Source: Thermoanaerobaculia bacterium
GTDB lineage: Bacteria; Acidobacteriota; Thermoanaerobaculia; Gp7-AA8
NCBI GenBank assembly: GCA_017883235.1
Contig: JADGNY010000023.1
Location: forward strand, 1 to 59,298
DNA length: 59,298 nucleotides
Direction: 5' to 3'
Numbering within the stretch: position 1 is the stretch's first letter; the number at the start of each line of letters is the position of its first letter. The position numbers and the translations under genes were made by a program. The notes under the pieces were generated by a model that saw nothing but the letters and a program-made list of their open reading frames with translations, was not told the origin of the DNA and did not search any database. Below, piece by piece: positions 1-59,298 of this stretch.

Positions 1-335
1 TCAACGTCGGAGTTGTACACAAAGTCATTGCCCCAGCCATCCTTCGGGGGGAGTGACTTCATGTACGTCGGCGAGAGGATGGTCGTCATCGTATCGTGGT
101 TGAGCGTTATCGTGGGGAGGGTGATGGCGCCGGCCGCGTTGTACTTGTTGACGTCGGTCGCGCGCGCTTCCCACGCCGTGGCGATGGTGCGGAGATCGGC
201 CATCGTCCGTTTCTGCTTGGCGCGCTGCATGGCGGTGAGCAGGTTCGGAATGGCGATTGCCGCGAGGATGCCGATGATCGCCACGACGATCAGCAGCTCG
301 ATGAGTGTGAAGCCCTTCTGGTTCTTTTTGGTCAT
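1..335 (-). CDS. Type IV pilin-like / GspG-type pseudopilin, 3' end cut by window edge
   Basis: Reading leftward, the protein starts with a short basic leader (MTKKNQKG) followed by FTLIELLIVVAIIGIL. This is the classic prepilin signal cleaved and N-methylated by prepilin peptidase at G/F, with Glu at +5. The hydrophobic helix is followed by NLLTAMQRAKQKRTMADLRTI and a globular part with KDGWGNDFVY, close to the GspG/type II pseudopilin pattern (DPWG.. type calcium-site region). Start is the ATG at 333-335, preceded by a strong AGGAGG with 5-nt spacing. The C-terminus lies outside the window, so only about 111 residues are seen. Role: minor or major subunit of a type II secretion or type IV pilus system; which one cannot be decided here. 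Confidence 0.9.
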   Translation of the reverse strand, partial: MTKKNQKGFTLIELLIVVAIIGILAAIAIPNLLTAMQRAKQKRTMADLRTIATAWEARATDVNKYNAAGAITLPTITLNHDTMTTILSPTYMKSLPPKDGWGNDFVYNSDV

Positions 336-484
336 GAAGCCTCCTGGTGACAGGCGCAAGCGCAAATCAGATGCCGATCGGAGACCAATACCCAACGCAT
401 TGAAGCAATGATGGTTAGGTCTCTTAAGCAAATCTTTAGCTACCTGTTATTGACGTTTTCGTGCTGTTCTTTTGACAAATAGTG
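336..484. promoter_or_regulatory. Intergenic leader of the pseudopilin gene with a small inverted repeat
   Basis: AT-richer than its surroundings. It must hold the leftward promoter for the pilin gene. A perfect inverted repeat TTGACA-AATAG-TGTCAA sits at 472-488 and overlaps the stop codon of the peptidase gene. It could be a short terminator stem or an operator. No convincing -10/-35 pair was identified. Confidence 0.35.
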
Positions 485-1885
485 TCAACGGTTTGGCGGT
501 GCATCGGACGCAAAAGCAAACCTCCTGGTGATGCGCTGCATGAGCGCCACGCCGTCGTTGAACCAGTCGACGCGAACCCGTTCATCGATCGAATGGATCC
601 CCTGCGTCTGATACCAGTCGGTGGGGAAGGGCATCAGTCCGTACGCGGAGATTCCGCGGGCGCGGAGGAAGCGCGAGTCGTTGTACGAGGCCGCGAGGAC
701 TTCGCTGCCGGTCCGCGTCCCTGCATACTGCCGTCCGGCCTCGGCGGCGATGATGGCGAACATCGGCGTGTGCCGTGAGCTGATCGGCGCCGGTCCGCTG
801 ATCTCGAGCACGGTCTCGATCGTCACCCCATACCGGCCGGCGAAGCCGCGCAGCCAGGCGATGCGCGTGTCCGGGTTCTCGTCGGGCAGGTTGTAGAGAT
901 TGACGGGCATGGTGACGCCGCGGGCGTCGGACTCGATCTTCCCGGGCCAGACCACGTTCTGCGTCAATTCGCGATAGCCGGTCGCGAGGAGCCAGAACTT
1001 GCCCGCCGCGATCGTGCGCGTGATGTCGTCGAGAAGCTGTCCCTGCACGACGCGCAGCGGCGCGAGATCGTGCAGAAACTCCCGCACTTCCGGCAGGACG
1101 CGTTCGGGATCGAGGGGCGTGATGAACGGCTCGAGCGCGATGCGCAGCGCCTGCATCGGCTCACGGCCGCGCCCGCGCAGCAGCAGCTTGACGGTCATCT
1201 TCGTGCCTGTCTCGATGCCGAAGTAGGCCACGCGCTCCTTCGTGGTCTCGGTGATGCCGCCTTCGTTGAGGGCGTATCGAATGCCTTCGAAAATATCAGG
1301 GCGATGTTCGAGCAGCCAGGCCGCACCCTTCCCTCCGCCTTCTTCCTCATCGGCCGTGGCCAGGAAAACGACGTCGTTCTCCGGCGTGCGGTGTGTCCGC
1401 GCCAGGTCGGTAAAGGCCACCAGCTCGCAGATCCCGATCCCTTTCATGTCGAGCGTGCCCCGCCCATAGACTTGGTTCAGAAAGACCTCGGCCGCGAAGG
1501 GAGGGCGCGTCCAGCCGGCCTTTGTGGCGGGAACGACGTCGATGTGATTGAGGAGCAGAAGGCCGCCGCCGTGCTGTTTACCGGCGATGCGCGCGTAGAC
1601 GCTGGCGCGCCCGGGTGCTGACTCGATGATCTCCGCGCGGATGCCGTCCTTCGCCAGGAGGGCGGCAAGAAACCGCGCGCCGGGAAGCTCGTTGCCGGGT
1701 GGGTTGGAGGTATCGATGCGGACGTACTGCTGCAGGAGCACGGCCGCGGGAGTGATCGCGGCCGGTTTCGGAATCCAGAGCTGCGAGTCGAGCTCCTGCT
1801 TGGTGCGCGCGTTGTACCAGCCCAACCCCGCGATGAGCGCGGCGCCTGCGAAGATCAGAGAGAGCGGCAGAGACCAGCGTCGCAT
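485..1885 (-). CDS. M20 family metallopeptidase, membrane anchored
   Basis: 466 residues. Residues 8-24 form a hydrophobic N-terminal signal anchor, so the enzyme is probably periplasmic and tethered. The catalytic part is a standard M20/ArgE/DapE/carboxypeptidase domain: NHIDVVP (His114, Asp116), GRGTLDMKG (Asp146) and ADEEEGG (Glu180/Glu181) supply the two-zinc site and general base. The C-terminal part contains the SSRHTPMF and SEVLAASYNDSR segments typical of the family. It probably hydrolyses a peptide or N-acyl amino acid; substrate not predictable. Its ATG overlaps the TGA of the upstream YfhO-like gene by one base (TGATG), so the two are translationally coupled. Confidence 0.88.
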   Translation of the reverse strand: MRRWSLPLSLIFAGAALIAGLGWYNARTKQELDSQLWIPKPAAITPAAVLLQQYVRIDTSNPPGNELPGARFLAALLAKDGIRAEIIESAPGRASVYARIAGKQHGGGLLLLNHIDVVPATKAGWTRPPFAAEVFLNQVYGRGTLDMKGIGICELVAFTDLARTHRTPENDVVFLATADEEEGGGKGAAWLLEHRPDIFEGIRYALNEGGITETTKERVAYFGIETGTKMTVKLLLRGRGREPMQALRIALEPFITPLDPERVLPEVREFLHDLAPLRVVQGQLLDDITRTIAAGKFWLLATGYRELTQNVVWPGKIESDARGVTMPVNLYNLPDENPDTRIAWLRGFAGRYGVTIETVLEISGPAPISSRHTPMFAIIAAEAGRQYAGTRTGSEVLAASYNDSRFLRARGISAYGLMPFPTDWYQTQGIHSIDERVRVDWFNDGVALMQRITRRFAFASDAPPNR

Positions 1886-4413
1886 CAGCTCGAAGGGAAG
1901 TCCCCACCCGGTAACTGGTTCTCGCCGGATGTCGCCGGCACCGCGGCCTCGAGGTGCGTTCCGCTTGCATCGGCGACCACATGGACCGGCTCTTCATAGG
2001 CAGGCACCACCGCCGAGGGAAGCTTTGGCCGGTAGACGAGCACGATTCCGAGCAGCACCGCACCGGTGATGAGCGTGATCAGCATCCCGACGCGCACCAT
2101 CTCGTTGCGGTACTCCATCTCGATGTGATGCTTTCCCGGCGTCACGATGATGCCCTGATAGGCGATGTTGGTCACGACGGCCGGCACCTTCATGCCGTCG
2201 ACGACGATGGTCCAGTACTTGTGCGGTGTGACGCTCATGACCAGGAATCCCTGGCCGAAGCTCTCGACGTCGAGCGTGGCGGTGTTCGCCGTCTCGGCAA
2301 GGCGTTTGATCACTCCCTTCGCCGGAACGAACGACGGCTGCTGCACGAATGCCACGCCACTGCTAAAGCTCGAATTGCTCAACTGTTTGACGAAGTCTTC
2401 GCGGCCGCGAATGGTAACGACCTGGTCGGCGAAGTAGTAGCGAGGATAGTGCGGTCCTTCCTCGAAGGTGACCGGGAGCGAGTCCATGAAGTTGCCGTGG
2501 TTGCGCTTCTTCTCGAGATCGAAGTCGCGGTAGACGGCCCGGTACCACGCATTCGACATGGCCATGAACGGCTTCCACCAGTCGGCGCGTCCGGATCGTT
2601 TGACGTCCCACACGGAGTCGGTCAGGTCGACGGTGGGGAGGAGCGCGGTCTTGTCGTAGTCGCGCTCGAGGACCGTGCGCAAGCCGGCGCCGGCCGGCGT
2701 CATCGGAAAGAGGCCGTCACGGACTACCCAGTAGACGGCGGGGCCGGTGGAAAAGTACTGCTGCGCAGGTTTCTCGGTTCCATACCAGTCGGCTTCGTGG
2801 AAGATGCGGAAGTCCTGGTGATTGCCCGGGATGGTCCGCGCCAACGGCGGTGGATCGAAGAACCTTCGCGGCTCCCTCGGGTTGAGCTCCCACGTCACAT
2901 AGACGAGGTCGATGGTCACGAATGCCGCCGCGGCAGCCAGCCAGACGCGCTTGTGGCCCTTGCGCACGGTGAAGAGGAGGGCGATGAGGATCCCGCTTCG
3001 CGCCGCGGCGATGATCCAATCGGTTCGCGACAGGACCACCGCGGCCGTCGCCGCCGAACCGGCGGTCATAATCCATGCCCTGCGGATCGAGGCGACGTCC
3101 GTCGCTTTGCTGAGGAGGTTGAAGAGCCTCGGATAGAGAGGCGTGAAGCCGGCGATGGCCAGGACAGCGGCCACGAGCATCGAGGCCGCGGCAAATCCGA
3201 GAGCGCCGCTGCGCACGTCTTCGTCGCCCGCCAGCATCCGGTCGAGCATCTGCGAGGCGAAGAGGATCATGGCGAAGACGCCCATCAGGATGAACTTCTC
3301 CGGATAGCGGATCGATGTGGCGATGCCGGCGTCGTAGAGCCAGCGGAGCAGGGGCGTGTGCCCGCCGAGGGCCATGATCGATGAGAAGACGAAGACGATG
3401 AGAACGAAGCGCCCGCCGCGCGGCCGGGCGAAGGCGCCCCCGATCGCCAGCGCGGTGACGGCGATGCCGGCGTAGATGCTGAAGAGAAACGGCGATCCCA
3501 TCCCCGGATACAGACCGCCGCCCCAGTAGTGCATGACGTTGCCGATGGAGATGTGCCCTAGGACGTTGGGGTAGATCAACTCCGCAAACTTCGGCCACGG
3601 CATGCTCCAGGCGCTGACGAGGTCGAAATCGAAGGGCCGCGAACGGGCCGAATCGCGGACGTGATCGATTGCCGGCAGGATCTGCGCCGCACCAATCAGG
3701 AAACCGATCGCCGAAATCACGGCGATCCAGAGGACGCGGGTGATCATTTTCGACATGCGCGGCCGGCTGTACCACCCGCGGTACAGCGCATACATACCGA
3801 TCAACACCCCGGTCTGCGCCACGGTGGTCGGTTCGGCGACCAGAAACTGCAGGCCGAGAAACAATCCGGCGGCGGCGAAGTCGCGGAGGGTGTGCCGCAA
3901 GAGAAACCGCCGGACGAAGAGACACGTCAGCGGCAGCCAGGCCGCGCAGAAAAGAATCGGCAGAAGGTTGACGTACGAGAGATAGAGCCCGCCCAGTCCG
4001 AATGACAGTGCACCGAACCATGCCGCAGGCGGACGCAGCTCCATCGAACGCAACAGTGCATACATCCCCAGAAGACCGATGTAGATGTGGATGAGGATGT
4101 GAAGGCGATAGCCGAGGTCGTAGCTCGGCAGGAGGATCAGCCACGTAAGAGGATAGAAGACCTCGTGCTCGGGATTGGCGGCGATGGGCTGGCCGGCGGA
4201 GAAGTAACGGTTCCAATAGGGGAACTCGCCGTGCTGCACGATCTCGCGGAGAACCTGCTTGGTCGGGTAGTAGTAGCGCGTCAGATCGCGCATGTAGAGC
4301 TGATTGACGCCGAAGAGGATGTCGGCGAACGAGATCGTGGCGATGAGAAAGAGCAGACCGAGCGCGAGCAGATCGGTGCGCCGGCTGACCGGCGGAAGTG
4401 TGACGTCATTCAC
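1885..4413 (-). CDS. YfhO-like polytopic membrane protein (long form)
   Basis: About 842 residues with many predicted membrane helices. The N-terminal pattern is typical of the YfhO family: FGVNQLYMRDLTRYYYP, then NRYFSAGQPIAANPEHEVFYPLTW. A C-terminal extracytoplasmic beta-rich domain follows, then a last TM helix (MLITLITGAVLLGIVLV) and a cytoplasmic tail. YfhO proteins are GT-C-like and linked in Firmicutes to glycosylation of teichoic acids; the substrate here is unknown. I prefer GTG 4413 because TACAAT lies 8 nt upstream and the extra residues from ATG 4449 (MALLPSRLQSPA) look non-conserved. ATG 4449 would give 854 residues. It is the first gene of a two-gene operon with the M20 peptidase. 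Confidence 0.82.
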   Translation of the reverse strand: MNDVTLPPVSRRTDLLALGLLFLIATISFADILFGVNQLYMRDLTRYYYPTKQVLREIVQHGEFPYWNRYFSAGQPIAANPEHEVFYPLTWLILLPSYDLGYRLHILIHIYIGLLGMYALLRSMELRPPAAWFGALSFGLGGLYLSYVNLLPILFCAAWLPLTCLFVRRFLLRHTLRDFAAAGLFLGLQFLVAEPTTVAQTGVLIGMYALYRGWYSRPRMSKMITRVLWIAVISAIGFLIGAAQILPAIDHVRDSARSRPFDFDLVSAWSMPWPKFAELIYPNVLGHISIGNVMHYWGGGLYPGMGSPFLFSIYAGIAVTALAIGGAFARPRGGRFVLIVFVFSSIMALGGHTPLLRWLYDAGIATSIRYPEKFILMGVFAMILFASQMLDRMLAGDEDVRSGALGFAAASMLVAAVLAIAGFTPLYPRLFNLLSKATDVASIRRAWIMTAGSAATAAVVLSRTDWIIAAARSGILIALLFTVRKGHKRVWLAAAAAFVTIDLVYVTWELNPREPRRFFDPPPLARTIPGNHQDFRIFHEADWYGTEKPAQQYFSTGPAVYWVVRDGLFPMTPAGAGLRTVLERDYDKTALLPTVDLTDSVWDVKRSGRADWWKPFMAMSNAWYRAVYRDFDLEKKRNHGNFMDSLPVTFEEGPHYPRYYFADQVVTIRGREDFVKQLSNSSFSSGVAFVQQPSFVPAKGVIKRLAETANTATLDVESFGQGFLVMSVTPHKYWTIVVDGMKVPAVVTNIAYQGIIVTPGKHHIEMEYRNEMVRVGMLITLITGAVLLGIVLVYRPKLPSAVVPAYEEPVHVVADASGTHLEAAVPATSGENQLPGGDFPSS

Positions 4414-4475
4414 GGCGGGCGATTGTAGTCGACTCGGCAGGAGGGCCATTTGCGCTGTGTTATTCTCGCCCGCCG
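4414..4475. promoter_or_regulatory. Divergent promoter region with two start-proximal -10 elements
   Basis: Leftward: TACAAT (complement of 4422-4427) is 8 nt from GTG 4413. Rightward: TATTCT at 4461-4466 is 9 nt from ATG 4476. Neither gene has a Shine-Dalgarno. Both layouts fit leaderless transcripts, a pattern seen repeatedly in this window. No good -35 boxes are visible, so this is a hypothesis. Confidence 0.4.
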
Positions 4476-5258
4476 ATGCCGCACCACGAGAAGAAAGTCG
4501 TCGCCGTACTGCCTGCCTACAACGCCGAAAAGACGTTGCGCGCGACGTTTGACGACATCCCGCAGGAGTGGGTCGACGAGATCCTGCTCGTCGATGACCG
4601 CTCGCGTGACAGGACCGTCGAGCTGGCCCGCCAGCTTCCGATGCGCGTCGTCGTCCATGCGCAGAACCGCGGCTACGGCGGCAACCAGAAGACCTGCTAC
4701 CGGACGGCCATGGACGAAATGGGCGGCGAGATCATGGTCATGGTCCATCCTGACCATCAATATGACCCGAAGATCATCCCGCAGCTCGTGCAGCCGCTGC
4801 TGCGCGGCGAGTGCGAGGCGGTGTTCGGATCGCGCATGCTCGGCGGACGCCCCATGGAAGGGGGCATGCCGAAGTGGAAGTACCTGGCCAACCTCTTCCT
4901 GACGATGGTGGAGAACGCCACGTTCTACATCTTCCTCTCCGAGTATCACTCCGGCTTCCGGGCGTATTCGAAGCGCTATCTCGATGCCATCAACTTCGAG
5001 GCGAATTCAGACGACTTCGTCTTCGACACGGAGATCATCGCCCAGGGCGTGGCCAGGGGGATGCGCATCCGCGAGGTGCCGATCTCGACGCGGTACTTCG
5101 ACGAGGCTTCGCAGATCGGTTTCTGGCGCTCGGTGCGGTACGGCCTGGAGATCCTGAAGACGATGGTGCTCTACAAGCTGCACAAGAAGAAGATCTGGTC
5201 GCACCGTATCTTCCGCGATCCGGTGCCGCGCGCCGCCATCAGAACGGCCACGACGTAG
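4476..5258 (+). CDS. Family 2 glycosyltransferase (polyisoprenyl-phosphate sugar transferase type)
   Basis: 260 residues with a complete GT-A fold: VVAVLPAYNAEKTL at the N-terminus, ILLVDDRSRDRT (nucleotide-binding Asp pair), NRGYGGNQKTCY, and the DxD-like HPDHQYDP metal site, then GSRMLGGRP and the C-terminal YHSGFRAYSK segment with an acceptor-side EANSDDFVFDTE motif. This matches the DPM1-like GT2 subfamily that moves sugars to lipid carriers or initiates repeat units. No C-terminal TM pair is present. Cytoplasmic or peripheral. Its last nine codons lie inside a 43-bp sequence that recurs at 5730-5772, so the extreme C-terminus (AAIRTATT) may be a recent addition. Confidence 0.88.
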   Translation: MPHHEKKVVAVLPAYNAEKTLRATFDDIPQEWVDEILLVDDRSRDRTVELARQLPMRVVVHAQNRGYGGNQKTCYRTAMDEMGGEIMVMVHPDHQYDPKIIPQLVQPLLRGECEAVFGSRMLGGRPMEGGMPKWKYLANLFLTMVENATFYIFLSEYHSGFRAYSKRYLDAINFEANSDDFVFDTEIIAQGVARGMRIREVPISTRYFDEASQIGFWRSVRYGLEILKTMVLYKLHKKKIWSHRIFRDPVPRAAIRTATT

Positions 5259-5269
5259 GCGGCAGCGCC
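5227..5269. repeat. 43-bp direct repeat, copy 1
   Basis: Identical to 5730-5772 in the same orientation. Contains the last codons and stop of the GT2 gene. Together the two copies bracket a 460-bp segment that holds the 21-bp repeat array. Confidence 0.9.
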
Positions 5270-5294
5270 ACTGTTCTTGAAGAGGCCCACGCCG

Positions 5295-5588
5295 GCTCCG
5301 CGGAGCAGAAGAGTCGCTCCGCGGAGCAGAAAGTCAGCTCCCCAGAGCAGAAGAGTTGCTCCCCAGAGCAGAAAGTTAGCTCCCCAGAGCAGAAAGTTAG
5401 CTCCCCAGAGCAGAAAGTTAGCTCCCCAGAGCAGAAAGTCAGCTCCCCAGAGCAGAAAGTCAGCTCCCCAGAGCAGAAAGTCAGCTCCCCAGAGCAGAAA
5501 GTCAGCTCCCCAGAGCAGAAAGTTAGCTCCGCAGAGCAGAAAGTTAGCTCCCCAGAGCAGAAAGTTTGATCCGCAGAACAAACGTTTT
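5295..5588. repeat. Tandem array, 13 units of 21 bp plus one degenerate unit
   Basis: Thirteen units with perfect 21-bp spacing run from 5295 to 5567, and a decayed fourteenth ends at 5588. Each unit begins GCTCCCCAGAGCAG (first two: GCTCCGCGGAGCAG) and ends AAAGTTA, AAAGTCA or close. The GCTC-NNNN-GAGC core can fold into a tiny hairpin and is a perfect palindrome in the first two units. All reading frames are open simply because the period is a multiple of three. It lies between two convergent genes. No coding role is supported. Confidence 0.95.
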
Positions 5589-5729
5589 GGTCTGTAGAAT
5601 CAGGAAGTTAGCTCGGGAGAGTAGAGAAACTAATATCGAAAACGGGCAGTTGGTTCTCCGCTGAGCTCGAAGGACTGATCTCGCGGGAATAAATGGCTCG
5701 TCGCTCGGGAGGCAGCCGCACCTTCTGCG

Positions 5730-5772
5730 CGCGCGCCGCCATCAGAACGGCCACGACGTAGGCGGCAGCGCC
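5730..5772. repeat. 43-bp direct repeat, copy 2
   Basis: Identical to 5227-5269. This copy contains the last codons and stop (5742-5744) of the leftward membrane-protein gene. Because those codons continue smoothly into that protein, this copy may be the original. Confidence 0.9.
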
Positions 5773-7250
5773 GCTTCGTTGCGCGAACGCGCGATCGCAC
5801 GCGGCGGGAGGGGCAGGCCACCGACAGCGCGCGACATCGCGCCGGGCTGCTCGAAATAGACCTCTTCGATATAGCCGATGCGCAGGCGCGTTGTGAGCGT
5901 CGGTGCCGGCGCCAGCGCGCCGAGGGCGAACATGAGGATCACGCCGAGCGCGACGTACGTCGTGTTGCGTTTCGCCGCCAGCACGATCGCGGCGAGGACG
6001 ATCGCGAACGGCACTGCAACCGCCAGCGGCCTGGCCAGCAGATGGAGAAGGTTCGGGGCGACGAGGCCATCGCGCAGAAGAGGCAGCGCCAGCGTCGACC
6101 ATGGCGCGGCGAAACCGCGGTCGGGAAAGGGGAACGTCAGCGCCAGCGGTACGACGGCGGCGATGGAGGCGCCAAGGGCGATCCACTCGATGACGGAGGA
6201 GACGGCGAAGGCGAGCGGAAAGAGGAGGAAGGGGATGGCAGGAACGAGATAGCGAGGCCCCACGCTCCAGCCGCCGTGCCAGTTCGGGTATCCCGAATAG
6301 AAGATGATCAGCGCAATCGGGACGAAGACGAGCGCCAGAAATGCCTCGGATGAAAGCACGCGGCGCGCTCGCGGCATTGCCACGATCGCGACCAGAAGAA
6401 TCGGCGCGAAGAGGAACAGTCCCCGCGACGGATCGAACAGAAGGTGCAGCAGCGTCACTGGATCCGGCAGTCCGATGCCGAAGAGCCCCTCCCGCGCCAT
6501 CGATCGGAACTGCACGTTGCGCTCGTTGCCCGATGAGAGCGCGAAGACGCTGCCGAAGAGAAGCTTGTTGTAAACAGCCAGCCCGATTGCGAACGGGAGA
6601 CCCCCGGCGATGATGCGCGGCGCGCGCCGCCAGGCGCATGCCACCAGCACCACCCCGGCGATCGCACACGGATACTCGGAGATCGTCGCCAGCCCGATCA
6701 GCGCGCCGGCGGCGTAGTCATTCCGGTGGACGAACAGCAGCGTCCACGCTCCGAAGAGCGCCGCCGCCGTCAGTACGTGCGAGAAGTTGAGGAGGCCGTA
6801 GGCGAAGAGCGGCGTGGCGAAGAGGAGCGCCAGCACCATCACGCCGATTCGTTCCGGAGTCGCGCCGAGCCGTGCCGCGGTGTTTCTCATCGCCCACGCC
6901 AGGAACAGTAGCGGGACGGTCGCGGCGAGGAGACGCATCACGTTCGCCGTCATCCGCATCGTCGCCGCCGAGGGCGGGCCGGCGATCACGCGCGCCACCG
7001 CGTACGCCGGCAGTCCGAGGAGCGCCGCTCCCGGCGCTTTGTTCGAGTAGACGCGGCCATCGACCTCCGACGCATCCTCGAATGCGTCTCCGCCGAGGAG
7101 CGGCAGGAGGGGAGTGATCTCGAACGTATGGTGCTCCACGAGCGAGGCCGCCGTCGCCCACCGCGTCATCTCATTCGGAGAGACGAAGTGGGGAAAGATG
7201 GGAATGACGAGGATGGCCAGGAGGGCGTAGAGGTAAAGCGTCGACCGCAC
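5742..7250 (-). CDS. Polytopic membrane protein, GT-C (GT39/ArnT-like) glycosyltransferase-like
   Basis: About 502 residues with roughly 11-13 hydrophobic helices. The first extracytoplasmic loop has FVSPNEMTRWATAASLVEHHTFEITPL and DGRVYSNKAPGAALLGLPAY. A Glu/Asp-containing loop after TM1 followed by an NKAPG segment is characteristic of GT-C mannosyl/arabinosyl transferases that use polyprenyl-phosphate sugars. Later: YNKLLFGS, FDPSRGLFLFAPILL and NWHGGWSVGPRYLVPAIPF, common in this class. Start is uncertain. I chose GTG 7250 just before the first helix (STLYLYALLAIL); GTG 7265 and a start at 7388 are also in frame, but 7388 would overlap the divergent XRE gene. It is near GT2 and YfhO genes, so a shared envelope glycan task is likely. 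Confidence 0.72.
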   Translation of the reverse strand: MRSTLYLYALLAILVIPIFPHFVSPNEMTRWATAASLVEHHTFEITPLLPLLGGDAFEDASEVDGRVYSNKAPGAALLGLPAYAVARVIAGPPSAATMRMTANVMRLLAATVPLLFLAWAMRNTAARLGATPERIGVMVLALLFATPLFAYGLLNFSHVLTAAALFGAWTLLFVHRNDYAAGALIGLATISEYPCAIAGVVLVACAWRRAPRIIAGGLPFAIGLAVYNKLLFGSVFALSSGNERNVQFRSMAREGLFGIGLPDPVTLLHLLFDPSRGLFLFAPILLVAIVAMPRARRVLSSEAFLALVFVPIALIIFYSGYPNWHGGWSVGPRYLVPAIPFLLFPLAFAVSSVIEWIALGASIAAVVPLALTFPFPDRGFAAPWSTLALPLLRDGLVAPNLLHLLARPLAVAVPFAIVLAAIVLAAKRNTTYVALGVILMFALGALAPAPTLTTRLRIGYIEEVYFEQPGAMSRAVGGLPLPPRAIARSRNEAALPPTSWPF

Positions 7251-7381
7251 GGAGGCATTGTGCACCGGTAGTGCCGTACGAACGTACCGCACCTGTTCGG
7301 CGGCGGAGTGAGCCGGACTTCGGATATGAGTGAGGTCTCTGCACGAAGGAGGTAGGGATTTCTTCCCCGCTGACCCTCCCG

Positions 7382-7687
7382 ATGGCAATGGAATTCGATA
7401 CGCCGTTCGACCGATGGTTGCGCGCCCAAGGCATCCGACCGGCCCGACTGGCCCGGAAGGCGAAACTCAGCAGGCCGACGATCCTCCGCATGCGAAAGGG
7501 CAGTCTCGGCAGAGCAGGGACGAGGACCAAGCTCGTCGCAGCGTGTTCGGCGTTGGTTGGGCGGCGGGTTACGGAAGCAGAACTCCTCGGGCTCGAAAGC
7601 GATATCGGCAGAGTAGATAGAGTAATCGTTGTGCTGGTTTCCGCATATTCCCGGAAGATTGATATAACTTTCATAGACGAAAATTGA
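7382..7687 (+). CDS. Small XRE/lambda-repressor-like HTH protein
   Basis: 101 residues. Residues 5-65 fit an XRE helix-turn-helix: FDRWLRAQGIRPARLARKAKLSRPTILRMRKG, then a variable loop and LVAACSALVGRRVTEAELLGL. Likely a DNA-binding regulator. It sits 22 bp upstream of a large secreted-protein gene and diverges from the leftward membrane gene, so it may regulate either. ATG 7382 and ATG 7388 are both possible. The only good Shine-Dalgarno-like sequence (GAAGGAGGTAG, about 7344-7354) is too far upstream, so the start is uncertain. Confidence 0.62.
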   Translation: MAMEFDTPFDRWLRAQGIRPARLARKAKLSRPTILRMRKGSLGRAGTRTKLVAACSALVGRRVTEAELLGLESDIGRVDRVIVVLVSAYSRKIDITFIDEN

Positions 7688-7709
7688 AGAAAGGTCGTAT
7701 GGTGCGCGA

Positions 7710-10700
7710 ATGCCTACCGTGCAACCGACTTTCTCGTGTCTAGACGTTTCCCAGTCGTATGTTTCAGCGCCGATCGAGCACGAGAGATTCCAACGTCGAC
7801 CCGCACAGCGTTCCGGAACTCTTAAAAAGAGGACGCGAGTTGCGCCATTGCTCTCCAACGGCATCAGATTTTTCCTCATCGTGGTACTGAGCATTCCGCT
7901 GCTATTTCTTGCCTCTCCTGCCATGTCCGCAACCCGAAATGTCAGCGGCGCCGCCGGCTGCAGCGACACGACAGGAAACCCCTATTGCACGATCAACGCG
8001 GCGATTTTGGCGGCGTCAGCTGGCGACACGATTCAGATCGCTGCCGGAACATACGCCGGCACGATCGCAAGCTTCTCAAAGTCGCTTACCTTCATTGGCG
8101 CAGGCTCGAGCACGTCCGGCACGGTCATCACCAAAGCTGTGACATACACCGGCGTAGGGCCACTCTCCCTCAGCAATCTCCGCATCTCGGGCGGGGGGAC
8201 GAACTTCAAAGTGAGCGGCACCGGCAACTTCTCCGGGCTTACGCTCTCCGGCGATACCTTCGTCGGTAACGGCGGCGGCGCGCACGGTGCCTACATCAAG
8301 CAGAGTGGGACGGTGAGCAACGTCACGGTCACGAACTGCTCACTCACGAACCACGGACAATCGGGTATGCTGATCGAGCCTGGCACTAGCACCACGACCG
8401 ACGTCGACCACGTCACGGTCAGTGGCTCAACGTTCGATTCGAACGGTGAATACGGCCTCCGCATCGATCCGCACGTTACGAATCTTCAGGTTTCCAGTTC
8501 GAACATCACGAACAACGCCATCGACGGCCTGCTGTTTCTGAACGCCAACGGTGCGACGTTCCAGAACCTCACCATCACCGGCAACCGGAACGGCATCCTC
8601 CTGATCCCGCTCACGAGCGCTCAGTCCATCTCCAACCTCACGTTCACAAACGTCAACGCGAGCAACAATACCCGCTTCATCAGTGGCCACTATGGATCGG
8701 GTCTCACGCTCACTGGCGGCACCGGGGCTATTTCCAACATCACCATCACCGGATCGACCTTCTCCGGAAACGGCATTCATGGCGTCGATTCGACCGGCGC
8801 CGTCTCTCAGCTCTCGATCGACTGCTCGGCCATATCCGCCAACGTCCAGCAGGGCCTTCACGAGGCCTCATCACCTTCGACACAGGCGAGCGCCCAACAC
8901 GTCTACTGGGGTTGCGCGAACGGGCCGAACTCGGCTGGCTGTTCGACGCTCACTGGGAACGTGGACTATCTTCCGTTCCGTTCTTCGCCTACCGCGAGCT
9001 GCACGGCGAGCGTCGACCTTGCCGTGTCAGCCACGGCAGGCCCGAATCCGGTCCCAACTGGAGGCACCCTGACGTACACGGCTACCGTCAGCAACAACGG
9101 TCCTGATCCTGCGACAGGAGTCGCTCTCGCCGACACGCTGCCTGCTGGTGTAGCGTTTGTGACAGCATCCACCGGATGCGCTTTGAACGGCGCGATGGTG
9201 ACCTGCACCATCGGCAATCTTGCGGCGGGCGCGCTGGCTGTGAGCACGATCACCGTCACGGCGCCGACTTCGCCCGGCACCATCACGAACAGCGTCACGA
9301 TTCAAGGCAACGAAACGCCCGACCCCAATCCTTCGAACGACTCCGCCACGGTCACGACAACTGTTCAGGCTACCGTTACACTCTCAAACATCATGGTGAC
9401 GCCGGCAAACGTCACAATCAGCGCCGGAGAGATCGTCCAGTTCACCGCGACGGCGACCTATAGCGACAGCACGACTCAGGATGTCACCGGAACAGCACTG
9501 TGGCTTAGCAGTGGCAATAGAATCGCTGGTATCTCGGCCGGCAAACTGATGGGCCTTGGCGCTGGGAGCGTTACCGTGACCGCTGCTCAGGGAGCAATCT
9601 CTGGCGCGGCCAGCGTGACCGTTACGCCGACGCCAATACCCGTCGCCCTCTCCCTCGTACCTCTGATGCGGTCGTTGGCAGTTGGAACATCTACGCAGCT
9701 CGCGGCGCGCGTGACATACCTTGACGGCAGCACCGCGGACGCCGGTGCCTCGGTGGCGTGGACAAGCAGCGCGCCGTCTGTCGTTACCGCGTCATCAGGT
9801 CTCTTAACTGGCGTGACGAAGGGGTTTGCCACTATCACTGCCACCTACCAAAGTTTCACCGCGGTGGCACACATCAACGTCACGTCATCCACGGAAACCT
9901 GCAGCAGCCTCTACATCAAAGACACAGCACTGTGGCTATTCGACGGCTCGGTGGTCCGGCAGGTACTACAAGACCCTCTCGGCATCTTCTTGCCACGTCT
10001 GTCGCCTGACGGCACTCGCATCGCGTACCAACAAAATCCGGACGTGCCTACCGAAGCGCCTCCGATCATTGTCGCCGATACGGCCACAGGCGTTGTCCTA
10101 AACACTGTCTCTCTCACGACGCTGCCAGTAAATGCACTGATGCAGTTGGGCTGGCGCACGAACCCCGAGCGCCTCTTTCTCGACGGACACGTTAATCCCT
10201 CCGTCGATCTCTACTACGAGGCCGATCCGGCCACCAACACGTTCAGCGCGGAGACGGCCACGGGACAATTGAGCGTGTCGCCCGACGGACTGAACTTAAT
10301 AAACGATGACTTCGTGCCCCATGGCGCGCCACCTCCGCATGACCGTTCCGTCGCGCTCTTAAACGGCGTGCCTATCTATCCGCCGACAACGGACACCGCG
10401 TACCATCGCTTTGCCTCGACCTACGCCTGGTCTCAAGATAGCGCGTATGTAGCGCTTGTCGACACCACTCCCGACAGTGACACCGTGAGCATCGCCATCT
10501 TGCGCGCATCGGACGGCATGTTTCTTTCAGCCACGCCGGTTCCCGAGAACCTCGTGCCCCGACCGCTTGCATGGACGCCTGCCGGCAACGTGGTGTTTCA
10601 AATCTCCGCGGCGTATTACCTGTTGACGGTTGATGTCACGCTCACTCAACTGCCTGATGCGCCAACGGAGCTACTCCAGCCCTTTGTGGCCGACACTGAT

Positions 10701-11108
10701 GGTGAGTTCCCGGTCGAAGACTACCGCTGCTTTCCAACCGGGAATTCCCAGCGCGCGCCTCTCGCGTCGGCGTCGACAGGCTCCCTACGTGCGTCGTCAA
10801 GGCACCTGGTGTTCTCGGTCGACAACGGCACTCCCGCCGCGGGTTCGTCGGTGCAGGTGACGATAACGCTTCCGCACATCGCACCCCATGGCGGGACGCT
10901 CGTTACTCTGATCTCTGCCAGCGGCGCGGCACACATGCCGAGCGCTGTCAGGGTTCATGAAGGTGAACGCTTGGCCCATTTTGTGGTTCAAGCAAGCCCC
11001 ACCGGCAATCTGCTACGGATCACGGCTCGAACCGAGACGCTGCGCGGCTCGCTCGTGCTCCGGCTGGCGGCAAAATCGCATCCCCCCAAAGGAGAAGGGC
11101 ATGAATAG
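7710..11108 (+). CDS. Large secreted protein: beta-helix, DUF11, two Big2 domains, beta-propeller
   Basis: 1132 residues. About 50 polar residues precede a signal-like helix (53-69, cleavage near AMSA). Residues 75-430: right-handed parallel beta-helix (pectate-lyase/NosD-like, CTINAAILAASAGDTIQIAAGTY then repeated T/S/N-rich rungs). 435-552: DUF11 repeat (VDLAVSATAGPNPVPTGG...). 555-640 and 643-725: two Big2 bacterial Ig-like domains. 730-1020: a beta-propeller-like unit with LPRLSPDG, LSVSPDG and YAWSQD, paralogous to the lipoprotein at 12459-13394. 1030-1120: one more beta-sandwich. Likely surface-exposed or secreted, perhaps carbohydrate or matrix binding. The next gene starts inside its last codons. 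The true start may be downstream of 7710. Confidence 0.82.
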   Translation: MPTVQPTFSCLDVSQSYVSAPIEHERFQRRPAQRSGTLKKRTRVAPLLSNGIRFFLIVVLSIPLLFLASPAMSATRNVSGAAGCSDTTGNPYCTINAAILAASAGDTIQIAAGTYAGTIASFSKSLTFIGAGSSTSGTVITKAVTYTGVGPLSLSNLRISGGGTNFKVSGTGNFSGLTLSGDTFVGNGGGAHGAYIKQSGTVSNVTVTNCSLTNHGQSGMLIEPGTSTTTDVDHVTVSGSTFDSNGEYGLRIDPHVTNLQVSSSNITNNAIDGLLFLNANGATFQNLTITGNRNGILLIPLTSAQSISNLTFTNVNASNNTRFISGHYGSGLTLTGGTGAISNITITGSTFSGNGIHGVDSTGAVSQLSIDCSAISANVQQGLHEASSPSTQASAQHVYWGCANGPNSAGCSTLTGNVDYLPFRSSPTASCTASVDLAVSATAGPNPVPTGGTLTYTATVSNNGPDPATGVALADTLPAGVAFVTASTGCALNGAMVTCTIGNLAAGALAVSTITVTAPTSPGTITNSVTIQGNETPDPNPSNDSATVTTTVQATVTLSNIMVTPANVTISAGEIVQFTATATYSDSTTQDVTGTALWLSSGNRIAGISAGKLMGLGAGSVTVTAAQGAISGAASVTVTPTPIPVALSLVPLMRSLAVGTSTQLAARVTYLDGSTADAGASVAWTSSAPSVVTASSGLLTGVTKGFATITATYQSFTAVAHINVTSSTETCSSLYIKDTALWLFDGSVVRQVLQDPLGIFLPRLSPDGTRIAYQQNPDVPTEAPPIIVADTATGVVLNTVSLTTLPVNALMQLGWRTNPERLFLDGHVNPSVDLYYEADPATNTFSAETATGQLSVSPDGLNLINDDFVPHGAPPPHDRSVALLNGVPIYPPTTDTAYHRFASTYAWSQDSAYVALVDTTPDSDTVSIAILRASDGMFLSATPVPENLVPRPLAWTPAGNVVFQISAAYYLLTVDVTLTQLPDAPTELLQPFVADTDGEFPVEDYRCFPTGNSQRAPLASASTGSLRASSRHLVFSVDNGTPAAGSSVQVTITLPHIAPHGGTLVTLISASGAAHMPSAVRVHEGERLAHFVVQASPTGNLLRITARTETLRGSLVLRLAAKSHPPKGEGHE

Positions 11109-12468
11109 AGCCGATCGTTTCCTGTGCACCTACGCGCTCGTAGCGTCACTCATCGTCGCACCCGCGTTCGCGCAGTCGAGTGGCTGTACACCGTCGACGA
11201 CAACGGTAGAAATTCCTCAGGGCACCGCTCGCGTTCTGGTTGGTTGGTCGGCTCCTGGGTCGATCACTTACGTAAGCAGCAGTTGGAACTGCGATGGCAC
11301 GCACCCCACTACAACGAAAACGGGTGGTCAGTGGGATTTCACCGTTACAGCCGGCGGTACAACCGTCAGCCGATCGGGAACTGTGATGCTGTTCGGATAC
11401 GACGCTGGCGGCCCGAACCATCCCGCGCAAACGAAGCCTCCGACATTGCCGGCCGTGACCGGCACGACGTTCATAAATGTGGGCAGCCTTACCGCTAGTG
11501 GTCCACTAACCGTCTCAATCACGAGGCACTCCTGCATCACAACCTTCGAGCAACTAAGCGGCACCTCATCAAGCGCGCCGTTCAATTTTCTGGCGGGCGT
11601 GGCGCCTTCGTTCCTTAGTCTTGGTATCAGCAGTGATCTCCCACTTATACCCGATAACGCCACGGTCCGGAGCGGCTGTGTCCAATACAAGGCCCTCCTG
11701 ACCGGCAATGTCTACGAAACGCAGGGAAACTCTGGCGTTTCGGGCGTCAACATCCAATTCGACTCCGACAGAAAAACGCCGACCGCTGTGGACACGTTCG
11801 TGCAACCCGCATCAGCCTCGGACTCTTTTGGATTCGTGTCCGGCGCGGTGAAGACCAGAAAGCGCGGCCTAGCGACTATCACTGGCTCCGGCCTGGACAT
11901 TGATGCGAGTAGGATTACGACCGCGTCTATCGATTTCCACGAAGCTGACTACGAAAGCGCGTTCGACACTACCGGGTACGCTATGGCCGACGAGAACGAC
12001 GCTGTTTTCGCGGGTGGCGCTCAGGTGACCAACCCGCCCGGCTTGGTCGGAACGTTCTACCATGATTTTCTGTATAGCAATCGCGGAGTTCGAATGGAGG
12101 GTACGGGAATGGCTCGCGATGGCCGCTTGATAACGCTCGACTGGAACAACTGTCACCCATGCAACGGTCCGGGTAACTATGTGTTCATGGTCGATAATTG
12201 CGATCATGCGGCAAATGGTCGTTGCCTGACGGTCGACGTGAGCTGCGCAACCGATCCGAACATCATCCCGATGGGACCAAGCCCCTCATCCGCATCGCCC
12301 GCGACGATCAACGTCGTTGGCGTTGGAACTCGGATCGCGGAAGACACAGGAAAATCCATCAGCGGACGCCATATTGATTTGTACATGAGCGACACCCACA
12401 CGGCGAACGCTTGGGGTCATCGCTCGAAAGCTGTCCGGTTCATCAGCGGCGGCGGATCATGCGACTGA
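11101..12468 (+). CDS. Secreted protein of unknown function
   Basis: 455 residues. Start is ATG 11101, preceded by GGAGAAGGGC; it overlaps the upstream stop by 8 bp. A clean Sec signal peptide (RFLCTYALVASLIVAPAFAQS) is followed by a beta-rich, Cys-containing ectodomain. No domain recognised. Notable segments are SWNCDGTHPTTTKTGGQWDF, CHPCNGPGNYVFMVDNCDH and a terminal AWGHRSKAVRFISGGGSCD. The early part looks like an Ig-like or PKD-like sandwich. It is sandwiched between two proteins that share a beta-propeller module and overlaps both, so the three are probably co-translated and may form one surface assembly. Confidence 0.72.
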   Translation: MNRADRFLCTYALVASLIVAPAFAQSSGCTPSTTTVEIPQGTARVLVGWSAPGSITYVSSSWNCDGTHPTTTKTGGQWDFTVTAGGTTVSRSGTVMLFGYDAGGPNHPAQTKPPTLPAVTGTTFINVGSLTASGPLTVSITRHSCITTFEQLSGTSSSAPFNFLAGVAPSFLSLGISSDLPLIPDNATVRSGCVQYKALLTGNVYETQGNSGVSGVNIQFDSDRKTPTAVDTFVQPASASDSFGFVSGAVKTRKRGLATITGSGLDIDASRITTASIDFHEADYESAFDTTGYAMADENDAVFAGGAQVTNPPGLVGTFYHDFLYSNRGVRMEGTGMARDGRLITLDWNNCHPCNGPGNYVFMVDNCDHAANGRCLTVDVSCATDPNIIPMGPSPSSASPATINVVGVGTRIAEDTGKSISGRHIDLYMSDTHTANAWGHRSKAVRFISGGGSCD

Positions 12469-13394
12469 CCATCGCCATCGCGGCGGTCCTGCTGACGGCA
12501 TGCTGCGGACTCAGCGCTCCGAGCGAACCTTTGCGGTGCGACCGTCTCTACACGGACGGACGCTCGCTCCGGCTCACTCACGACGCCTCCAAGGGCCGTG
12601 AGCTGGTGAATGATCCACTCGGCGTCACGCTCCCGCGCCTCTCACCCGGCGGCTCTCAGATCGTCTATGCCCATGCCCTCACGAGCGGCGGCCATCGGCT
12701 GCCGACCCTCGTCGTGTGCACGCGCTCCGGCACGGCAATCAAGATTCTGGACCTTCCCGATGATCTCGCGCTGAACGCGATCATGCGACTTGGCTGGAGG
12801 GACGATCGTCGCCTCTGGTTCGAAGGCCATCTCTCCCCCTCCTCGAGCTCGTACTATGACCTGGACATCGAAACGGGGACGACCAAAGAGGGGCCACTGG
12901 GCGCCGCGTTTTCCGTTTCGCCCGATGGCCGCTACCTCGTCAATAGCGACATACCTCCGCATTTGGGCAGAGCATCGGAAACCCAGCACGTACTGGTGAA
13001 CGGCCGGGAGGTCTATCCTCCAACTGACGACCCTGCTCCTCACGCGTTTCCGGGAATTTATGCGTGGGCGCCTGACAGCGGACGATTCGTCTTTCTCGAT
13101 TCCATCTCTGGTTCGGAAGATTGGCGTCTGATGATTGCGACGGTCGAGGGCATTGTTGTCCACATTGCGCCTGTTCCGACCCGCGTCGTCCCAGACCAGG
13201 CAAGCTGGCTCAAAGACGGTACGCTCGTTATTTCATCCGATGGTGCGTACTTCACCGTCGATACGAGGTCCGGAAGCCTCCGACCTATCGAGGAGCGTGC
13301 ATTCCGGAACTGGCGCTATGTGAGCTCGAACGGCAAGAGCTTCGCAGTTGAGGATGAGCGATGCATGCGCTCAGAGTTGCACTCGCGCGATTGA
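12459..13394 (+). CDS. Beta-propeller (WD40/TolB-like) lipoprotein
   Basis: 311 residues from ATG 12459, which overlaps the upstream stop by 10 bp. The N-terminus MRLTIAIAAVLLTAC is a lipoprotein signal with an LTAC lipobox. The rest is a PD40-like propeller with LPRLSPGGSQIVY, FSVSPDGRYLVN and YAWAPDSGRFVFLD blades. It aligns along its whole length with residues 730-1020 of the protein at 7710-11108 (NDPLGVTLPRLSP vs QDPLGIFLPRLSP; NAIMRLGWRDDRRLWFEGH vs NALMQLGWRTNPERLFLDGH; YPPTDDP vs YPPTTDT). So the module exists both free and as part of the giant protein. Function unknown; probably protein-protein interaction in the periplasm or at the outer membrane. Confidence 0.78.
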   Translation: MRLTIAIAAVLLTACCGLSAPSEPLRCDRLYTDGRSLRLTHDASKGRELVNDPLGVTLPRLSPGGSQIVYAHALTSGGHRLPTLVVCTRSGTAIKILDLPDDLALNAIMRLGWRDDRRLWFEGHLSPSSSSYYDLDIETGTTKEGPLGAAFSVSPDGRYLVNSDIPPHLGRASETQHVLVNGREVYPPTDDPAPHAFPGIYAWAPDSGRFVFLDSISGSEDWRLMIATVEGIVVHIAPVPTRVVPDQASWLKDGTLVISSDGAYFTVDTRSGSLRPIEERAFRNWRYVSSNGKSFAVEDERCMRSELHSRD

Positions 13395-13407
13395 CTGACC
13401 GCGACGT

Positions 13408-15597
13408 ATGCGCCAACCCATTCGCTTCGCGTCATGGATGATCCCGTGCGCGGTGTTAATCCTCATACTCGTCGCACACAACGGGCTCGTTCTTGGGCGC
13501 GAGACGTTCTTCTTCCGCGACGTGAGCACGACACACCTGCCGGCGTTCCGAGCCTTCGCCCGATTGGGACTGGCGCGATGGATCCCCTTCGCCTCCTTTG
13601 ATCAGCCCTATCTAGGCAATCCGAATCTGCTCGTCGCGTACCCGTTCCCGAAGGGGGCAGCATGGGTTTCCATTCATGTCCTGGTCCATCTTGCGATCGC
13701 TTTCTTCGGCGTTCTGTATCTGCTGCGAGCGGAGAAGGTGAGCATTAATGCCGCATTTTTCGGTGCCCTGACATTCGTGTTCTCAGGCTATGTGCTCTCC
13801 GCCGCTTCGACGCTCAACGCCCTAAGCACCATCGCCTGGATTCCGTGGGTTGTCGTGGTCGCCTTACGTCCGCGCTTCACTTGGTGGGGAGTGGCGACGC
13901 TCGCGATGTTCCTTCTCAGCGGCGAACCGGTACTGATCGCGATCGCGCTTCTTCTCGCCGTCGTCCGAGCCTCGATCGCAGATGAGGGTCGATCTTGTGT
14001 CGCGCGCTTCCTGGGCATGCTCACATCAGCTGCGCTCCTCACCGCTCCGGTCCACCTAGAGACACTGCGAGCGGCGTTGCAGTCATATCGGGTCGTCCAT
14101 GGCTACGCTTACGAGGATGCTTCCGCGGGCTCCTTGCATATCGCACGCTTAGCCGAGGTAGTCGCTCCGTTCATCTTCGGGCGACCGGATCGCTTAGTGG
14201 GTGGCGCCTTCTGGGGATTTGCCGCGACTTGGGGTCATCCGCCGTACGTTTATTGCATCTCGGTTTCGCTGACCGCCCTCGCTCTCCTCCCTGCGCAGCG
14301 GAGACTGAGGTACCGCGAGAAGACCTTCTGGACCACGACGACAATTCTCGCCTTAACATGTGCCCTTCTGGGGAGAAGTCCGATGGCCAGTTGGTTGTAT
14401 CAGCACGTCCATCTGCTTCACTCGGTGCGGTTCCCGGTTAAGTTCGTCCTTTTCGCAACGCTTGGGGTGTCAATCCTGGCCGCACATTCTCTTGACGAGT
14501 TTGTTGTGCGTCGCGCGCAAAGTCGCTACGGATCGCTTGCGGTCGTCGCTGCGATGTTATTTGCGCTGGGCCTTGCCGTCGCCGCCGCTCCCGAGCGTGC
14601 TCGACTTGCTCTGCAGTGGTGGGGTTGGGACCCCGCTTGGAAATCCGATCCACGGCTCGTGCTAGGTCCTGTAGCAGCAGCGCTTCCGGGTCACCTCTTC
14701 AGCGCCGCGGCGATCCTTGTGGTGGTTGCCTGGTCACTGACGCGTCGACGAGGCGGTATTCGAGTCGTCGCCCTTCAACTCCTCTGCCTCGCGGAGGGCC
14801 TTGGGCTCGCTGCGGTGCTACTCCCCACGGTCGAGTCGAACCTATACCGCGAGCGGTCGTCACTAGTGGCTGCAGCAGCGTCGGTCCATGGTCGAGTCTA
14901 CGAGCGTGCCGCCAAAGATCTTGATTGCGTACGACTGGGACTTCTTGGATCGTACCCAGCCGATGACGTGCGCGAGCTTGCCGTGGCACAAGCCACGCAG
15001 GGTTGGTCGCTCGGGGCCTCGTCGGCGGGAGTGCGATACGCGTTCGATCAAACACCAGACGGAAGCTATACGGAGCGGAACGAGCGCGTGAGGAGTCTCG
15101 TCGAACGTCTGCCGTGGGCGCAGCGGGTCCGTCTGCTGCGAGCCGAAGGCGTTGCCGGCTTAATCATTCCACCGCTTCAATTCCCTCCGCAGGATCTGCG
15201 CGAACTGGCCAGAGAGGACAAGATCGGCGTTCCCACGTCGCTCTACGCTTTTGTGGCGCCGATGCCCGAAGTGCGTCCGGTGATGAGCGCACTATTCGCA
15301 AGCTCTGAAGAGCAGGCCCTGGAGTTGATGAGTAGCGTTAGCTTTGACCCTCTTGCTAGCGTTGTGATCGAGCCCGGGGCGGCGGCCCGGCCCCTGCCTT
15401 CTTTGATCGGCCGCGATACGGTAATAAAGGCTACGGTAGCGGCTGAACACGCGGGGTGGGTTGAGGTGGCGACCAGCTTTTCGCCGTATATGTCTGCGAC
15501 CGTAAGCGGACGCCAGGCGACTGTCTATCCAGCAAACGTCCACATGGTTGCCGTAAGAATACCCGCCGGAACGTCCTACGTAATAGTCATCAAGTAG
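13408..15597 (+). CDS. YfhO-like polytopic membrane protein (second paralog)
   Basis: 729 residues. It opens with a TM helix, then the family loop GRETFFFRDVSTTHLPAFRAF ... FDQPYLGNPNLLVAYPFPK, about ten further helices, and a C-terminal soluble domain ending without a strong final helix. It has the RFPVKFVLFATLG segment that is RYPEKFILMGVFA in the paralog at 1885-4413 and RFPEKFALVMCAA in the one at 19663-21507. Thirteen bases separate it from the lipoprotein gene, so it ends the 7710-15597 operon. Codon use in this operon is less GC-biased than in the flanking housekeeping genes (impression, not computed). Confidence 0.78.
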   Translation: MRQPIRFASWMIPCAVLILILVAHNGLVLGRETFFFRDVSTTHLPAFRAFARLGLARWIPFASFDQPYLGNPNLLVAYPFPKGAAWVSIHVLVHLAIAFFGVLYLLRAEKVSINAAFFGALTFVFSGYVLSAASTLNALSTIAWIPWVVVVALRPRFTWWGVATLAMFLLSGEPVLIAIALLLAVVRASIADEGRSCVARFLGMLTSAALLTAPVHLETLRAALQSYRVVHGYAYEDASAGSLHIARLAEVVAPFIFGRPDRLVGGAFWGFAATWGHPPYVYCISVSLTALALLPAQRRLRYREKTFWTTTTILALTCALLGRSPMASWLYQHVHLLHSVRFPVKFVLFATLGVSILAAHSLDEFVVRRAQSRYGSLAVVAAMLFALGLAVAAAPERARLALQWWGWDPAWKSDPRLVLGPVAAALPGHLFSAAAILVVVAWSLTRRRGGIRVVALQLLCLAEGLGLAAVLLPTVESNLYRERSSLVAAAASVHGRVYERAAKDLDCVRLGLLGSYPADDVRELAVAQATQGWSLGASSAGVRYAFDQTPDGSYTERNERVRSLVERLPWAQRVRLLRAEGVAGLIIPPLQFPPQDLRELAREDKIGVPTSLYAFVAPMPEVRPVMSALFASSEEQALELMSSVSFDPLASVVIEPGAAARPLPSLIGRDTVIKATVAAEHAGWVEVATSFSPYMSATVSGRQATVYPANVHMVAVRIPAGTSYVIVIK

Positions 15598-15892
15598 TTA
15601 TCGTAAGTTGGTCAAGGATGACCAAGAACGTGAGTCTTCGTCTCGCCATCGCCAGCGCGGTCGTGAACGCTTTGAAGGCTGCGGCGGATCACGCACGTCG
15701 CGCGGCGATCTCGATGACCTTCCCTTCGCTGCGCCGGTCGTGGCGCTCCCACTCCTCGGCGATCACAAGCAGCGGATACCGAGTCGACCTCGAAGTCCCA
15801 AGCGAGCCGCAGCCTAGCCATCACAAAGGCGATAACTCGGGTTAAGTTATTGCCTCGTAATGAGTTGAGTCGTCGATGTGAGCGGAAGGACG
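15598..15892. other. Gene-free stretch before the second 21-bp array
   Basis: Small open frames exist on both strands (for example a 75-codon rightward frame from 15618), but none has a convincing start signal, domain or codon pattern. I see no RNA gene or terminator with a T-run. Confidence 0.4.
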
Positions 15893-16168
15893 GCTACGCA
15901 TCGAAGATCCTTCGCTGCACATCGACGATCCTTCGCTACGCACCGAAGATCCTTCGCTACGCATCGAAGCATCCTTCGCTACGCATCGAAGATCGTTCGC
16001 TGCGCATCGAAGATCGTTCGCTACGCATCGAAGATCGTTCGCTACGCATCGAAGATCCTTCGCTGCACATCGACGATCGTTCGATGCGCAGCCAAGCATC
16101 CTTCGATGTGCAGCCGAAGATCGTTCGCTGCACATCAACGATTGTTCGCTGCGCATCATCGATTCTTG
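15893..16168. repeat. Tandem array, 13 units of 21-22 bp
   Basis: Thirteen units; ten are exactly 21 bp and units 4, 10 and 11 are 22 bp. The common form is GCTACGCATCGAAG followed by ATCCTTC or ATCGTTC. Variants swap GCTGCACATCGACG or GATGCGCAGCCAAG, the last three or four units being the most diverged. GAAG-ATC-CTTC gives each unit a small stem. Sequence differs from the 5295 array, but period and copy number match. It again lies between convergent gene ends. Confidence 0.93.
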
Positions 16169-16216
16169 ACTCGGTCCCCGGGGACACAGCAAGCCGTATG
16201 CTGCGGGCCGTCAGCG

Positions 16217-16525
16217 CTATTCCGCTCCGTCCAACCGCTCCCGCAGCTCCTCACTCACGTCCACCCCCTCCGCCTCACAGGCGCGGGCGACGGCTTCGAA
16301 TGCTTCGCGGCGGCGTCCTTCGCGCAGCAGGTCGAGGAGTCCGGCGGCGCGAGAGTGCTCCAGCCCTTCGTCGATCTGATGCGGAATGTTGTCGCCAAGC
16401 TTGAGCCATTCATCAAACCAGACTTTGAGACCATCGTCCTTGAGCCGCTCCGCGACGGTGCGCACGATGGCTTTGTCCTTTGAGCTATGGCTGAGGAAGA
16501 CGTCGTATGTGAAGTCGTCATCCAT
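16217..16525 (-). pseudogene. Truncated TIR domain fused to a duplicated tail of the precorrin-2 dehydrogenase gene
   Basis: 102 codons. Residues 1-60 are the first half of a TIR domain (YDVFLSHSSKDKAIVRTVAERLKDDGLKVWFDEWLKLGDNI... ending at GLEHSR). The second half, which carries the catalytic Glu of NAD-cleaving TIRs, is missing. From AAGLLDLLREGRRREAF onward the protein is nearly identical to the last 40 residues of the product of 17557-18255. The junction coincides with a 117-bp DNA duplication (16231-16347 and 17577-17693). The frame is open and intact, so it could be expressed as a chimera, but the enzyme activity expected of a TIR is unlikely. I treat it as a recombinant gene fragment. 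Confidence 0.7.
16231..16347. repeat. 117-bp duplicated segment, copy 1 (in the TIR chimera)
   Basis: Matches 17577-17693 in the same orientation with about four mismatches. It encodes the LLREGRRREAFEAVARACEAEG tail of the neighbouring tetrapyrrole gene. Confidence 0.9.
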
Positions 16526-16858
16526 GTTTCATTCCTGGCGCCGTGGCATCGGCCGGGATGGACCTGGATTCAGTTGAGGCCGGACTGAGGTCTCGTTGGT
16601 TTTTGTTGGTCAGCTCTGGCGTTTGAGCTCTGACAATCAACAGCGCGAGTGACGATGAAATGCGCATAGATTATCAGGGGAGCGCGAGCTTAGTCGACCA
16701 GCCGAGCCAGAAGACGAACTTCCGAGGAAAGTAGGGTCAGGCCCCAATCTCAACTTCCGTAAAGTCAAGCTCGGTTTGTTTCGGGAGTAGACTCGGATCG
16801 AGAACCGTGGTCAGGCCGTCTGAGCTCGCGACCAGGAGTGACGATCAGGAGGACCGGA
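16526..16858. other. Gene-free stretch with a GGGTCAGGCCCC-type element
   Basis: No credible gene. GGGTCAGGCCCCAATCTCAA followed by TTCCGTAAAGTCAAG at about 16734-16770 resembles elements near the right end of the window (58654, 58877) that combine GGGGTCAGG/TTGGGGCC with TCTGGAAAGTCAA-like tails. Probably a decayed dispersed palindromic element. Confidence 0.35.
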
Positions 16859-17059
16859 ATGCAGCCGGAACATGACGATCTCGCCGACAGGATCCGGCGC
16901 CTTCCCCCGGAACGAGTGGAAGAGGTGGCCGACTTCGTCGACTTTCTCCTTGGGCGCGAAACGGACTCCGCTCTGACTCGAGCGGCCAGCAGTCTCGCGG
17001 ACGACGCATTCGGACGCGTCTGGGACAACCCCGAGGACGCGGCGTATGATCAGTTGTAG
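16859..17059 (+). CDS. Antitoxin of a MazEF-like pair (DUF2281-like)
   Basis: 66 residues. ATG 16859 is preceded by AGGAGG with 5-nt spacing, which decides the start. The N-terminal half LADRIRRLPPERVEEVADFVDFLLGRE is the amphipathic helix-loop-helix common in DUF2281-type antitoxins. The acidic C-terminal tail (AFGRVWDNPEDAAYDQL) would wrap the toxin. It overlaps the toxin gene by 14 bp, the usual arrangement, and would autorepress with its partner. Confidence 0.75.
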   Translation: MQPEHDDLADRIRRLPPERVEEVADFVDFLLGRETDSALTRAASSLADDAFGRVWDNPEDAAYDQL

Positions 17060-17381
17060 GTTCGGTGACGTCGTTCTCGTCCCCTTCCCTTTCACCGATC
17101 AGACCTCTTCCAAGCGCCGCCCCTCCGTTGTTGTCTCTTCGAGTGCACACATTCGCGAGACCGGCGACCTCGTCATCCTGGCAATCAGTTCGCGGCGCGG
17201 TCGTCCTGTCGACCTCGAGGTTCGAGACTGGCAGGAGGCCGGCCTTCTGAAACCCTCCGTCTTCAAGCCGGTGGTGACGACGATCGAGCCAAGCCTCATC
17301 CTGAAGAAGCTCGGAACGCTTACCGGCCGCGATCTCTCAACTCTCCGCCAGATGATCGACTTCCTGCTCTCCGGTTCGTGA
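17046..17381 (+). CDS. MazF/PemK-like endoribonuclease toxin
   Basis: 111 residues. It opens with FGDVVLVPFPFTDQTSSKRRPSVVVSS, the conserved SH3-like barrel start of MazF/PemK (GD...PFPFTD...KRRPA), and continues with TGDLVILAISSR. The C-terminal half LKPSVFKPVVTTIEPSLILKKLGTLTGRDLSTLR matches the family helix. It cleaves mRNA when free of the antitoxin. Partner gene immediately upstream, 14-bp overlap. Confidence 0.85.
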   Translation: MISCRFGDVVLVPFPFTDQTSSKRRPSVVVSSSAHIRETGDLVILAISSRRGRPVDLEVRDWQEAGLLKPSVFKPVVTTIEPSLILKKLGTLTGRDLSTLRQMIDFLLSGS

Positions 17382-17556
17382 GCCGCGCCACGCGGCGCAG
17401 CCGTCATTCTGCGGAAAACGCGTCGAGATCAGCGGCGGAGCCGCAGGACCGCTTCCTGGTGATCGGCGTCGTTGACCTCGGCGAGCTGTTGCCGCTGTTC
17501 GGGTCTGGTCGCACGGCAAGCGCCTTACCACCGAAATCGACGTTGACCCCAAGACA

Positions 17557-18255
17557 CTAGACTGCGGCTGCGTTGCCCAACCGCTCCCGCAGCTCCTCGC
17601 TCACGTCCACCCCCTCCGCCTCGCAGGCGCGGGCGACGGCTTCGAATGCTTCGCGGCGGCGTCCTTCGCGCAGCAGGTGGAGAAGTCCGGCGGCGATGAT
17701 GCCGTCGAAGAAGCGCTTGCGGTCGATGTCGGTCGGGAGCACTTTCTTGGCCGACTTGCGCAGCGTGCCGAGGAGATCATTGACCTCGGCGTACTCCGGC
17801 CCGATCGTGCGCTGCAGGTCCTCTTTCAAGGTCCGCGCGAGGGCGGGCGATTTGCCTCCGGTGGAGATGGCGATCTGGATCGAGCCCTTCTCGATGATGG
17901 CCGGGACGATGAACTCGCAAAGGTGCGTGACGTCGACGACGTTCACCGGAATGCGGCGCCGCCGGCAGTCGCGCGCCACACGGGCATTCACGCACGGATC
18001 ATCGGTCGAGGCGATGACGATCGAGGCGCCCTCGAGATCCGACTCCATGTACATCTTGCGATGCACCGCCAGCACGCCAGCCTGCTCCCACGCCGCGATC
18101 TCCTCGGTGATCTCGGGACTGACGATCGTCACCCGCGCGCCGTAGCGCATCATCGTCTCCGCCTTGCGTGCGCACACGGCTCCGCCGCCGACGATCAATA
18201 CGGCGCGATCCTCGATGTCGATGTAGATGGGGTAGTAGGGGAAGCGTTTTTTCAT
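17557..18255 (-). CDS. Precorrin-2 dehydrogenase / sirohydrochlorin ferrochelatase (CysG N-terminal type)
   Basis: 232 residues. YYPIYIDIEDRAVLIVGGGAVCARKAETMMRYGARVTIVSP is the Rossmann NAD site of Met8p/CysG-N. IVIASTDDPCVNARVARDCRRRRIPVNVVD and STGGKSPALARTLKEDL are the other family blocks. The dimerisation/tail region (KVLPTDIDRKRFFDGIIAAGLLHLLREGRRREAF) follows. It converts precorrin-2 to sirohydrochlorin and inserts iron, for siroheme or heme d1. ATG 18255 (MKKRFPYYP) is the natural start; upstream codons lie in a hairpin repeat. Its last 117 bp before the end are duplicated at 16231-16347. It is downstream of glyA on the same strand. Confidence 0.87.
   Translation of the reverse strand: MKKRFPYYPIYIDIEDRAVLIVGGGAVCARKAETMMRYGARVTIVSPEITEEIAAWEQAGVLAVHRKMYMESDLEGASIVIASTDDPCVNARVARDCRRRRIPVNVVDVTHLCEFIVPAIIEKGSIQIAISTGGKSPALARTLKEDLQRTIGPEYAEVNDLLGTLRKSAKKVLPTDIDRKRFFDGIIAAGLLHLLREGRRREAFEAVARACEAEGVDVSEELRERLGNAAAV
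17577..17693. repeat. 117-bp duplicated segment, copy 2 (within the tetrapyrrole gene)
   Basis: Probable parent of the copy at 16231-16347, since here the encoded tail continues a complete enzyme. Confidence 0.9.
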
Positions 18256-18260
18256 GGTGC

Positions 18261-18347
18261 TTGCAGGGTTGCTGAGTTTCAGGGTTCCTAGGTTTCTGGG
18301 TTGCGGCCGACCGAGCAACTCAGCAACCTAGCAACCCAGCAACCCTC
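18261..18347. repeat. Imperfect hairpin of GTTGC-type short repeats after glyA
   Basis: Left arm 18261-18304 (CAGGGTTGCTGAG ... TTTCTGGGTTGC) and right arm 18314-18347 (AGCAACTCAGCAAC ... CCCAGCAACCCTCA) are complementary with mismatches. The right arm begins at the glyA stop codon and the left arm ends just before the downstream ATG, so it may attenuate read-through. A sister hairpin with the same words lies at 51163-51262. Confidence 0.6.
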
Positions 18348-19632
18348 AATAAATCGGGAACCGGTCGCACAGTTCCTTCACGTCCTTCTTCACCTGTGCG
18401 ATGACGCCGGCATCACCTCGGGCGTCGAGAACGCGGGCGATCAGGCCGGCGATCGTAACCATCTCCGGTTCGCGCAGTCCTCGAGTTGTCACTGCGGGTG
18501 TGCCGATGCGTATCCCCGAGGCCACCATCGGCTTCTGGGTGTCAAAGGGGATCGTGTTCTTGTTGACGGTGATGTTCGCCGCCTCCAGGAAGTTCTGGCC
18601 ATCCTTGCCGGTGATCCCTTTCGAGAAGACATCGGTCATGAAGAGATGGTTATCCGTGCCGCCGCTGACGATGCGGAAGCCGGCATCGCCCACCGCCTTC
18701 GCCATCGCGCGGGCGTTGCGGATGATCTGGGCCTGGTACTCCTTGAACTGCGGCTGCAGCGCTTCGTGAAAGGCGACGGCCTTGGCGGCGATGATGTGCA
18801 CGAGCGGTCCGCCCTGGATTCCGGGAAAGAGTGCGCGGTCGAGGTCTTTGGCGTGCTCCGCCTTGCAGAGCACCAGTCCGGCGCGCGGGCCGCGCAGCGT
18901 CTTGTGCGTGGTGGTGGTGACGAAGTCGGCGTGGGGGACGGGGGAGGGATGCAGTCCGGCGGCGACGAGACCGGCGATGTGGGCAATGTCGGCCATCATC
19001 AGCGAGCCGCTCTTGTCGCAGATCTCGCGGATCCGTTTGAAGTCGATGACGCGCGAGTACGCCGACGCGCCGCAGATGATGAGCCGCGGTTTGTGCTCCT
19101 CGGCCAGGCGCTCCATCTCGTCGTAGTCGATCAGCTCATCGTCTTTTCTCACGTGATAGGCGACGACGTTGAAGTCGCGCCCTGAGTACGAGAGCGGATG
19201 ACCGTGCGTGAGATGGCCGCCGTGCGAGAGGTCCATCCCCATGATCGTGTCGCCGGGCTTGAGGACGCTGAAGTAGACGGCCATGTTGGCCTGCGAGCCG
19301 GAGTGCGGCTGGACGTTGGCATGCTCGGCGCCGAAGAGTTGCCTGGCGCGCTCGATGGCGATGCTCTCGACAATGTCGGTGGGCCCGCAGCCGCCGTAGT
19401 ACCTCTTTCCCGGATATCCCTCGGCGTATTTGTTCGTGAAGACCGAGCCCATGGCCGTGAGGACGGCGCGCGAAACGTGATTCTCGGAGGCGATCAGCTC
19501 GAGGGTGTCGTTCTGCCGATCCGTCTCGAGACGGATGGCGCCGGCGATCTGAGGATCGACGTCGTCGAGCGCCCGCTGAAGGAACTCGTGGCCGGTGGCG
19601 GCGCTCTGCCGCTCGTGAATGGTCGTAGTCAT
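18346..19632 (-). CDS. glyA: Serine hydroxymethyltransferase
   Basis: 428 residues, full length for GlyA. It has [47 protein letters not shown], the PLP lysine in [14 protein letters not shown] (Lys244) and [12 protein letters not shown] enzyme interconverting serine and glycine while charging tetrahydrofolate with a one-carbon unit; cytosolic. Start at ATG 19632; no Shine-Dalgarno, but TAAGAT (complement of 19639-19644) lies 6 nt upstream, consistent with a leaderless mRNA. Confidence 0.97.
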
Positions 19633-19662
19633 GCGGCGATCTTACCTGATAATCGCGGTGCG
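19633..19662. promoter_or_regulatory. 30-bp divergent promoter between glyA and a YfhO-like gene
   Basis: Leftward -10-like TAAGAT at 19639-19644, 6 nt from the glyA ATG. Rightward GATAAT at 19648-19653, 9 nt from ATG 19663. With only 30 bp between two start codons there is no room for normal 5' leaders in both directions, so the core promoters must overlap the opposite gene. Confidence 0.5.
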
Positions 19663-21507
19663 ATGACTGTGCGTCCGCGGCTCTTTTTCCTGCTCCTGCT
19701 CGCTGTTTTCTGCGTGCTCGCGGCGACGCTCGGCTTCTTCTTTTTCCGCGACAACTTCTCGACCCACTATCCGATCAAAGTCCTTTCCGCGGCCACACTT
19801 CGCGGCGGAGAGATTCCGTGGTGGAACTTCGCCGACGGCGGCGGCCAGCCGCTGGCCGGCAACCCGAACACTCTGACGTTCTATCCCGACAATTTTCTCT
19901 ACGTCGTGCTGCCGCCGCACGTGGCGTTCAACCTCCACTTCCTGCTTCATCTCATCCTCGGCTGGCTGGCGATGCGGGCGTTGACCCACTCGCGGTTCGC
20001 GGCGTGGTTGTGGGTGCTGTCGGGCGTGGCCATCTCGGCGCTCTCGTTCTACAACCTCATCACGGCGATTGCGCTCGTTCCGCTCGCGTTTCTCGGCGCG
20101 GAGCGGCGGAATGCGGTGCAACTCGGCCTGGCATTCGGACTGCTCGCGCTGGCGGGCGAGCCGGTGATCATCGTGGCCACCGCGATCGCCGTTCTGATCC
20201 TTTTCACGCGGAGACGTGGCGACGCGGAGCTTGGGTTTACTCCCTCCGCGTCTCCGCGTCTCCGCGTGATCATCGTCTCCCTTCTCATGGCCATCAGCAT
20301 TGCTCTCATCATTGCTCTCATCATTGCCGCCCCGCAATTGATCGCGTACAGCGAGATTGCATCTGAGGTCGAGCGCGCGCGCGGCTACTCCGCGCAGACG
20401 GTGCTCAACGCGTCGTTTGATCCGCGGCGGCTGCTGGAGCTCGTGGCCGGTCCGTTCATCCGTATCGACGCGCCGCACCTCTTTCCGACGTTGATGATCG
20501 GATTGATCATCATCCCGGCGCTCTTCCGGCGGTCGCGTTACACCGTCATCGCCGCGCTGATGCTCTTCTTCGCGCTGGGATCGTTCAACCCTCTGGTGCG
20601 TGCCACGATCGAATCGATCCGTGTGCTTCGCGCCGGCAGGTTCCCGGAGAAATTCGCGCTGGTGATGTGCGCGGCGCTGGTGGTGCTGGCGGGGGAATAC
20701 TTCCGCGAATCGAAGACGCCGCGAATCTGGACGATCGTCACGTTCGCGCCGTTACTGATCTGGATGGTCTGGACCGTTCCGATCGACTGGTTCGGCCCCT
20801 ACCGCGTGGCGCCGCAATCTCCGCGGCGCGTATTCGCAATGTCGATACCCGGCGGTCAGGCCATCGATCGCGAAAACTATCGCGAGCGCGCGCGCCGCCT
20901 GGAGCCGCTGTTCGGCGCAACCACGGGACTCGAGTACGTCCTGAACCGGTCGGGGGACGGGATGCACTCGCTCCTCAGCCGCATCGCCGCCGAACGTTTC
21001 GCCACGACCAGAAATCTTGCCTGGCTGCGCCTGGCCACGGCGCCGACGGCGGTGATCCCCGAGGCCATGGCGGCGCCGACGATCACGGATGCGGTGAATC
21101 TGATCGAGGCAGGCGCGCCGGCCGTGGCACCGCACGCGTTCCGCTCCGCGCCGGGCGCGCGGGTAACGCGTGTGGCGCGCGACGGACAGACGATCACAAT
21201 CGACGTTGCCTCGTCCGGTCCCGCGCTCATCGCCGTCGATCAGTCGTGTTTCGGGGCATGGTCCGCGCGCATGGGCGACCGCGAGTTCGAGACCGCTCCT
21301 GTCAATCTCGACCGCCTCGGCGTCCTCGTCCCCGGCAGCGGAACGGTCACGCTTCGCTTCGGCCGGCATCGCACCGCCGTGATTGTGGCGTGGGTCTTCT
21401 CGTCACTTCTGGTGATTGCTCTGCTCTTTGCTCTGCGCATCGAAAAACTCGATCGCCGCGCCGGCGAGGTAGAGCGATCCGGCGATGACGATGGACTGAT
21501 GGCGTGA
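19663..21507 (+). CDS. YfhO-like polytopic membrane protein (third paralog)
   Basis: 614 residues. MTVRPRLFFLLLLAVFCVLAATLGFFFFRDNFSTHYP gives TM1 and the family FRDNFSTH motif, then WWNFADGGGQPLAGNPNTLTFYPDNFLY. Several helices follow, then RAGRFPEKFALV, a soluble C-terminal beta domain and a terminal TM helix (RTAVIVAWVFSSLLVIALLFAL). Same architecture as 13408-15597 and 1885-4413 but shorter. Likely GT-C-like, acting on envelope glycans. Its last 105 bp overlap the 3' end of folC on the other strand. Confidence 0.8.
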   Translation: MTVRPRLFFLLLLAVFCVLAATLGFFFFRDNFSTHYPIKVLSAATLRGGEIPWWNFADGGGQPLAGNPNTLTFYPDNFLYVVLPPHVAFNLHFLLHLILGWLAMRALTHSRFAAWLWVLSGVAISALSFYNLITAIALVPLAFLGAERRNAVQLGLAFGLLALAGEPVIIVATAIAVLILFTRRRGDAELGFTPSASPRLRVIIVSLLMAISIALIIALIIAAPQLIAYSEIASEVERARGYSAQTVLNASFDPRRLLELVAGPFIRIDAPHLFPTLMIGLIIIPALFRRSRYTVIAALMLFFALGSFNPLVRATIESIRVLRAGRFPEKFALVMCAALVVLAGEYFRESKTPRIWTIVTFAPLLIWMVWTVPIDWFGPYRVAPQSPRRVFAMSIPGGQAIDRENYRERARRLEPLFGATTGLEYVLNRSGDGMHSLLSRIAAERFATTRNLAWLRLATAPTAVIPEAMAAPTITDAVNLIEAGAPAVAPHAFRSAPGARVTRVARDGQTITIDVASSGPALIAVDQSCFGAWSARMGDREFETAPVNLDRLGVLVPGSGTVTLRFGRHRTAVIVAWVFSSLLVIALLFALRIEKLDRRAGEVERSGDDDGLMA

Positions 21508-22623
21508 TGCCAGCCCGCGCGCGATTGCGCGCTTCGGCTCCGGTTCCGCGTCGGCGTCGATCGACATGCGGCGCGCGATCTCGACGAGCTGTGCCGCCGG
21601 CGCGGAACGGGGCGGGTATGGCTCGGTGGCGATGATCGTGTCGAACATCGGAAAGAGCGCGGCAGTCACGTCATCAATGTCTTTGTCGCTCATGATCCCG
21701 AACACGAGCAGTCTGGGTGAGGCGATGCGCGCGGCGATGAACGGCGCGATGGCGGAGATGGCGTGCGCGTTATGCCCTCCATCGATCCAGATCTCTTTGC
21801 CGCCGTGCTCGATTCTCTCCAGCCGTCCGCGCCATTGCGTTGCGGCGACGCCGCGCTCGATCGATTCCGGCGTGATTCTGGTGAGGATTGCCCGCAGCTC
21901 CTCGGCAGCACGCGCAGCCAGTGCGGCGTTGCGCTGCTGAAACTCGCCGGCCAGCGGCGTGGCGTGGCGCTCGGTCACGATGTGAAACGGGTTGTCGAAC
22001 TTCGCGGCACGCCGGCGGAGAACGTCGAGAACCGCTGGGTTGTCGTTCGAGGTCAGGACGATCGCTTCGCGGTGGATTACGCCAGCCTTCTCGGCGGCGA
22101 TTCTGCGGATCCTGGTGCCGAGGAACTCCATGTGATCGAATCCGACCGGAGTGATGAGAGCGGCCAGCGGGCGGACGACATTCGTCGCGTCGAGGCGTCC
22201 TCCCATCCCCACCTCGAGCACGGCCACGTCGCACCGCGCCTCTGCGAAGGCGATGAATGCGATGAGAGTCAGCGCTTCGAAGTATGTCGGGACGATCCCC
22301 GCGCGGTCAGCAGCAAGACGAAGCCGGTCGATGGCCTCTGACAGAGCCTCGTCGTCGATCATCGCCCCGCCGATCGTCCATCGCTCGCGCAACTCGACGA
22401 GGTGCGGCGATGTGTAGAGTCCGGTGCGGTACCCCGAGGCGTTCAGGATCGAGGCGAGCGTCGACGACGTCGACCCTTTGCCGTTCGTACCGGAGACGAT
22501 GATCGACGGACAGGCGCGCTCAGGACGGCCGAGCTGGCGCAGGAGGGCGCGCATGCGGCCGAGGCCGGGGCGAATTCCGGAGCCCTGGAGCGAATCGAGC
22601 CAGAGCAGGGCAGCGGTGGTCAC
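21403..22623 (-). CDS. folC: Bifunctional folylpolyglutamate / dihydrofolate synthase
   Basis: 406 residues. P-loop VSGTNGKGSTSSTL, GLYTSPHLVELRER, VLEVGMGGRLDATN, ITPVGFDHMEFLG with the Mur-ligase-like EKAGVI, and WIDGGHNAHA. It is an ATP-dependent ligase adding Glu to dihydropteroate or folates. Separated from accD by 4 bp in the same direction, the widespread accD-folC operon. The conserved C-terminal GSLYLAG segment lies inside the 105-bp antisense overlap with the YfhO-like gene. Confidence 0.94.
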   Translation of the reverse strand: MTTAALLWLDSLQGSGIRPGLGRMRALLRQLGRPERACPSIIVSGTNGKGSTSSTLASILNASGYRTGLYTSPHLVELRERWTIGGAMIDDEALSEAIDRLRLAADRAGIVPTYFEALTLIAFIAFAEARCDVAVLEVGMGGRLDATNVVRPLAALITPVGFDHMEFLGTRIRRIAAEKAGVIHREAIVLTSNDNPAVLDVLRRRAAKFDNPFHIVTERHATPLAGEFQQRNAALAARAAEELRAILTRITPESIERGVAATQWRGRLERIEHGGKEIWIDGGHNAHAISAIAPFIAARIASPRLLVFGIMSDKDIDDVTAALFPMFDTIIATEPYPPRSAPAAQLVEIARRMSIDADAEPEPKRAIARGLASRHQSIVIAGSLYLAGAAIEFFDAQSKEQSNHQK

Positions 22624-22627
22624 GGGA

Positions 22628-23488
22628 TCAGGAAGCTGCTTCGCGACGCTTGCCCGTGAACATGTGCAGGAACCGCGAGAGCGCCGGCTTCATCTCCGCG
22701 CGCGGCGTGATGAGGTCGACCATACCGTGCTCGACGAGGAACTCGGCGCGCTGGAAGCCTTCGGGGAGCGTTTGCCGGATGGTCTGTTCGATCACGCGCG
22801 GGCCGGCGAAGGCGATCAGCGCCTTCGGTTCGGCGATGTTCAGATCGCCCAGCATCGCATACGACGCCGTGACGCCGCCGGTGGTTGGATCAGTGAGTAT
22901 CGAGACGTAGGGCAACCGCGCGTCGGCGAGGCGTGCCAGCGCGGCGGAGATCTTCGCCATCTGCATCAGCGAGAGAATCCCTTCCTGCATGCGCGCGCCG
23001 CCGGAGGTCGAGACGATAAGCAACGGCTCTTTCTTCTCCAGCGCGCGCTCCGCGGCGAGGGTGATTTTCTCGCCGACGACCGATCCCATCGATCCGCCCA
23101 TGAACGCGTACTCCATGGCGCAGATGACGACGCTGATGCCGTCCAGCTTCCCCTCGGCGCACAGCACGGCGTCGCCTTTTCCGACGCGGGCCTCGTAGAC
23201 TTTCAGCCGGTCGCGGTAACGTTTCGTGTCGCGGAACTCGAGCGGGTCGGCCGAGCGGATGTCGCCGGCGAACTCTTTGTACTTGCCGTCATCGAAAAGG
23301 ATCTCGAAACGCTCGCGGGCGCTGAGGCGGAAGTGGTAGCCGCACTTCGGACAGACGTTGAAGTTCTGTTCGACTTCCTTGCGGTAGACGATCTCTTTGC
23401 AATCGTCGCACTTGACCCAGAGACCCTCCGGGATCGCTACCTTCTCAACCGCTTCCTTCGGCTTTTTTTCTTTGCGGAACCACGCCAT
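22628..23488 (-). CDS. accD: Acetyl-CoA carboxylase carboxyltransferase beta subunit
   Basis: 286 residues from ATG 23488. N-terminal zinc ribbon with Cys27, Cys30, Cys46 and Cys49 (CDDC ... CPKCG), then the crotonase-like carboxyltransferase core: MEYAFMGGSMGSVVGEKI, VSTSGGARMQEGI, SILTDPTTGGVTASYAMLGD and EPKALIAFAGPRVIEQTI. It makes malonyl-CoA together with AccA, which is not in the window. No Shine-Dalgarno; a -10-like TAGAGT is 7 nt before the ATG. folC follows in the operon. Confidence 0.96.
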   Translation of the reverse strand: MAWFRKEKKPKEAVEKVAIPEGLWVKCDDCKEIVYRKEVEQNFNVCPKCGYHFRLSARERFEILFDDGKYKEFAGDIRSADPLEFRDTKRYRDRLKVYEARVGKGDAVLCAEGKLDGISVVICAMEYAFMGGSMGSVVGEKITLAAERALEKKEPLLIVSTSGGARMQEGILSLMQMAKISAALARLADARLPYVSILTDPTTGGVTASYAMLGDLNIAEPKALIAFAGPRVIEQTIRQTLPEGFQRAEFLVEHGMVDLITPRAEMKPALSRFLHMFTGKRREAAS

Positions 23489-23495
23489 GGCCCGG

Positions 23496-23501
23496 ACTCT
23501 A
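23496..23501 (-). promoter_or_regulatory. Predicted leaderless -10 element of accD
   Basis: TAGAGT on the minus strand, 7 nt upstream of ATG 23488. No matching -35 recognised. Confidence 0.4.
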
Positions 23502-23538
23502 GCGCAAATCGACGGCGAAGCGGAAGGACGCCACAGCT

Positions 23539-23610
23539 CTGCGCGGCAGGACGTTCGTCGCGCCGCTGTTGGCGGAGCCTTGGCACCCAACGCAGCCGGC
23601 CGTGCCGGCT
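23539..23610. repeat. Dispersed about 75-bp repeat, copy A
   Basis: About 80 percent similar by eye to 27969-28042. The conserved end reads GAGCCTTGG, then CCAACGC, then GCCGGCCGTGCCGGC, which can fold as a GCCGGC stem. It sits against the GAPDH stop codon. Confidence 0.65.
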
Positions 23611-24668
23611 CAGATCTCCCGGAAGATGTATGGGCGCAGCACGTCGAGATTCTCTTCGAGCTTTGTCACGTCGAGGAATCGAAGCGTGGCGGCGATCGAC
23701 GAGAGAAGCGAGTTTCCGTCCTGGGGCGTGTAGCAGAAGCCGACCACTTTCCTCGAGCTCGGAACGGTCAGCGTCGACATCGGCATGACGGTCTGCGAAA
23801 GGATGCGGCCGAAGTAGCCGTGGTCGCGGCCGAAGGAGAAGATCTGGTTCACCGACCGCTTGTTGGTGCAGGCCACGCGGGGATTGGAGCGCAGCAGCGA
23901 CTTGACCTCTTCGAGCGTCGTGTCGTGACGGAGGTCGAGGTCGAACCAGAGCGTGTGCATGTACTGCGTGTTGATCTTGATAGCCGAGGAGAAGAGGTTG
24001 AGCTTCTCGCCGACGGTCTGGAAGAGATGGTAGGCATCGCGGGCGTGGTGCGTCCCGAACTCGGGATCATCATGCTTGCCGGCCTCGGGCGCGGCGACGA
24101 AACCCTTGGCGTCGGAGACGTCATTCGCCCGGCGCATGCAGACGAAACGGCCGGCGGCGAGGTTCACTTTGCCTTCGCGAGTGGCAATGGTCTTCAGGAG
24201 GACGGAGATGTTGTGCGTGTTGCAGGAGACGATCTGGACGAAGCGCTCATCGGGCGACTGCACTTCCTCGTTGATGCCCCGCGCGTAGGGTCTGCCGAAT
24301 CCAAACTCCGACCCCTGAGCGAGAAACCCCCTCGGGGCGCTGCAGCGGTTGTAGTACTTCGCTTTGTTGTCGTTGCCTGCCGGCGTGCAGTCGACGACGA
24401 CGGTGGCGCGATCGAGCGCCTCTTCGGTGGTGAACGAGACGCGGTGTCCGAGGCGGGTGAACTCGTCACGGGCATCCTCGTCGACGACCAGCTTGCCGCC
24501 ATGGTTGACGAGATGCTCGACCATGGCGCGGTCGTCGGACTTCGGCGTGCGCTTGTGGAAGGTGACCTCGTCAATGCCCCATTTTTCCTTGAAGTCGGTG
24601 AACAGCCCGATCAGCGGCTCCCCGATCGTGCCGGTCCCGACGACGTGAACGATGTTCTTTTTCGACAT
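23610..24668 (-). CDS. Type II (archaeal-type) glyceraldehyde-3-phosphate dehydrogenase
   Basis: 352 residues. Rossmann start IVHVVGTGTIGEPLIGLF, then VVDCTPAGNDNKAKYY, GSEFGFGRPYARG, the catalytic VSCNTHNISVLLKTI (Cys149), RANDVSDAKGF and HHARDAYHLF. This is the archaeal/type II GAPDH layout (SCNT rather than the bacterial SCTTN), normally NAD(P) promiscuous. The start ATG 24668 has GAGGAGCTCAG upstream. TACAAT (complement of 24698-24703), preceded by TG, is a likely -10 with a normal leader. Role: central carbon metabolism. Whether a classical GapA also exists cannot be seen here. Confidence 0.85.
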   Translation of the reverse strand: MSKKNIVHVVGTGTIGEPLIGLFTDFKEKWGIDEVTFHKRTPKSDDRAMVEHLVNHGGKLVVDEDARDEFTRLGHRVSFTTEEALDRATVVVDCTPAGNDNKAKYYNRCSAPRGFLAQGSEFGFGRPYARGINEEVQSPDERFVQIVSCNTHNISVLLKTIATREGKVNLAAGRFVCMRRANDVSDAKGFVAAPEAGKHDDPEFGTHHARDAYHLFQTVGEKLNLFSSAIKINTQYMHTLWFDLDLRHDTTLEEVKSLLRSNPRVACTNKRSVNQIFSFGRDHGYFGRILSQTVMPMSTLTVPSSRKVVGFCYTPQDGNSLLSSIAATLRFLDVTKLEENLDVLRPYIFREI

Positions 24669-24697
24669 TGCTGAGCTCCTCGGAAAAAAGCGCGCGG

Positions 24698-24703
24698 ATT
24701 GTA
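24698..24703 (-). promoter_or_regulatory. Extended -10 (TGTTACAAT) of the GAPDH gene
   Basis: Reads TACAAT leftward with TGT before it, about 30 nt upstream of the ATG, leaving a leader that holds the Shine-Dalgarno. It overlaps the region just upstream of the divergent VapB promoter. Confidence 0.5.
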
Positions 24704-24723
24704 ACAGGGGTGGTTGTGGCGAG

Positions 24724-24752
24724 TTGACAGCGAGAGGGAGTAGACGCATCCT
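24724..24752 (+). promoter_or_regulatory. Promoter of antitoxin 1 (TTGACA, 17 bp, CATCCT)
   Basis: TTGACA 24724-24729 and CATCCT 24747-24752. The -10 ends 7 nt before ATG 24760. The same TTGACA-N17-CATC(C/G)T arrangement precedes the two other antitoxin genes. Confidence 0.65.
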
Positions 24753-24759
24753 CGACGGC

Positions 24760-25014
24760 ATGGCAAGCCTAGCAATCGAGGTTCCGGACGAGCTAAACGA
24801 GCGGTTGGAGAAAAGGGCGAATGCTGCTGGAATGACGGTGTCTGAATATTTGGCCGACCTCGCGAAGAAAATGGCTGTATTGCCGACGCGCGAAGAAATG
24901 ATCGAGCGTCTGGCCACCCTCACGCGCGCAGATATCGCCGCAAGTGCGGACGCCGTTCGTGAGGGCCGCGAGGAGCGTGACGACCAACTTGACAGGGCAG
25001 TTAGCGGCCAGTGA
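24760..25014 (+). CDS. VapB/FitA-like ribbon-helix-helix antitoxin 1
   Basis: 84 residues. MASLAIEVPDELNERLEKRANAAGMTVSEYLADLAKKM is a ribbon-helix-helix with the DE..ERL..RA...G.(S)..EYL pattern; the C-terminal tail (EEMIERLATLTRADIAASADAVREGREERD) is the toxin-binding segment. ATG 24760 is chosen because the promoter -10 ends 7 nt before it; it lacks a Shine-Dalgarno. Its TGA shares an A with the ATG of the PIN-domain gene downstream. Confidence 0.83.
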   Translation: MASLAIEVPDELNERLEKRANAAGMTVSEYLADLAKKMAVLPTREEMIERLATLTRADIAASADAVREGREERDDQLDRAVSGQ

Positions 25015-25409
25015 TGGTGGTCGTCGACGCCTCTGCGCTTGTTGATCTCTTGCTGGCGCGGCCTGCTGCCGAGGCGTTGGCCGATCTCGTCTTCGGCGCG
25101 GGTGAGGTAATCGCTGCGCCGCACCTGATTGACCCCGAGGTCCTGCAGACGCTTCGCCGCCTTCTCCGCTTCGGGAAGATCGATGCCCGGCAAGCGGACG
25201 CCGCCCTCGATCTCTTCTCATACATCGTTATCGAGCGTCATCCTCATGACGCGTTTCGTCAGCGCATCTGGTTTCTCCGCAACAACCTGACCGCCTATGA
25301 CGCAACGTACGTGGCGCTCGCCGAAGCTCTCGCTGTACCGCTCATCACCAGTGACGGCCGCCTGGCCCGCTCCTCCGGTCACTCCGCCCGCATCGAGCTC
25401 ATCGGATAG
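25014..25409 (+). CDS. VapC-like PIN-domain ribonuclease toxin 1
   Basis: 131 residues from ATG 25014 (GTG 25011 also possible). PIN acidic residues are visible: Asp5 (VVVDASALVD), Glu42 (LIDPEVLQTL), Asp96 (LTAYDATYVALAEAL) and Asp114 (ITSDGRLARSSGH). It cleaves tRNA or other RNA unless held by antitoxin 1. Its 3' end and downstream flank are very like those of toxin 2 at 26040-26438. Confidence 0.87.
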   Translation: MVVVDASALVDLLLARPAAEALADLVFGAGEVIAAPHLIDPEVLQTLRRLLRFGKIDARQADAALDLFSYIVIERHPHDAFRQRIWFLRNNLTAYDATYVALAEALAVPLITSDGRLARSSGHSARIELIG

Positions 25410-25421
25410 AGTCTGCGAGAT

Positions 25422-25437
25422 CACCAAGCCCGGATTG
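25422..25437 (+). other. Possible remnant of an smpB 5' end after toxin 1
   Basis: CACCAAGCCCGGATTGC after toxin 1 matches CACCAAGCCCGATGC at 26456-26470, the first codons of smpB after toxin 2. It fits a tandem duplication whose right border lay inside smpB. Confidence 0.45.
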
Positions 25438-25460
25438 CAACAGGTCAGGTTGAGGAAGAA

Positions 25461-25489
25461 TTGACATGGAGCTGGCCAGGATGCATCGT
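25461..25489 (+). promoter_or_regulatory. Promoter of antitoxin 2 (TTGACA, 17 bp, CATCGT)
   Basis: TTGACA 25461-25466, CATCGT 25484-25489, then 6 nt to ATG 25496. Same spacing as at 24724. Confidence 0.65.
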
Positions 25490-25495
25490 TCTGTC

Positions 25496-25762
25496 ATGGC
25501 AACCGTGATTCTCGAGATCCCCGAAGACCGTCACGAGCAGTTGAAAAGACGCGCGGCAGCGGAGGGCCTGAGTGTGCCCGAGCTTTTGTTGAGGGAGTGG
25601 GAACGCGCGTCACCGCGGATCTCTCCGGAGGAGTTGTTTGAGAGACTGAAGAAGCTGCCGCGGATCGACATCGGCATGTCGGGTGCGGACCTTGTGCACG
25701 CCGCCCGTGAGGAGCATGATCGGGAAATCGAAGAATGGCTAAACCAGAGGCAGTTGACATGA
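25496..25762 (+). CDS. VapB/FitA-like antitoxin 2, without its own toxin gene
   Basis: 88 residues. MATVILEIPEDRHEQLKRRAAAEGLSVPELLLREWERA is the ribbon-helix-helix; the tail ISPEELFERLKKLPRIDIGMSGADLVHAAREEHDREIEEWL follows. I place the start at ATG 25496, 6 nt from the promoter -10; an earlier in-frame ATG at 25466 would begin within the -35. No PIN gene follows. Instead the next antitoxin gene starts 33 bp later, and the -35 of that gene overlaps the last codons here. A solitary antitoxin may neutralise or buffer the neighbouring toxins, or be a relic of duplication. Confidence 0.72.
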   Translation: MATVILEIPEDRHEQLKRRAAAEGLSVPELLLREWERASPRISPEELFERLKKLPRIDIGMSGADLVHAAREEHDREIEEWLNQRQLT

Positions 25763-25782
25763 GGCCGGAGGGAAGGCATCCT
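25754..25782 (+). promoter_or_regulatory. Promoter of antitoxin 3 (TTGACA, 17 bp, CATCCT)
   Basis: TTGACA 25754-25759 overlaps the end of antitoxin 2; CATCCT 25777-25782; ATG 25796 follows after 13 nt. Confidence 0.6.
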
Positions 25783-25795
25783 CGGTTTTGACGAT

Positions 25796-26062
25796 ATGAG
25801 CACCGCTATCCTTCTACCGCCGGAACTCGATGAACGTGTTCGCTCGCGCGCCGAGCAGGAAGGTATCCCTGTGATCGAGTACGTGGTGCGCGAAATGGAG
25901 AAAGCGACGTCGATACCGTCAGAGCAGGATCTGTGGGAGCGATTGAAACAGCTACCACCGGTGCCATTGGGCGAATCTGGTGCCGAACTCGTTCGCGCCG
26001 CGCGAGAAGAGCGGATGCAGTATCTCGACGAGCTTTTTGATGACGTCCGGAATCGTCGTTGA
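25796..26062 (+). CDS. VapB/FitA-like antitoxin 3
   Basis: 88 residues. MSTAILLPPELDERVRSRAEQEGIPVIEYVVREME, then a tail with LWERLKQLPPVPLGESGAELVRAAREERMQYLDELFDD. The tail clearly resembles antitoxin 2 (LFERLKKLP...MSGADLVHAAREEHDREIEEWL), so 2 and 3 are closer to each other than to 1. Overlaps the PIN-domain gene by 23 bp. Confidence 0.8.
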   Translation: MSTAILLPPELDERVRSRAEQEGIPVIEYVVREMEKATSIPSEQDLWERLKQLPPVPLGESGAELVRAAREERMQYLDELFDDVRNRR

Positions 26063-26438
26063 CGCATCGGTCGTCGTCGACTTGGTTCTGGCGCGCGGTC
26101 AGGCAACTGCCATTTCGGATCGAATTCGGGGTTGTACGCTGCACGCGCCGCATGTCATTGATCTCGAGGTTGCCCATGGAATCAGACGCAACTGGATAGC
26201 TGGCTTCATCGACGGCGCAAGACTTGATGCCGCAGTGGCAGCGGCGCTCGATCTGCCGATCATCCGTTATTCGCATAGACCTTTGCTTCCGCGAATCATG
26301 GCGCTGCGGGAAAACGTGACCGCTTACGACGGTGCCTATGTAGCGCTTGCGGAGCTACTGGCTTTACCTCTCGTTACCCTTGACGGCCGCCTGGCTCGCT
26401 CCTCCGGCCACTCCGCCCGCATCGAATTCATCGAATAG
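26040..26438 (+). CDS. VapC-like PIN-domain ribonuclease toxin 2
   Basis: 132 residues from ATG 26040. Acidic residues Asp8 (IVVDASVVVD), Glu43 (VIDLEVAHGI), Asp97 (VTAYDGAYVALAELL) and Asp115 (VTLDGRLARSSGH) are all kept. The C-terminal DGRLARSSGHSARIE block is shared with toxin 1, including most third positions. smpB begins 12 bp after the stop and its -10-like TAGAAT uses the last codons of this gene. Confidence 0.87.
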   Translation: MTSGIVVDASVVVDLVLARGQATAISDRIRGCTLHAPHVIDLEVAHGIRRNWIAGFIDGARLDAAVAAALDLPIIRYSHRPLLPRIMALRENVTAYDGAYVALAELLALPLVTLDGRLARSSGHSARIEFIE

Positions 26439-26441
26439 AAT
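26436..26441 (+). promoter_or_regulatory. Predicted leaderless -10 element of smpB
   Basis: TAGAAT, 9 nt before ATG 26451. It overlaps the toxin 2 stop codon. In the duplicated flank after toxin 1 the matching hexamer is TAGAGT. Confidence 0.4.
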
Positions 26442-26450
26442 CCGCGGCCC

Positions 26451-26918
26451 ATGGCCACCAAGCCCGATGCCGGCGAGAAGTTGATCGCTTCGAACAAGAA
26501 AGCCTTTCACGACTACTTCGTCCTGCAGAAGGCCGAGGCGGGCGTGTCGCTGACCGGCACAGAGGTCAAGTCGCTCCGTGACGGCAAGGCCAACATCAAA
26601 GACTCGTACGTCATCTTCAAAGGGGGCGAGGCCTTTCTCTTCAACGCCCACATCTCGCCGTATTCGCACGGCAATCTCCAGAACCACGAGCCGGAGCGGA
26701 ACCGCAAGCTGTTGCTGCACCGCCGCGAGATCGAGAAATTGCGCGAGCAGGTCGTCGAGAAGGGCCTGACCGTCGTTCCCCTCCGCCTCTACTTCAAAGG
26801 CGGCAAAGTGAAAGTCGAGATCGCCGTCGTGCGCGGAAAGAAGCTGTACGACAAGCGTGAGACCGAAAAACGGCGCGAGCTCGACCGCGAAGCAGCCGTG
26901 GCGATGAAACAACGCTGA
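26451..26918 (+). CDS. smpB: SsrA-binding protein SmpB
   Basis: 155 residues, full length. IASNKKAFHDYFVLQKAEAGVSLTGTEVKSLRDGKANIKDSYVIF and AHISPYSHGNLQNHEPERNRKLLLHRREI are the OB-fold core; the basic tail GKKLYDKRETEKRRELDREA is the decoding-site mimic. It carries tmRNA into stalled ribosomes. The tmRNA gene is not in the window. Confidence 0.97.
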   Translation: MATKPDAGEKLIASNKKAFHDYFVLQKAEAGVSLTGTEVKSLRDGKANIKDSYVIFKGGEAFLFNAHISPYSHGNLQNHEPERNRKLLLHRREIEKLREQVVEKGLTVVPLRLYFKGGKVKVEIAVVRGKKLYDKRETEKRRELDREAAVAMKQR

Positions 26919-27086
26919 CGACGAGGGTGTGGTCGGAGAGCCACAATCGTGACTCCGCAGAACCACAGAATCGAAATGTATCGTCGGCTGCGCGAAAGGC
27001 GTAAGTGGCTTTCAACACAGACGTTAGTGCACTTTCCAGGCGAGCGGGTGAGCGTGGCACCTCGCCTGCTCTTAACGGGCCTGGAC

Positions 27087-27965
27087 ATGTACCTAAAGCG
27101 CAAGACGATCAACACGAAAGTCAGCATCTCCGGCATCGGCCTCCATTCCGGCATCTACACACAGGTAGAGTTGCATCCAGCGCACGCGGGCAGCGGGATC
27201 ACCTTCGTCCGCGCGGACCTCGGCCTGCGCATTCCCGCGTTGCAGGCTTCGACGACGGCCCTCGATCACGCCACCACCGTAGGCCGTGACGACGTGTCGG
27301 TGGGCACAGTGGAGCATCTCCTCTCGGCGTTGATGGCGTACGGCATCACCGACCTCGATATCCACATCAGCGGCCCCGAGGTTCCGATCATCGACGGAAG
27401 CGCACTCCCATTCATGCACCTCATCGATGCCGCCGGCGTCCGCGAGCTGGCTGCCGACATCCGCGTGCTGCGCATCACGGAGCCGATCGAAGTCGTCGAC
27501 GGAAACAAGAGCATCCGCATGACGCCGTCGAGCCGGCTGGTCGTCAAATACAAGATCGATTTCGCGCATCCGACGATCGGCAGGCAGGCTTTGCAGTTCG
27601 ATTTCCACAACGACAACTTCCTGAAGAAGATCGCCCCGGCGCGGACATTCGGGTTCAAGCACGAAGTCGACAAGCTCCGCGCTGCCGGTCTGGCGCGCGG
27701 CGGCTCGGTCGAGAACTGCATCGTCCTCGACGACGGCGGTGTGATGAACGGCCCGCTCCGCTTCCGCGACGAATTCGTGCGCCACAAAATCCTCGATCTG
27801 GTCGGCGATCTGGCACTCATCGGGCGGCCGGTGGTCGGGGAGATCACCGCGTACAAGGCCGGTCATGCGCTCCACTCGCGCTTCGTCGAGAAGATTCTTC
27901 GCGCCGTGGAAGCCGAGGATGGGGTGCCCGCGGTCGCTGCGAGATCGCTCGAAAGCTTCGCTTAG
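27087..27965 (+). CDS. lpxC: UDP-3-O-acyl-N-acetylglucosamine deacetylase
   Basis: 292 residues from ATG 27087 (MYLKRKTINTKVSISGIGLHSG). Zinc/active-site motifs: TVEHLLSAL (His77), RHKILDLVGDL (His and Asp ligands) and the catalytic His in KAGHALHSRFV. It commits to lipid A synthesis, so the organism makes LPS. Upstream in-frame codons to 26949 lack family similarity. No strong Shine-Dalgarno. Confidence 0.96.
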   Translation: MYLKRKTINTKVSISGIGLHSGIYTQVELHPAHAGSGITFVRADLGLRIPALQASTTALDHATTVGRDDVSVGTVEHLLSALMAYGITDLDIHISGPEVPIIDGSALPFMHLIDAAGVRELAADIRVLRITEPIEVVDGNKSIRMTPSSRLVVKYKIDFAHPTIGRQALQFDFHNDNFLKKIAPARTFGFKHEVDKLRAAGLARGGSVENCIVLDDGGVMNGPLRFRDEFVRHKILDLVGDLALIGRPVVGEITAYKAGHALHSRFVEKILRAVEAEDGVPAVAARSLESFA

Positions 27966-27968
27966 GAG

Positions 27969-28062
27969 CCTGCGCGGTAAGAAAGGTTCTTGCGCCACTG
28001 CTGGCCGAGCCTTGGGCAACCAACGCCGCCGGCCGTGCCGGCCCGGCCCGGCCCGGCCCGGA
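27969..28062. repeat. Dispersed about 75-bp repeat, copy B, with CCCGG expansion
   Basis: Resembles 23539-23610 and ends in GCCGGCCGTGCCGG followed by repeated CCCGG units. It directly follows the lpxC stop. It could act as a GC-only stem, but no T-run is present. Confidence 0.6.
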
Positions 28063-28084
28063 ATCATCGAGGCAGATCGAACGT

Positions 28085-28106
28085 AGTGTGGTAAAACAAC
28101 CACACT
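28085..28106. promoter_or_regulatory. Perfect 8-bp inverted repeat abutting the start of the ntr-like operon
   Basis: AGTGTGGT, 6 nt (AAAACA), ACCACACT; the right arm ends exactly before GTG 28107. The central TAAAAC (28092-28097) is 9 nt from the start codon and could be the -10 of a leaderless mRNA. So the palindrome may be an operator over the promoter, or an RNA stem hiding the start. Confidence 0.55.
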
Positions 28107-28655
28107 GTGCGTCCGCTTGTCTTTGCATCTGTCTTCTTACTGCTTGCGGGAGCCGCGTATGCGGCCGATCCGACGATTGAGTCTCTCTCCGCGAAGTCGG
28201 TCAATCGGCAGGTCAGCGTCCGGTTCACGATGGCGCATGCGTTTGATCGCGAGCAGACCATTCAGGGCCTTCAGAGCGGCGTTCCGACGACGCTCACGTA
28301 CATCGTCGAGATCTTCCGCGACCGCCCGCACTGGTTCGACGAGGGGATTGCCCGGTCGCGGATCGAGGTGATTGCCACCTTCAACTCCCTGACGCGCGAG
28401 TACCTTCTGAACTACCGCCGCGATCACAAGCTGGTCCGCTCGGAGACCTTCAACGATCTGGCATCGCTGCAACGGGCCATGACCACCATCGAAGAGCCGA
28501 ACCTCTTCGACATCGGCAAGCGCCCGCCCTACAAGCTCAAGGTGCGCGTCAAAGCGGACCTGATGCGAGGATGGCTGCTCTACTTCATCCCCTGGGAGTT
28601 CTCGACGCGCTGGAACGCGGTGCGCGTGGCCTCGCCGCCGGAGCAGGCGCGATGA
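28107..28655 (+). CDS. DUF4390 exported protein
   Basis: 182 residues from GTG 28107. A signal peptide (LVFASVFLLLAGAAYAADP) is followed by a beta-rich domain with RFTMAHAFDREQTIQGLQSGVPTTLTYIVEIFRDRPHWFDE, the DUF4390 hallmark, and PYKLKVRVKADLMRGWLLYFIPWEFST. Periplasmic or membrane-associated; function unknown. ATGA overlap with the kinase gene indicates coupling; DUF4390 next to an NtrY-like kinase is a recurring neighbourhood in several phyla (recollection). Confidence 0.85.
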   Translation: MRPLVFASVFLLLAGAAYAADPTIESLSAKSVNRQVSVRFTMAHAFDREQTIQGLQSGVPTTLTYIVEIFRDRPHWFDEGIARSRIEVIATFNSLTREYLLNYRRDHKLVRSETFNDLASLQRAMTTIEEPNLFDIGKRPPYKLKVRVKADLMRGWLLYFIPWEFSTRWNAVRVASPPEQAR

Positions 28656-30754
28656 CGTTGCGGGCTCTCCTTCTTCGTTATCGCAAGGATCCCCGCGTAA
28701 TCGTCACGGTCCCTCTGCTGATCCTGACCGCGACGAGCCTGATTTACTACGCCGTTCAGAAGGCGAAAGAGCTCTCGCCCGAGGCGCTCAGCAGCCAGGT
28801 GCTGCTCTTCGTTCTCTGGAACATCAACATCCTCCTGATCTTCGGCATCCTCTTCGTCCTGCTCCGCGGTGTGGTGAAGCTGGTGCTGGAGCGGCAGCGC
28901 GGGATCATCGGATCGCGCTTCCGCACGAAGCTGGCGGTGGCGTGGGTGGCCACCTCGCTCATCCCGGTCCTGATCCTTTTCTTTTTCGCCACGGACCTCC
29001 TAAGAACGTCGATCGACCGCTGGTTCAACGCGCCGGTGAGCCGCATCCTCACGAACGGAGAAGCGATTGCCAGGATGGCGGAGGATCAATCGGCCACGAT
29101 GGCTGCCGCCGCGGCGCGCGAGATTGCCGCCAGCGGCGTGTCGGGCGATCCGGCGCAGCTCGATTCGGTGCTCAACCACGTCCAGCAGTTTCACAGCGTC
29201 GATATGGTTGGCCTCTACCGCAACGGCACGCTCGTGCGCGTGGTGGCCGATCCGCGTGCGCCGATCCATGAAGTGTCGGAGCCGCCGAAGAAGTTCTTCG
29301 ACGAAGTGGCCGCGTCCGGCCGGGCCACGAAGATCGACGTCGGCGCGAGTGGAAAGTGGATCCGCGCCGCGACCAGAGTCGGTGCTACGCCGTACGTAGC
29401 CGTCGCCGGCGTCTTCATCCCGTCGACGATGAGCCGTCTCATCGACGAGTCGATCGTGCAGCACAAGAATTTCGAGCAGCTCAACGCGCAACGGCCGACG
29501 CTGAAGGCTTCGCAGACCTCGCTCTTCCTCGCCGTGACGCTGGCGATCCTTTTCGGGACGCTTTGGACGTCGATCTACGCCTCGCGGCGGATCACCATTC
29601 CGATCAAAGCGCTCGCCGAGGCGACCGGGAGACTGGCCGAGGGGGGCTATGGGCATCGCGTCGCGGTCGCGGCCACGGACGAGGTAGGGCGTCTCATCGA
29701 ATCGTTCAACGACATGTCCACACAGCTCGACGAACAGCGGCAGGCGCTGACGCAGGCGAACCGGTACCTGTCGACGGTGCTCGACAGCGTCTCGGCCGGC
29801 ATCCTGGCCTTCACCGACTCGTTCGAGCTGCTCAGCATCAATCACGCCGCGCTGCAGATGATGCAGATCGAGGAACCGTCCGCGAGCGCGAATCTGGCCG
29901 ACGTTCTGACGGGTGATCTCACGCCGCTCTTCGACACGCTACGCGAGCTCACCGCCCGCGGCGGCCGCGCACGCGAGGTGACGCTCATCCGTGGCGGCGA
30001 GCTGCGATATCTCGAGGTGTCGGTGGCGCGCCTCTCCGGTGGGGGAGACGAGGGGTGGGTCGTGGCCATCGAAGACTCGACCTCACTCGTGCAGGCGCAG
30101 AAGCTCGCGGCCTGGAACGAGGCCGCCAGACGCATCGCCCACGAGATCAAGAATCCGCTGACGCCGATTCAGCTCTCTGCCGAGCGGATCGCCCGCAAGT
30201 TCCGCAACAGCGATCCCGACATGGCTCGTACGATCGACGAGGGGACGAAGACGATCGTCTCCGAGGTCGCGCATCTCAAGAGGATGGTCGACGAGTTCGC
30301 CCGATTCGCGCGGATGCCCGCGGTCCACCTGCGTCATGCACAGCTCGCCGAGATTCTGCAGCAGGCGGCGGGGTTGTATCGCGATGTAAAGCCGGGGGTG
30401 ACCGTCAGCGTCGCCGTCGAGAACGACATCGAGCTGCTCGTCGATCCGGAGCAGATCCGCCGCGCGGTCGGCAATCTGCTGAAGAATGCGGTGGAGGCGA
30501 CCGAGTGCGGCGAGGTTCGCGTCTCGGCCCGGCGCGCGCCGCATCGTGTCGTCATCGAAGTCGCCGATCCGGGCCGCGGCGTGCCCGACGCCGACAAGGA
30601 GAAACTCTTCCTTCCATACTTTTCCACGAAAGGCCGCGGCACCGGCCTCGGGCTTGCCATCGTGCACCGCATCGTGAACGACCACGACGGCCGCATCTCC
30701 GTCCACGACAACCATCCCCGAGGAACCCGTTTTGAGATCGAACTCCCGGCGTAA
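28652..30754 (+). CDS. NtrY-like sensor histidine kinase
   Basis: 700 residues. Two N-terminal helices, an NtrY-type third helix (VAWVATSLIPVLILFFFATDLL), a periplasmic sensor region, a fourth helix (SLFLAVTLAILFGTLWTSIYASR), HAMP, a PAS-like segment (YLSTVLDSVSAGILAFTDSFELLSINHAAL), HisKA with RRIAHEIKNPL (His497), and HATPase_c with N box NLLKNAVEA, DPGRGVPD and GRGTGLGLAI. It autophosphorylates and passes phosphate to the NtrX-like regulator 13 bp downstream. The signal is unknown; in proteobacteria NtrYX responds to nitrogen, redox or envelope conditions. Confidence 0.92.
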   Translation: MTLRALLLRYRKDPRVIVTVPLLILTATSLIYYAVQKAKELSPEALSSQVLLFVLWNINILLIFGILFVLLRGVVKLVLERQRGIIGSRFRTKLAVAWVATSLIPVLILFFFATDLLRTSIDRWFNAPVSRILTNGEAIARMAEDQSATMAAAAAREIAASGVSGDPAQLDSVLNHVQQFHSVDMVGLYRNGTLVRVVADPRAPIHEVSEPPKKFFDEVAASGRATKIDVGASGKWIRAATRVGATPYVAVAGVFIPSTMSRLIDESIVQHKNFEQLNAQRPTLKASQTSLFLAVTLAILFGTLWTSIYASRRITIPIKALAEATGRLAEGGYGHRVAVAATDEVGRLIESFNDMSTQLDEQRQALTQANRYLSTVLDSVSAGILAFTDSFELLSINHAALQMMQIEEPSASANLADVLTGDLTPLFDTLRELTARGGRAREVTLIRGGELRYLEVSVARLSGGGDEGWVVAIEDSTSLVQAQKLAAWNEAARRIAHEIKNPLTPIQLSAERIARKFRNSDPDMARTIDEGTKTIVSEVAHLKRMVDEFARFARMPAVHLRHAQLAEILQQAAGLYRDVKPGVTVSVAVENDIELLVDPEQIRRAVGNLLKNAVEATECGEVRVSARRAPHRVVIEVADPGRGVPDADKEKLFLPYFSTKGRGTGLGLAIVHRIVNDHDGRISVHDNHPRGTRFEIELPA

Positions 30755-30767
30755 TCCCAGGTAGGTA

Positions 30768-32114
<1,347 letters not shown>

Positions 32115-32206
32115 GGAATAGGGATGATGGTCATCCCGTTAGCGGGCGAGACAGCGGCAACGAGCTTGACAGCGTCCCAACCGCTGACTACCCTTCGCCG
32201 TCGTTC

Positions 32207-32282
32207 GCGGGCATAACTCAGTTGGTAGAGTGCGACCTTGCCAAGGTCGATGTCGCCGGTTCGAGTCCGGTTGCCCGCTCCA
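32207..32282 (+). tRNA. tRNA-Gly (GCC anticodon)
   Basis: Cloverleaf fits: acceptor GCGGGCA/TGCCCGC, D arm ACTC...GAGT with AGTTGGTAGA, anticodon arm CGACCTTGCCAAGGTCG with GCC, and T arm CCGGTTCGAGTCCGG. Discriminator T at 32279 and an encoded CCA (32280-32282). It marks the left border of the TIR/CHAT region. Confidence 0.96.
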
Positions 32283-32296
32283 AAATGAATCCCACC

Positions 32297-32320
32297 AGGG
32301 CCGCTCGCGCGGCCCTTTTT
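32297..32320 (+). terminator. Intrinsic terminator after tRNA-Gly
   Basis: Stem AGGGCCGC / GCGGCCCT with loop TCGC, followed by TTTTTG. It separates the tRNA from the downstream operon. Confidence 0.88.
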
Positions 32321-32419
32321 GTTTTCCGCAACTAGCGTCCGCACCGCCAGCAAAAAATCGTCTTCCCGTCCGTCTAAGGTCACATTCTAGTAGTCGTGAT
32401 TCCGAAGACGGAGGATTTT

Positions 32420-32983
32420 GTGTCTGCTGAGACGGTCTATCTCTCCTATGTCGCCGAGGACGCCGCGCTCGTCGCTCGGTTGAAGGACGACCTGGCCAGG
32501 GCGGGTGTTTCGGTCGTCGATCGGGCGTTGCTGGTGAAACCCGGTATTCGGCGAGGCGCGGCCGTGAGGCAGGCGATCAAGAGCGCGTCGAAGTTCGTGC
32601 TCTGTCTCTCCTCGCGCGACGGCTTGCCACCGGCGTATGAGCAGGACGAGCTTGCGGCGGCCATCGCCGCAGGTCGGTCGATTATCCCGCTCCGGCTTAC
32701 ACGCTGCGACGTTCCCTCGGTGGCGCTCGACGACTCCGACACTGTCGCCGATCTCGAGGCGGTTGACCTTTACAACGACTGGACAGCAGGCGTCGAGCGG
32801 CTCATCACCGCGCTCCCCGCGGTGCCTCGCGGGAATGCCTCCGCGCCGGCGTCGAGCCGATTCATCGTCAAAGGGAAGCGCATCGACACGGGACAGCTCC
32901 GGGGACAGGCTACGGACATGACGCTAACCATCGAGGAAGGCATCGCCGTGAGCGGCACGACCGAGTTTAGCGCGCCGAAGTGA
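32420..32983 (+). CDS. TIR-domain protein, first gene of the ZorAB-like/STAND/protease operon
   Basis: 187 residues. TIR fold in residues 1-130: VYLSYVAEDAALVARLKDDLARAG (strand A, helix A), DRALLVKPGIRRGAAVRQAIKSASKFVLCLSS, then PAYEQDELAAAIAAGRSIIPL, where the Glu (74 or 77) is the candidate catalytic residue of an NADase TIR. The tail (about 140-187) RFIVKGKRIDTGQLRGQATDMTLTIEEGI is a small beta segment of unknown role. GTG 32420 is preferred because GGAGGA stands 4 nt before it; GTG 32396, with CATTCT 7 nt upstream, would be a leaderless alternative. The following genes are within 13 bp or overlap. Confidence 0.82.
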   Translation: MSAETVYLSYVAEDAALVARLKDDLARAGVSVVDRALLVKPGIRRGAAVRQAIKSASKFVLCLSSRDGLPPAYEQDELAAAIAAGRSIIPLRLTRCDVPSVALDDSDTVADLEAVDLYNDWTAGVERLITALPAVPRGNASAPASSRFIVKGKRIDTGQLRGQATDMTLTIEEGIAVSGTTEFSAPK

Positions 32984-32993
32984 CGGAGCCATC

Positions 32994-34196
32994 ATGAATC
33001 TCTACGACCTCGTCTGGTCCAACAACACCGCTCAAGGCCGCACGATCATCGTTCTCGTTGTCGTTCTCGGCGTCTTCGGCAGTCTCTGCGCGATCGCACA
33101 TCGGCGGCGCTATCTCCATGTCGAGTCCAGGTGGCTCGAGCGCGTACGGCAGAAGCTGCAACTGGCCCGCGATGCGCGGCAGGCCGCATCGCCGGAAGAT
33201 CAGGCGCCGGCGGCCACCTCGCCGATCATCGACCTCAACGAGCTCGCCGAGGGCATTCCTTCAAGTAGCATCGTCGGAGACCGGCTGCACACCATCATCA
33301 AAATGAAGCAGGCGCGCGTGAAGGTGAACGTCGACGCGCTTCAGCAATGCAGCATCCTCAAGGAGAGCTCGAAGTGGACGCTGGCGTTCCCTGCGTACGT
33401 CGTGAGCCTTGTGATGATGCTGGGCCTGCTCGGCACGTTCATCGGTCTCTCGCTCATGGTCGCGGATATCCAGCAGGCGCTCCCCGCGGCAGGCGGGCAG
33501 GCAAACGCCACTGCGTGGGCCTCGTCAGTGAGTAGCCTCGGACGCATTCTCGCCGGGAAGAAAACGGCGTTCTCAGCAACGTTGTCGGGTCTCTTCTTCT
33601 CCATCGTGGTCTCCTGGTTCAACTTCGCGCTGGCGCGCGCGCAGTCGCAGCTCTACGACCGGCTCGAGCGCTTTACCACGGAGGAGCTGTTGCCGGCCGC
33701 CGTTCCCGCCGTCGACGACGAGACACCATGGGAAAGACTGTCGATGCAGCTCGGCGATTCGTTCGAGCATCTCGAGGCATTGACGACGGAGCAGACGCGG
33801 TCGGCGGATCAGATGGCCGCGGTCGAGAAAACCTTCGCCACCGTCATTTCGAACATCGAAGCGATCACACAGCGCGCCGCCACCGCACCGCTGCAAGGGA
33901 TGGAAGGCGAGATTACGAATGTTATCGGCCAGCTCACGCAGGTCAACGGCGCCATCGTGGGCCTCACCGAGCGCCTTCCGCAGATCGTCAACGCGTTTCG
34001 CGTGGCGAACGAGGCTACGTTAGGCGAAATCCGCGGCGCGATGCAGGCGCAGCAAGCGGGGCTCGACCGGATGTCACGGGCAGTGCAGATGAGCCGGCCG
34101 AACGCAGCGAGCAGCACGTTCGGAACGCTGAGCTACGTGGCTGCGGGCGCCGCCGCGGTGCTGCTGATCGTCATCGCCGTTATGCGCTTCATCTAG
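32994..34196 (+). CDS. MotA/TolQ/ExbB-family channel, ZorA-like
   Basis: 400 residues. TM1 (about 18-36), a cytoplasmic segment, TM2 (FPAYVVSLVMMLGLLGTFIGLSLMV), TM3 (KTAFSATLSGLFFSIVVSWFNFALARA), a long helical region with coiled-coil character (TRSADQMAAVEKTFATVISNIEAI ... MQAQQAGLDRMSRAV) and a C-terminal TM (LSYVAAGAAAVLLIVIAVM). GLLGTFIGL and AFSATLSGLFFS are the two conserved pore segments of proton-channel stators. Together with the next gene it should form an inner-membrane proton-driven motor, as in Zorya ZorAB. Distant from flagellar MotA. Confidence 0.83.
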   Translation: MNLYDLVWSNNTAQGRTIIVLVVVLGVFGSLCAIAHRRRYLHVESRWLERVRQKLQLARDARQAASPEDQAPAATSPIIDLNELAEGIPSSSIVGDRLHTIIKMKQARVKVNVDALQQCSILKESSKWTLAFPAYVVSLVMMLGLLGTFIGLSLMVADIQQALPAAGGQANATAWASSVSSLGRILAGKKTAFSATLSGLFFSIVVSWFNFALARAQSQLYDRLERFTTEELLPAAVPAVDDETPWERLSMQLGDSFEHLEALTTEQTRSADQMAAVEKTFATVISNIEAITQRAATAPLQGMEGEITNVIGQLTQVNGAIVGLTERLPQIVNAFRVANEATLGEIRGAMQAQQAGLDRMSRAVQMSRPNAASSTFGTLSYVAAGAAAVLLIVIAVMRFI

Positions 34197-34205
34197 GCGG
34201 AAACG

Positions 34206-34847
34206 ATGAAAGCCACGTTCGGCGCACCGACCATCGATACGGAAGTCAACTTCTGGCCGGCCATGATCGACATGCTGACGTCACTACTGATGTTCTTCCT
34301 GTTGATCTATTTCGTCCAGCACAACGTCAATCCCGCCAGCCTCGCCGCCGAGATCGCGCGCGGTAAGCAGCAGCGTTTCACGGACGTCTTCAACCGCGAA
34401 TTCGCTGGAGAGATCGAGCACAAAGAGATCCGGCTTACTGCCGACGTGAACCTTTTGCAGGTGACGTTCGGCGAAGAGATTCTCTTCCCGCTCGGCCGCT
34501 ACACCTTGCAGGCGCGCGGCGAGACGATGCTGCGCCGGCTCGCGGGCGTCGTGCACGAGGTCGACAACTCGTCGCGGTCGCCGCTGTACGATCAGATCCA
34601 GATCGAGGGGCATACCGACAGTACGAACTTGCAGCACTCCACGTACCCGCACGACAACTGGGAGCTGTCCTCGGCGCGATCGCTCGAAGTACTGCGCTTT
34701 CTCTCGCGCCGGGCGTCGCCGCCGCTCAACGAGCACGCAATGTCGGCGAACGGATACGCAGACACGCGGCCACTCGGAGATGATCACGCGAGGAACCGGC
34801 GTATCGAGATCCGCATCTACTTCTCCGGACGCGAGACGCGGCCATGA
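34206..34847 (+). CDS. MotB/OmpA-family stator partner, ZorB-like
   Basis: 213 residues. A short cytoplasmic N-terminus, then one TM helix with FWPAMIDMLTSLLMFFLLIYFV, where Asp22 is placed like the proton-carrying Asp of MotB/ZorB. C-terminal OmpA-type peptidoglycan-binding domain: IQIEGHTDSTNLQ, NWELSSARSLEVLRFL and GYADTRPLGDDHARNRRIEI. It anchors the channel to the cell wall. ATGA overlap with the next gene. Confidence 0.87.
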   Translation: MKATFGAPTIDTEVNFWPAMIDMLTSLLMFFLLIYFVQHNVNPASLAAEIARGKQQRFTDVFNREFAGEIEHKEIRLTADVNLLQVTFGEEILFPLGRYTLQARGETMLRRLAGVVHEVDNSSRSPLYDQIQIEGHTDSTNLQHSTYPHDNWELSSARSLEVLRFLSRRASPPLNEHAMSANGYADTRPLGDDHARNRRIEIRIYFSGRETRP

Positions 34848-35788
34848 CCGATCGTCGCCTCGATCGGCTGCTATGGCGCTGCGAGTTTGGCAGCGTCGCT
34901 CCCGAGGTGCTCGCGCTCGAGCTGCGCGAACGGTTACAGCGGCTGCGCGACGAGAGTATTGACGTACGCGACTCCGCGACGGTGCGTCTGTGGGACGACG
35001 CGCTCATCTCCGAATACGACGCCGCTTTTCACGGCGCCGCGCGCACCCTCGATCTGAGGTTGTGGCGCTCGGCTATGCAGCAGATCCACCGATGCGAGCG
35101 TGTCGTCGCTTCGATGCGCACGCTGGTGCAGGCCAGCGGCGATGCCGAGCGTGCGACGGCGGCGATGGAGCTGATCCACGATCTCGCGGGAACAGCGTGC
35201 CTGCGTCGCCTCCCGGCTGTGGCCTCGCTTGCGCAGATCGTGGATCTGGCGAAGCAGAGCATCCTCGAGCGGCACTCCGCGCAGGGCTCGCACATCGCGC
35301 GCATCTGCGTCCGGCTCGCCGGAGCCCTGGATGAGCGGCGACCTATCGCCACCGACGAGCGCATCGGCCTACAGGAGCGAATCGCCGCGGTCCGAGAGCT
35401 GTGCGTCGCGACGTGTTCGTTCGTCGAAGCTGTCGACGACGAGCCGACGCACGATGGCACGATCACGACGCTGCAGTCGCTCTTTGCAAGTCAGTACGCC
35501 GCTCTCGGAACACGCCTTCTGTCGGAGCTCGAGGTCAAGCTCGCCGGCCGGCGGCGCTTCCTCCGGTACGTACAACGGAAGCAGTTCGGCAGCTCGGCGG
35601 CGCTCGGCGGCCCCGATGAGGTTCGCGCGCTCGTGCGCGACCGCTCATGGGACGGCGCCGTCGACCACTACTGGCACCTGTCGATCGCGAGACATGCCGG
35701 CGCGCTCGAGGAGCAGAGTCGGCGCGTTGCAGCAGCCGCCGCGGAGATCCAGAACGCAATTGCGCCGCAGGAGGCGAGCCATGAATGA
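34844..35788 (+). CDS. Unknown helical protein between the stator and the SPFH-like gene
   Basis: 314 residues, almost entirely alpha-helical by composition (many Leu/Ala/Arg/Glu heptad-like stretches; repeated LREL, RLRDE and RRVAAAAAEI). No TM segment, signal or catalytic motif. It overlaps both neighbours (4 bp and 8 bp), so it is translated in step with them and probably belongs to the same complex, perhaps as a cytoplasmic adaptor for the motor. I do not recognise a family. Confidence 0.72.
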   Translation: MTDRRLDRLLWRCEFGSVAPEVLALELRERLQRLRDESIDVRDSATVRLWDDALISEYDAAFHGAARTLDLRLWRSAMQQIHRCERVVASMRTLVQASGDAERATAAMELIHDLAGTACLRRLPAVASLAQIVDLAKQSILERHSAQGSHIARICVRLAGALDERRPIATDERIGLQERIAAVRELCVATCSFVEAVDDEPTHDGTITTLQSLFASQYAALGTRLLSELEVKLAGRRRFLRYVQRKQFGSSAALGGPDEVRALVRDRSWDGAVDHYWHLSIARHAGALEEQSRRVAAAAAEIQNAIAPQEASHE

Positions 35789-37043
35789 GGAGAGCCCGAT
35801 GGAAAACCTGACGCTGTCGATGAAAGTCGCGAAACCGCACACGATCGATCCCCTCGAGGGGCACACGGTAGTCATCTTCGAACAAGTCGGCGATGCCGGC
35901 GAGGAGTTCCGCTTCGAGATCGAGCCGGGGCAAACGTTGCCAAAGACAAAGCGCACGCTGTTCGAGATGTTGCGAGGCCGAAAACCGCCGAACTACTTTG
36001 CCTACGCGGTCACGGGGATGCCGGAGCTGCGCTGGACGTTCACCACAGACGTCGTCCTCGACATCCAGGCGCACCAGTTCACGCTTCTCGTGACGCTGGC
36101 ATACAGCGTGTCGGAGCCCCGGCTGCTGGTAACGCGGCGCAATGACGATCCGATCCGGCAGGTGCGCGACCACATCGCCGGACTCCTGACGCGCCACTTC
36201 GCACAGCGCACCTGGAGCGAGATTCGCCACGATTTCCGGATCGTCGAACGCGAGGCGATCGTGGCGACCGTTGAGTTGGTGCGCCAGTTCGCATCCTTTT
36301 TCGGCCTGCGCGTGCATGAGCTTGCGCTCAGCCACCGGCTTCGGGATAAAGACTTCGGGGACATCCTTGAACTGGAGGCTGTGCAGAGGGCCAAAGAACG
36401 AGCCGAGTTGGTTGGCGGGGTCGCGCGTGTCCAACTCGCGCAAACCGCGCAAACGGAGACGCTGAAAACGAACTTCGAGCACGAACGAGCCCGCCAGGAC
36501 AGGGAAAACGAGCAGGAACTCGCGATCATGGACCGCGATCACGTGATCGACCGGCGCTCGCGCGATCGGCTTGTGGGTACCTATCAGCATGACGACGCAG
36601 TGCGAAAAGCGATTACGGACGCGACCGTCATCGCGGTCGGGAACGTCGGTCATGGGATCCAGAACCCGGATGATCTGCTGCGAGCACTCAACACGTTCGG
36701 AGGCGCAGCCGGCCGGACGGCGATCGGAGAGGGCAGCTCGCCGCCGCGCGGGCTCCTCGGTGAGGGTGGCGACGGTCAGAGCGGCGTAGCGATCGTTATC
36801 GCCGAAGCGCTAGTCGAAACCGAGCGTATGGGATTTGATCGTGCGCAGAAGCAGAGGCTTCAGTCGGCAATTCTCCACATCGTCGCCGAAATGCTGCTCG
36901 ACGGCGATGGCGACGGCATCGTCATCGCGACGCACGCGGCACGCATCGACGACTTTCGGCACGAGCCGAAACTGACGATGCAGCATGCCGACTATCTGAA
37001 GCAATTCGTCAAGTACGAAACGCTGCGTGAGACGCTACGCTGA
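35781..37043 (+). CDS. SPFH/band-7-like protein
   Basis: 420 residues. ATG 35781 has AGGAGG with 6-nt spacing. The N-terminal part is beta-rich (VIFEQVGDAGEEFRFEIEPGQT), then comes a band-7-like core: LLVTLAYSVSEPRLLVTRRNDDPIRQVRDHIAGLLTRHFAQRTWSEIRHDF...VRQFASFFGLRVHELALSHRLRD. Next is a long Glu/Arg/Gln-rich helix (AVQRAKERAELVGGVARVQLAQTAQTETLKTNFEHERARQDRENEQELAIMDRD) and a C-terminal helical domain. SPFH proteins form ring scaffolds on membranes. There is no obvious TM here, so membrane association would be through partners. The family call is by inspection only. Confidence 0.65.
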   Translation: MNEESPMENLTLSMKVAKPHTIDPLEGHTVVIFEQVGDAGEEFRFEIEPGQTLPKTKRTLFEMLRGRKPPNYFAYAVTGMPELRWTFTTDVVLDIQAHQFTLLVTLAYSVSEPRLLVTRRNDDPIRQVRDHIAGLLTRHFAQRTWSEIRHDFRIVEREAIVATVELVRQFASFFGLRVHELALSHRLRDKDFGDILELEAVQRAKERAELVGGVARVQLAQTAQTETLKTNFEHERARQDRENEQELAIMDRDHVIDRRSRDRLVGTYQHDDAVRKAITDATVIAVGNVGHGIQNPDDLLRALNTFGGAAGRTAIGEGSSPPRGLLGEGGDGQSGVAIVIAEALVETERMGFDRAQKQRLQSAILHIVAEMLLDGDGDGIVIATHAARIDDFRHEPKLTMQHADYLKQFVKYETLRETLR

Positions 37044-37052
37044 GGAGCGCCA

Positions 37053-39380
37053 ATGAGCGATCTCCCGCAGCCGAATGTCGCAGATGCCGTGATGCCTGAG
37101 TCGCAGCCAATCGCTGCCGGCGATGTCAAGGCGGACACGGTCAATATCGGACCCCGTTACAACAGCACGGTCATCGACATCGAAACGGTCAATGCCTTCT
37201 TCGATGATGACGGCCTCCGCGTGTCTGGGCGCCGCTTCACGGAAACGAAAGATGCCTGCGATGTGTCGGATGCGCGGGAAGAGGAGCTGAAGGCCCTCTA
37301 TGCCGGCGAAGCTGACCTCACGGACTCGCTGGTCACCGTTCTCGACCGGGAGCGGGTGTTGTTCCTGACCGGCGAGCGCGGGATTGGGAAGCAGACCACG
37401 GCACTGTATGTTGCCGCGCGCATCGCCGACGCGCACGACCTCGAGCGTAGTACGGCGCTGATCGCGCCGCTCGACGCCCAGGTTCACCTCGAGCTGCGGA
37501 ATGTGACGGTCGAGTCGGCGTTCCGGCGCCGGGTGATCGTTTTCGACGACGCGCTGGCGAAGAAGAACGCCAGCCTGATCGACATATTCGGCAGGCTGGA
37601 ACGCGTGGAATGCGACAGGCTCGTCGATGATCTCGTACGCAACGATTCCTATCTTATCGTCACCGTGGCCAGTGCCGATCTCGCGCCGTTTCAGCAGCAG
37701 CTAGGCAGCCATCTGCACGTTCGCGAGCTCGGCGCCCAGCTTCCGCGCCCCATCGTCGAGGACGGCTATGCCCGGAAGCTGGATTGGGTCGCCGCGCACA
37801 TAAGGGACAAGTCTGAGCACGTTGATCGGCTCACCGCGGCACGCGAGCACATTGTCGACACGCTGAAGACACTCGCCCGCATCGCCTCGTTCATCGACTT
37901 CTACATCAAACGCAACGACCCCGACCTCGATTCGGCGCTCGATGATTTCACCGACGCTGCGCGCTGGTTTCGAACGTCGCTGGCAGGCGACTTCGACGCA
38001 TGGTGTTGTGCGCTGGCGCTCATCCTGGCGCAGGCGGCGCCGCTCGGCGAGGAGGTCGCATGGCTCGACTTCGAACGGCTGCGGCGGACGGTCTCCGAAC
38101 GGCTCAAGGCCGATGGCGAGCTGTTCCCGGCCTGGCGCGAAAAGGAGCGCGCACGCTCGATACGAGCCAGCGGCGAGCGGCTCGACGACGACGGGCTGCG
38201 AACCGTGGCGCAGGTGGAGACTGTCTCCGATGGAATGGGCCACACCGTGCGTTTCATCGAGCCGGTCAGGGCCGCCGATCTGTGGAAGACGATCCTGACC
38301 CACAACCGGCGCGTCCTCAACACGCTAATCCCGGCCCTGCGCACGCTCGCTGAGCAGGATCGGGCCGTCGAGCGGCTCAGCCTCCGCGTGATCGCCGCCA
38401 GAGCCATCGGCTGCATCGGGGAGATCGATCCGGATCGGATGATTCGACCTCTCATCCGGTATTGGGGTGGCTCCAAGGCGTTCGGCCATCTCGTCGGCCG
38501 CCTCGTGCAGGGCGTGCTCGGGAGTGCAAGCCCGGAATATCGAGAAACGGCGTGGCAGCACCTCGCGGGGTTGGCGGCTGAAAGAGGCGACAACGCGGAG
38601 CACTGCCTAGTGAGCGCGATCGCCGCGTATGCTCAGGCCGCCGCCTACGATGCCGGCCGGGCAATGAAGTGCCTCGGCGAGATCGTCATCGAGCAGCTCG
38701 CACCGGCCATGGACGAGCATCACAGGGCGGCACGCGCCGCCGCCATCGCCGACCGCACGGTCGCGGACGCCCGCACGAAGAAGCGTGCCGAGACTCTGCG
38801 CAGGAAGCACGAACAACTCATCCGGCTCGCCGGAGAAATCAAGGGAACCTACAGCGCGGCGCTCGCCGCCACAGGAAGAGCCGTCGCGTACATCGCGTAC
38901 GACGATCCGATCGGTACGTTGACGGCTATGCGCGACTGGACCTCAAAAGGGGGACAGAGAACCGGCATTGTCGTGTCCATGCTGTTTCTGCGCGCCATTG
39001 CCGACGAACTCGTCCCCGGCGACGCCGTCTACAGTCCCATGCTGCTCTCGCTCTCGACCGGAGGGTGTCGCGGCGTCTCCGACCTGTCGGCATTTCTGGC
39101 AGACGTCTACGCCAGCATCCACCGCACGTTCGCGTTGCCCGCGGATACCCAGCACGAGCTGAAGAGCGAATTCGCCGATTGCCTCGCCTTCTGGGCGCGG
39201 GCCGGCATCGACAATCGCGTTTGCCGCACGGCGGTCGAAGATCTGTTTGTGGCGCTTGCCGCAGTGCGTCACAAGATGATGCGGGAAGAGCTCTACACGC
39301 TCCTCGGAAGCAGCGTCTTCATCGATGATGACGACATGAGCTCGTTTGCCATGTCGGTCCGGAAGCGACTGGACGATTGA
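37053..39380 (+). CDS. Large P-loop NTPase, STAND-like
   Basis: 775 residues. The N-terminal tail has a short strand segment (VKADTVNIGPRYNSTVI) like those linking effector-associated modules. The NTPase has Walker A GERGIGKQTT (107-116, Lys113), Walker B VIVFDD (161-166) and a sensor-like SYLIVTVAS strand; the region after it is helical to the C-terminus, with no recognisable WD or TPR repeats. Such multi-domain NTPases act as regulated switches that oligomerise on sensing a trigger. GAGGAG Shine-Dalgarno before ATG 37053. It is the largest protein of the operon, hence the likely sensor. Confidence 0.72.
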   Translation: MSDLPQPNVADAVMPESQPIAAGDVKADTVNIGPRYNSTVIDIETVNAFFDDDGLRVSGRRFTETKDACDVSDAREEELKALYAGEADLTDSLVTVLDRERVLFLTGERGIGKQTTALYVAARIADAHDLERSTALIAPLDAQVHLELRNVTVESAFRRRVIVFDDALAKKNASLIDIFGRLERVECDRLVDDLVRNDSYLIVTVASADLAPFQQQLGSHLHVRELGAQLPRPIVEDGYARKLDWVAAHIRDKSEHVDRLTAAREHIVDTLKTLARIASFIDFYIKRNDPDLDSALDDFTDAARWFRTSLAGDFDAWCCALALILAQAAPLGEEVAWLDFERLRRTVSERLKADGELFPAWREKERARSIRASGERLDDDGLRTVAQVETVSDGMGHTVRFIEPVRAADLWKTILTHNRRVLNTLIPALRTLAEQDRAVERLSLRVIAARAIGCIGEIDPDRMIRPLIRYWGGSKAFGHLVGRLVQGVLGSASPEYRETAWQHLAGLAAERGDNAEHCLVSAIAAYAQAAAYDAGRAMKCLGEIVIEQLAPAMDEHHRAARAAAIADRTVADARTKKRAETLRRKHEQLIRLAGEIKGTYSAALAATGRAVAYIAYDDPIGTLTAMRDWTSKGGQRTGIVVSMLFLRAIADELVPGDAVYSPMLLSLSTGGCRGVSDLSAFLADVYASIHRTFALPADTQHELKSEFADCLAFWARAGIDNRVCRTAVEDLFVALAAVRHKMMREELYTLLGSSVFIDDDDMSSFAMSVRKRLDD

Positions 39381-39393
39381 AAGGGGACCATCG

Positions 39394-40344
39394 ATGCAAC
39401 TCGACGCGGCACGAGGAGTCAAACAGGACATCCGGTTCTTCATCGGCACCGGCGTCGTTCGGACACGCGGAGAGGAAGCGGCGAAGGCGATCGCAATCGG
39501 CTTTGCGACGACGGAACGCCGTGACGACTACGCCATCGCCATCCGCGCGCGGTCGGAAGAGCACCTGCCCGCCGACGTGCTGGAGTCGATCCGACGCAAA
39601 GCGCGCGGCGAGATCGACGTCCGCATCACGGGACCTGTTTCGGTCGAACGGCCGGCGGCCGGCTCGCCCGGCCGATGTCTCGCAATCGGTTCCTCCGTCG
39701 GCCATTACCGCAGTACAGCAGGTACGCTCGGTTTCTTCGCGCAACGGACAGCAGATGGCGCGGTCGGCATCGTGTCGAACAACCACGTCCTCGCCGCCGA
39801 GGACCGTGGCAAAGAGGATGACGACATCCTTCACCCGGGTCCGGCCGATCGCGGCTGCCGGCCGAAGGACGTCATCGCGCGGCTGTCGGGCGACTACCCG
39901 CGCCTGAAGCGCAGCCCCCAGACGGTCGATTGCGCGTTCGCACCGCTGGTCGACGGCATCGAGTACGCGCCGCTGTCAACCGGGCTGGGAGAAGAACTGT
40001 CCGCCATCACGGCGAAGCCTCAGACTCTTCACGCTGTCTTCAAGGTTGGACGCACTACCGGCCGCACGCTCGGGAGGATCACCGCGTTCGACGTCGACAA
40101 CTTCCCCGTCGACTATTCGTTCGGGAAAATTTATTTCGATGGTCTGATCGAGATGGAGTCGGTCAGTGCGGCGCCGTTTGCCCGGCCCGGCGACAGCGGA
40201 TCGCTGGTGTTCAACGCGGAGCGGCAACCGCTCGGACTCCTTTTCGTCGGATCCCTCCGCGGCGGCAGCTACAAGTGCGGCTTGGCGTATGCGTCGCCGA
40301 TCGATGCGGTCCTGGACGCGCTCGGCGTTACATTTGTCGCGTGA
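39394..40344 (+). CDS. Trypsin-fold (chymotrypsin-like) serine protease
   Basis: 316 residues. The catalytic triad is readable: His131 (VSNNHVLAAED), Asp179 (TVDCAFAPL) and Ser268 (ARPGDSGSLVF). FKVGRTTGRTLGRITAF is the usual strand before the Ser loop. No signal peptide, so it acts in the cytoplasm. The N-terminal 100 residues form an extra domain (GVKQDIRFFIGTG...IAIRARSEEHL) resembling the GVGI-type companion domain. ATG 39394 chosen from spacing. Cytosolic trypsin-like proteases next to TIR and STAND genes are known effectors in bacterial conflict loci. Confidence 0.86.
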   Translation: MQLDAARGVKQDIRFFIGTGVVRTRGEEAAKAIAIGFATTERRDDYAIAIRARSEEHLPADVLESIRRKARGEIDVRITGPVSVERPAAGSPGRCLAIGSSVGHYRSTAGTLGFFAQRTADGAVGIVSNNHVLAAEDRGKEDDDILHPGPADRGCRPKDVIARLSGDYPRLKRSPQTVDCAFAPLVDGIEYAPLSTGLGEELSAITAKPQTLHAVFKVGRTTGRTLGRITAFDVDNFPVDYSFGKIYFDGLIEMESVSAAPFARPGDSGSLVFNAERQPLGLLFVGSLRGGSYKCGLAYASPIDAVLDALGVTFVA

Positions 40345-40562
40345 CACCGGCAACTCTCGATCAGGCGCGCGCAGCCAAGAACAAGCTCCTCGAACAACTG
40401 CGCCATCGCGTCGACCTGCGCGGCGTCGGCATCGCGGTGGTCGACGGTGGCTATGGCGTGAAGGTTAACTTCGCAAGGCGACCGCCGCGCGGCCTTGTGC
40501 CCGACGACGTCGACGGAGTCCCTGTGATCGTCGACATCGTCGGGTCGACTCGACTACTGTGA
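40341..40562 (+). CDS. 73-residue companion of the protease
   Basis: GTG 40341 overlaps the protease stop (GTGA). Sequence: a helix (LDQARAAKNKLLEQLRHRV), then DLRGVGIAVVDGGYGVKVNFARRPPRGLVPDDVDGVPVIVDIVG, a small alpha-beta domain usually found attached to bacterial trypsin-fold proteases (GVGI...V.V.....P..I.GVPV.V). Here it is a separate gene; the protease N-terminus carries a related segment. Too short for most gene finders. Likely a regulatory or substrate-positioning subunit. Confidence 0.7.
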   Translation: MTPATLDQARAAKNKLLEQLRHRVDLRGVGIAVVDGGYGVKVNFARRPPRGLVPDDVDGVPVIVDIVGSTRLL

Positions 40563-40563
40563 C

Positions 40564-41289
40564 CTATCCCGCGCAGCAGCCGGTATTCGAGCAACCGGTC
40601 GACAGTCCGATCGGCGTCGCGCGTGTGAAGAGCACGTGCTCCGACGGCGACTCATCCAGCGCGGCGAGCGTGTCCGGTTCTGTGAGCGACACCGGTTGGG
40701 AGCTCAGTACCTCGTAGATTTTGAAGTGGTTGTTCTGCTGATCGAGAGCCGCATAGCCGCCAGCGGCCATGTTCGCGAGCGCGATCTCCGTCCCCGGAGC
40801 GAAACGCAGGCTCCGTTGCGGTGAGCTCGCGTCATCGGGCGTCACCGTAACGTGGATGCTGCCGTCGAACGTCACCTCGAGCTGGGTCATCACCGCCGCG
40901 CCGCCGGGAATCGCATAGGCCGTGAGCGTCCCCTGGCGTATGTGGAGCCTGGCAATCGTCTTTGCACTCGCCGGATCGATCTCGAAGTTCGGATCGATGC
41001 GCTTGAGCTGCGGCAGCGGCCCGTCGTGAGCGCTCGTATCGAGAGTTCCGGCGACGTCAGCGCCTTCGATAGTCAATGAGCACGCCGGCAGTGCGAAGCG
41101 CCCGTTCAGAGCTTCGGCGTCGTTCTCCCACCCGACCGCTTCCTCGACCGCATCGGCATCGACGATGATCGATGCAAAGTGCGGATCGATGTCCGCCGGC
41201 GGCTGGCGTCCGTCCGGCAGGAGCGCGAAACGCCCGCCGTTCTCCCGCATGAAACACACCAATCCCACGAATTGGACCTTATAGGTCAT
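40564..41289 (-). CDS. Unknown 241-residue protein with a Cys-rich C-terminus
   Basis: Start ATG 41289 with GGAGGAAG upstream. Beta-rich: YKVQFVGLVCFMRENGGRFALLPDGRQPPADIDPHFASIIVD at the N-terminus, mid-part with LTIEGADVAGTL and LHIRQGTLTAYAIPGG, and a tail ...STGCSNTGCCAG with three Cys in the last nine residues. No signal peptide or TM. It is the last gene of the CHAT operon, 17 bp after the anti-sigma/CHAT gene, and ends 1 bp from the opposing operon. As the only non-enzymatic, non-regulatory gene there, it is a candidate protease substrate or effector (inference). Confidence 0.7.
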   Translation of the reverse strand: MTYKVQFVGLVCFMRENGGRFALLPDGRQPPADIDPHFASIIVDADAVEEAVGWENDAEALNGRFALPACSLTIEGADVAGTLDTSAHDGPLPQLKRIDPNFEIDPASAKTIARLHIRQGTLTAYAIPGGAAVMTQLEVTFDGSIHVTVTPDDASSPQRSLRFAPGTEIALANMAAGGYAALDQQNNHFKIYEVLSSQPVSLTEPDTLAALDESPSEHVLFTRATPIGLSTGCSNTGCCAG

Positions 41290-41306
41290 GACTTCCTCCT
41301 TCTTTA

Positions 41307-44300
41307 TCAACTTCCGATGATTTCGACAGCCGCCCACAAGCCGGGCGGTGCATCGCGACGGTGGATACACTCGAGTTGGGTCGCCCGGAGTGCTTCGGCT
41401 GCCGGCAGGCGCTTGGCCAGTCGGCGATGAAGACGTGGGAAGAATTCGGCCGCGGGACCGTCCGCGATCGGCCACAGCGTCGCCACGACGCTCGGCACGC
41501 CAGCGGCCACGAAGGCGTGAGCGATGCTGATGCCGCGCGAGCCGGGGCCGCGCGCCGTGCTGCATGCGGCCAGCACGACGACGCGGACATCGGCGAGGTG
41601 CATCGACGCGATATCGCGGACATTGAGCACGTCGCTAGCAGTCGCAGAGGTGACGAGTGCCGCATCGGCGCTGCCGTCCGGCTCGACAGCGTGTCCGACG
41701 AAGTGGATGACATCGACGCCGGCAGTGCGCCCAGCGAGAGCATCGCGTTCGTCGTCATTCGGGCCGAGCGTGACCGAGTTGCGGTAGGCAGCAGCTACGG
41801 ACTCGGCTTCCCGGCGTGCCGCGGAGAGATCGCGAAGGTCTCCTTCTCGAGCCGGCGGCCCGACGATGATGAGGGCGCGCGGGCTCGACGAGGCGTGCCG
41901 CGTCTGTGACGCGAGCCGTGCGTAGACGGCAGCGCTTGGCGCGACAACGACGGGATGTTGCTCCACCAGATAGCGGCCATGAGGGTCGACGAGCGCGGAA
42001 AACGGAATCGTGCTCAACGTCATGTCGGGCACGAACACGACCATGTGCGCGGCATCAACGGAATCGCTTACGGGTGCGACCAATCGCGAATAGAGAGCAG
42101 CCGCGATCCGCCGGAATTCGTCGCGGTCGTCAGCCGCCGCACTGTTGGCCAGCCGCTGAGCCCACGCGGTGAGTGTGCTGCGGGTGACGTCCTGCTGCAC
42201 GACGCGCACGCGTCCGCGATCGGCGACGAAAATGACGAGGCTCTCCGGCAGCGACGCGTACTCGACGACGACCGTGTCCCCGGAAATGGCCTGCGACGGC
42301 AGCGAAGGTGCCACGCTGCCGACGCGGTCGAGGACGTCGCGGGCGCGAGAGTGTTCCGCATACGCGAGCGCCGCACGCGTATCGCCGCGCGAGACCGCGA
42401 GCGCCACGGCGTTATCGAACAACTCGCCGGCGGCGGTGAAGACGCCCCAGCGCTCATTTCCTGGATCGATCGACGTTCGCTGCGCCTCGAGCTCTGCAAT
42501 CGCGCGGTCGTAGTCTTCCGCTGCAGCGCTTCGGCTGCCGACGGCTTCGAGCGCACGGCCTCGCTCGAACAACATCTCCGGCAGAAAGATGCGTCGCCCC
42601 TTCACACGGTGAAACTCGATCGCCCGCGTCAGGAACGCGACGGCGTCGGAGGGGGACGCAAGACATGCTGCCACGGCGACGCGGTCGGCCTCGGCGTGTT
42701 CGCGCATGGCCGGATCGCCAAGGCGCGACATCGCGGCTGTGGCGCGAGCCAGGTCGTGCCCCGCCTCGCGCGAGTGCCCCATCCGCCCGTGCACCCGCGC
42801 GCGCAGCAGCAGCGTTTCGACGAGGGCCATGGTATCGCCCCGATCGACGACCTCGAGCTCCACGCTGAGGAACGACAAAGCGACTGGCCAATCGCGATCG
42901 AGAATGGCTGCTCGCGCGATCGATTCCACCACCACCCGGAGCCGCGGATTCTGCGTCCGGCCGATCTCGCGCAGGGCGATGATCCGGTGATGCCATGCCG
43001 CCGCAGGCTCGCCGATCTGATCGTAGACCTCGGCGAGAATCTCGCGAACCGCTGTCGCATTTCTCATTTCGCCGATGCGCTCGAACGTGGCCACGCTGTC
43101 GCGCAGCACGCGCATCGCCTCCCCCCAGCGGCCGAGCGACGCGTCTGTCAAACCGAGCTCCCATTCGGTCTGCGCCCGGTGCGCCGGCAACTCCGGCGGG
43201 GCGCCGGCCACGAGCACTTCGAGCCGCGCCCGGGCCTCGGCGATCCGCCCCTGATCGAAAGCAGTGTTCGCACCGAAGTAGCGAGCCGCGAGCGCGAGTG
43301 GGCTTCCACCTTCTTCGAAATGCGTGGCCGCCGTGGCGAACATCCTCTCGGCATCCGCCGGACGTCCGGCTTGATACGTTTTCTGCGCCCTGCGGAAGTC
43401 GACATGGGCGGTTGCCAGCGCACTCTTCCGCGGTTCGCCGGCGACCTCGATGGTGGCTACGGCGGACTGCAGCATCCGCTCGCCGCTGCGCGCGGCGAGC
43501 TCGTCGCCGAACGAGTGCGCGAGCTGCAGATGTTGATTGGCGGCAGCCACGTCGCGCGACTGCCATGCGTCAGCCCACTTGCCGAGGATCTCCGTCTCGC
43601 CCCAGAGCCGCGCTTCCTGTGGATAGCGGGTAGCCAGAGCCCGCGCCATTACCGGGTCGGCGGCGAGGCGCGCGTAATCGCGCTCAAGCTCCTGACCGAA
43701 CGAACTCTGTGTCCCGAGCACCCGCAGGTGCTGCCGCGCCTCGGTCGCCCATGAGGTCGTGGTGTCAACGGAGAGGTACTGCTGCCACGCCACGATGGCC
43801 TGTTCGCGAAGGCCGAGGCGCTCGAGGATCAGCGCACGATCGAACAACGCCTCCGGCAACTTCGGGTCGAGATTCAACGCGGCGTCGCACGCCGCCAAGG
43901 CCCGGGCCAGTTGCGGTGAGTCATCATTCTGCGTCGCGACCGCGAAGCGCGCCGCCGCGAGATCGGTCCAAATTCGCGCGTCGGAAGCGCTTGCGGCGAT
44001 TGGAAAGAGCAAAGCCGCCGCTTCGCGCGGGCGGCCGGCGACGAGGTGTGCGAGCGCCGCGGCGTGCTGCGCCTCGATGGAACGGTCACCGGCGGTCCTT
44101 TCGAGCACGTCGCCCGCTGCGCCCACGAGTTTCATCTGACCGGCGTCTAGCGGCTCGCTACTCGTCCGATGGGCCGGCCGTAGCGGTGCCCACGGGAAAC
44201 CGCCGCTCAGACGCGGCTCGACATAGCGGCCGTCTCGCGGTGCGGCCGCAACGAGCGTGCGAATTCCGGCGTTGCCGTGTCGGGCAGTCGTATACCAGTA

Positions 44301-44552
44301 GGAAAGACAAATGACGCCGATGAGGACTGCGGCGGCCGCGGCGAGCCACCGGGGCGACCACGACGGACGTTTCGCCACTACGGGCGCCTTCTCCTGGCGA
44401 GCGACGTAAGCCGTATCACCGAGGATCGTCCGGCAGTCTTCACATGTGCGCAGGTGGTCGGCCGTCATCTTCAACTCCGCTCCCGAAAGATTGCCGGCGA
44501 CAAACGCCGCAAGGACTTCCGGGTCGGGGCAGCGGTTCGATTCGCCGGTCAT
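41307..44552 (-). CDS. Anti-sigma zinc-finger / TM / TPR / CHAT protease fusion
   Basis: 1081 residues. 1-50: zf-HC2 anti-sigma finger (CPDPEVLAAFVAGNLSG; HLRTCEDC). About 67-88: TM helix (WLAAAAAVLIGVICLSYWYTTA). 150-700: TPR-rich superhelix (many A..LA...G... units such as LPEALFDRALILERLGLREQAIVAWQQYL). 760-1081: CHAT domain with catalytic His954 (HFVGHAV) and Cys997 (LAACSTARG), then AFVAAGVPSVVATLWPI. By topology the finger faces the cytoplasm and the TPR-CHAT part the periplasm. It overlaps the sigma-factor gene by 4 bp, so the finger presumably holds that sigma factor. Confidence 0.86.
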   Translation of the reverse strand: MTGESNRCPDPEVLAAFVAGNLSGAELKMTADHLRTCEDCRTILGDTAYVARQEKAPVVAKRPSWSPRWLAAAAAVLIGVICLSYWYTTARHGNAGIRTLVAAAPRDGRYVEPRLSGGFPWAPLRPAHRTSSEPLDAGQMKLVGAAGDVLERTAGDRSIEAQHAAALAHLVAGRPREAAALLFPIAASASDARIWTDLAAARFAVATQNDDSPQLARALAACDAALNLDPKLPEALFDRALILERLGLREQAIVAWQQYLSVDTTTSWATEARQHLRVLGTQSSFGQELERDYARLAADPVMARALATRYPQEARLWGETEILGKWADAWQSRDVAAANQHLQLAHSFGDELAARSGERMLQSAVATIEVAGEPRKSALATAHVDFRRAQKTYQAGRPADAERMFATAATHFEEGGSPLALAARYFGANTAFDQGRIAEARARLEVLVAGAPPELPAHRAQTEWELGLTDASLGRWGEAMRVLRDSVATFERIGEMRNATAVREILAEVYDQIGEPAAAWHHRIIALREIGRTQNPRLRVVVESIARAAILDRDWPVALSFLSVELEVVDRGDTMALVETLLLRARVHGRMGHSREAGHDLARATAAMSRLGDPAMREHAEADRVAVAACLASPSDAVAFLTRAIEFHRVKGRRIFLPEMLFERGRALEAVGSRSAAAEDYDRAIAELEAQRTSIDPGNERWGVFTAAGELFDNAVALAVSRGDTRAALAYAEHSRARDVLDRVGSVAPSLPSQAISGDTVVVEYASLPESLVIFVADRGRVRVVQQDVTRSTLTAWAQRLANSAAADDRDEFRRIAAALYSRLVAPVSDSVDAAHMVVFVPDMTLSTIPFSALVDPHGRYLVEQHPVVVAPSAAVYARLASQTRHASSSPRALIIVGPPAREGDLRDLSAARREAESVAAAYRNSVTLGPNDDERDALAGRTAGVDVIHFVGHAVEPDGSADAALVTSATASDVLNVRDIASMHLADVRVVVLAACSTARGPGSRGISIAHAFVAAGVPSVVATLWPIADGPAAEFFPRLHRRLAKRLPAAEALRATQLECIHRRDAPPGLWAAVEIIGS

Positions 44553-45391
44553 GACGAGATGTCCTCCTCCCCGACGTCTACCGCGCTCTTCCCTTCATCG
44601 GACGGACGCATGCCTCGTTTTTTTAGTTGAAAATCGAGAAGAGTCGTATCGTTGCCGATCAGCCGTTCCACGTCTGCAGCTTCGATCCCCGAGCTCGCGA
44701 GCCGCGCCCCCAATATCTGATAATGCCGATAAAGGCGCCGGAAGACCTTTTGCTGATCCAGGTGTAACGACGCAGCAACCTCGCGGACCGTCAGGTCGGA
44801 CTCGAAACGCAACTGAAGGATGAGCTGATCTTCCCCGGGCAGCTCGTCCAGATATCTGCTCACAACAGAGGAAATACGCGACGCCGTGTCGGCGCTCTCG
44901 ATGTCCGCGCCGGACTGCTGCGCGACCAAGGGCGGGGCTTCATCGATGCTCACCGTTCTTCGGCCCGTGCGCGGCCGAAGGCGGTCGGCGAGCGTTCCAA
45001 AATCCTCGCGCGTCAGCGACGGATACTGCTGCGACAGTGCCGCGAATGCCTCATCGAGCGTTCTCTTATCGCGGTATAAAACACGCTCGAGCGCAATGGC
45101 GACCGGACCGAGATGTTGCGCATTCGCCGAAGCGCGCCATTTGCCCCATCGCTGATTTCGATAGTCCAGCAACAGTTTGCTCACCACAGCGGCGAGATAC
45201 GTCTTGAAGCTGCTTCGGTTCGCGAAAGCCTTGATGATGGCGTAGTCGCGACTGACCAGTCGCAGCTTCACCTCGGCGGCGAATTCCTCGATTTCATCGG
45301 CGTCCATCCCCTTGCGAGCACAAATCGACTCGATGATCTGCTCGAGCAGGGGAAGACTTTCGATGAGGAGGCGTTCGCTCAACTCGGCCAT
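44549..45391 (-). CDS. Sigma-70-family (ECF-like) RNA polymerase sigma factor
   Basis: 280 residues from ATG 45391; a TTG start at 45454 would add 21 residues. Region 2: IEEFAAEVKLRLVSRDYAIIKAFANRSSFKTYLAAVVSKLLLDYRNQRWGKWRAS (core binding and -10 recognition). Region 4: ISSVVSRYLDELPGEDQLILQLRFESDLTVREVAASLHLDQQKVFRRLYRHYQIL, a clear HTH. The linker is longer than in minimal ECFs. Coupled by ATGA overlap to its apparent anti-sigma/CHAT partner. Regulon unknown; autoregulation is probable. Confidence 0.85.
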   Translation of the reverse strand: MAELSERLLIESLPLLEQIIESICARKGMDADEIEEFAAEVKLRLVSRDYAIIKAFANRSSFKTYLAAVVSKLLLDYRNQRWGKWRASANAQHLGPVAIALERVLYRDKRTLDEAFAALSQQYPSLTREDFGTLADRLRPRTGRRTVSIDEAPPLVAQQSGADIESADTASRISSVVSRYLDELPGEDQLILQLRFESDLTVREVAASLHLDQQKVFRRLYRHYQILGARLASSGIEAADVERLIGNDTTLLDFQLKKRGMRPSDEGKSAVDVGEEDISS

Positions 45392-45511
45392 CAGCCGGAC
45401 CAGACCTGCGGTGCGGCTCCTGCCGCCGACGCTCGGGAATTGCTTTGAACGCAAGAATACAACACTCTTGGCGTTTTCGACCTTCCTCCGGAGGTGAGGA
45501 AGGAGAGCAAT

Positions 45512-47038
45512 TCACTCCACGGCCATAAGCAAGACCGGGATGTGCCATTCCCGCTGGTTCGGCTGAAAGAAGATCGCTCGCCGCGCCTCGATCAGCGCAG
45601 TATCCAATACTGCGCCGTCGCTCAATGCCCCATACAGCTCTTCGGCTAGGAGGATTGCCGCGGGATCCGAGATCGGCTCCTGCATCGCTACGATGGCCGG
45701 TGCGCCGCAAGAGAGGAGGGCAGCCGCAATGCCGGACGTCGTGCCATCGTCGTGAAACTGGACGCCGTCGCAGGAATTCAGAACGACGAGGGCAAGCGTT
45801 GGGTGTTCTTTGAAGAGCGTTTCGAGCTCAGCACTGCTAACGTCGCGACGGCCGCCTGTGTCGTCGGTCATGACCAGTGCGTCGTCTCCGCCGTGGCCGA
45901 TGAAGTGCCACACATGATGCGGGCGACCAGCGTTCGCAGCGGCACGAAGGCGACGGCGCAACGCGCCGAAGCTCGAGCCGGCAACTACGTCGATTTCGAC
46001 GAGGCCTGACATCGTCAGCGGTGCCAGCGCTGCTTCGAGCGTAGCCTGTTCACGCGCACCGTCCAGAAGCGCGACGTCAGGCGGTGCGCTCACCATCAAG
46101 AGGAGACGAAGCGGCAGTCGGAACGCCGTCGACCGCCCCGGTTCGGTCGCGGCGACGTGCCGAGACAGCGACACTCGCGTGCTGAGGCCGAGAAACTGAT
46201 CGCCATCATGCAGTAACTCCCACCGAAGCGAGTGCAGTGCGCCAGCCTCGCGCGTGTCGAGCTGAATCCGCAGATTGCCCTGCGCGCGAGCACGCTGAAA
46301 TGCTTCCCCTACTTTTCCGGCAAAAACAAGGTCGAAAAGAGCACGGCCGAAGGGCTCGATACGCTCGGGCGACAACGGCGGGAATTCAAAGTGCTTCGGG
46401 AAAGTCATCCGCTCGGTTGCCAGCTCGCCTGCGCAGACTCGCCAGTGCCGCTGCCCGATGGCTTCAATGCGCAGTGGGAACGGGGAGAACGGCTTCGGTT
46501 CGAGCGCCATGCCGCGCGCCTCTTCGGCTGTGCAGGTGCCGAGATGCCGCGCGGCTTCCGCGGAAACGCGCATCAACTCGCGGTGCAGTTTCGTGCGCCA
46601 CTGCCGCTCTGGAACGTCATCACGATCTCTCCACTGCAACGTCACGCACGGCGTGAGGTCGACCGCCAACTGCTCGATCTCGGCATCTCCCTCTGCGCCG
46701 CGGCGGCGTAAGAACGACACGACGGCTGATGCCCAGCGGATCAGCCGTTCGTGGGTCTCTTCCGCGGCCGCGCGTTGCTCGTCTGTCAGCTCGAGCACTG
46801 TCACGAGCTGTCCGCCCTTGCGTTGGTGCCGGAAAGTCGCCGCGTTCGCGATCGAGAGCGTGCGATCGATGATCGCATCGAATTCCAGGCGGAGATGCCG
46901 CACGAATCGAGTTGCCACGTCGTTGCGCACACTCTTCAGACGACCGCAGGAGCCCGTTTTCCGCGCGAGATAGCTTGGACGTGCGGGTTGCAGTGGGTCA
47001 GTCGGTTTCACGGTTACAGAGTCGAGCATGGTGCCCAT
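45512..47038 (-). CDS. CHAT-domain caspase-like protease
   Basis: 508 residues from ATG 47038 (GAAGGA a few nt upstream; ATG 47029 also possible). The N-terminal 200 residues are helical, then beta segments. C-terminal CHAT: LPLRLLLMVSAPPDVALLDGAREQATLEAAL, HVWHFIGHGGDDAL (His382), LALVVLNSCDG (Cys423) and GIAAALLSCGAPAIVAMQEPISD. Cytosolic: no signal or TM. First gene of the leftward operon, 57 bp before the sigma gene, and divergent from the cox operon. It differs from the second CHAT protein in lacking TPRs and the anti-sigma finger. Confidence 0.86.
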   Translation of the reverse strand: MGTMLDSVTVKPTDPLQPARPSYLARKTGSCGRLKSVRNDVATRFVRHLRLEFDAIIDRTLSIANAATFRHQRKGGQLVTVLELTDEQRAAAEETHERLIRWASAVVSFLRRRGAEGDAEIEQLAVDLTPCVTLQWRDRDDVPERQWRTKLHRELMRVSAEAARHLGTCTAEEARGMALEPKPFSPFPLRIEAIGQRHWRVCAGELATERMTFPKHFEFPPLSPERIEPFGRALFDLVFAGKVGEAFQRARAQGNLRIQLDTREAGALHSLRWELLHDGDQFLGLSTRVSLSRHVAATEPGRSTAFRLPLRLLLMVSAPPDVALLDGAREQATLEAALAPLTMSGLVEIDVVAGSSFGALRRRLRAAANAGRPHHVWHFIGHGGDDALVMTDDTGGRRDVSSAELETLFKEHPTLALVVLNSCDGVQFHDDGTTSGIAAALLSCGAPAIVAMQEPISDPAAILLAEELYGALSDGAVLDTALIEARRAIFFQPNQREWHIPVLLMAVE

Positions 47039-47324
47039 ACGTCCTTCCGCCGCCGCGTCATGACAAAGAGGACAGCCAGCCACGCCGCCACGACGAGATC
47101 TGCCGCAAGGCGCAGCCCCAACGCTCCGGCGCGGGCGAACGTTGCTACGTCTGGCGGTGGCTCTGGCCACCGTGATGAGCTTGTCGGCATCGCCGGGCAG
47201 GTTCAACCGTTGCTCTGGACTGGCGTCGCAGCGATGGCGCCCGCGGGGATCGTCTCCACCCGCTCCTGTGCCATGAAGCGGAGGGTGTCCGCGCCTTCCG
47301 TCCGCAACATTCTGACGGCAATAC

Positions 47325-47353
47325 TTGACATTCCCACGCTCCGCGCGCATAAC
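47325..47353 (+). promoter_or_regulatory. Predicted promoter of the cox operon (TTGACA, 17 bp, CATAAC)
   Basis: TTGACA 47325-47330 and CATAAC 47348-47353, about 64 bp before coxM ATG 47418, leaving a normal leader with GGAGGG. It lies in the 379-bp divergent gap (47039-47417). The rest of the gap, which must carry the leftward CHAT promoter, shows nothing clear. Confidence 0.55.
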
Positions 47354-47417
47354 CCCGCCAGCCCCGGTCGCCACCGTTTTCAACGCTGCATGTCGCCAAC
47401 GTTTGGAGGGACAGGTA

Positions 47418-48290
47418 ATGATTCCGGCTTCGTTCGACTACTCCTCTCCGAAGACCCTTTCCGAAGCGATCTCGCTGCTGCAGCAACACGGTGCTGACGC
47501 GAAGATCCTCTCCGGCGGCCAGAGTCTGATTCCGCTGATGAAGTTGCGGATGGCGGCTCCGAAGCACGTCGTCGACATCAATGGCATCGACGGTCTCGCC
47601 TACATCAAGGAGTCCGGCGGTTTCCTCACGATCGGTGCGCTGACGCGCGAGGCCGACGTCGACGCGTCGCAGTTGGTCCACGATCGATATCCGCTGCTCG
47701 CCGACACCGCCGGCGTGATCGGCGATCCTCTGGTCCGCAACCTGGCCACGGTGGCGGGGAATCTCGCGCATGCCGATCCGGCCAACGACCATCCGGCGAC
47801 CATGCTGGCCCTCGGCGCCTCGGTCGTGGCAACCGGGCCGAAGGGCGCGCGCACCATCGCCATCTCCGATTTCTTCACCGGGATCTTCACCACCACCCTC
47901 GCGCCCGACGAGATCCTCACCGAGATCCGGGTTCCGATGCCGCAGGCGGGAAGCGGCGGCGCGTATCTGAAAGTGGAGAGAAAGGTGGGCGACTTCGCCG
48001 CGGCAGCCGTGGCCGTACAGATCACGCTCGACGGCGGCAGTTTCACGAGCGCGGGCATCGGTCTGACCAACGTCGGTCCCATGCCGATCAAGGCCACGCG
48101 CGCCGAGAAAGCGCTCGTCGGGAAGCCCGCGGTGGAGAGCACAATCGTAGAGGCCGCGCGCATCGCCGCGGAGGAGGCCGATCCGGCGGAGGATCTCCGC
48201 GGATCGGTTGATTACAAACGTTCACTGGTCCGCGTTCTGACCGCGCGTGCGCTACGGCTGGCCATCACCCGAGCGAAAGGGGAGCACTGA
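47418..48290 (+). CDS. coxM: Aerobic carbon monoxide dehydrogenase, medium (FAD) subunit
   Basis: 290 residues from ATG 47418 (GGAGGGACAGGTA upstream). FAD-binding segments [17 protein letters not shown] and [18 protein letters not shown], then [22 protein letters not shown] and the CO-DH flavoprotein C-terminal domain. It passes electrons from the 2Fe-2S subunit to FAD and on to the quinone pool or another carrier. First gene of the M-S-L order. Confidence 0.94.
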
Positions 48291-48291
48291 C

Positions 48292-48765
48292 ATGACCACC
48301 CGCAAGATCACTGTCAACGTCAACGGTACTCCTCGGGAAGGGGAGGTCGAACCGCGCCTGCTGCTGGTCCACTTCCTCCGCGAAGATCTTTCCATGACCG
48401 GCACGCACATCGGCTGCGATACCACGAGCTGCGGCGCCTGTACGGTGCTGCTCGACGGCAAGGCCATCAAGTCGTGTACGGCGTTCGCCGTCCAGGCCGA
48501 TGGCCGCGAGGTGATGACCGTCGAAGGTCTGGAGAAGGATGGCAAGCTCGATCGCATCCAGGAAGGGTTTCATCAGGAGCACGGCCTGCAGTGCGGCTTC
48601 TGCACACCGGGCATGATGATGACCACCTACGCTCTTCTGAAGAACAACCCCTCGCCCAGCGAGCATGACATCCGCTGGGGGATTTCAGGGAACCTATGCC
48701 GCTGCACCGGTTACGTCAACATCGTCAAAGCCATTCAGTACGCCGCGCAGAAGCCGGCGGAATGA
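48292..48765 (+). CDS. coxS: Aerobic carbon monoxide dehydrogenase, small (2Fe-2S) subunit
   Basis: 157 residues. N-terminal plant-type cluster: Cys42, Cys47, Cys50 and Cys62 ([16 protein letters not shown]...SC). C-terminal cluster: Cys101, Cys104, Cys136 and Cys138 (QCGFCTPG ... LCRCTGY). All eight ligands present. It begins one base after the coxM stop. Confidence 0.96.
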
Positions 48766-48778
48766 ATCCGGAGGGATC

Positions 48779-51154
48779 ATGAGCAGCACCACACCTCGCA
48801 CCTCTCCCGAAGTCGGCGGCATGGGCCACTCCATCAAGCGCAAGGAAGACGCGCGTTTCCTGCGCGGCCAGGGAAAGTTCGTCGACGACGTCAAGCTCCC
48901 GGGCATGCTCTACCTCGACATCGTGCGCAGTCCGTACGCGCACGCGAAGATCACCAAGATCGATACCTCGAAGGCGATGGCCATCCCGGGCGTGCTGGCG
49001 GTCGTCACCGGCGAGCTTCTCAAGCAGTACAACCTGCACTGGATGCCGACGCTGATGTCGGATACGCAGATGGTGCTGCCGGTCGAGAAGGTCATGCATC
49101 AGGGGCAGGAGGTTGCGGCTGTTCTGGCCACGAGCCGCTACATCGCCGCCGACGGCGTGCAGGCGGTCGAAGTCGACTACGAACCGCTTCCGGTAGTCGT
49201 CGATCCATTCAAGGCGCTCGAGCCCGGCGCGACGGTTCTGCGCACCGACAAGGAAGGGAAGACCGACAATCACATCTGGCACTGGGAAGCGGGCGACAAG
49301 GCCGGCACCGAACAGGCCTTTGCCCAGGCCGAGGTCACGGTCAAGCAGGACATCTACATACCGCGGATCAACGTCGCCTCCATCGAGACGTGCGGTTGTG
49401 TCGCCCATTTCAATAAGACCGACGGCAAGCTCACCGTCTGGATGACCACCCAGGCGCCGCACGCCATTCGCACGGTCTTTGCGCTCGTCGCCGGCCACGT
49501 CGGACTCTCCGAGGAGAAGATCCGCATCATCTCGCCGGACATCGGCGGCGGCTTCGGCGGCAAAGTTCCGGTCTACCCCGGCTATGTAATCGCCGTGGCC
49601 GCCTCGGTGCTGACCGGGGCGCCGGTGAAGTGGATCGAGGATCGGATCGAGAACCTCCAGGCCTCGTCATTCGCGCGCGATTACCACATCACCGCCGAGC
49701 TCGCGGGGAAGAAAGACGGCACGATGCAGGCGCTGCGCTTCAAGACCATCGCCGACCACGGCTACACCGACGCTGCGGCGAATCCGTCGAAGTTTCCGGC
49801 CGGTCTCTTCCACATCGCCACCGGTTCGTACGACTTCCAGCATGCCTTCATGGAGGTCGATGCCGCGTACACGAACAAGCCGCCGGGAGGCATCGCCTAT
49901 CGCTGCTCGTTCCGCGTCACCGAAGCCGTACACGCCATCGAGAGGATGGTCGACATCTTCGCCAAAGACATCGGGATGGATCCGGCCGATCTCCGCAAGA
50001 AGAACTTCATCAAGCCGGACCAGTTCCCCTACAAGTCGCAGTTCGGGTTCGAGTACGACAGCGGCAATTACATCGGCGCGCTCGATCTGGCCATGAAGCG
50101 CATTGGGTACGACGACCTGCGGAAAGAGCAGGCCGAAAAACGTGCGAAGGGAGAGCTGATGGGCATCGGCATCTCCAGTTTCACCGAGATCGTCGGCGCC
50201 GGTCCCTCGAAGCATTACGACATTCTCGGCATCAAGATGTTCGACAGTTGCGAGCTGCGCATCCATCCCACCGGAAAGGCCATCGCGCGCTTCGGGACGA
50301 AGTCGCAGGGGCAGGGACACGAGACCACGTACGCGCAGATCATCGCCGAGGAGTTGGGGATCCCCGCGGAACACATCGCCGTCGAGGAAGGCGACACCGA
50401 CACGGCACCATACGGGCTCGGTACCTACGCCAGCCGCAGCACCCCGGTGGCAGGGGCGGCGGGGGCGATGGCCGCACGCAAAGTGCGCGACAAGGCGCGG
50501 AAGATCGCCGCCTACCTTCTCGAGGTCGCCGAAGAGGATCTCGACTGGGAGCCTGGAAAGTTCTTCGTCAAGGGCTCGCCGTCGAAGTCGAAGACCATCC
50601 AGGAGTGCGCCTTCGCCGCGTACACGAACAATCCGCCGGGGATGGAGCCGGGCCTGGAGGCGGTGAACTACTACGATCCGCCGAATCTCACCTACCCGTT
50701 CGGCAGCTACATCTGCGTCGTCGACATCGACAAGGGCACGGGGCAGGTCAAGGTCCGCCGCTTCGTGGCCGTCGACGACTGCGGGAACATCATCAATCCG
50801 ATGATCGTCGACGGACAGATCCACGGCGGCCTGGCGATGGGCCTCGCGCCGGCGCTGTACGAGGAGATCAATTACGACGCCGACGGCAACATCCAGGGCG
50901 GAAGCCTGATGGACTACCTTGTGCCGACGTCGATGGAAACGCCGAGCTGGGAGACCGACAAGACCTGTACTCCTTCTCCACACCATCCCATCGGCGCGAA
51001 GGGAGTCGGCGAGTCGGCCACCGTCGGCGCGCCGCCTGCGATCGCCAATGCCGTCGTCGATGCGCTCTGGCATCTCGGCGTCCGACACATCGACATCCCG
51101 ATCACGCCGCCCAAGGTGTGGGCGTTGTTGAAGGAAAAGGGAGTCGCGGAGTGA
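48779..51154 (+). CDS. coxL: Aerobic carbon monoxide dehydrogenase, large (molybdenum) subunit, form I
   Basis: 791 residues from ATG 48779 with GGAGGG upstream. Xanthine-oxidase-family fold: KRKEDARFLRGQGKFVDDV, GGGFGGKVPVYPG (Mo cofactor loop) and TKSQGQGHETTYAQI. The active-site loop reads AYRCSFR at residues 373-379 (49895-49915), the AYXCSFR signature of form I CoxL, whose Cys (here Cys376) binds Cu in the Mo-S-Cu centre. Form II-like hydroxylases have AYRGAGR there. HHPIGAKGVGESATVGAPPAIANA is the usual C-terminal MoCo block with the catalytic Glu. So a genuine CO-oxidising enzyme is predicted. Confidence 0.96.
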   Translation: MSSTTPRTSPEVGGMGHSIKRKEDARFLRGQGKFVDDVKLPGMLYLDIVRSPYAHAKITKIDTSKAMAIPGVLAVVTGELLKQYNLHWMPTLMSDTQMVLPVEKVMHQGQEVAAVLATSRYIAADGVQAVEVDYEPLPVVVDPFKALEPGATVLRTDKEGKTDNHIWHWEAGDKAGTEQAFAQAEVTVKQDIYIPRINVASIETCGCVAHFNKTDGKLTVWMTTQAPHAIRTVFALVAGHVGLSEEKIRIISPDIGGGFGGKVPVYPGYVIAVAASVLTGAPVKWIEDRIENLQASSFARDYHITAELAGKKDGTMQALRFKTIADHGYTDAAANPSKFPAGLFHIATGSYDFQHAFMEVDAAYTNKPPGGIAYRCSFRVTEAVHAIERMVDIFAKDIGMDPADLRKKNFIKPDQFPYKSQFGFEYDSGNYIGALDLAMKRIGYDDLRKEQAEKRAKGELMGIGISSFTEIVGAGPSKHYDILGIKMFDSCELRIHPTGKAIARFGTKSQGQGHETTYAQIIAEELGIPAEHIAVEEGDTDTAPYGLGTYASRSTPVAGAAGAMAARKVRDKARKIAAYLLEVAEEDLDWEPGKFFVKGSPSKSKTIQECAFAAYTNNPPGMEPGLEAVNYYDPPNLTYPFGSYICVVDIDKGTGQVKVRRFVAVDDCGNIINPMIVDGQIHGGLAMGLAPALYEEINYDADGNIQGGSLMDYLVPTSMETPSWETDKTCTPSPHHPIGAKGVGESATVGAPPAIANAVVDALWHLGVRHIDIPITPPKVWALLKEKGVAE

Positions 51155-51162
51155 GACTCTTT

Positions 51163-51262
51163 GGGTTGCTGGGTTGCGAGGTTGCTGGGTTGCAGGGTGA
51201 GCGTATGCCGAATCCTGGGTCTTCCTACTCAGTAACTCAGCAACTCAGCAACTCAGCAACCG
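51163..51262. repeat. Imperfect hairpin of GTTGC-type short repeats after coxL
   Basis: Left arm 51163-51194 (GGGTTGCTGGGTTGCGAGG...) and right arm 51229-51262 (CAGTAACTCAGCAACTCAGC...) are complementary with mismatches, around a loop of about 34 nt. Same word set as the hairpin at 18261-18347. It stands between coxL and the maturation genes and could reduce expression of the latter. Confidence 0.6.
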
Positions 51263-51269
51263 GTACCCT

Positions 51270-52790
51270 ATGATTTCCGCCATCGTCCTGGCCGCGGGCC
51301 AGGCCACGCGTTTCGGGCAGTGCAAGCAGGTGCTCCGCCTCGGCGGCAAGACGATCCTCGATCACGCGCTCGACAACCTCCGCGCATCGAAGATCGACGA
51401 CGTCGTCATCGTGCTCGGAGCGCACGCGGACGAGATCCGGGAAAAGGTCCGCCTGCTCGAAAGCGATGCCGAGCGCATCGTGACGAATCCCGATTTTGCG
51501 AGCGGCATGAGCTCATCCATTCAGGCCGGCCTGCGTGCCCTTTCCGAGGCGGCTGAGGCGGCAATGATCGTCCTCGGCGATCAGCCGTTCGTCACGCCGC
51601 GTACCATCGATCTGCTCATCGATGAGTACCGCCGCACCGGCGCCAGCGTGGTCGTCCCGACCTACAACGGATTTCGCGGAAACCCCGTGATCGTCGACCG
51701 GTCGCTCTTCGGCGAGATGCTGGGCATCCGCGGCGACGTCGGCTGTCGCGCCATTTTCGGCGACCACGTGCAATCGATCGCCAAGGTGCCGGTGGACGAC
51801 CGCGGCGTGCTGGTCGACATCGACACCAGGGAAGACTTCGACACGTTAGTGGGAGAGAGTCCGATGGGGGAGCCTTTACAACCATACGTCACGGCCACCG
51901 TCGTTCGCGCGGAGCGGCCGACGTCGTCGAAGCCCGGCGACAAGGCGGTCATCAACGCCGACGGAACACTCACCGGCTGGATCGGCGGAAGCTGCGCGCA
52001 TGACCTCGTGGTGAAGAACGCGCTCGAGTCACTTCGCGACGGCGAGCCACGCCTGCTGGCCCTCAGCGCCGGAGACTTGACGCCCTCGCGCTCCGGCGTC
52101 ATCGGCGCGCAGATGCAGTGCTACAGCGGCGGCGCACTCGACATCTTCATCGAACCGCATTTTCCGGTACCACAACTGATCGTGGTCGGCACGCAGCCCA
52201 TCGCGCGATCGCTGGTCAAGATCGGGAAAACGCTCTCGTTTCACGTGACGGTGGTCGATCCGCTGGCCACCCGCGAGACCGTGCCGGCTGCCGACGCCAT
52301 CCTGAACGAGCTGAACCTCTCGGCCTTGCCGCTACGGAACGAGTTCTACATCGTCGTCGCCACCCACGGCCGTTTCGATGAGGAGGCACTCGAGCAGGCG
52401 GTACAGACGGAAGCGCCGTACATCGCCCTCGTGGCCAGCCGGAAGCGCGGCGCCGTGATCGTCCAGCACCTGCGCGAGCGCGGGGTCCCCGAGGCGGCGC
52501 TGGCCCGGATCAAGGCCCCGGCGGGATTGGACATCGGAGCTCGTGGCTCGGACGAGATCGCGCTGAGCATCCTTGCGGAGATCGTTCAGTTGCGGCGGAG
52601 TGGAGCGGCGGCGGTGACCGAGGCGCCCGCGCCGCCGGAAAGCGCGACCGATCCGATCTGCGGGATGACCGTCGCGGTCGCGGAGGCCAGCCACGTAGCG
52701 GAGCACGACGGGCGCCGTTTCTACTTCTGCTGCGAGCATTGCCAGCACACATTCGAGCACGACCCGCATCGTTACGCCCATGTCGCATGA
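51270..52790 (+). CDS. MocA-like nucleotidyltransferase / XdhC-CoxI / YHS triple fusion
   Basis: 506 residues. 1-195: MobA/MocA-type NTP transferase (MISAIVLAAGQATRFGQCKQVL; LGDQPFVTP; GNPVIVDRSLF), which attaches CMP to molybdopterin. About 200-255: XdhC/CoxI N-terminal domain (GTLTGWIGGSCAHDLVVKNAL). 300-440: XdhC Rossmann domain (PQLIVVGTQPIARSLVKIG; PYIALVASRKRG). 460-506: YHS domain (DPICGMTVAVAEASH...YFCCEHCQHTFEHDP) with Cys suited to metal binding. All parts point to building and inserting the cofactor of CoxL. The YHS part is an unusual addition. Confidence 0.88.
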   Translation: MISAIVLAAGQATRFGQCKQVLRLGGKTILDHALDNLRASKIDDVVIVLGAHADEIREKVRLLESDAERIVTNPDFASGMSSSIQAGLRALSEAAEAAMIVLGDQPFVTPRTIDLLIDEYRRTGASVVVPTYNGFRGNPVIVDRSLFGEMLGIRGDVGCRAIFGDHVQSIAKVPVDDRGVLVDIDTREDFDTLVGESPMGEPLQPYVTATVVRAERPTSSKPGDKAVINADGTLTGWIGGSCAHDLVVKNALESLRDGEPRLLALSAGDLTPSRSGVIGAQMQCYSGGALDIFIEPHFPVPQLIVVGTQPIARSLVKIGKTLSFHVTVVDPLATRETVPAADAILNELNLSALPLRNEFYIVVATHGRFDEEALEQAVQTEAPYIALVASRKRGAVIVQHLRERGVPEAALARIKAPAGLDIGARGSDEIALSILAEIVQLRRSGAAAVTEAPAPPESATDPICGMTVAVAEASHVAEHDGRRFYFCCEHCQHTFEHDPHRYAHVA

Positions 52791-53868
52791 GACCTTCGAA
52801 CTGCTCGAGCAGCTCCGGCGCGCGCGGACGCGCGCGGCGATGGCCACTCTCGTGCGCACCCACGGGACCACGCCGCGCAAGGAAGGGACGACCATGTTCG
52901 TCGGGGAGGACGGCGGCGTCTTCGGCTCCGTCACCATCGGCGGCTGCGTCGATGCGCGGGTGATGGAGCACGCGGGCGAGGTCGTCGCCGAAGCGACACC
53001 GCGCCTGCTGGATCTCCAGCTCGGCGACGAGGAAGCGTGGGAGATCGGACTCACGTGCGGTGGCACGGTCGATGTCTTTCTCGAGCCGGTCACAGACAGC
53101 CTGCTGGAGCTTTACGAGACGGCGCGCAATGCCTGGCAGTCGGGACGAAGCGTGGCGCTGGCGGCGATCATCGCCGGCGACGGGCTTGGCTCGCGCCTCC
53201 TGATCGATGCGAACGGCGTGGTGAGCGGAATCGCTCCCAAGGCGGTCGTCGAGTTGCTGGCCCGTGACGTTCCGCGCCTGCTTCGCTCGTCCACCGGCTC
53301 ATCGACGATCGCATTGGAAGGATCCGAGGTCTACATCGAGCTTCTTCGCCCGCCGGTGACGCTGGTGATCTTCGGCGCGGGCGCGGTCTCGATCCCGTTG
53401 GTCGACTTCGCGAACGCTCTGGGATTGAAGACCGTCGTCGTCGACGGCCGTCCGCAGTTCGCCAACCGCGAACGCTTCGCCAATGCCGGCGAGCTTCGCG
53501 TCGGTATCGTCTCCGAGATCGCCGCGGAGCTGGCCATGGGGCCCGCCACTCCTGTCGTGCTCACGGCTCACGACTACAAGATCGACGTTCCCGTTCTGAA
53601 ACGGGTGCTCGCCAGCGAGGTTCCGTACGTCGGTCTGCTCGGGAGCCGGAAGCGCGGAGCGGCCATCCTGCAGATGCTGCGCGAGGAGGGGGTTGCAGAG
53701 GAACAGTTGGCCCGCGTGCGCGTCCCGGTCGGCCTCGACATCGGTGGTGAGACGGCGGCGGAGATCGCGCTCAGTATCGCTTCCGAAATCGTGGCGGTGA
53801 TGCATGGACGAAATGGATCGCCGCTGAGCGCAAGAGCTGTGACGGCGGCAGTGCTGCAACCATCATGA
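52780..53868 (+). CDS. XdhC/CoxI-CoxF family molybdenum-enzyme maturation factor
   Basis: 362 residues. XdhC N-terminal domain: LVRTHGTTPRKEGTTMFVGEDGGVFGSVTIGGCVDARVM and LGLTCGGTVDVFLEPV-like block (read IGLTCGGTVDVFLEP). C-terminal Rossmann domain: VTLVIFGAGAVSIPLVDFANALGLKTVVVDGRPQFANRERF and YVGLLGSRKRGAAI. Family members protect and sulfurate MoCo before insertion. Overlaps the fusion gene by 11 bp; its Rossmann part is paralogous to the fusion's middle part. Confidence 0.9.
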   Translation: MSHETFELLEQLRRARTRAAMATLVRTHGTTPRKEGTTMFVGEDGGVFGSVTIGGCVDARVMEHAGEVVAEATPRLLDLQLGDEEAWEIGLTCGGTVDVFLEPVTDSLLELYETARNAWQSGRSVALAAIIAGDGLGSRLLIDANGVVSGIAPKAVVELLARDVPRLLRSSTGSSTIALEGSEVYIELLRPPVTLVIFGAGAVSIPLVDFANALGLKTVVVDGRPQFANRERFANAGELRVGIVSEIAAELAMGPATPVVLTAHDYKIDVPVLKRVLASEVPYVGLLGSRKRGAAILQMLREEGVAEEQLARVRVPVGLDIGGETAAEIALSIASEIVAVMHGRNGSPLSARAVTAAVLQPS

Positions 53869-53948
53869 AAGCGCCGCGCATGACGCGAAGGTCTCTTCCA
53901 AAAAAGTGCCGCCGCCAAGAGACATCAAGAGCTGGCGCTTCTTTAACG

Positions 53949-54382
53949 TCGAGAGCCCTTCTCCCCCAGCGCTTTTCAGCTGGGGGAGAAGGTGCCGATA
54001 GGCGGATGAGGGGGCCGTGCTTGCCGCGCCCTCGCCGGCATCCACGTCTTGTTGCGGCTTCACCGCTCTATCCCGCATTTCCCACACTCTCACTTAAATC
54101 GTCAGCACCCTGTTACCCGTCGAGAGCCTTCTCCCCCGCGGTTTCTTGGGGGGGAGAAGGTGCCGACAGGCGGATGAGGGGGCGTTTCACGCGGACGTCA
54201 TTCGCACGCGAGTCGAGCTTTCAAGCCGGCCTGGGCCAGCGGCGCAAGATCGTTCATGTCACGTATACGCCCCCTCATCCGCCTTCGGCACCTTCTCCCC
54301 CAGCTGAAAAGCGCTGGGGGAGAAGGCTCTCGACGAGTAACAGGGTGCCCGACGATTCCAGGGAGAGTGTGAGAAATGCGGG
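53949..54382. repeat. Three copies of a palindromic element, one inverted
   Basis: Copy 1 about 53949-54014 and copy 2 54072-54182 point right; copy 3 54269-54382 points left. Core: GAGAGCCTTCTCCCCC, a short loop, GGGGGAGAAGGTGCCG, then GGCGGATGAGGGGG. Copies 2 and 3 share longer flanks (CCCGCATTT, CACACTCTC and ACCCTGTTAC words), so the two form a 110-bp inverted pair. It fills the gap between xdhC and the scaffold gene (53869-54406). REP/MITE-like, no gene inside. Confidence 0.85.
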
Positions 54383-54406
54383 CTGTGCTCGGCGAGGAAC
54401 CGCTCG

Positions 54407-54778
54407 ATGATCCCATACGGTGAGGTCATTCACGATCACTCCCGCCATCCGCGCAACGTCGGTTCGCTCGATGCGCCCGACATCCGTCGCGAGGGGTACA
54501 ACCCCTTTTGCGGTGACCGGGTGCGCATTGAGCTGGCGCTGGCGCCCGACGGCACCGTGCGGGATGCGCGGTTTCAGGGAGACCTCTGTGTGATCGCCAA
54601 GGCGGCCGCTTCGGTATTGACGGAACTGGTCATCGGCCTCCCGATCGAGGGGGCACGCGATCTTCCGGAAGAGCGGCTGCTCGAGGCGCTTCGCGCTGAG
54701 ATCCAACCGGCGCGGCGGAAATGCGCCCTGCTGGCCTTCGAAACGCTGCAATCAGGAATCAAGGAGTCCGGACGATGA
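54407..54778 (+). CDS. NifU N-terminal / SufU-like Fe-S scaffold or sulfur-transfer protein
   Basis: 123 residues. VIHDHSRHPRNVGSLDAPDIRREGYNPFCGDRVRIEL with Cys35 and Asp37, FQGDLCVIAKAAASVLTELVIG with Cys61, and PARRKCALLAFETL with Cys106: the three Cys plus Asp ligand set of U-type scaffolds/SufU. It lies in the CO dehydrogenase cluster, ATGA-coupled to coxG, so a role in CoxS clusters or in sulfuration of the Mo centre is plausible. GAGGAA precedes the ATG. Confidence 0.83.
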   Translation: MIPYGEVIHDHSRHPRNVGSLDAPDIRREGYNPFCGDRVRIELALAPDGTVRDARFQGDLCVIAKAAASVLTELVIGLPIEGARDLPEERLLEALRAEIQPARRKCALLAFETLQSGIKESGR

Positions 54779-55221
54779 ACTTCCATGGAACCGTGACCAT
54801 CGATGCACCTCGCCAGAAGGTCTGGCAGTATCTGACCGATCCCGAGAAAGTGACGGAGTGCGCGCCGGGGCTGGAGTCGGTCGAGGTGATTACCCCGAAT
54901 GAGAAATTTCGAGCTGTGGCATCGGTCGGCTTCGGCGCGGTAAAGGTGAAGTTCACCGTCGATGCCGAGTGGGTCGAGCTCGATCCGCCCAATCGCGCCG
55001 GCATGAAGATCCAGGGGAAGGCACCCGGCAGCGGCGTGACCGGTACGAGTGAGATGTCGCTCAGCGATGCGGCCGGAGGCGCTACGCTGCTGACGTGGTC
55101 GGCCGACATCACCATCATCGGCGCGATCGCCAGTCTCGCGGCGCGCCTGATGGGCGTCGTGACCAAGACGCTGACCAACACGTTCTTCGAGTGCGTGCGC
55201 AAGAAGATCGAGGCGAAATGA
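54775..55221 (+). CDS. coxG: CoxG-like SRPBCC protein
   Basis: 148 residues. MNFHGTVTIDAPRQKVWQYLTDPEKVTECAPGLESVEVI is the CO dehydrogenase subunit G start (START-like fold), then GFGAVKVKFTVDAEWVELDPPNRAGMKIQGKAPGSGVTGTSEMSL. CoxG helps recruit the enzyme to the membrane and couple it to quinone. Overlaps its neighbours on both sides by 4 bp. Confidence 0.9.
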   Translation: MNFHGTVTIDAPRQKVWQYLTDPEKVTECAPGLESVEVITPNEKFRAVASVGFGAVKVKFTVDAEWVELDPPNRAGMKIQGKAPGSGVTGTSEMSLSDAAGGATLLTWSADITIIGAIASLAARLMGVVTKTLTNTFFECVRKKIEAK

Positions 55222-56105
55222 AAACGCCAATGAAGTCAATCGACGAGCTGCAGGCCGCGCTGCGCGACCGCCACTACTTCGCGGACCGCGGGCTGGCCAC
55301 GACTATCTTTCTGGCGCTCCACCTTGGCAAGCCGCTCTTCCTGGAAGGAGAGGCTGGTGTTGGCAAGACCGAAGTGGCCAAGGTCCTGGCGGCCATCCTC
55401 GACACGGAGCTCATCCGCCTGCAGTGCTACGAAGGACTCGACGTCCACCATGCTGTCTACGAGTGGAACTACACGCGGCAGATGATGCACATCCGCCTGA
55501 TGGAGACGCAGGGGCAGCGGCCGGCGGAGGCGGAGCTCTTCGGCCCCGACTTCCTGTTGCGCCGTCCTCTGCTGCGAGCCATCGAACACGTAAAACCGGC
55601 AGTCCTGCTCATCGATGAAGTGGACCGCAGCGATGAGGAGTTCGAGGCCTTTCTGCTCGAGATCCTTTCCGACTTTCAGATCACCATCCCCGAGATCGGC
55701 ACGATCAAAGCCGTGCAGCCGCCGGTTGTGGTGGTGACCTCCAATCGCACGCGCGAAGTCCACGATGCGTTGAAACGGCGCTGCCTCTATGCCTGGATCG
55801 ACTATCCGTCGTTCGAACGTGAGCTGGAGATCGTCCTGTCGAAGGTCCCGGACGCTCCCGCGGCGCTGGCCCGGGAGATCACGGCATTCGTGCAGGAGTT
55901 GCGTCAGGCGGATCTCTACAAGGTGCCGGGCATCGCCGAGACGCTGGAATGGACCGCCGCGCTCGTCGCTCTCGACCGCGACGCGCTCGACGAGTCGGTG
56001 GTCGGCGACACTCTCGGCGTCCTCCTCAAATACCGCGACGACATCGAGAAGGTGCAGGGCGATGAGGTGGCCACGATCCTCGGCCGTGTCCGGGCAGGAG
56101 CATGA
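55218..56105 (+). CDS. coxD: MoxR-type AAA+ ATPase CoxD
   Basis: 295 residues from ATG 55218. Walker A GEAGVGKTE, Walker B AVLLIDEVDRSDEEFEAFLLE, sensor 1 VVVVTSNRTREVHDALKRRCL. CoxD is the chaperone that helps build the CuSMoO2 site of CoxL in form I systems. 4-bp overlaps with coxG and coxE. Confidence 0.94.
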   Translation: MKTPMKSIDELQAALRDRHYFADRGLATTIFLALHLGKPLFLEGEAGVGKTEVAKVLAAILDTELIRLQCYEGLDVHHAVYEWNYTRQMMHIRLMETQGQRPAEAELFGPDFLLRRPLLRAIEHVKPAVLLIDEVDRSDEEFEAFLLEILSDFQITIPEIGTIKAVQPPVVVVTSNRTREVHDALKRRCLYAWIDYPSFERELEIVLSKVPDAPAALAREITAFVQELRQADLYKVPGIAETLEWTAALVALDRDALDESVVGDTLGVLLKYRDDIEKVQGDEVATILGRVRAGA

Positions 56106-57277
56106 GCGGCGCGCTGCTTCACAATCTCGTGCTTTTCGGCCGGGTCCTGCGGCGTCTGGGTATGGACGTTCATCCCGGGCGCCTGGCCGATCTGGTTGCG
56201 GCCCTGGAGGTCGTTTCGATCCGCAACCGGTTCGACTTTCAAACTGCCGCGCGCAGTCTGCTCGTGCACCGGCACGAAGACCTGGCGCGATTCGACGATG
56301 CGTTCGAGGCGTTCTTCACGCGCCGCGACCCGCTGGCGCGCCCGCACGTGCGCGTGAGCGGCCAGTTGCAGCGCAAGCAGGGAGCGCCGCTGCCGATGTT
56401 CGCCAACGCGAATGCTCCCGATGCCGCCGGCGCGGGATCGTCCGACGAATCGGCGACGGCCGAGGTCCTGACCTACAGCGGGCGGGAGATCCTTCGGCGG
56501 AAGGACTTCGCGGAGATGACGCCCGACGAGTTGCAGGCGGTGAAGGCGCTCATGTCCGAGATCGTCTGGCGTATCCGGCAGCGGAAGACGCGACGGCTGC
56601 GGCCGGGACGCGGGCCTCTTCTCGATCTCCGGTGCACCGTGCGGCGCAACCTCCGCTATGGCGGCGAGGTGCTCGACTGGGCCAGGCGGGAACAGAAATG
56701 GAAGCCCCGGCCGATCGTGATCATCGCCGACGTCAGCGGCTCGATGGAGCGTTACTCGCGGCTTCTGCTGCTCTTCGCCTGCGGCCTGGCGAAAGCGCTG
56801 AATCAGAAGGTGGAGGCGTTCGTCTTCAGCACCCGTCTCACCCGCATCACCCGGCAACTGCGGCAGCGAAACGTCGAACGCGCCCTTCGCGAGGTTTCGC
56901 AGGCCGTTCCCGACTGGTCCGGCGGCACGCGCATCGGCGAGGCGCTGCACACCTTCAATTTCCAATGGGGACGCCGCGTCCTCGGCCAGGGAGCGCTGGC
57001 CCTGGTCATCAGCGACGGCTGGGACCGCGGCGACATCGGTCTGCTGGCCAGCGAGATCGCCCGCCTCCACCGCTCCAGTCATCGCCTGGTCTGGCTGAAT
57101 CCGCTCCTCGGTGCACCCGACTACGAGCCGCTCACGCGCGGCATCCAGGCAGCGCTCCCGTTCATCGACGACTTCCTCCCGGTCCACAACCTCGACAGCC
57201 TCGCCGCGCTCGCCGAGCATCTGGCGGTCCTCGACGAGCGTGGACGTGGTCCGAGGCGCGTGCGACAAAGTGGTTGA
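56102..57277 (+). CDS. coxE: VWA-domain protein CoxE
   Basis: 391 residues. N-terminal helical region, then a von Willebrand A domain starting at PIVIIADVSGSME with the MIDAS Asp210-x-Ser-x-Ser, plus FSTRLTRITRQL, WSGGTRIGEAL and VISDGWDRGD. Works with CoxD as a MoxR-VWA pair in copper/sulfur insertion. Last gene of the cluster. The final about 10 residues (RGPRRVRQSG) run toward a palindromic repeat. Confidence 0.93.
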   Translation: MSGALLHNLVLFGRVLRRLGMDVHPGRLADLVAALEVVSIRNRFDFQTAARSLLVHRHEDLARFDDAFEAFFTRRDPLARPHVRVSGQLQRKQGAPLPMFANANAPDAAGAGSSDESATAEVLTYSGREILRRKDFAEMTPDELQAVKALMSEIVWRIRQRKTRRLRPGRGPLLDLRCTVRRNLRYGGEVLDWARREQKWKPRPIVIIADVSGSMERYSRLLLLFACGLAKALNQKVEAFVFSTRLTRITRQLRQRNVERALREVSQAVPDWSGGTRIGEALHTFNFQWGRRVLGQGALALVISDGWDRGDIGLLASEIARLHRSSHRLVWLNPLLGAPDYEPLTRGIQAALPFIDDFLPVHNLDSLAALAEHLAVLDERGRGPRRVRQSG

Positions 57278-57303
57278 CCTGCATGGTGGTGTGGACCAGG
57301 CCT

Positions 57304-57392
57304 CCCTGGGACCGCGGGCGTCTCGCCCGCGCTTGCAAGAAGCAGCAGGATCCCGAGCACCAAGCGCGGTCGAGACGCCCGCGGTCCCAGGG
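57304..57392. repeat. 32-bp inverted repeat (31 of 32 matched) with 25-nt loop
   Basis: Arms 57304-57335 and 57361-57392: CCCTGGGACCGCGGGCGTC ... on the left and its complement on the right. A strong hairpin just after coxE; it may stabilise or terminate the transcript. REP-like. No T-run. Confidence 0.85.
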
Positions 57393-57507
57393 GGGGTACT
57401 TACCCGCCAGCGCTTCGTCGGCCCGATTGCCGCGGCCTCTCCGGATGACGCTGGCACTCATGTCCTCTTTTGAGGCCACAAATTCCGAAAGGCAGTTGAT
57501 TAATTAA

Positions 57508-57582
57508 CAGCCTCCCAGAGTCTGTTAACGGCCTCCCAGAGCCTGTTAACGGCCTCCCGGAGGCCGTTAACTGCCTCGGGGA
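57508..57582. repeat. Short tandem array, three 21-bp units plus a partial fourth
   Basis: Units 57508-57528, 57529-57549 and 57550-57570, each of form CGGCCTCCCAGAGCCTGTTA with a final A; the third is palindromic (CGGCCTCCCGGAGGCCG). Shares CCCAGAGC with the units at 5295. Again between convergent genes (coxE and the lipoprotein). The rest of 57583-57823 holds nothing I can identify. Confidence 0.85.
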
Positions 57583-57823
57583 GCGTACGAACTCACCATT
57601 TTCTGTTGATTGATGCGGATCTCGACAGCCAATTCGTGGAATGGCCGAAGGTCCAAGGAGGCGTGAGCTAACTCACGAGGCTCCAAGCGGCTTTGCACAC
57701 AAACTCCGGCCTGCACATAAAGTCGGGTGGCTGCACATAAAGTCGCTGAGGATGGCTCGGGTACTTTCGCTCAAGCCAGCCGCTAAGGCACAGAGTTGCG
57801 CGAGATGTGCGGTCAGGCAGACA

Positions 57824-58126
57824 CTATTGCTTGACGCAGTTGGCGCCGCGCTTAAGCATGTCGTATGACTCGCATTTGTAGTGTCCTTTGGGCGTTTCAG
57901 CTTCCCAGTTCGCGGGCTCCGACGGCACGGACAGAGACGTAGTTGAGCTCATCCCGATATGAAGGTTGCTGATTGTGACCTGCTCTGAGGTGACGCCGCC
58001 AATGGCTCGAGCCGTTTCAAGACGAACGTTCTTGTCCGAGCGAGTGGTGGTGCATGAAGCAACACAAAGCATGGCAGTTACGAGTATCGCGAACACAACT
58101 GTCGACGGGGACTTTCGAGCAAGCAT
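57824..58126 (-). CDS. Small lipoprotein of unknown function
   Basis: 100 residues from ATG 58126, chosen for the AGGAGA Shine-Dalgarno 7 nt upstream. Lipoprotein signal STVVFAILVTAMLCVASC with an ASC lipobox, then TTTRSDKNVRLETARAIGGVTSEQVTISNLHIGMSSTTSLSVPSEPANWEAETPKG and CESYDMLKRGANCVKQ with two Cys that could pair. No domain recognised. Probably periplasmic. Confidence 0.7.
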   Translation of the reverse strand: MLARKSPSTVVFAILVTAMLCVASCTTTRSDKNVRLETARAIGGVTSEQVTISNLHIGMSSTTSLSVPSEPANWEAETPKGHYKCESYDMLKRGANCVKQ

Positions 58127-58243
58127 GGGTTTCTCCTCATGACACAACAAAATTTCGGTAGTGGGTCAGTTTGCGCTTGAAATTGTAACAAGGTTTGCGG
58201 GTCATGGCGGGTAACTGCGGGTCCGGCGGAAAAGTAACGATCG

Positions 58244-58579
58244 TTACTCCGGCAGCCCGCCCGACTCGATCCAGCTGAACAGTTCATGCGCTTTCGCTCT
58301 GATCTCCAGGACGCGGCGCTTTGCTTCGCGGCGATCGCGCGTCGTCTCCGCGTCATCGAGCACATCGAGCATCGTCACCGTCTCAGCAATGACAGCTTCA
58401 AGGCTGGCGAGCATGACGGCGGTAGGAGTCGTCGGGCGGGATGGCAACGCGATCGGGCGGGGACTCCACCACGGCGCGTTCCGGCCTAGCGGCGGGAACG
58501 TCGTACCCATGAAGTCCGCTATCTCGCGCATCCTCGCCATCTCCTCGGAAGACAGCGGCGCGCGTTGTTCGCCTAGCAA
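58244..58579 (-). pseudogene. 5'-truncated hypothetical gene
   Basis: The open frame ends in LEAVIAETVTMLDVLDDAETTRDRREAKRRVLEIRAKAHELFSWIESGGLPE. Protein-like sequence continues upstream of the first possible start (TTG 58579): FETVVKIVYATHESVGWLLGEQRAPLSSEEMARM reads like a true coding region, but the frame closes at a TAA about 58645 with no ATG or GTG. That border coincides with the GGGGTCAGG element at 58651, so an insertion or rearrangement probably removed the 5' end. Function not recognisable. Confidence 0.45.
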
Positions 58580-58653
58580 CCACCCGACGCTTTCATGAGT
58601 CGCGTAGACGATCTTGACGACGGTCTCAAATCCCGGCTGAGGGGGTTAAATCT

Positions 58654-58732
58654 GGGGTCAGGTCTCTAAAGTGGTGAAACCAAGGTGGTGTCGACGGCCT
58701 GAAGCGGCGCTTTAGACTTTAGACCTGACCCC
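58654..58732. repeat. Inverted repeat of GGGGTCAGGTCT
   Basis: GGGGTCAGGTCTCTAAAG at 58654-58671 faces CTTTAGACCTGACCCC at 58717-58732 (2-nt indel). Ends like these often border small REP/MITE elements. A related GGGTCAGGCCCC lies at about 16734. Confidence 0.65.
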
Positions 58733-58781
58733 CGAGCCCCCGCCCCTCGGCAGTTGATCGGGGCGACGACCGCGTAGAAAA

Positions 58782-58860
58782 GCCCATCCGCAGATGGCGC
58801 AGATGATCGCAGATGAGACCCGTTCTATATCTGCGTCCATCTCGTCATCTGCGGATGGGC
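58782..58860. repeat. 15-bp perfect inverted repeat around a CAGATG-rich core
   Basis: GCCCATCCGCAGATG 58782-58796 and CATCTGCGGATGGGC 58846-58860. The interior repeats GCAGATG words on both sides, so a longer cruciform is possible. Confidence 0.75.
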
Positions 58861-58876
58861 CTTTGTTCAGGTGAAA

Positions 58877-58945
58877 TTGGGGCCGTGTCTGGAAAGTCAA
58901 CTTAACGGATGAACGTTAAGTTGATTTTCCAGATACGACCCCCAA
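58877..58945. repeat. 69-bp near-perfect palindrome
   Basis: Arms of 31-32 bp (58877-58907 and 58914-58945) around a 6-nt loop: TTGGGG.CGT.TCTGGAAA.TCAACTTAACG against its complement, with a few substitutions and one 1-nt gap. Strong hairpin in RNA or DNA; MITE-like. Confidence 0.82.
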
Positions 58946-58961
58946 CTTCCCGGCGCAGATC

Positions 58962-59145
58962 AAGCCAATCGCCTTCGAGCGGCGCACTCATTCGGACAAG
59001 GGGTTGTTACGGAAGTACCTCGGCTCCGCCTTCGGGTAGTCGCAATCGCCTTCGAGCGGCGCACTCATTCGGACGGCGGTCTTATCGTTTGTCGTATTCC
59101 GTATGAAACGTCGCAATCGCCTTCGAGCGGCGCACTCATTCGGAC
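58962..59145. CRISPR. Small CRISPR array: three 36-bp repeats, two spacers
   Basis: Repeats at 58962-58997, 59039-59074 and 59110-59145. The last two are identical over 36 bp (GTCGCAATCGCCTTCGAGCG ... GCACTCATTCGGAC); the first differs only in its outer 4-5 bases, as expected for the terminal trailer repeat. The core CGCC-TTCGAGC-GGCG can form a stem. Spacers are 41 bp (58998-59038) and 35 bp (59075-59109) and unlike each other. Degeneracy of the left repeat suggests the leader is to the right. No cas gene is in the window. Confidence 0.75.
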
Positions 59146-59298
59146 CCTGCCAATTCTAACCCATTGATTCGATGCTCCTTGCGGGGCTGATTCAGCAGGC
59201 CGTGCACGATTCGCATCAGAAGCTCCAAACTCTATCGACGGTCCGGCTCGCAAGCCGTTCAGATCCAATGAGATGCATGAATTGCAGACCCCTCCTTG
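59146..59298. other. Right flank of the CRISPR array, window end
   Basis: No further repeat and no credible gene. By the repeat polarity this could be the leader side, but it is not notably AT-rich. Confidence 0.35.

What the first reader, a model, noticed from the sequence alone, without database searches (positions are those of the whole stretch)
51270..52790. MocA-XdhC-YHS triple fusion inside the cox cluster
A CMP transferase for MoCo, an XdhC insertion/sulfuration module and a C-terminal YHS domain with a CCEHC cluster are joined in one 506-residue protein. YHS/TRASH domains bind metals and occur in copper ATPases. The CoxL site needs Cu. I propose the YHS part supplies or guards Cu while the rest prepares MoCo, giving a one-protein assembly line.
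Basis: partly seen in the sequence, partly recalled or inferred. Interest (0 to 1): 0.65.

Follow-up and report, generated by a model that had tools for sequence, protein, structure and literature searches.

The report
Copper-delivery CoxF with MocA fused on
The protein is a version of CoxF, the factor that puts copper into carbon-monoxide-oxidising enzymes, carrying a small copper-pump-type metal-binding (YHS) domain found on XdhC-family proteins only in genomes with the copper-containing CO dehydrogenase; the extra MocA domain at its front is a rare local fusion.

Summary
ORF 51270-52790 encodes MocA (4-166), XdhC (204-263, 303-438) and YHS (460-504) in one 506-residue protein behind a form I CoxL. 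The unit that matters is XdhC-YHS, not the triple fusion. This XdhC is a CoxF: it falls in the CoxF clade and carries C-x-S-x-G, found in 134 of 148 CoxF-like and 0 of 65 other XdhC proteins. Among loci chosen by CoxL alone, an XdhC-YHS gene lies beside 36 of 49 form I (Cu) coxL genes and 0 of 51 form II or other genes. Of 102 XdhC-YHS proteins collected, 95 lie beside form I coxL; the other 7 are in genomes with intact, truncated or fragmentary form I-like coxL. In 30 genomes, 18 of 80 XdhC domains carry YHS, all of them the CoxF. The YHS has the ligand set of a YHS shown to respond specifically to Cu, and resembles those on Cu-ATPases. In Oligotropha, coxF disruption removes Cu but not Mo or sulfur from CODH. 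Best reading: the YHS loads Cu for insertion at Mo-S. Against: alphaproteobacterial CoxF lacks YHS yet works, and metal binding is untested. The MocA fusion occurs in 2 of 102. New variant of a known kind.

The parts
51270..52790 (+). MocA-CoxF-YHS fusion, 506 aa
   Evidence: same order in L035
51279..51767 (+). MocA-like NTP transferase domain (residues 4-166), motifs LAAG, GDQP, RGNPV, GDVG kept
   Evidence: Pfam 137 bits; TIGR03310 172 bits, below cut-off 186; solved relatives 3d5n, 2waw, 2we9
51851..51866 (+). GGGAG followed 8 nt later by an in-frame ATG (M199): possible internal start for a CoxF-YHS without MocA (speculative)
   Evidence: read from sequence
51879..52058 (+). XdhC_CoxI domain (residues 204-263)
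   Evidence: Pfam 58 bits
52119..52133 (+). CoxF signature C284-Y-S286-G-G288 (C-x-S-x-G), two residues longer than canonical CGG; same place as the suspected Cu motif M107CPSHGTM of Oligotropha CoxF
   Evidence: alignments, counts, PMC4240915
52176..52583 (+). XdhC Rossmann domain (residues 303-438)
   Evidence: Pfam 112 bits; AF2 pLDDT >90, Foldseek to 3on5/2we8 E about 1e-18
52647..52781 (+). YHS domain (residues 460-504), ligand set D461-x2-C464-x22-C487-x3-C491
   Evidence: PF04945 47.3 bits; spacing as in M. phlei cyclase YHS and conserved in homologues
48779..51154 (+). CoxL, form I (AYRCSFR), the presumed Cu recipient
   Evidence: TIGR02416 1240 bits, cut-off 991
47418..48290 (+). CoxM
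   Evidence: Pfam FAD_binding_5 and CO_deh_flav_C
48292..48765 (+). CoxS
   Evidence: Pfam Fer2, Fer2_2
52780..53868 (+). Separate XdhC (CoxI-like, CGG type, no YHS); candidate for Moco insertion/protection
   Evidence: Pfam; outside the CoxF clade
54407..54778 (+). NifU/SufU-like scaffold protein
   Evidence: Pfam NifU_N
54775..55221 (+). CoxG
   Evidence: Pfam COXG
55218..56105 (+). CoxD, MoxR-type AAA+ ATPase
   Evidence: Pfam AAA_5, NCBIfam MadB-like
56102..57277 (+). CoxE, VWA protein
   Evidence: Pfam VWA_CoxE

Best explanation
The protein is CoxF, the XdhC-family factor needed to put Cu(I) on the Mo-bound sulfur of form I CO dehydrogenase, in its common YHS-bearing form, here also fused to the host's only MocA-like protein. 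Proposed mechanism: the YHS domain, tethered to the XdhC core by a short flexible linker, binds copper through D461, C464, C487 and C491. It passes the copper to the C-x-S-x-G site of the XdhC core, which docks on folded CoxL with CoxE and releases Cu(I) onto Mo-SH. MocA makes the cytidylated cofactor earlier in the same pathway. Shown here: domain content, CoxF membership, exclusive link to form I CoxL, ligand conservation. Shown by others in Oligotropha: loss of CoxF (with CoxE) removes Cu but not Mo or sulfur. Inferred: Cu binding by this YHS, the relay, and any benefit of the MocA fusion.
For: XdhC-YHS beside 36/49 form I and 0/51 form II/other CoxL in CoxL-chosen samples (window's own phylum 3/4, Actinomycetota 16/20, phylum of HRbin26, probably Chloroflexota, 17/17, Pseudomonadota 0/8). 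All 102 XdhC-YHS proteins are in genomes with form I-like CoxL: 95 nearby, 7 resolved genome-wide, 3 of these only from truncated or fragmentary hits below the cut-off. In 30 genomes 18 of 80 XdhC_C domains carry Pfam YHS, each the CoxF of the cox locus. All fall in one XdhC clade that holds Oligotropha CoxF; 7 changes of YHS state against about 64 for shuffled labels. C-x-S-x-G in 134/148 CoxF-like, 0/65 other XdhC. CoxF mutant: Cu 0.043 against 1.47, Mo 1.85, S 1.40 mol/mol (PMC4240915). M. phlei YHS makes a cyclase respond to Cu and to no other transition metal tested, with the same D-x2-C-x22-C-x3-C ligands (PMC4626032). YHS of CPC-type P-ATPases score 41-68 bits with the CoxF-YHS model.
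Against: No metal-binding data for any CoxF-YHS. Alphaproteobacterial CoxF, including the only one tested genetically, has no YHS, so the domain is not indispensable. In that mutant CoxE was missing too, so the Cu defect belongs to the pair. YHS need not bind metal: in the solved toluene-4-hydroxylase none is bound (PMC4626032). Deinococcus CoxF-YHS has lost the first two ligands. Relative placement of YHS and core is uncertain in the models (pTM 0.58 and 0.76; linker pLDDT about 60-78).
Confidence: 0.7

Rival explanations
1. The YHS is a Cu sensor or buffer (or a sequestering guard) on CoxF, not the delivery site; the C-x-S-x-G site of the XdhC core does the delivery in all CoxF proteins.
For: YHS-less alphaproteobacterial CoxF keeps C-x-S-x-G (CPSxG) and works (PMC4240915). 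In M. phlei cyclase the YHS acts as a sensor.
Against: YHS is confined to CoxF among XdhC proteins and kept across many phyla, which suits a part in the Cu step itself; this does not separate sensor from donor.
Confidence: 0.2
2. The YHS is structural or a docking module (Zn or no metal) that recruits CoxF to CoxE, CoxD or a Cu-ATPase.
For: YHS without bound metal exists in toluene-4-hydroxylase (PMC4626032); weak sequence similarity to a phenol hydroxylase component of known structure.
Against: Full ligand set kept in at least 96 of 102 homologues and the close look-alikes found are on Cu-ATPases.
Confidence: 0.1
3. One reading: a one-protein assembly line in which XdhC inserts and sulfurates Moco and YHS adds Cu.
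For: MocA and XdhC domains are there and are often neighbours (MocA within 300 bp of CoxF-YHS in 27 of 102, two of them fused). XdhC of Rhodobacter interacts with MobA (PMC2997495).
Against: CoxF loss leaves Mo and sulfur in the enzyme, a separate CoxI-like XdhC and CoxD are encoded beside it, and the MocA fusion is found only in two genomes of one family.
Confidence: 0.07
4. The MocA part is an accident of read-through between neighbouring genes, with both parts working apart, perhaps through an internal start at M199. (Compatible with the best explanation, which does not depend on the fusion.)
For: In G006 the roughly 72-residue linker looks like a translated intergenic palindrome; in the window the junction is short and low in GC3 (0.45 against 0.85); an ATG at 51864 has a well-placed GGGAG.
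Against: Frame kept in two genomes of different genera; no stop in either. The internal start would omit the first helix of CoxF.
Confidence: 0.4

Closest known systems
CoxF of Afipia (Oligotropha) carboxidovorans OM5 (WP_013913733, 280 aa)
   Same: Same clade of XdhC, place in the cox cluster, short linker between XdhC halves, C-x-S-x-G at its suspected Cu motif M107CPSHGTM; required with CoxE for Cu in CODH (PMC4240915)
   Different: No YHS domain and no MocA
CoxF-YHS of Thermomicrobium roseum (WP_143714800), Paraburkholderia aromaticivorans (WP_035477365) and Natronorubrum bangense (WP_006068000)
   Same: XdhC-YHS in the form I cox cluster; full or nearly full ligand set (Asn replaces Asp in Paraburkholderia)
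   Different: No MocA; annotated only as XdhC family protein
YHS domain of M. phlei adenylyl cyclase (PMC4626032)
   Same: D-x2-C-x22-C-x3-C; Cu-specific response
   Different: Attached to a cyclase; sensor rather than metal donor
YHS of CPC-motif P-type (Cu) ATPases (e.g. L241, L242, L243)
   Same: DPVCGM...FCxxxC, 41-68 bits with the CoxF-YHS model
   Different: N-terminal on a pump; FCS/FCN/FCG rather than FCC
Canonical XdhC / CoxI
   Same: Fold and Rossmann domain
   Different: CGG instead of C-x-S-x-G, long linker, never YHS here; acts on Moco sulfuration and insertion
MocA
   Same: LAAG/GDQP/RGNPV/GDVG motifs; makes the cytidylated cofactor used by CODH
   Different: Normally a separate protein

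Membership tests
CoxF | XdhC-family domain pair | tested here: met
CoxF | Groups with Oligotropha CoxF apart from CoxI/XdhC | tested here: met
   Tree without the YHS part: 142-row branch holding all CoxF-like rows 100 (SH-aLRT), 139-row CoxF clade 93
CoxF | C-x-S-x-G in place of CGG | tested here: met
   CYSGG 284-288; 134/148 CoxF-like, 0/65 others
CoxF | Beside form I coxL | tested here: met
CoxF | Required for Cu in CODH | not testable with these tools
   Known for Oligotropha only (PMC4240915)
YHS (PF04945) | Score above gathering cut-off | tested here: met
   47.3 against 30.3 bits
YHS (PF04945) | Ligand set D/C-x2-C-xn-C-x3-C | tested here: met
   D461, C464, C487, C491
Cu-binding YHS | Binds Cu | not testable with these tools
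   Only by homology to M. phlei cyclase
TRASH (PF24273) | Score above cut-off | tested here: not met
   22 against 27 bits; file as YHS
MocA (TIGR03310) | Score above equivalog cut-off | tested here: not met
   172 to 175 against 186.45 bits; called MocA-like
MocA (TIGR03310) | CTP-specific transfer to Mo-MPT | not testable with these tools
   LAAG motif and CODH context only
Canonical XdhC (TIGR02964) | Score above cut-off | tested here: not met
   31 against 161.6 bits

The most novel reading that the evidence does not exclude
YHS-bearing CoxF is the general copper metallochaperone of Mo/Cu CO dehydrogenase in bacteria and archaea. Its YHS domain is a mobile Cu carrier that feeds a second site in the XdhC core, which would be the first YHS domain assigned to building a metalloenzyme. 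The alphaproteobacterial model system lost this domain and so hid it from study. In the window's lineage the factor is physically coupled to cofactor cytidylation.
Probability: 0.45. Interest if true: 0.75.

Novelty: new variant of a known kind. Interest (0 to 1): 0.62.

Why it matters
How Cu(I) reaches the Mo-S of CO dehydrogenase is still an open question; the one genetic study worked with a CoxF lacking this domain and had to propose a phytate route. A Cu-pump-like domain on CoxF in most other lineages sampled, found on XdhC proteins only with form I CoxL, gives a concrete, testable Cu donor. It also gives two genome markers (XdhC-YHS and C-x-S-x-G) for telling Cu CO dehydrogenase from form II relatives.

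Tried and rejected
Triple fusion as the conserved unit: rejected, 2 of 102 XdhC-YHS proteins. Sequencing or assembly error as the cause of the fusion: unlikely, second genome agrees. L062 as an XdhC-YHS beside form II: form I-like CoxMS starts on its other side and the genome has form I CoxL. First AF2 model: MocA part poor (pLDDT about 30-65) since the alignment held no MocA homologues; only XdhC-YHS is used. Papers joining YHS with CO dehydrogenase or XdhC: none in the open library; subscription journals not covered. Model coordinates and PAE were not available, so the YHS-to-core distance was not measured.

Full report
What is there. The ORF 51270-52790 on + encodes 506 residues with a MocA-like NTP transferase (4-166), the two XdhC domains (204-263 and 303-438) and a C-terminal YHS domain (460-504, 47.3 bits against a cut-off of 30.3). 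It lies between coxMSL (CoxL form I, AYRCSFR, TIGR02416 1240 bits) and a separate XdhC, a NifU-like protein, CoxG, CoxD and CoxE. This MocA is its only strong match to TIGR03310; the others score 52 bits or less. The only other YHS in the genome is in an unrelated small protein.

The fusion is real but rare. In 120 relatives XdhC-YHS occurs repeatedly without MocA; the triple order is seen only here and in G006, a genome of the same family but another genus. In G006 the two parts are joined by about 72 residues that read like a translated intergenic palindrome (TTGTCATCCCCGGCGATAGCGAGGGATCTGG ... CAGATTCCTCGCTACGCTCGGAATGACA); in the window the joint is about ten residues with low GC3 and the first helix of CoxF is missing. 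In relatives G007 and G011 a stand-alone MocA 57-65% identical sits directly before the same separate XdhC and NifU-like genes, so a CoxF-YHS gene appears to have landed between them (inference). Over all collected loci MocA is fused in 2 of 102 XdhC-YHS proteins and lies within 300 bp in 27, the two fused ones included.

The XdhC part is CoxF. Aligned with named proteins, it shares with Oligotropha CoxF a short joint between the two XdhC halves, the GWIGG-x-C stretch and C-x-S-x-G where canonical XdhC has CGG. This is the stretch in which Pelzmann and co-workers suspected a Cu site, M107CPSHGTM (PMC4240915). The motif is in 134 of 148 proteins scoring above 115 bits with the CoxF model and in none of 65 other XdhC proteins. 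On trees with and without the YHS part, all YHS-bearing XdhC proteins and the YHS-less alphaproteobacterial CoxF fall in one clade; YHS changes state 7 times against about 64 with shuffled labels, which fits one gain and several losses, one of them at the base of the alphaproteobacterial group. An older review already noted that CoxF groups with XdhC homologues of other CODH operons (PMC2997495).

The YHS tracks copper. To avoid choosing loci by the feature in question, CoxL was searched with TIGR02416 in four phyla and 100 stretches were read. An XdhC-YHS gene lies beside form I CoxL in 3 of 4 (window's own phylum), 16 of 20 (Actinomycetota, centred on Trujillonella), 0 of 8 (Pseudomonadota, centred on Rhizobium) and 17 of 17 (phylum of Bacterium HR26, a near relative of Thermomicrobium, probably Chloroflexota), and beside form II or other CoxL in 0 of 51. 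Several of the actinobacterial misses are cut by contig ends. From the other side, 102 XdhC-YHS proteins were collected; 95 have form I CoxL on the same stretch. Of the other 7, whole-genome searches found form I CoxL above the cut-off in 4 and, in 3, truncated or fragmentary hits below the cut-off with form I-like score density. In 30 genomes of many phyla 18 of 80 XdhC_C domains have Pfam YHS directly behind them, each being the CoxF of the cox locus (intersected by coordinates). Loci are related by descent, so no p-value is given.

Why Cu. In Oligotropha, CODH from the coxF mutant has Mo 1.85, sulfane sulfur 1.40 and Cu 0.043 mol/mol against 1.73, 1.53 and 1.47 in the wild type grown alike; CoxE is missing in that mutant too (PMC4240915). 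The M. phlei cyclase YHS makes the enzyme respond to Cu and to none of six other metal ions, probably through D178, C181, C204 and C208 (PMC4626032); the window has D461, C464, C487 and C491 with identical spacing, and 96 of 102 homologues keep DPxC and CxxxC. YHS domains of eight CPC-motif P-type ATPases from the same genomes score 41-68 bits with the model built from CoxF-YHS. AlphaFold2 gives a confident XdhC core and YHS joined by a poorly fixed linker (mean pLDDT 91, pTM 0.76 for the relative L057), as expected for a swinging carrier; the core matches solved XdhC structures.

Mechanism, with status. MocA cytidylates Mo-MPT (family knowledge). Moco insertion and protection fall to the separate CoxI-like XdhC and sulfuration to CoxD (inferred; CoxD from the Oligotropha work). 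CoxF with CoxE adds Cu(I) (shown in Oligotropha). YHS loads the Cu and the C-x-S-x-G site passes it on (inferred, not tested). Lineages without YHS must load the core site another way.

Limits. The first YHS sample was chosen by similarity to XdhC-YHS and is used only for the reverse count; form calls use the AYxCSFR/AYRGAGR motifs (the usual form I and form II signatures) and identity to the window's CoxL; absence of prior description rests on an open-access library only.

Noticed in passing
54407-54778: A NifU/SufU-like scaffold protein sits in the cox cluster, and with the separate XdhC and a stand-alone MocA in relatives G007 and G011; only 2 of 102 XdhC-YHS loci have it within 3 kb. Possibly a sulfur carrier for Mo sulfuration.
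   Followed up: partly
L035 (G006) 4047-6116, linker between MocA and CoxF: The in-frame linker looks like a translated intergenic inverted repeat (GTCATCCC...AGGGATCT / AGATTCCTCGCTACGCTCGGAATGAC).
   Followed up: yes
L137 4431-5741: A MocA fused to only the Rossmann half of a CoxF-like XdhC, next to a form I cox cluster that also has a full CoxF-YHS.
   Followed up: partly
L055 17616-18677 (Deinococcus sp. AJ005): CoxF-YHS in which the first two metal ligands are lost (SPVDG), a natural ligand variant.
   Followed up: no
L062: Myxococcaceae contig with a form II cox cluster and the start of a form I cluster on either side of MocA and CoxF-YHS.
   Followed up: partly
51155-51269: The spacer before the fusion is an imperfect palindrome of GGTTGCTGGGTTGC / GCAACTCAGCAACTC units.
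   Followed up: no
41307-47383, - strand: Two large ORFs whose translations look like CHAT-type peptidase proteins flank a sigma-factor-like ORF directly upstream of the cox cluster.
   Followed up: no
L061 4539-5444, L137 6516-7421, L133 9941-10819: A sister group of CoxF without C-x-S-x-G and without YHS; one member lies in a genome with no form I CoxL above the cut-off.
   Followed up: partly
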